20,706 nt of DNA, from the IMG/VR virus record IMGVR_UViG_3300020395_000135, positions 1-20,706 of that record; one strand, written 5' to 3'. The position numbers and the translations under genes were made by a program. The notes beneath the pieces were generated by a model, which made no database searches, was not told the origin of the DNA, and saw only the letters and a program-made list of their open reading frames with translations. Below are positions 1 to 20,706 of the stretch, piece after piece; the stretch's first letter is position 1, and every line of letters starts with the position of its first letter. Source of the stretch: a virus.

Positions 1-1368
1 ATAAAGATAAAGATTCCACTTACTAGATGCTCCACTATAAGTAGTATCTTTTGCGTTTAATGTGTATATTCTTCCTTGACCAATTATATTATCTGCTGTT
101 CCAGTAGAATTTAACTGATCATAAAAATCAACAATTTTTCTATATTGAGGTTGACCTCGTAAGTTATTAAGTACTAAACGATTCCCAAATTCAAAATCTA
201 TATTAGCACTTTCTATTTTTTCAACATCTCTTGGTTTATCAACATCTAAAATTGTTAGAGAATCTGTAGTAACATCATATCCTCTTACATAAGCTCTTCC
301 ACCAGAAACTTTCACACACATTAAATCATCAGAAGGCGTATTTCCCTCATCTGTTTCTTGATTACTAAAAAATTGACCACCATTTCCTAATCTATTATTT
401 AAAGAATCAACAGTAGAAATATTAAAAGGATCTACAGCATAATTTCCAGATTCTTCAAATGTTCGTTTAGCAAAATAATCTTTAATATGATTATATTCGG
501 TTTTTGATACTATTTTTCTAGGATAACCATCAACTATTCTTAATATTTCAAAGAAATTTTGATCATTCGTATCATCTATTAATTTTTTAGTAAGAGTTAA
601 AGTAATTTTAAATCTATCAGCACCAGGTGCTGCATAATTTGTAAATCCTTGTGCATTATCATATAATGAAGGATCATCTTTAGCACTAATTATTTCTTCA
701 TCTATGGTTAATCCAATTTTATAAGATGGTGTATTTGTATAATGATCTAAAATTATAGTTTGCTTCTCAACATCTACAAAAGTTCCTCTAATAAAATATA
801 CACCATTAGAAACAAATGCTGCAGAACCTACTGCAGTAGCATCAGATGATATTAATGTCGCTACCGCAGTATCTGCATTAATAGTGGTATTTCCATATAT
901 TATATTCTCCTTAGTCAATAAAACTTCACCACTAATAAACTCTGTTAAAGTAGGATCCGTTATACCGCTATTTAAATATTTTACATATATTGTTAAATCT
1001 TCTACATCACCACCATCTGGTAAAGCAATAAAATCAACTGAAGCAGTTATACCAGAAGTTTGACCTTCTACAATTTTACCAACTAATTGATCAACATAAA
1101 GTGATATATTAATTCCAAATTGAGTAGAATTGACCTTTACAGCATTATATGCAAGATCGTAAGTAGGTGCTCCAGGAATTACAATCGATCCTTCCTTAAA
1201 CATATGAGAACCAAAAGTCTCTATTTGATTCTGTAAAATAGATTGTAAATTGGTTAGTTCTCTTGCTTGAACAGGAAAACCTGGTTTAAATAAAACCTTG
1301 TAAAAATTATTACTGGGGTCAAAATCATCATAATAAGGACTAATATTTAAATCTTTTGCTTGTGCCAT
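1..1368 (-). CDS. DUF4815-type virion structural protein, 3' part cut by window edge
   Basis: The frame is open from an ATG at 1366-1368 to the left edge, giving at least 456 residues with no stop; the C-terminus lies outside the window. The N-terminus contains PYYDDFDPSNNFYKVLFKPG followed by VQARELTNLQSILQNQIE, and residues about 357-366 read GRAYVRGYDV. I recognise these as hallmarks of the DUF4815 family of phage structural proteins; this is from memory. The start lies 6 nt after the gp8 stop, so it is probably co-transcribed with gp8 from the late promoter at 2988-2995. In T4 this place holds gp9 and gp10, so a role as an outer baseplate or fibre-attachment protein is plausible, but that is inference from position. 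No good Shine-Dalgarno is visible (AAAGAAAC before the ATG). Confidence 0.85.
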   Translation of the reverse strand, partial: MAQAKDLNISPYYDDFDPSNNFYKVLFKPGFPVQARELTNLQSILQNQIETFGSHMFKEGSIVIPGAPTYDLAYNAVKVNSTQFGINISLYVDQLVGKIVEGQTSGITASVDFIALPDGGDVEDLTIYVKYLNSGITDPTLTEFISGEVLLTKENIIYGNTTINADTAVATLISSDATAVGSAAFVSNGVYFIRGTFVDVEKQTIILDHYTNTPSYKIGLTIDEEIISAKDDPSLYDNAQGFTNYAAPGADRFKITLTLTKKLIDDTNDQNFFEILRIVDGYPRKIVSKTEYNHIKDYFAKRTFEESGNYAVDPFNISTVDSLNNRLGNGGQFFSNQETDEGNTPSDDLMCVKVSGGRAYVRGYDVTTDSLTILDVDKPRDVEKIESANIDFEFGNRLVLNNLRGQPQYRKIVDFYDQLNSTGTADNIIGQGRIYTLNAKDTTYSGASSKWNLYLY

Positions 1369-1374
1369 GTTTCT

Positions 1375-2970
1375 TTAAAATTCCAGAATAATTTTAATGT
1401 CTTCTTTTTGTCTAAGATTTCTAGTAATCTCTTCTCTATTATCAATATAAAGAATATCACCAGTTGTTTTATTTATCTCAGGTTCAGCAAGACCTCCTGT
1501 GAAATAAACTCCTAAATCAATCTGATTACTTCCAGATGTAACAGTACGTCCTGAAAAGTCACTGTCAAATGTTGTTGTATCTGGTGTTCCAGCGTCAAAC
1601 ACAATACCTTTATCAGCAGAAGATACAAATGGTATTACCTTTGCCTCACTAGTTACTCCAACATAATCCGTTTGATTACCAGTAGTTTGATTATAATATA
1701 AAGATCTATCTTGATAATATTTTAAAACACTTGTTGTTTTATCATATGATGCTATATAACCTTTAGCAAAAGTTCCATCTCCTTGGTCTTGTGATATTTT
1801 AGTTCCAACAGTAGGTACATCTACTCCCCATCCTGAAAGATTAGAGGGATTAAATTTTATAGCATATAACGAAGAATAATCAGATCCACTATAGAGACTA
1901 TCTAAAGAACTAAATGTTGAAGGATTCTTTACAATACCAACTTGTGCAAATTTAGTATCAAGAGGAAAATCTTTTGTAGAATCATCAAATCTCGCATATA
2001 TTAAAACTCTGTCTGCTCCCAGATCTTTATAGATATCATAACCATGACCTCTGGAAGGTGGTATAATGACTATTAATTCAGCTGGAGTTGATGAAGATAT
2101 TGCTTGACTACTACCAATTCCACCCAAATCAACCATACCATAAGTATATCCACTTCCACCAGCAGTTACAGTAACATCAGTAATTACTCCTCCAGTAGTT
2201 GTAACTGCTACTTTACCACCAGTACCATCACCTAATATATCACATATAATAGTTTTATCTGCATCATAATAATTGCCACCATTTTTAATATATACAGTTT
2301 TTATTTGATTAAAATTAACTGCAGAATCTGCTGCTTCTCTAACACTTTGAATAACAGAATTTGTAGATGTAGCCCAATCATTAGGAACTACAATATATTC
2401 TGTAGAATCAAATTTTATAATATCATTGGGAGATATTGTATACAAATATTTCCATATGTAACCATCACTAGTAGATCCAGCAGCACTTGGTTCTAAATCT
2501 GTAAAAGTTGGTTCAAATTTAGACTTTGGAATTTCAGAAGTACTTCCAGATGATCCATTTTCTATACAAATATAAACATTATAATCACTATTAACAACAA
2601 AATAATTTGCATCATATAATCTTGCAGTATCTGATACTGGTGCTTTATTGTTAATACTATAATCCTGCCTATACATATCATAAGCAGTATTACTTTTCCA
2701 TTCTACTTTCCTTACGACCCTTCTAACATTCGCACTATTAACTTTTTTCCCAAAAAGTGAGGTACTCCCATAATTCCATTCATGGTTTAAATTATCAATT
2801 GGATTTGGAGGTGTGGTATTCCATGTAGTTGTTCTACCAAATCCTGGATTTGGAGTAGTCGGATTACTAAGACCCAAAAATACATAATAATTATTATTGG
2901 TATCTAGTACAGAATCTACAAAATTACCAGCATTAGATATTCTAAATTGATCTGTTACTACGGCTGACAT
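1375..2970 (-). CDS. 8: Baseplate wedge subunit gp8, enlarged
   Basis: A 531-residue protein, against 334 for T4 gp8. It keeps blocks that I match from memory to T4 gp8: a VTDQFR-type N-terminus, DGYIWKYLY at 169-177 followed by TEYIVVP to 196, FAQVGIVKNP at 341-350 (T4 FRQISIITNP), and a C-terminus GDILYIDNREEI...IKIILEF (T4 GEMIYMENRPPI...INILFTF). In T4, gp8 is a dimer in each wedge, bound to gp7 and gp10. The extra length falls in two places: residues about 200-340, which hold two GG-x-Y beta motifs also seen in the giant neighbour, and about 355-500. The gene follows the giant by 31 nt and has its own late promoter. The DUF4815 gene starts 6 nt after its stop. Confidence 0.9.
   Translation of the reverse strand: MSAVVTDQFRISNAGNFVDSVLDTNNNYYVFLGLSNPTTPNPGFGRTTTWNTTPPNPIDNLNHEWNYGSTSLFGKKVNSANVRRVVRKVEWKSNTAYDMYRQDYSINNKAPVSDTARLYDANYFVVNSDYNVYICIENGSSGSTSEIPKSKFEPTFTDLEPSAAGSTSDGYIWKYLYTISPNDIIKFDSTEYIVVPNDWATSTNSVIQSVREAADSAVNFNQIKTVYIKNGGNYYDADKTIICDILGDGTGGKVAVTTTGGVITDVTVTAGGSGYTYGMVDLGGIGSSQAISSSTPAELIVIIPPSRGHGYDIYKDLGADRVLIYARFDDSTKDFPLDTKFAQVGIVKNPSTFSSLDSLYSGSDYSSLYAIKFNPSNLSGWGVDVPTVGTKISQDQGDGTFAKGYIASYDKTTSVLKYYQDRSLYYNQTTGNQTDYVGVTSEAKVIPFVSSADKGIVFDAGTPDTTTFDSDFSGRTVTSGSNQIDLGVYFTGGLAEPEINKTTGDILYIDNREEITRNLRQKEDIKIILEF
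2116..2304 (-). other. GG-x-Y motif insert in gp8
   Basis: Residues about 223-285 of gp8 contain TVYIKNGGNYY and, after a Gly/Thr-rich stretch, VITDVTVTAGGSGYTYG. This is the pattern 'xIxxVxVxxGGxGYxxxP' found many times in the neighbouring giant protein. The stretch lies between two blocks that are close together in T4 gp8 (EYIVVP and FxQxxIxxNP), so it looks like a module added to the gp8 fold. Its function is not known to me; it is most likely a beta-rich surface loop. Confidence 0.6.
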
Positions 2971-2987
2971 ATTAATTAGTTTTTAGG

Positions 2988-2995
2988 TATTTATA
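2988..2995 (-). promoter_or_regulatory. T4-type late promoter for gp8
   Basis: The plus strand reads TATTTATA, so the minus strand reads TATAAATA, the exact T4 late promoter element recognised by the gp55 sigma factor with the sliding clamp. It lies in the only intergenic gap of this operon (31 nt), 17 nt ahead of the gp8 ATG. The expected start of transcription would leave a leader of only about 11 nt. The promoter gives gp8 and the DUF4815 gene expression independent of readthrough from the 13-kb gene upstream. Confidence 0.85.
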
Positions 2996-3001
2996 ATAGT
3001 A

Positions 3002-6000
3002 TTATGAATAGAATGGATCTAGAGCTCCTGTGTCTCTATAACCAACTCCACGTCTCTGAATTGTTGGAAAAGTGGTTAATCCAGAATTAATAGTTTTTCC
3101 AGTTACGGCAATTGCTATAGGATTACTATTTCTAGTAGCTCCATCCAATATACCTAAAGAAAATCTTCCAACAGCAACGCTAGAACTACCTGTGGAAGTA
3201 ATTCCAACCAATACAGAATCATCAATTACATTACATGTAATAAGTCCTACATTACCACTACTCCAAGGTGCATAGGAAATATTATATACATTATCTAGGA
3301 ATGTTGTTCCAATACCAACAACTGCAGTATTGGAATCGTAAATAGATGTCACTCCATTTCCAACTTGAGTATTTGAAATATAAATTGGATAATTAATAGC
3401 CAAATCAGAATACTTATAATTATCAACAGGATCTTTATATAAATGGAATTCTAAAGCTAAAGCAGTTCCATTTCCAGTGGTAGTATTAATACCAGTAACA
3501 ATTCCAGAAATACCTGTTGCAACTCCAATATTAGTAATAATCTCACTATTAACTAGTGGTGATAATACTAATACTTGTGGAGGAGTCGTTAATGTATAAC
3601 CTAAACCTGGATTGGTTATAAGAGTTGAAGTAATAGTTCCATTGGAATCTATAGTCGAAGTTGCAAGTGCAGTTGTACCAATACCTATTATATTACCCTC
3701 ACTATCTTTATCCAATATTCCAGTTGTTGGTATACCTATAGCAATAGATGGAGCAACAGTATAACCAATACCACCACTGACAATATCGAGTGATGAAATA
3801 GTACCATCAGCACTTACTATAGCAGTTAAGGAAGCACCAACGGGAGTAATATTATTATCAACAATAATTGCACTAAGTTTATTAGCATTTATATCATATT
3901 CTTCATTAAAGAATAATGCTTCATCAACAAAAAACTTTGTGGTTGTATCAGATATTTTACCAATTACCTTAGCAGTTGGGAATATCATTGGTTCTAAACT
4001 AGCTCTAGATTTAAAAATCTTTTCACCATTTATTATTTTATCAACTTTTTGCTTTGTCCAATTAAGTGTTTTTTGATTGTTATTAATACCCACACCCCTA
4101 TAAAGATTAGTTTCTATACTCTTGGATGTAATAATATCTTGTACTGTTCTGGTATTTTGATCAATATCACTAGATTGAATTGCATCTAATTGAACAATAT
4201 CTCCAGTTTTTACTGAAGGTTGTATATTTTCCACTAAACTACTATCACTACCTACACTTCCACGATAGAAAAATATTACAACATTATCTTCTGGTTTTGG
4301 TGCTACAGTAAATGTAAATGAGGTTCCACCAGTAAATGTATATGCACTGCCAGGTTCCTGAATAATTCCATTAATTAAAATAAATAATGTATTTGTTAAA
4401 TTAATACGTGGAAAATCAGAATTTGGATCAGTCTCAAAACTTAAAATTTGACCATCATATTTCAATTGAAATCTTCTTCTAACTCCATCTTGTTGATCTT
4501 TGATAGAATCAATATAATCCATTTGACCAAATTGCCATGCTGCAAATGAATCACTAAAAGTATCTAAAACAGTTAATTCAAACTCAGCCTGTGGAGATGC
4601 TACACGAGAATCTGTAACTAAACCAACAGGTTTAAATACATCACCTTTTTTAAATGCATATCCATTTCTAGCAATTTCCCACTTGGTAACTCCAAAGAAA
4701 CTACTAATTCCTGTAAATGATGTTTTACCAACATTAATCGTAAATGAGTTAGTTCCAGTTTTAGTAATTGCAGTTGTTACACCAGCAATTGGATCAGTTG
4801 CTCTTGGGTAAGTATGTTCTGTAAAATTTTCATCTGCATCACAAGTAAATATTAATGAATTATTTACAAGTCTAATAGTATTATCAGTTATTAATCCATG
4901 AGCACTTCCAAATGATAATTCAAGTACTCCAGTAGATGCATTATATGTTGCTCCACTTGGTTGTATAGCGGATAAAGATGGACTAATTCTCTCTACTGCA
5001 CCTGAGTCTGCTGAAACAAATGTATGTTTCATAGAGTCTATTGGTAATCCACCTACTTCAATATCCAAAAGTAGACCAACTCCAGTATTAGTTGTTTCAC
5101 CTTCACCCAATCTTGATACACCCACTACTCCCAAACCTCCGTAGGATGCCTCTGGAATAACCAATTGTGGATTATTATAGTTTGTACCAGCAGTAGTTGT
5201 TTCAAATGCTAGAGTTCCACCAGCACCTACTGTAGCGGCAACCACAGCACTAGAACCAACACTACTACCAACATCCACTGAGAATGATAATGTATCAATT
5301 ACGGTAATTGCTAAATCAGTATCATAAGCAGGATCAGTAGATCTTGGATATGAATGATATGATTGATTATCATCTTTATCGCAAGTAAATGTCAATCCAT
5401 TTGTAGCAATTTTTATGTTACCACCAGATAATCCATGAGCACTAGTAAATGATAATACTAAAATACCTGTAACAGCATTATATACTGCGTTACTAGGTGT
5501 TAAGGTAGTTCCTCCTTGTGTAATACTGTCAGTAACAGCACTCACAAACTTATGTGCATATGGAATATCTGTTACTGCAACAGAAACATTTGTTCCATAA
5601 TACCCAGATCCATATGTAGCATCCCCATACCAAGGCATAACATCTCCACCACCCACATATGTGTGAGGAATAGTACTTGTTCCAACATTAGTAGTAAATC
5701 TATTCTGTGTTTGTGACTGACCAACATTAACAGTAAATGTATGTTGAGTAACACTGGTTATAGTTGTAGAACCACCTCCAACTGCAACAGGATCTTTTCC
5801 AGGACGAGGATAAGTATGTTCTGTATTATAATTATCTCTAGAGCATGTAAATGTCAAAGAATTATCTGTAATAGCAATAGATTGATTAAGATTAAAACTA
5901 TGATAATTCTTAGTAAATGTTAACTCACCAGTAGCAGCATTATAATCAGCACCTGTTGGTTGTATACCACCCACAGCAGTTGCTGTAGCACTTATAAACT

Positions 6001-9000
6001 TATGATCATAATACCCAGGAGAAGTATTTAATATTGAATATTCTAAACTTGTAGAACCCAACCCAACATTATTATTAGATGGGAAAAATGTGGTAGTAAT
6101 TCCATAACTTCCAGAACACTTAAATTCAAGTCTATGTAATTTTACTTGTTGTCCAATACCAGATTCAAAATTATGCTGATTTTCAGTAATAACTTCTAAG
6201 AATCCAGTTGTATTATCATAAAATGCTGTCGTTACACCATTAGAAGGTCCAGTTGTAGCAAAACCAACGACCTTTGTAATTCCACCACTAGCATTCTTTT
6301 CTAAATATACTTTTGCTCCTTCAGCAAGTGCATATCCTTTACCTGGAGTAGATGCTAAAGAAACAATAACCCCACCTATAGGTAATTGATTCTGATTAAC
6401 ATCAGAATCGTTAATTATTAGATCATCTGATTGTGTTGATGTAATTCCTGTAAAAGTAACAGTACTTACACCAGCATTAATATCTTCCGAAATAGCATAA
6501 TTATTTCTAGGATTATTTTCTGTTGTAGGTCTTTGGAATATATTACCAATTAATATTAATCCATTTCCTCCAGTAGAACCTAAACCAACAGTATTTGCTC
6601 CTCCAACTTGTAATGTAAATGTCTGACCTATACCAGTAAATTGATCTGAAATATCATCATATATTTGGTTTGTAGAATAATCATTCCTCAAAAATACTCT
6701 GCCATTAAAATCAGAAGTAGGATAATTTAAATTACTTGAATTTTTGATTAATTGTGGGTTTCCTCTAGGAGCATCTGTAAAATGTATTTCTTCTCCAACA
6801 ATATTATACGAACCCTTATATACTTGAACATTTGATGAATTTGTATGGTTAGTTGCAGAAGTTCCTACAAACCCTCTCTTAACTTCAACAAGAGTTGTGG
6901 TTCCTATCCCAGTTATTGGTCCAATACTTGTATTTCCAAATCCAACATTAATAACTTTCATATATTCATCATCAACTTTTAATATATCACCACCAATTAC
7001 AGAAGAAATACCACTTAAAGAAATAATATCTCTTGTAGTACTAATTCCTGTATTAGCATCATCAATATTATCTTTTAATGTATGGTTTATTGGTGTAAAT
7101 GCTAATGGAGATTGAATTAAATTATTAATATTAATAATAGCTTTTGTATTACTCTTACTCATTTCAAATTGATGTAGATTTCCTGTACCAACACCTACAA
7201 AAGTAACAGCTGTTCCTGCTCTTGTTGTTGCTATTTGGAAACTATCACTAGTATTTCTAATCGCAAAGACATTTGTTGGTAATTGACCAATACCTCCATC
7301 AGCACCTTTATATTGCATTGGTGTAGATCCTACACCAACAAAAGTTGATTTGGGAGTATAAATTAATTCTTCATTAGTTCTAAAGAAATGATCTTTAATA
7401 GTAAATACACCAGTACTTAAATTAACAATAGAAGAATCAATAGGATTAAAAGATTTAGCAAAAATTGGTGTTTGATTAGAAGTTAATCTAAAATTCTTTC
7501 TCCGAATTCTCTCACCCTCTAATCCATCATAAGCATATATCTTTGGAGAATTAATAACCCCACCATAAATCAAATCTACTATATTGGGGGTATTAATAGT
7601 ATCAGTATCAATGTAAAATACTTTATTGAAAGATGAGACTTGAATAGTATCATCTAAAAACTCTTCATCTGGATGGAAATTTAAAATAAAATCAGTGCTA
7701 TCAGTAGTTCCACTAAACGTACCAATTCCACCATATTCACTATATGTACCGTATCCATCAGAAGATAAAATAGGTCCTTGTTGAACATAAACATTAGTAC
7801 CATCATATAGAGAAGTAACTTGATGAAGTGCTTTTGTAGATCCAATACTAACTTCAACAACAGACATAAAAGTATTAAATAAAATCTTACTTCCACTATA
7901 AACAACGGTGGTTCCTATTCCAGTATTATAATTGGAAGCATATATTAAACTTCTTTCAGATCCTGCTGGTTGATTATCAACTAAAAATCTATATGTACCT
8001 GTTCCAGCAGTAGTTGTACCAAAACCAACTATGTTAGATTTAACTTCGATTTCATCATCTGAGGTATTTTCAAACAAAAGAGAAAATTGTGTATCAGTAA
8101 GATCTCCCTTAAATGTACCAATCAATTGACCAGAATAAGAATCTCTTTGGGAATGGGTATCTATAAAAGATTCTGTTAAATAAGTATCTGTTGAATCATG
8201 TGTAACATAATGCTCTACATAATTCATCTCATTTGTAGTTCTATTAATTAATTGAGTTTTAGCATAGAAAGATTCATATTTATTTGAATCTACACCAATA
8301 ATAGTTGTTGTGGTTATTCCTAAATCAGAATCTACAGTAGAAATACCAATTGAAGATGTAAGAGAAGTAAATCCAACAGATTGGGTACCAATACCAGTAT
8401 TACCAATAAAATCAGTCTCAATGGTTTTAAGATCATAATCAATATCGGGATTATATGGAATAAATCTCAAATAATCTTCCCCAAATTCCGTTTCGACCAA
8501 ATCAAAATATCCAATTTCACCTATACCACTGAATGTAGTTAATCCAGTTGTAGTATCTAACTCATCTTTTTGTAATAGAACTGATGTAGTTCCATTATTC
8601 AACAAAACTAACTGAGATGATTGAATCTTGTTATTAACTAAGTCAGAAATTCTAATGGATAATTCTTTACATGAAATATTAGAATCTACTCTTATAAAAT
8701 CTAATGATAAACTAGGATCTCCATCTACGTTTGTAAATTGATTCTTAATATTATCAATTAATAATACCTGATTACTTTTAGATAAAGTATATGGTGTTAA
8801 TTTCTTACTATAAAATTCTATAGAATTTGATTTATTATCATCACCCAAATCAAAAGCAAAATCAAAATTATTAATTGTATCTACTCTTAAATCTCTAATA
8901 AAATCTTGTATTCTAAGTAATGCAGAACTACTACCTATACTGACATTAGATTCGGACTTAATACCAACATCTGCAAAATTCTTCATTCCGCTAGTGTGAA

Positions 9001-12000
9001 GTAAAGAATTAACAGGACTTCTTAATTCATCAAAAGTCTTAGAACTTTGAATAGCATATGAAAGATTTTGATAATAATTATTATCAGGTGTTACCTGAGT
9101 ATCGAAATTTAATTCTCCTACATTATTAGACCATCCAATATTTTTTTCAATCATGTAGTTAACAGAATATCTACCAAAATTCTCATCAATATTATCAATT
9201 CTAGCTTTAACTCCAGAACTTTTTCCAATGATTTCCTCACCAACAGATAACCTATAAGTTCCTGATACTTTAATATTCGTCTTTTCACTATGTGTAATAA
9301 CTAAATCTCTTTCAATACCATTGGAAATTAATTTTTCACCAATTAAAAACAATGATGTTTCTAAGGAAATAGTAAATATGGGATATTTGGATTTATTTAC
9401 AAGAATTGATTCAAGATTTTGGTCAGTAACTGCTATACCAGTATTAGTTACTATACCACTCACATCAATAGTTACTGAATCATTAGAACCAGCAGCCGCT
9501 ACAGTATACTGAGTAACTACACCAAACTTATATCCTAAGTCTGAAGAATTGAATCCAGATCCTGCAATACCTACTTTAGTAATTCCTTCAATATAAACCT
9601 CATCATCGACTTTAAATGGAAGTATTGTAAAATCACTTACAGGTGTTTGTATATAACATGTAAAAATTCCAGTAGAATTAGAACTAATAGTACTAATTGC
9701 AACCCCATTACTATTGTCTGTGGCAAATAATTCTATTCCAGTATCGGGTAATCCATATGGGGTAACAGTTTGAACAATATTAGAAATTGTACTTCCATTC
9801 ATCTCAGCTTCAAGGATACCATTATCAATAACAGTTCTACTTACAGAATCAATAATTTTTATAATTGGTGGTGTAATATAATCAGACCCACCTGAAGTTA
9901 AAGTAACTATTCCAATTTGATTGGAATTTTTAATATTAATAAAAGGAGAAATATATGCAAATGGTTTTAAAGTTTTATCAGATGAATATTCAAAACCTTC
10001 ATTAATTATTCTAACTTGTAAAGGATTACCAATAGCACTTGATTTTGGTAAAATGGTAAGATTAACACCTTCAGTAGAAGAAGTTCCAACAAGAGTTGGT
10101 AATTTTTCATAATTTTGACCTTTGTCTAAAAGGGTTACCTTATCAACACTTCCCTTTTCAGTTAAAGACTTAGTAGTATAATTTAAAGTAGAGCATTCGG
10201 ATTGATTGTATGATAATTTTTCGGGTATTTCTGTTAATAAAATATCAAATGTAGTATCACCAACACTAACAATATTATATGAAGAATTGTAATTACTTTG
10301 AGTAAAATCTATTTCAGAATAATCTGTAACGCTTGTATCTGCTGTATTGATAAAACCAGATTTTTCTAAATTATAATATAATTTTGTTGGTAATGATGTA
10401 TTATGATTAATTGTAACTGAAGCATCACCACTTACCCCAATAATACCAGTATTAACTACATTAAATATTGTAGATGATGTAGAAACAAACTCATTTTTAA
10501 ATTCTTTATCATAATAAATTTTAAATTTATAATCTGCTAATGAAGAATGTGATAAATCAAAAACTAAACTATTAGTAGTTATAACTTTAAGTGGAGGATT
10601 TATTAATCTAATTGATTGATCTATTCCTCCTGTAGATCCTATACTAATAGTAGTTGGTGGATGACTTTCAATATCAACCAATGTTTCACATAATTTTATT
10701 ATATTATCATTAACTTTATAGACATAATATGATGATGCAGAAATTCCTTCCGGGAATAAATCTGCAGAATATGCAATTTTATCTCCTGTATTTAATTCAT
10801 GAGAAATTGTTCCAAAAGATATTTCATTTTTATCTGTATTAATTCCTGTGGAACTAAATCCAATAGGATTAATTAACATATAATTTGTACCTTCTTGCTT
10901 CTCTATTACAACAGAACTTGAAGTTCCAATACCAACTGATAAATTTGGTTTTACATTTAATGTAACATTATCACCTTTAACTAAACTATGTGAAGTAGAT
11001 ACAGAAACTGTTGCAACATTTTTTTGTATATTTCCCAATAATTGGTCATAATTACTACTCAATCTGAATACATCTACATCATCACCACCACTAACAAAAT
11101 AGACATCAGAATATCCAATACCAACTCCGGTTTTTATTCCAATAGTATTTTTACTTGTATTAGAAACAAATAATGTAGATGGTAAATTAATATTACCGTT
11201 AGCAGGGTTAGATGGATCCTCATTGTATTTAATATCATTTGGATCATTATTTAATAATGATATTTGTTGATTTTCAATAAATGGATGATTTTGAATATAA
11301 ATTCTTTGAGTAGGAACATTAACCGTAATATCTTTATTATTAAAATCAAATGTCATAGTGGACGAAATACCACTAATAGTTCCAAATCCTATGGATTCTT
11401 TTGGATTGAAATAAACTATATCATTTACTGAAGAATCAAAATAGTCTATTTTTTTATCAATAGTAAATGAGTCTGGTAAAAATGATAATATAGATGTTGA
11501 AGTATGAGCAACACCTGTGGATCCTCTTTCAACTTTTAATATATTATTATCTCTATATACACCTAACAATCTTAATGTTTCATTTCCTATTTTTAAACTA
11601 CTTCCAATAGAAATATTAGTTGGAATTTTAGAAACTGTTATTTCAGTACCCACCCCTACTGTTGAAGACTCTAAAGAACCAATTAAAATTGATGAAAATG
11701 TAGTTACTCCAATTTTATGTGAACCATTTAACTCTGTAAGATGAGTAGTAAATCCTGAAATTGTGATATTATCACCATTTTTAAAATTATGATGCGGCAA
11801 AATAGTAATTTTTATACCTTCATTACCATTCCAACTAAATATTGAATTTTCAAAAGAATTTAAAGATGTAGTAATATCTACAATATCCTTACCTTTTAAT
11901 GAAGATACTTTACTTACTAATCCACTTCCATTAGTGTTTATATTATCAAATTTTAACGAATCATTAATTTTATAGTTATCACCACCTGAAATAATCGAAA

Positions 12001-15000
12001 TTTGATCAATTTTTCCCTTTGTTATCGTTTCTACAACAGATTTTTGCCTTGTTATTTCATTGGTTTCAATTATAAAGTCATTATCTGTATTTTTATCAGA
12101 AAGTCTATAAGGAAATGTATTTCTAATTAAATTTTTATCCGAAAAATCAAAGGATTGATCAATATCTTGCTCCAATACTAATGATCTATAAGAATCCCCA
12201 ACAAAATAAGGAAATTCTGGTTTAGAAGTCGAATCTATGGTTGCATAATATGCATAAATTCCATTAGGAAACTCTTTAGTTTTACTAAATCTCCCATTAT
12301 TTCTATCCAAATTACCAGAATTGGTAAATTTATAATCTTCAACAAAAAATCCTAGCGGAAAATCATCAGTTGATGGTCTGTCAACCACATTAGATGCATT
12401 TTTTGTATATCCAGAAACCATTCTAGATGGTGTTAATGCTATTTCAGGGTTTGCGTACCCATAAGGACCATAAATTGGATTACCATCATAAGCCCATCCA
12501 ATAATGTTAGATATTTCAGTCTCATTTTCATCAAAAGCATTCTGAATATTTTGATTATATCCACAAATATTATATTTTAAACCATCAAAACCATCTAATA
12601 ATACTTCACTACCATACTTTTCATGCATATTAACAGTTAATGATCTAACACGACCCCTTAAAAGGGCATTTTTTCCTTTAGAAACAACATTTATTGATGT
12701 GTCTATAGAAGAATAACCAATACCAGCATTAATAATTTTAACATCAGTTATTTTATTGTTTGTAATAACAGGTCTTAAGACAGCTCCACTTCCTTTACCA
12801 CTAGAATCTATCACATTTATATCTGGAATTGAGTAATATTCACTACCACCAAATTGTAAATTAACTGAATCTATCTTACCATCAACAATAAGTGGTTTTA
12901 ATTGTCCATCTTTACCATTTTTTATTGAAATTATAGGACTTTTTTCAAAATTTACTATAGATGATCCATAACCTGTTCCAGATTCATACAAATACGAGTC
13001 AATAATACTTCCTTTTACTGTTGTAGTAAGATTCATCGTTTCAATAACTTGCGTATCAGTTGATAATCCTGCAGGAACATAATTTAAAGTCACATTTATA
13101 TTAGGATATGCAAAATTTTGATATCCAGTTCCAGTAGACTCGAAATTTACATAATTTTTTCTTATATAATTAGAAGTTATTGTTCCTGCAATACCAATAT
13201 CACATAATTTGAAGGAATTTTCATCAATTTTAGAAATTTTATATTGATTTGCTGTAGTTGTTATTCCAGTAGAAGTAGTTAATCCAGATATTTTAGTTCC
13301 AGTAGTAGTATATTCAATTATTTCACCATCATTAAATCCATGATTATCAAATGTAACTGTATTATAATTAGTTGAAATTCCACTTGGTTTAACAATTATT
13401 TTTCTATTAGTAAATTCTCCACCATCAATGATATTAATACCACTAACAGAAGTTTGATTAGGTAAAGTTATAAATTCATGAATACCTGAGAAAATAGCTG
13501 TAGAAACTACGGTAGTGGCATGAGTACCAAGACCTATAGTGTTAATTCCTACAATAGCATTATTTTCTGAGTTATATAATTTAATACTCTTATTATTAGA
13601 TACACCCGCATAATATATGGCATTATTAATTAACATTCCCGGAGTACTTCCAATACCAATTCCTTGATTTTTATTAGAAGATTTATATATTATTGTTTGA
13701 CCATTTTGGAATCCATGATTTTCTGTAAATGTAACTTCATCTGTAATTGTATTAATACCACCTACATTTGAATCTGAAGTACGCCTTCCATCAAAAATTA
13801 ATGATCTAGATTTTTGAATGGTTACTGCTTCTAAAGAAGCGGCACCATTTCCACCACTGACATTAACCGATATAACTTTATTAACATCGAATTGTTGTTC
13901 ATCTACCTCAACTTTTGTAATGGTACCACTAAGAACGGGTTGAATTAATGCAGTTATACCTATACCACTAGAAATTCCTATTAAAGGTGGATTAATAACA
14001 TCATAGTCACTTCCTCCATTTAAAATATCAATAGAACTTAGAGAACCATAATAAATTTTATCTAATGTCTTATAATTGCTAATCTCTACACCATTTTTTA
14101 ATAGTCCAACAGACCCTGTAGTTGTTTTCTCTTGAACACCCCTATTAACAGTAGATTCTAAAGAGAATTTTTTAAATATTTTTTGAGGAGAAACTACAGC
14201 AGATTTTTGTGACAATAGAATAAATTTATGAATATCTGTCTCAGTTGATTGTGCTAGATTACCAAATTGTAAATAATTGGCATCTCCTATAAAACTTCTA
14301 GAATTATATAATCGTAATTGTTTCTTTTTATTTTCCTCATCAAGTATGACATTTACATAATAATTACCAGTAGCTAAACCAACATAATTTTCGTAAGGCG
14401 AAATAGGTTGATAAAAAACTTCATCACCATCAATAAAATCAAATTCATTAGGAAATTTAATTAAACCATATTTACCTGTAATTACATTTTTATCATCCAA
14501 ACTAGCAGCAGTTGCAACTTGAATATTAGATGTTATATTATTTCTATCATTATTACTATTACCAGAATCTGTAGATTGAGAAGGTAATGAATTAGAAGCT
14601 ACATATGCAACTTTATCATCCCCAATATATAAATTCTGAACATCTGATATAACATTATCATACTTTAAAGAAACTATTGTACTTTTTGGATGAGAAACTT
14701 TTCTTCTAATATCATATTCAACACCTGATTGAGGTATTAAAGTAGCATTATTAAAATCAAGTTGATTATTAGTAGGATCAAAAGTTGTTATAATTATATC
14801 ATTTGAAAGACCATCCTTAATATTATTTGTTCCTCTTTCTAATATTTCAATTTTATCACCCCTTTTAAGACTAGAATCATATATTTTTTCAAATAAAATA
14901 GCTTTAGTTACAGTAGATGCAGATCCTACATCACCAATTGATTTTGGTTTAAATCTTACTGATGTATTATATACCCAAGAATTAGCAAAAATCTCTTTAT

Positions 15001-16360
15001 ATGACATATCACTATATGATACATCTTCACTATTAGAAATATTTTTCTTTTCTTCTATAATATCACCTATACCGTTTACAGAAATTATCTGATCTTTATC
15101 TACATTAAGATTTTTTGATATTTGTTCAAAATTAGATAATACACCAGTTAATCTTATTTTAACTGGTTTGGTTAAATCAGCATTCTCATAAGAAACATAG
15201 ATGTCATCATTACGAACAGTTTCTGTAGAAGTAATTAGGTCATCAATACCTGTACATCCAAAAAACTGATTAATGGATTTACTTGTATAGTTAATATTAG
15301 TATTATTACCAGCAACTAATGTTCCAGTATTTCCAAAACCTATTGTTGAGTCAACAGATATTATAGAAGATCCTATAGAAACATTTTCTAAACATTTAGA
15401 AGCAGGAGTAATTTTAAATTTTCCTTGTATGGTAGATGCTGATTTATCATAACCCATAAAGAGAGAAATTTTCCAATACTGTTTATTTTCAGCAAAACCT
15501 ACACCACTTCTAGTAAAAGGTTCAACTTCAGAAATAGATGCATTAGTATCTAAATCATTTTCTTTAAATATTGTTTGACCAACTAATTGTGAAGGATCTC
15601 CAGAAATGGCATCTCCAATTATAACTTCTCTTCTAATATATTCTGCAGAAGATGGTTTAAGTAAATAATCCTCTAAATTTACAACTTTAGGAGTTTCACC
15701 ATAAAGTACATTAAATAATATCCTAAAAGATTCATCAGTACCTTTTGCTTCATATAATGATCTTGATTCCTTTATAAAATTACCTATATTTACATCAGGG
15801 GCAAAATCTACACCAACCAAGTCTGGTGTTAATGTGTATTTTTGCTTTTCATAAAATTGCTTTAAAAATAAAGAACTTAAATTTTGAATATTAGAATTTG
15901 CACTATGACTTGCCGCAGTAGTATTATTAAAGACTAATTCCTCTTGATTTAATTCTTTATGATAACTTGTAATTCCACAAAATCCTCTAACACACCCAAC
16001 AAATTTATTTTTTTCCGCATTTAATGAAGTATATGTAATAATTTCATCATCAATTTTCAATAATCCATACTCATTAGGAAATCCTTTAGTACTACTAACA
16101 TTTATTACAGTATCCCCTATGGTAGTAATACCAGTGGTTGTGGCACTATCAACAACCACTTCAGGTGTAAGATTATCTAATTTCAAATATTCTGATAAAT
16201 TATCAGAAATATCAACAGGCCCTCCTTGATATTCTTGAGAAATATAATATTGCTTTAAAAAATCTATCGTAGTGGGGCTTTCACTCCGCACAAAATCTGG
16301 TAGTTGATTATCAATTATTTGCTGAATCTTGACTTTAGATTCAAAACCAGTCTGTATCAT
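3002..16360 (-). CDS. Giant gp7-like baseplate wedge / arm protein (4452 aa)
   Basis: One uninterrupted frame of 4452 residues begins 4 nt after gp6 and ends at TAA 31 nt before gp8, the slot of gene 7 in T4 (1032 aa). Residues about 20-322 resemble the C-terminal core of T4 gp7: NFIKESR at 194-200 then EAKGTDESFRILFNVLYGE to 222 (T4 RFFESRSYDF...YKFLFKVLYNE), and LVGQTIF at 259-265 (T4 LVGQTIY). The rest is a Ser/Thr/Gly/Asn-rich mosaic of repeated beta modules: at least four STxGFP...DDE...RGF-type units, about eight HGFxxGD-type units, about a dozen GGxGYxxxP motifs, a YHYH-like domain near 1272-1394, and three related ~105-residue units at 3448-3883. Near residues 3948-4041 comes a GIIQEPGSAYTFTGGTSF...FFYRGS segment that I know from other phage structural proteins, and the last ~350 residues hold two more GGxGY units. 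No signal peptide, membrane segment or catalytic motif is evident. The gp7 reading comes from synteny plus recalled sequence. Similar giant genes in cyanophages have been annotated simply as structural or YHYH-domain proteins. Confidence 0.85.
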   Translation of the reverse strand: MIQTGFESKVKIQQIIDNQLPDFVRSESPTTIDFLKQYYISQEYQGGPVDISDNLSEYLKLDNLTPEVVVDSATTTGITTIGDTVINVSSTKGFPNEYGLLKIDDEIITYTSLNAEKNKFVGCVRGFCGITSYHKELNQEELVFNNTTAASHSANSNIQNLSSLFLKQFYEKQKYTLTPDLVGVDFAPDVNIGNFIKESRSLYEAKGTDESFRILFNVLYGETPKVVNLEDYLLKPSSAEYIRREVIIGDAISGDPSQLVGQTIFKENDLDTNASISEVEPFTRSGVGFAENKQYWKISLFMGYDKSASTIQGKFKITPASKCLENVSIGSSIISVDSTIGFGNTGTLVAGNNTNINYTSKSINQFFGCTGIDDLITSTETVRNDDIYVSYENADLTKPVKIRLTGVLSNFEQISKNLNVDKDQIISVNGIGDIIEEKKNISNSEDVSYSDMSYKEIFANSWVYNTSVRFKPKSIGDVGSASTVTKAILFEKIYDSSLKRGDKIEILERGTNNIKDGLSNDIIITTFDPTNNQLDFNNATLIPQSGVEYDIRRKVSHPKSTIVSLKYDNVISDVQNLYIGDDKVAYVASNSLPSQSTDSGNSNNDRNNITSNIQVATAASLDDKNVITGKYGLIKFPNEFDFIDGDEVFYQPISPYENYVGLATGNYYVNVILDEENKKKQLRLYNSRSFIGDANYLQFGNLAQSTETDIHKFILLSQKSAVVSPQKIFKKFSLESTVNRGVQEKTTTGSVGLLKNGVEISNYKTLDKIYYGSLSSIDILNGGSDYDVINPPLIGISSGIGITALIQPVLSGTITKVEVDEQQFDVNKVISVNVSGGNGAASLEAVTIQKSRSLIFDGRRTSDSNVGGINTITDEVTFTENHGFQNGQTIIYKSSNKNQGIGIGSTPGMLINNAIYYAGVSNNKSIKLYNSENNAIVGINTIGLGTHATTVVSTAIFSGIHEFITLPNQTSVSGINIIDGGEFTNRKIIVKPSGISTNYNTVTFDNHGFNDGEIIEYTTTGTKISGLTTSTGITTTANQYKISKIDENSFKLCDIGIAGTITSNYIRKNYVNFESTGTGYQNFAYPNINVTLNYVPAGLSTDTQVIETMNLTTTVKGSIIDSYLYESGTGYGSSIVNFEKSPIISIKNGKDGQLKPLIVDGKIDSVNLQFGGSEYYSIPDINVIDSSGKGSGAVLRPVITNNKITDVKIINAGIGYSSIDTSINVVSKGKNALLRGRVRSLTVNMHEKYGSEVLLDGFDGLKYNICGYNQNIQNAFDENETEISNIIGWAYDGNPIYGPYGYANPEIALTPSRMVSGYTKNASNVVDRPSTDDFPLGFFVEDYKFTNSGNLDRNNGRFSKTKEFPNGIYAYYATIDSTSKPEFPYFVGDSYRSLVLEQDIDQSFDFSDKNLIRNTFPYRLSDKNTDNDFIIETNEITRQKSVVETITKGKIDQISIISGGDNYKINDSLKFDNINTNGSGLVSKVSSLKGKDIVDITTSLNSFENSIFSWNGNEGIKITILPHHNFKNGDNITISGFTTHLTELNGSHKIGVTTFSSILIGSLESSTVGVGTEITVSKIPTNISIGSSLKIGNETLRLLGVYRDNNILKVERGSTGVAHTSTSILSFLPDSFTIDKKIDYFDSSVNDIVYFNPKESIGFGTISGISSTMTFDFNNKDITVNVPTQRIYIQNHPFIENQQISLLNNDPNDIKYNEDPSNPANGNINLPSTLFVSNTSKNTIGIKTGVGIGYSDVYFVSGGDDVDVFRLSSNYDQLLGNIQKNVATVSVSTSHSLVKGDNVTLNVKPNLSVGIGTSSSVVIEKQEGTNYMLINPIGFSSTGINTDKNEISFGTISHELNTGDKIAYSADLFPEGISASSYYVYKVNDNIIKLCETLVDIESHPPTTISIGSTGGIDQSIRLINPPLKVITTNSLVFDLSHSSLADYKFKIYYDKEFKNEFVSTSSTIFNVVNTGIIGVSGDASVTINHNTSLPTKLYYNLEKSGFINTADTSVTDYSEIDFTQSNYNSSYNIVSVGDTTFDILLTEIPEKLSYNQSECSTLNYTTKSLTEKGSVDKVTLLDKGQNYEKLPTLVGTSSTEGVNLTILPKSSAIGNPLQVRIINEGFEYSSDKTLKPFAYISPFINIKNSNQIGIVTLTSGGSDYITPPIIKIIDSVSRTVIDNGILEAEMNGSTISNIVQTVTPYGLPDTGIELFATDNSNGVAISTISSNSTGIFTCYIQTPVSDFTILPFKVDDEVYIEGITKVGIAGSGFNSSDLGYKFGVVTQYTVAAAGSNDSVTIDVSGIVTNTGIAVTDQNLESILVNKSKYPIFTISLETSLFLIGEKLISNGIERDLVITHSEKTNIKVSGTYRLSVGEEIIGKSSGVKARIDNIDENFGRYSVNYMIEKNIGWSNNVGELNFDTQVTPDNNYYQNLSYAIQSSKTFDELRSPVNSLLHTSGMKNFADVGIKSESNVSIGSSSALLRIQDFIRDLRVDTINNFDFAFDLGDDNKSNSIEFYSKKLTPYTLSKSNQVLLIDNIKNQFTNVDGDPSLSLDFIRVDSNISCKELSIRISDLVNNKIQSSQLVLLNNGTTSVLLQKDELDTTTGLTTFSGIGEIGYFDLVETEFGEDYLRFIPYNPDIDYDLKTIETDFIGNTGIGTQSVGFTSLTSSIGISTVDSDLGITTTTIIGVDSNKYESFYAKTQLINRTTNEMNYVEHYVTHDSTDTYLTESFIDTHSQRDSYSGQLIGTFKGDLTDTQFSLLFENTSDDEIEVKSNIVGFGTTTAGTGTYRFLVDNQPAGSERSLIYASNYNTGIGTTVVYSGSKILFNTFMSVVEVSIGSTKALHQVTSLYDGTNVYVQQGPILSSDGYGTYSEYGGIGTFSGTTDSTDFILNFHPDEEFLDDTIQVSSFNKVFYIDTDTINTPNIVDLIYGGVINSPKIYAYDGLEGERIRRKNFRLTSNQTPIFAKSFNPIDSSIVNLSTGVFTIKDHFFRTNEELIYTPKSTFVGVGSTPMQYKGADGGIGQLPTNVFAIRNTSDSFQIATTRAGTAVTFVGVGTGNLHQFEMSKSNTKAIININNLIQSPLAFTPINHTLKDNIDDANTGISTTRDIISLSGISSVIGGDILKVDDEYMKVINVGFGNTSIGPITGIGTTTLVEVKRGFVGTSATNHTNSSNVQVYKGSYNIVGEEIHFTDAPRGNPQLIKNSSNLNYPTSDFNGRVFLRNDYSTNQIYDDISDQFTGIGQTFTLQVGGANTVGLGSTGGNGLILIGNIFQRPTTENNPRNNYAISEDINAGVSTVTFTGITSTQSDDLIINDSDVNQNQLPIGGVIVSLASTPGKGYALAEGAKVYLEKNASGGITKVVGFATTGPSNGVTTAFYDNTTGFLEVITENQHNFESGIGQQVKLHRLEFKCSGSYGITTTFFPSNNNVGLGSTSLEYSILNTSPGYYDHKFISATATAVGGIQPTGADYNAATGELTFTKNYHSFNLNQSIAITDNSLTFTCSRDNYNTEHTYPRPGKDPVAVGGGSTTITSVTQHTFTVNVGQSQTQNRFTTNVGTSTIPHTYVGGGDVMPWYGDATYGSGYYGTNVSVAVTDIPYAHKFVSAVTDSITQGGTTLTPSNAVYNAVTGILVLSFTSAHGLSGGNIKIATNGLTFTCDKDDNQSYHSYPRSTDPAYDTDLAITVIDTLSFSVDVGSSVGSSAVVAATVGAGGTLAFETTTAGTNYNNPQLVIPEASYGGLGVVGVSRLGEGETTNTGVGLLLDIEVGGLPIDSMKHTFVSADSGAVERISPSLSAIQPSGATYNASTGVLELSFGSAHGLITDNTIRLVNNSLIFTCDADENFTEHTYPRATDPIAGVTTAITKTGTNSFTINVGKTSFTGISSFFGVTKWEIARNGYAFKKGDVFKPVGLVTDSRVASPQAEFELTVLDTFSDSFAAWQFGQMDYIDSIKDQQDGVRRRFQLKYDGQILSFETDPNSDFPRINLTNTLFILINGIIQEPGSAYTFTGGTSFTFTVAPKPEDNVVIFFYRGSVGSDSSLVENIQPSVKTGDIVQLDAIQSSDIDQNTRTVQDIITSKSIETNLYRGVGINNNQKTLNWTKQKVDKIINGEKIFKSRASLEPMIFPTAKVIGKISDTTTKFFVDEALFFNEEYDINANKLSAIIVDNNITPVGASLTAIVSADGTISSLDIVSGGIGYTVAPSIAIGIPTTGILDKDSEGNIIGIGTTALATSTIDSNGTITSTLITNPGLGYTLTTPPQVLVLSPLVNSEIITNIGVATGISGIVTGINTTTGNGTALALEFHLYKDPVDNYKYSDLAINYPIYISNTQVGNGVTSIYDSNTAVVGIGTTFLDNVYNISYAPWSSGNVGLITCNVIDDSVLVGITSTGSSSVAVGRFSLGILDGATRNSNPIAIAVTGKTINSGLTTFPTIQRRGVGYRDTGALDPFYS
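4712..5035 (-). repeat. ~105-aa protein repeat, copy C
   Basis: Residues about 3776-3883 of the giant: KHTFVSAD..., GATYNASTGVLELSF, GSAHGL, NSLIFTCDADENFTEHTYPR, then NSFTINVGKTSF. It is closest to B in the first half and to A in the 'TEHTYPR' half. The unit probably folds as a small beta domain; I do not recognise a named family. Confidence 0.8.
5236..5557 (-). repeat. ~105-aa protein repeat, copy B
   Basis: Residues about 3602-3709 of the giant: AHKFVSAV..., NAVYNAVTGILVLSF, TSAHGL, NGLTFTCDKDDNQSYHSYPR, then LSFSVDVGSS. It shares the skeleton of copies A and C. It is separated from A by about 45 residues and from C by about 65 residues of non-repeated sequence. Confidence 0.8.
5700..6018 (-). 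repeat. ~105-aa protein repeat, copy A
   Basis: Residues about 3448-3554 of the giant. The pattern is H-K-F-I-S-A..., GADYNAATGELTF, an 'H-x-F/G-L' turn, NSLTFTCSRDNYNTEHTYPR, then HTFTVNVG. It is the first of three related units in protein order. It differs most from the other two in the middle (KNYHSFNLNQ instead of SAHGL). The likeness is at protein level; the DNA has diverged. Confidence 0.8.
12180..12545 (-). other. YHYH-like domain inside the giant
   Basis: Residues about 1272-1394. The segment reads IGWAYDGNPIYGPYGY, later GRFSKTKEFPNGIYAYYATID and then PEFPYFVGDSYRS. The DGNPIYGP element and the 'NG-x-Y-x-Y-x-x-T' element, in this order and spacing, match the YHYH domain (Pfam) as I know it. 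Where the family name motif would read YHYH, this copy reads YAYY, so both histidines are missing. No function can be assigned beyond a structural or binding module. Confidence 0.7.
15395..16303 (-). other. gp7-core-like N-terminal region of the giant
   Basis: Residues about 20-322. The order of matches to the gp7 C-terminal region is preserved: an aromatic helix block (DFLKQYYISQEYQGG near 33-47; T4 AFCEAYIQYL), then the ESRS...KGTDESFRILFNVLYGE block at 198-222, then DYLLKPSSAEY, LVGQTIF at 259-265 and a YWKISLF strand near 296-301. In T4 this part of gp7 forms the core bundle with the gp6 dimer, which suits its place directly after gp6. A separate STxGFP-type module (about 83-135) interrupts it. 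The T4 sequence was compared from memory, so the alignment should be treated as strong but unverified. Confidence 0.7.
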
Positions 16361-16364
16361 ATTA

Positions 16365-18317
16365 CTATCTTATTAATTGTCCGTTTGAATAACTAGATGT
16401 ATAGAAATCTTTAATAAAGGTGGTTCCGGTTATTTCATCACCAGAACTAATAACATCTCTTACCATATTTATTTTACTTTTTGAGAGGCTTAAATTGAGA
16501 TATAATTCTTTTAATCCAACTACATCATTAGATTCTGGAATTGCCTGTATTTCAATTATTTCAGAATCATTAAGAGTTGAAGTAATATTTACTGTATTTA
16601 ATAAAATTTCACCTTTAATATAATCCACAGTTCCTGCTGATTTAGCAACAACAAAAATAGTCCCATCATTCGATAATTCTACAATAGAAATACTTCCTGT
16701 CTTCAAATCTGTATTTGGAAGATCTGTAATATATACCGTTTTAGAACTTGTAGAAATTTTAAATCCAGTAGATTTGATATTATATCCTTTAGGATTTACA
16801 TGGAATTGATTGCCAAAACATAGTTCATATTGAGCAAATTGATTAAGTGCTGCTTTTAAATCTCTTCTTATTATCACTTTAGTAATATTGGAAGTAATAG
16901 CAGTAGAAGTATTGTCAATAACTTGTTGAACTTTACTGTACTTAAATCTTCCTCCAAATTTATTCATATCTATTGAATCTGCATATGTGGTAAGTGAATT
17001 GGTTACTTGTGCTTTGAGAGATTCTGCATTTGAAATTTTAGTATTATCATAATATACAGCAGTATTAAGTTCAATATATAACATCTTCAAATCTGTTATT
17101 TTTTGATTAATCCCTGATACTGAATATTGCTTCAATTTTGATAAAATAAGAGATTTATTAAAATCCGAAACAAATGAACCATTCTTAGGTTTTATACTAA
17201 TATAAACATTTCCAAATTCTGGTGGATCCATTTCTTCACCACCTACAACAGCCACAGATTCTGTATCTGGATATATCTTCTGAACTATTGCCTCATAATC
17301 TCTTGGAGTAACAGCACGATATTGGGATGAATAAATTCTTGGTGCATAATATTTAATTGAACTGACTTCTTCAATATCAGCTCCATTTCTAGAATTTTCA
17401 TTAGTGGTTAGTGATGTAATTGATGCATTTAAATTAATCGCATTTCCTGTTAGAGGGTTACTGTATGTAAGTTTTCCTGCAAAAGAAAATGTACTATTTT
17501 CAGTAGTTCCACCTATACCATTTCCATCTATACCATCAGTAGTAATATATTGAACGGTAATTACATCACCATTTTGTAATTTTCTACCAATTTTACCATC
17601 ACCAAATAATAATTCATATTTTTCGTCTTGTACTTCTTGTATTAAATATATTTCTGAAAATGAATCTACATTTAAAATATTTTCTACTAATGAATATTCA
17701 CTTCCTAATGATCCAAGATCATCATCAACTCCATCTTCAGGTGTCGCATCTCTATGATAATTGACATATACTTTAATAGTGGAAGTATCAATACCAGAAT
17801 TATCTAATAAGAATCTTTGATCTAAAGAAGCATTAACAGTAAATTTCTTTGTTAAAAATATACCTTGTTTTATTTTTACATTATTAAAAGTTGCTACCCC
17901 ATTTGATATAGGTGCAGATATATTTTCTGTAGTAGAAAATACATAAGAAGTATCTGAAGCATTACCAACGCATACTATACCCGTTTCTAACGTTGCTATA
18001 GTATGACTAGTATCAATTGTAGCATTAAACGATATGTCTGCTGTGGCTGCCGTTCTAGAGCGTGGTACATATCCTATGTTACGTGCCAAGGAAACTACAT
18101 TTTCACGTAATGTTGCAGAATCTAAAAAAGATTCATTCACCACCATATTGGAGTTAAATGCTGTGATATAGGTATTATATGCTAAAGTATCAATTAAAAC
18201 GGAAAAGTTAGACCCTTCAAAGTCAAATCCAGTGAAATCAGAATTTGCACGTAGATAATCTTTAATTGAAGTTTTTATTTGATCAAAATCAAGATTTGTG
18301 AATTTAGTAAACGGCAT
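16365..18317 (-). CDS. 6: Baseplate wedge subunit gp6
   Basis: A 650-residue protein, near the 660 of T4 gp6, with clear similarity from the first residues: DYLRANSDFTGFDFEGSNFS, LIDTLAYNTY, ESFLDSATLRENVVSLAR and NIGYVPRSRTAA match the T4 NGQNEFLDYDFEGS...LLAYNT...ESFMRTANLRSSVVQ...NGYLPTSKSAA as I recall it. A baseplate-J-like stretch starts near residue 334 (RAVTPRDYEAIVQKIYPD). gp6 dimers form the continuous ring that holds the baseplate together and switch shape when the sheath contracts. The start codon is 1 nt past the gp25 stop and the stop is 4 nt before the giant's ATG, so all three are one transcription unit. This placement supports a gp6-gp7 type complex with the giant's N-terminus. 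Confidence 0.97.
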   Translation of the reverse strand: MPFTKFTNLDFDQIKTSIKDYLRANSDFTGFDFEGSNFSVLIDTLAYNTYITAFNSNMVVNESFLDSATLRENVVSLARNIGYVPRSRTAATADISFNATIDTSHTIATLETGIVCVGNASDTSYVFSTTENISAPISNGVATFNNVKIKQGIFLTKKFTVNASLDQRFLLDNSGIDTSTIKVYVNYHRDATPEDGVDDDLGSLGSEYSLVENILNVDSFSEIYLIQEVQDEKYELLFGDGKIGRKLQNGDVITVQYITTDGIDGNGIGGTTENSTFSFAGKLTYSNPLTGNAINLNASITSLTTNENSRNGADIEEVSSIKYYAPRIYSSQYRAVTPRDYEAIVQKIYPDTESVAVVGGEEMDPPEFGNVYISIKPKNGSFVSDFNKSLILSKLKQYSVSGINQKITDLKMLYIELNTAVYYDNTKISNAESLKAQVTNSLTTYADSIDMNKFGGRFKYSKVQQVIDNTSTAITSNITKVIIRRDLKAALNQFAQYELCFGNQFHVNPKGYNIKSTGFKISTSSKTVYITDLPNTDLKTGSISIVELSNDGTIFVVAKSAGTVDYIKGEILLNTVNITSTLNDSEIIEIQAIPESNDVVGLKELYLNLSLSKSKINMVRDVISSGDEITGTTFIKDFYTSSYSNGQLIR

Positions 18318-18318
18318 T

Positions 18319-18720
18319 TTATCTTGTTGACTCTAAAAGGAAGGAATATTCTTGTACTGGAAACTCTTGTCCTATAATATCATATACAACATCTACCTCA
18401 AATGTATTATCATCTGGTTGAGGATTAACAGAAACAGTGACATTTTCAATTCTTGGTTCAAAATTATCTAAAGATACTTCAATTTGACTTTGAATTGTTG
18501 CGGCAGTACCAAAATCAACGAACTCAAATAAACTAGCATATACATCAGAACCAAAAAGAGGATCAAAAAACTTTTCAGTTGGTATAGTTTGAACTATATT
18601 ACGTACTGATCTTTTAATCGCATTTTCATTCTTTAATATAGGTAAATCATTCGTAACAGGATGAGGTTCAAAAGATAAACTAATATCTTTAAATACCCTT
18701 GATATCCTCTTAATTGCCAT
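18319..18720 (-). CDS. 25: Baseplate wedge subunit gp25
   Basis: A 133-residue protein (T4 gp25 is 132) of the GPW/gp25 family, once described as lysozyme-like but structural in the baseplate and conserved across contractile injection systems. NAIKRSVRNIVQT at 33-45, FDPLFGSDVYASLFE at 52-66, and NFEPRIENVTVSVNP at 86-100 match T4 SIKNSLLGIITT, FDPEFGCDLSDQLFE and NYEPRIDKLAVNVIP as recalled. It is the first gene of the late operon, with the late promoter 19 nt ahead of the ATG. In T4 it nucleates sheath assembly from the inner baseplate. The leader has no convincing Shine-Dalgarno. Confidence 0.97.
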   Translation of the reverse strand: MAIKRISRVFKDISLSFEPHPVTNDLPILKNENAIKRSVRNIVQTIPTEKFFDPLFGSDVYASLFEFVDFGTAATIQSQIEVSLDNFEPRIENVTVSVNPQPDDNTFEVDVVYDIIGQEFPVQEYSFLLESTR

Positions 18721-18739
18721 AGGACAGGGGTTTTTTCTT

Positions 18740-18747
18740 TATTTATA
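18740..18747 (-). promoter_or_regulatory. T4-type late promoter for gp25 operon
   Basis: The plus strand reads TATTTATA, so the minus strand carries TATAAATA, the exact T4 late element. It sits between the terminator of the preceding block and the gp25 ATG (18718-18720). It should drive gp25, gp6 and the giant gene, about 15.7 kb. The predicted leader is only about 13 nt. Confidence 0.88.
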
Positions 18748-18757
18748 CTGCTTTCCC

Positions 18758-18784
18758 AATAAAAAAGGCACCTTGCGGTACCTT
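18758..18784 (-). terminator. Rho-independent terminator closing the early block
   Basis: On the minus strand an 8-bp stem (AAGGTACC against GGTGCCTT, one G-T pair) with a GCAA tetraloop is followed by TTTTATT. The stem arms lie at 18777-18784 and 18765-18772 and the loop at 18773-18776. It begins 5 nt past the stop of the 49-aa gene. It ends about 10 bp before the late promoter, so it separates the two transcription units. Confidence 0.88.
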
Positions 18785-18788
18785 GTAG

Positions 18789-18938
18789 TTATTTGCCTTG
18801 TCCTCTATACCTTTTACGAGCTGAGTTACGAGAGGTTGCCGCATATTTTGAGTGCTTCCCTCTCCCTTGACGAGACTTCTTCGGTGGAGATTGTATAAAG
18901 TTCTCACCACCACTTATACCACCTGTTGCCTTAGCCAT
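18789..18938 (-). CDS. Small basic protein, 49 aa, function unknown
   Basis: The frame opens at ATG 18936-18938 and ends at TAA 18789-18791. The product begins MAKATGGISGGENFIQSPPK and ends KRYRGQGK. It has 13 Lys/Arg and one acidic residue in 49, with no hydrophobic core, so it is probably disordered alone and suited to bind nucleic acid or another acidic partner. Its start overlaps the end of the 57-aa gene by 8 nt. A strong Shine-Dalgarno (GGAGGA, 18941-18946) lies just upstream, the best in the window. I recall similar small basic proteins in T4-like cyanophages, but no function. It is the last gene before the terminator. Confidence 0.8.
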   Translation of the reverse strand: MAKATGGISGGENFIQSPPKKSRQGRGKHSKYAATSRNSARKRYRGQGK

Positions 18939-19104
18939 CTTCCTCCAAATAAGTTTCAGTTTTTAATTGATCGGATGTTGGAGAACCTGTCTGATAAAAT
19001 TCAATTGCCAGATTCTCCATAATATCAAAGTATTCTAATTGACTTAAGTCATCAAATATAACTTTGCCATCTCTGTAGATTTTATATAACTCTCGTCTTT
19101 TCAT
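18931..19104 (-). CDS. Small conserved-type phage protein, 57 aa
   Basis: The product begins MKRRELYKIYRDGKVIFDDL and continues SQLEYFDIMENLAIEFYQTG, ending YLEEDG. It is acidic overall in its second half. Its ATG lies inside the end of the glycosyltransferase-like gene (23-nt overlap) and its TAA lies inside the start of the 49-aa gene (8-nt overlap), a sign of translational coupling in one transcript. The pattern Y-x-I-Y-x(6)-F-x-D-L-x(3)-E-x(3)-I also appears in the 59-aa protein at 19885-20064, so the two may be paralogues. I recall similar short proteins in marine T4-like phages, with no known function. Confidence 0.8.
   Translation of the reverse strand: MKRRELYKIYRDGKVIFDDLSQLEYFDIMENLAIEFYQTGSPTSDQLKTETYLEEDG
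18941..18946 (-). promoter_or_regulatory. Strong ribosome binding site for the 49-aa gene
   Basis: GGAGGA on the minus strand, two nt before ATG (GGAGGAAGATG). It lies inside the last codons of the 57-aa gene. It confirms the start of the 49-aa gene and contrasts with the weak or absent sites before the late genes. Confidence 0.8.
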
Positions 19105-19837
19105 GCCCCACTCTTACTCTTGGATCGCACCAGATTTCGAAACCTGCTTCCTTGGCATCAAGACAGAAAGAGACATCCTCTCCACACATGTCCTGTACCT
19201 CGCCACTCTCGAAAACTTGCATCTTAGGAGCAAACCAAGGGTATGGCATACCTTCGTGTTCGAAGACTCCATTCTTGATAAGTAACCATCCAAAACCTGT
19301 ATAATCTACTGTAAATGGTTTTCGCCGTTTAGAAATACTTTCAACTGTTTCATGATTCATTACTCCACCATTACTACGAAAATCATCTTCTTCTAACCAG
19401 TGTGCTACTGAGGTTGTTTTGCCATCCTCTGTTGCATACCATCCTGCGGCAATGTCTTTTTCCATTAAGATTATTTGCCAAAACTTTTCAGTGTTAAAAA
19501 CAATATCAGAATCAATCCATAACTGCCAATCATATTTCAATTTACCATCCCACGGTACTTGATTCGGGCCTCGCAATACATTCGCTCCTAAGCACTTGCA
19601 TCTTGCAAAGTTTACCATTGATGAATAGTCTTGCGAAATCTGAATGCTTGCTCCGCATTGTACTAAATCAAAACAAAGTTGTACAAAACTTTTTAGGAAT
19701 TGATAAGAAACACCTCTACCAGGTAAACAGAATACTATTGCTTTTCCTTTTACAATTTCCTTTGCTTTCTCAAAATCCCATTCTGGTGCCTTTTTAGTTA
19801 TCGGTGACTTTGCTTTCACCGTAAATCCTTTAGCCAT
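19082..19837 (-). CDS. GT-A-type glycosyltransferase-like protein, 251 aa
   Basis: Features of a GT-A (GT2-like) nucleotide-sugar transferase are visible. WIDSDIVF holds a DxD-like motif at 109-111, the usual metal/sugar-nucleotide site. GWYATEDG lies at 132-139. TGFGWLLIKNGVFE at 180-193 and CGEDVSFCLDAKEAG at 218-232 resemble the acceptor side with an ED catalytic pair, and VGHEKT ends the domain. The first ~30 residues are Lys-rich. There is no membrane segment, so it is probably cytoplasmic. Targets could be virion proteins, phage DNA bases or host surface sugars; the sequence does not say. It has its own sigma-70 promoter at 19860-19888, so I expect early expression. It differs from the baseplate genes in having higher GC (35-48% in lines counted). 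Confidence 0.75.
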   Translation of the reverse strand: MAKGFTVKAKSPITKKAPEWDFEKAKEIVKGKAIVFCLPGRGVSYQFLKSFVQLCFDLVQCGASIQISQDYSSMVNFARCKCLGANVLRGPNQVPWDGKLKYDWQLWIDSDIVFNTEKFWQIILMEKDIAAGWYATEDGKTTSVAHWLEEDDFRSNGGVMNHETVESISKRRKPFTVDYTGFGWLLIKNGVFEHEGMPYPWFAPKMQVFESGEVQDMCGEDVSFCLDAKEAGFEIWCDPRVRVGHEKTRVI

Positions 19838-19859
19838 AATTTCTTGTAATTACATTCAT

Positions 19860-19888
19860 ATCATACAGCATTATATAGTATTTGTCAA
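19860..19888 (-). promoter_or_regulatory. Sigma-70-type promoter for the glycosyltransferase block
   Basis: On the minus strand TTGACA (plus 19883-19888), a 17-nt spacer and TATGAT (plus 19860-19865) form a near-consensus promoter. The -35 box overlaps the stop codon of the 59-aa gene (19885-19887). Transcription would begin near 19853, giving a leader of about 15 nt before ATG 19835-19837. This is the type read by host polymerase, in contrast to the late boxes of the baseplate genes. Confidence 0.8.
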
Positions 19889-20064
19889 TATGAAGATTCT
19901 TCATATGCTTTATGGGGGTTTTCCATCATCTCTGCATATGATAAGTCTTCTGTAAAATAAGATCTATATATTCTTCTCCATATAATATTAAACTCCCACT
20001 CATTTAAATCTTTAAATAAACATTCATTCTTTAAGTAAATGTGATAAGATTTTTGATTATTCAT
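19885..20064 (-). CDS. Small conserved-type phage protein, 59 aa
   Basis: The product begins MNNQKSYHIYLKNECLFKDL, continues NEWEFNIIWRRIYRSYF and ends YEESSY. It is rich in aromatic residues (Tyr, Trp, Phe), which suggests a compact fold. Its ATG overlaps the end of the AbrB-like gene by 8 nt (ATGAATAA), so translation is probably coupled. It shares a Y-x-I-Y-x(6)-F-x-D-L-x(3)-E-x(3)-I pattern with the 57-aa protein on the other side of the glycosyltransferase gene. Function unknown. Confidence 0.8.
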   Translation of the reverse strand: MNNQKSYHIYLKNECLFKDLNEWEFNIIWRRIYRSYFTEDLSYAEMMENPHKAYEESSY

Positions 20065-20227
20065 TTTCTTCGATAATAATCGTTTTGGAATCTATATACC
20101 ATTTTAACTCACTATCTTCATATAAGTCAAGTTCATTAATAATTTCTTCAGGAATTGTTGTAAAGTATCTTCCAGTTACATTATCAATCTCTATGGTGCT
20201 AAAAATTTCATCAAAATTTTTTCTCAT
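20057..20227 (-). CDS. AbrB/MazE-like small protein, 56 aa
   Basis: The product contains IDNVTGRYFTTIPEEIINEL, then DLYEDSELKWYIDSKTIIIEE. The order beta-strand, 'TIPEEI' loop-helix, 'L...D.EL.W' turn and final 'TIIIEE' strand is that of the SpoVT-AbrB/MazE swapped-hairpin DNA-binding fold (compare the family pattern 'vTIPkeiR..LgL..Gdelev...dg.iil'). Such proteins act as dimeric transcription regulators or antitoxins. No toxin gene is next to it. It is acidic, which is unusual for a DNA binder, so a non-DNA role is possible. The start ATG at 20225-20227 has only a weak Shine-Dalgarno. Confidence 0.65.
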   Translation of the reverse strand: MRKNFDEIFSTIEIDNVTGRYFTTIPEEIINELDLYEDSELKWYIDSKTIIIEENE

Positions 20228-20342
20228 ATTTTTGAAATCTTGTGGTTGTTTTTATATAGCGAAAAAAATTCTTACATTGGAAGGAATTTATGGCTGCCTT
20301 GGGTAACACTTTGTAGGTTAGGGTAGTTACGCAATTTTAGAA
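20228..20342 (-). other. Non-coding gap between the edge gene and the AbrB-like gene
   Basis: About 115 nt with no coding frame on either strand. A candidate -10 (TATATA or TATAAA, plus 20251-20258) stands about 25 nt before the AbrB-like start, but no fair -35 box lies 16-18 nt upstream. A promoter is expected here because a terminator precedes the gap, but I cannot point to it firmly. Confidence 0.4.
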
Positions 20343-20365
20343 TAAGGGGGCAAAACACCCCCTTA
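20343..20365 (-). terminator. Hairpin terminator after the edge gene
   Basis: A perfect 8-bp stem (TAAGGGGG / CCCCCTTA) with a 7-nt A/T-rich loop starts 10 nt past the stop of the gene at 20375. On the minus strand it is followed by TTCTAAAA, a poor T-run. The strong G-C stem and position favour a terminator, perhaps an inefficient one or an mRNA 3'-end stabiliser. Confidence 0.65.
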
Positions 20366-20374
20366 CTGTCTGAT

Positions 20375-20706
20375 TCACGAACGAATGGGCATAGGCACGA
20401 ATCGTTGATTATGAAAATTGGCATATGAAAATGCCCGACGGTTGACCAGTTTGAAATATCCGAACCGTGATATCATGACGTACCCCTCACCCTGAATAGG
20501 TTGATAATCACCCATGATGAAAGTCTGAAAATCAGCAGTGTCACGACACGCATTTAACGCAAGGTGCTTTATCTCTCTGACAGTATCCCATAACTCAATC
20601 AAGTTTGGATCACAAAACTCTTCAAAGTTAGCAGGGTTAATGTCCTTGCCCTCACGAATCAAATAGTTTAAGTTGATTTTGATTTTCTTTGCTGTTCGCT
20701 CATCTA
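20375..20706 (-). CDS. Unrecognised phage protein, 5' part outside window
   Basis: The frame stays open to the right edge: in front of the TTG at 20660-20662, which could be taken as a start, it reads DERTAKKIKINLNY without a stop. The visible part is therefore the last ~110 residues of a longer protein. It contains CDPNLIELWDTVREI, NACRDTADFQTFIMGDYQP and a basic end FVPMPIRS. No membrane segment or known motif is apparent. GC is higher than in the baseplate genes (about 37-47% in lines counted). I do not recognise the family. Confidence 0.75.
   Translation of the reverse strand, partial: DERTAKKIKINLNYLIREGKDINPANFEEFCDPNLIELWDTVREIKHLALNACRDTADFQTFIMGDYQPIQGEGYVMISRFGYFKLVNRRAFSYANFHNQRFVPMPIRS

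Follow-up and report, generated by a model that had tools for sequence, protein, structure and literature searches.

The periphery of the T4 baseplate consists of the N-terminal part of gp7 together with gp10, gp11, and gp12. Marine cyanobacteria have very abundant T4-like phages, whose baseplates are, to our knowledge, largely undescribed. A minimal gp7 orthologue with a solved structure is gp17 of Vibrio phage XM1, in which residues 1-48 form the core bundle and tail spikes are bound by two flexible stretches, 80-106 and 201-242 (PMC10457771). For cyano- and pelagimyophages, T4 gp7 has been stated to be absent, with VrlC as its substitute, in a 2020 paper (PMC7029224), and gp7 is listed among the non-cyanophage core genes by Sullivan 2010 (PMC3037559).

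We analyzed a window of 20,706 bases, which is the whole of one virus record and a fragment of that virus's genome; the test for single copy was run on complete relatives. The window contains a giant gene on the minus strand (3002-16360) that reads through without an internal stop, encodes 4,452 amino acids with a computed mass of 482 kDa, and matches phrog_2885, “baseplate wedge subunit” (E = 0). In reading direction, the gene order is gp25 (18319-18720, minus strand; Pfam GPW_gp25, E = 2.8e-15), gp6 (16365-18317, minus strand; Pfam Gp6-like_1st, E = 2.4e-17; phrog_219, E = 2e-192), the giant, gp8 (1375-2970, minus strand; Pfam Phage-Gp8, E = 7.8e-13; phrog_438), and a gene in the VrlC position (1-1368, open at the window end). 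Gp8 is a wedge subunit, and gp6 is the expected partner in a (gp6)2-gp7 wedge. The Pfam and PHROG matches of these neighbors bear out the original prediction that the giant sits in the gene-7 slot between gp6 and gp8. Its placement is that of a gp7-type gene, directly behind gp6 and before gp8; gp6 lies directly upstream of gp7 in 160 of 162 gp7 loci. Ahead of gp25 and gp6 in the direction of reading lies a 251–amino acid protein (19082-19837, minus strand; phrog_1574) with weak similarity to phage glycosyltransferases.

We find that the N-terminal ~320 residues of the giant and the C-terminal core of T4 gp7 are homologous by sequence and profile comparison. When residues 1-440 were compared by BLAST with T4 gp6, gp7, gp8, and gp10, gp7 alone was singled out, with 26 of 71 positions identical (37%) between giant residues 198-265 and T4 gp7 728-787. 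A profile of 53 N-termini (A2) aligned with a profile of 18 T4-type gp7 C-termini (A4) at P = 1.5e-12 (hhalign; probability, 97.7). In a search of all PDB sequences, only two matched A2 significantly, that of T4 gp7 (E = 1.1e-5) and the gp7 of a second phage (E = 2.6e-5); the weak matches (E from 0.09) to ribosomal protein S8 and to enterotoxin chains were taken as chance. The T4 gp7 C-terminus scored 28.7 bits, against a maximum of 5.5 bits among its 2,000 shuffles. In the reverse direction, T4 gp7 630-1032 matched phrog_2885, the PHROG of the giants (E = 1.8e-6). A phmmer search of PDB with the single giant sequence returned only noise, and the window protein was unmatched by Pfam Gp7_helical, Gp7_5th, Gp7_6th, and PF23786. 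The last of these families scores above its cut-off in short gp7s, including L121 and the Ochrobactrum phage protein, and below it at block 3 (described below) of S-RIM44 (E = 4.5e-5) and QB2 (E = 0.003).

Three elements make up this N-terminal region. Core block 1 (residues 1-65; 16166-16360, minus strand; block HMM E = 7e-36) covers the putative core-bundle helices; no other bin is as conserved among close relatives (71-98% identity where a locus covers it in full). It aligns with the short gp7 of the Ochrobactrum phage, and its tie to T4 runs via such short gp7s, whose alignment to T4 gp7 begins at residue ~644. Core block 2, the KGT helices (residues 168-251, “ESRSLYEAKGTDESFRILFNVLYGE”; 15608-15859, minus strand), is detected by its block HMM and matches T4 gp7 729-758 (E = 2e-7). 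It is followed by a putative barrel resembling T4 gp7 domain V (residues 252-324, “LVGQTIF”; 15389-15607, minus strand), where the A2/A4 alignment covers T4 to ~825. The ESRS and LVGQTIF blocks that had been proposed to resemble T4 gp7 exist and align with it, at the identity and profile significance given above.

For window residues 1-330, AlphaFold gave a poor model, with a mean pLDDT of 62.8 and values under 50 in the core helices; a PDB structure search with this low-confidence model did not return gp7. The low pLDDT of the core helices may reflect a chain that needs gp6. Matches of the model to capsid, F1-ATPase, and JBD30 baseplate entries in PDB were rejected as noise or as the domain of insertion 1. 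Its matches in a viral library were led by a cyanophage wedge initiator and thus provide no independent evidence. The model of a 503-residue short homologue was of moderate quality (mean pLDDT, 59); its best two PDB matches were T4 gp7 (E = 5.5e-4) and a KP1-variant gp7 (E = 7.2e-4).

A third core block lies far downstream, at residues 2399-2479 (“DNNYYQNLSYAIQSSKTFDELRSPVNSLLHTSGMKNF”; 8924-9166, minus strand; block HMM E = 7e-32). Its pattern, DNxYYQxxSYxIxS...HPxGxKxF, corresponds to T4 gp7 about 865-902. Residues 2426-2474 match a short gp7 with 43% identity (blastp, E = 3e-9), and some 50 relatives have blastp matches at similar positions. With the block 3 profile (A5), the T4 genome yields a single place, within gp7 (E = 1.1e-4), and PDB a single match, T4 gp7 865-917 (E = 0.076). 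The direct profile-profile link to T4 is modest (hhalign; probability, 68; P = 4.7e-5), so the argument is carried by intermediate short gp7s. One of these, encoded between gp6 and gp8, is the 631-residue gp7 of Ochrobactrum phage OC, a phage assigned to the Kyanoviridae. It can be aligned both to the N-terminus of the cyanophage proteins (P = 2.2e-10) and to T4 gp7, there starting at about residue 645 (P = 4.8e-8). Its core closes with “LQDNYYYQEYSYVIKSSKTVDQYQNAVKNLVHPAGLKMFG”, the counterpart of T4 “YYVMKIKSNLPSSRWKSDVIRFVHPVGFGF”.

Every frame of every locus was searched with models of the three blocks (n1, kg, and dist). The full set of blocks is present in 98 frames, among them short gp7s of 334-1,016 residues, and their order is never violated. 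In the giant, each block is present once, in order, on one polypeptide between gp6 and gp8. The location of block 3 means that the core itself is interrupted: as judged from these alignments, the gp7 core of the giant is split by two insertions (~100 and ~2,100 residues) and then followed by a tail of ~1,970 residues. The original prediction had the core kept at the N-terminus with about 4,100 residues behind it. This has to be revised, since block 3 lies at 2399-2479 and an insertion at residues 66-167 breaks even the first part. The split core indicates that the protein grew both through insertions within the core and through lengthening at its C-terminal end. Conservation is clearly highest in block 1 and only slightly above the surroundings in block 3, so that the idea of fast-evolving arms around a fixed core is borne out only in part. 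At one locus (L026), gp7 is spread over two frames, 10001-14551 (1,517 amino acids, blocks 1 and 2) and 15288-21275 (1,996 amino acids, block 3); this broken frame may reflect a frameshift, a sequencing or assembly error, or a real split.

The gp7 core could instead be complete within the first ~330 residues, the rest being an unrelated C-terminal addition and block 3 a common baseplate motif. The N-terminal match to T4 is indeed far stronger than that of block 3, and fewer elements could suffice, as in XM1 gp17 with its 242 amino acids (PMC10457771). However, block 3 closes the core in frame in every complete short gp7 (334-1,016 amino acids), and T4 gp7 has its copy in the corresponding position, immediately after domain V. 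Furthermore, block 3 is found only once in each complete genome, within the gp7 gene every time, apart from one further weak match in S-SRM01 (E = 0.006) that lies in a stop-containing stretch. We therefore consider a core confined to the N-terminus unlikely.

Two proteins of 936 amino acids (L113 and L114) have an insertion 2 of ~718 residues and end 5 residues past block 3 (HPxG). That they stop here indicates that insertion 2 lies within the core and can be told apart from the tail, and block 3 is, on this sequence evidence, a natural end of the core. Both proteins are good small models for the looped arm proposed below.

Insertion 1 (residues 66-167; 15860-16165, minus strand) is delimited by alignments as a putative small beta domain inside the core and is missing from most short gp7s. 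In Foldseek, it matches a JBD30 baseplate chain (94 columns; probability, 1.00; E = 0.031). The domain has a second copy at residues 325-370 (15251-15388), and its pattern is STxGFPxxxGLLKIDDEIITY...CxRGF. Weaker matches occur in S-SRM01, within the frame at the VrlC position (117610-117807), and in further giant frames of S-SSM7 and QB2. This distribution of sequence matches suggests a baseplate module that can be reused.

Insertion 2 (residues about 325-2387; 9200-15388, minus strand) is defined by the gap between blocks 2 and 3. This gap spans 2,147 residues in the window giant and 1,425-2,326 in complete giants, versus 11-718 in short gp7s (11 in the smallest protein, of 334 amino acids; 68 in OC; 158-222 in many; and 387-718 in others). 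Within insertion 2, residues 1279-1378 match a YHYH domain (12227-12526, minus strand; PF14240, E = 1e-20, 75 bits against a cut-off of 25). The stretch that links blocks 2 and 3 in short gp7s (e.g., L121:8001-9509) is similar to domain I of gp18, the T4 tail sheath protein, in a profile search of PDB (E = 3e-5), and 4 of 11 members match Pfam Gp18_dom_I.

The C-terminal tail (residues 2480-4452; 3005-8923, minus strand) varies in length among relatives; complete ones have between 5 and 1,973 residues after block 3. It contains three repeats of ~100 residues (3451-3550, 3601-3700, and 3777-3881; 4718-6010, minus strand) that share 37-47% identity (E down to 3e-24), the last of which matches phrog_1276. 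Alignment coverage of the repeat region falls to 23-28% in several relatives, as expected if these have fewer copies, and repeat copy number appears, from these alignments, to differ among relatives. Overall, gp7 sizes form a continuous series of 334, 503, 537-644, 718, 830, 877, 936, 1,016, 2,650-4,454, and 6,619 amino acids.

The absence of a T4-type N-terminal part had been read as a loss. The ~630-residue N-terminal part that holds the periphery, a trait of T4 gp7 proper (the Straboviridae type), is indeed not present in the giant. Nevertheless, complete frames of the Kyanoviridae type start their core within the first ~95 residues, mostly within the first 30, and even a complete non-T4 relative of 334 amino acids starts at or near the core. 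A profile of T4 gp7 1-629 found nothing in Kyanoviridae-type gp7 frames; its best matches outside the T4 type had E values of at least 0.03 and lay in other frames. Because complete non-T4 relatives and XM1 gp17 start at or near the core, the 630 residues of T4 look like an addition. Thus, by parsimony rather than from a rooted tree, the N-terminal part of T4 gp7 is probably a gain on the T4 side, not a cyanophage loss.

Taken together, we consider it likely that the giant is the orthologue of T4 gene 7, expanded and internally interrupted, with its blocks reuniting in the wedge and insertion 2 and the tail forming arms. By analogy with T4 and XM1, the three blocks would fold back together and join two gp6 chains in the baseplate wedge. 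Insertion 2 would loop out of the core and return to it, forming one arm, with the tail as a second, giving two arms per wedge and twelve per baseplate if T4 stoichiometry holds. The arms would build the baseplate periphery and carry surface-binding domains (YHYH and the repeats); probably, the outer baseplate is made up of these arms and they touch the host surface. The spike-binding flexible stretches of XM1 gp17 provide a direct precedent for outgrowths with receptor-binding parts. More tentatively, the cyanophage-type periphery might consist mostly of two very long arms of one protein, grown from the core at fixed points, one of them a ~2,100-residue loop; we regard this as possible rather than probable. 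If true, one chain of 0.48-0.72 MDa per wedge would serve as scaffold, shell, and host-surface sensor, and a contact signal could pass directly into the core. The original estimate that six copies would add roughly 3 MDa fits the total of 2.89 MDa, of which only ~2.2 MDa exceeds the mass of six T4 gp7 chains, six copies being an assumption based on T4.

A related giant provides evidence from virions. S-SZBM1_208 (6,619 residues) adjoins gp6 and has the three blocks at 2-60, 674-755, and 3514-3583. It was detected in virions by LC-MS with 71 peptides and 13.5% coverage (PMC9146016). Thus, a giant of the gp7 family is a virion protein. It is conceivable that the core is kept for anchoring only and that a protease cuts the giant after assembly, so that the arms become separate virion proteins. 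The very large size of the protein speaks for this, as does the peptide coverage of only 13.5% in S-SZBM1; against it, the frame is open in dozens of relatives, the single broken one (L026) being a possible sequencing or assembly error. We consider such cleavage improbable.

The expanded orthologue appears to be the only gp7 of these phages. The T4 gp7 profile found one place each in S-SRM01, P-HM2, S-SSM7, QB2, and OC, all complete or near-complete records, and this was always the gene in the gp7 slot. It found no place in S-RIM44, where the A2 and A5 profiles located gp7 in the slot gene. No second gp7 was found in the complete relatives tested, and a homologue elsewhere in the genome, which the original prediction had named as evidence against it, did not emerge: each complete genome searched had at most one place, always the slot gene. 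In annotated relatives, VrlC is a separate gene behind gp8, in which gp7 profiles found no core match but only the reusable domain of insertion 1. The view that cyanophages lack gp7 and use VrlC in its place, leaving the giant as an unrelated structural protein in the slot, follows PMC7029224 and the non-cyanophage core list of PMC3037559 but is contradicted by the gp7 profile matches of the slot gene (T4 profile, A2, PDB, and A5) and by a VrlC that is separate and without the core, and we hold it to be extremely improbable.

The proposal that gp7 is not lost is therefore upheld: a gp7 match exists (P = 1.5e-12; PDB E = 1.1e-5), and the slot gene is the orthologue. The accompanying statement that gp7 is often considered absent is true of one paper (PMC7029224), but several records carry the gp7 name. 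GenBank records of relatives already say gp7 or baseplate wedge initiator, and PHROGs says “baseplate wedge subunit”; the gp7 label for the relatives is thus known, not new. The split core of the cyanophage giants is new insofar as we found no earlier text describing it, or the size series, in the literature searched, with subscription literature and preprints outside the search. S-SSM7 (GU071098.1; L002) has a second gene annotated as gp7 “baseplate wedge initiator” (67650-76655). No profile found a gp7 core block in it, and this gene, which is in the VrlC position, is probably misnamed.

Three core blocks in one giant chain likely identify the wedge-initiating protein of these phages and set boundaries for structural work (core 1-65, 168-324, and 2399-2479). 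The size series from 334 to 6,619 residues suggests how insertions at fixed points can enlarge a small scaffold protein. The usual polarity of the comparison is reversed as well, the long N-terminal part of T4 gp7 probably being the novelty.

The giant shares with T4 gp7 (1,032 amino acids; PDB 5IV5 and 5HX2) the slot between gp6 and gp8 and the block order (T4 643-689, 729-758, and 865-902). T4 gp7 differs in having ~630 residues before a continuous core, whereas the giant has none in front, adds ~100 and ~2,100 residues within the core, and ends in a ~1,970-residue tail. The direct orthologues are cyanophage giants named “baseplate wedge initiator” (phrog_2885), with the same block order as the window giant: S-SRM01 QPX48159 (3,895 amino acids), P-HM2 gp7 (4,454), S-SSM7 gp7 (3,007), and S-SZBM1_208 (6,619). 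The window giant is 60% identical to that of S-SRM01 over the N-terminal 320 amino acids. Insertion 2 and tail measure 2,158 and 529 residues in S-SSM7, 2,114 and 1,449 in S-SRM01, and 2,326 and 1,786 in P-HM2, and are longer in S-SZBM1. The short gp7 of OC (631 amino acids), its IMG/VR relatives, and Pfam PF23786 (Baseplate_wedge) have the same three blocks and the same neighbors, gp6 and gp8; in OC, however, the insertions are nearly absent (3 and 68 residues). XM1 gp17 (242 amino acids), a minimal gp7 orthologue, can be likened to the giant from its published description, with an N-terminal helix-turn-helix in the core bundle and flexible stretches outside (PMC10457771).
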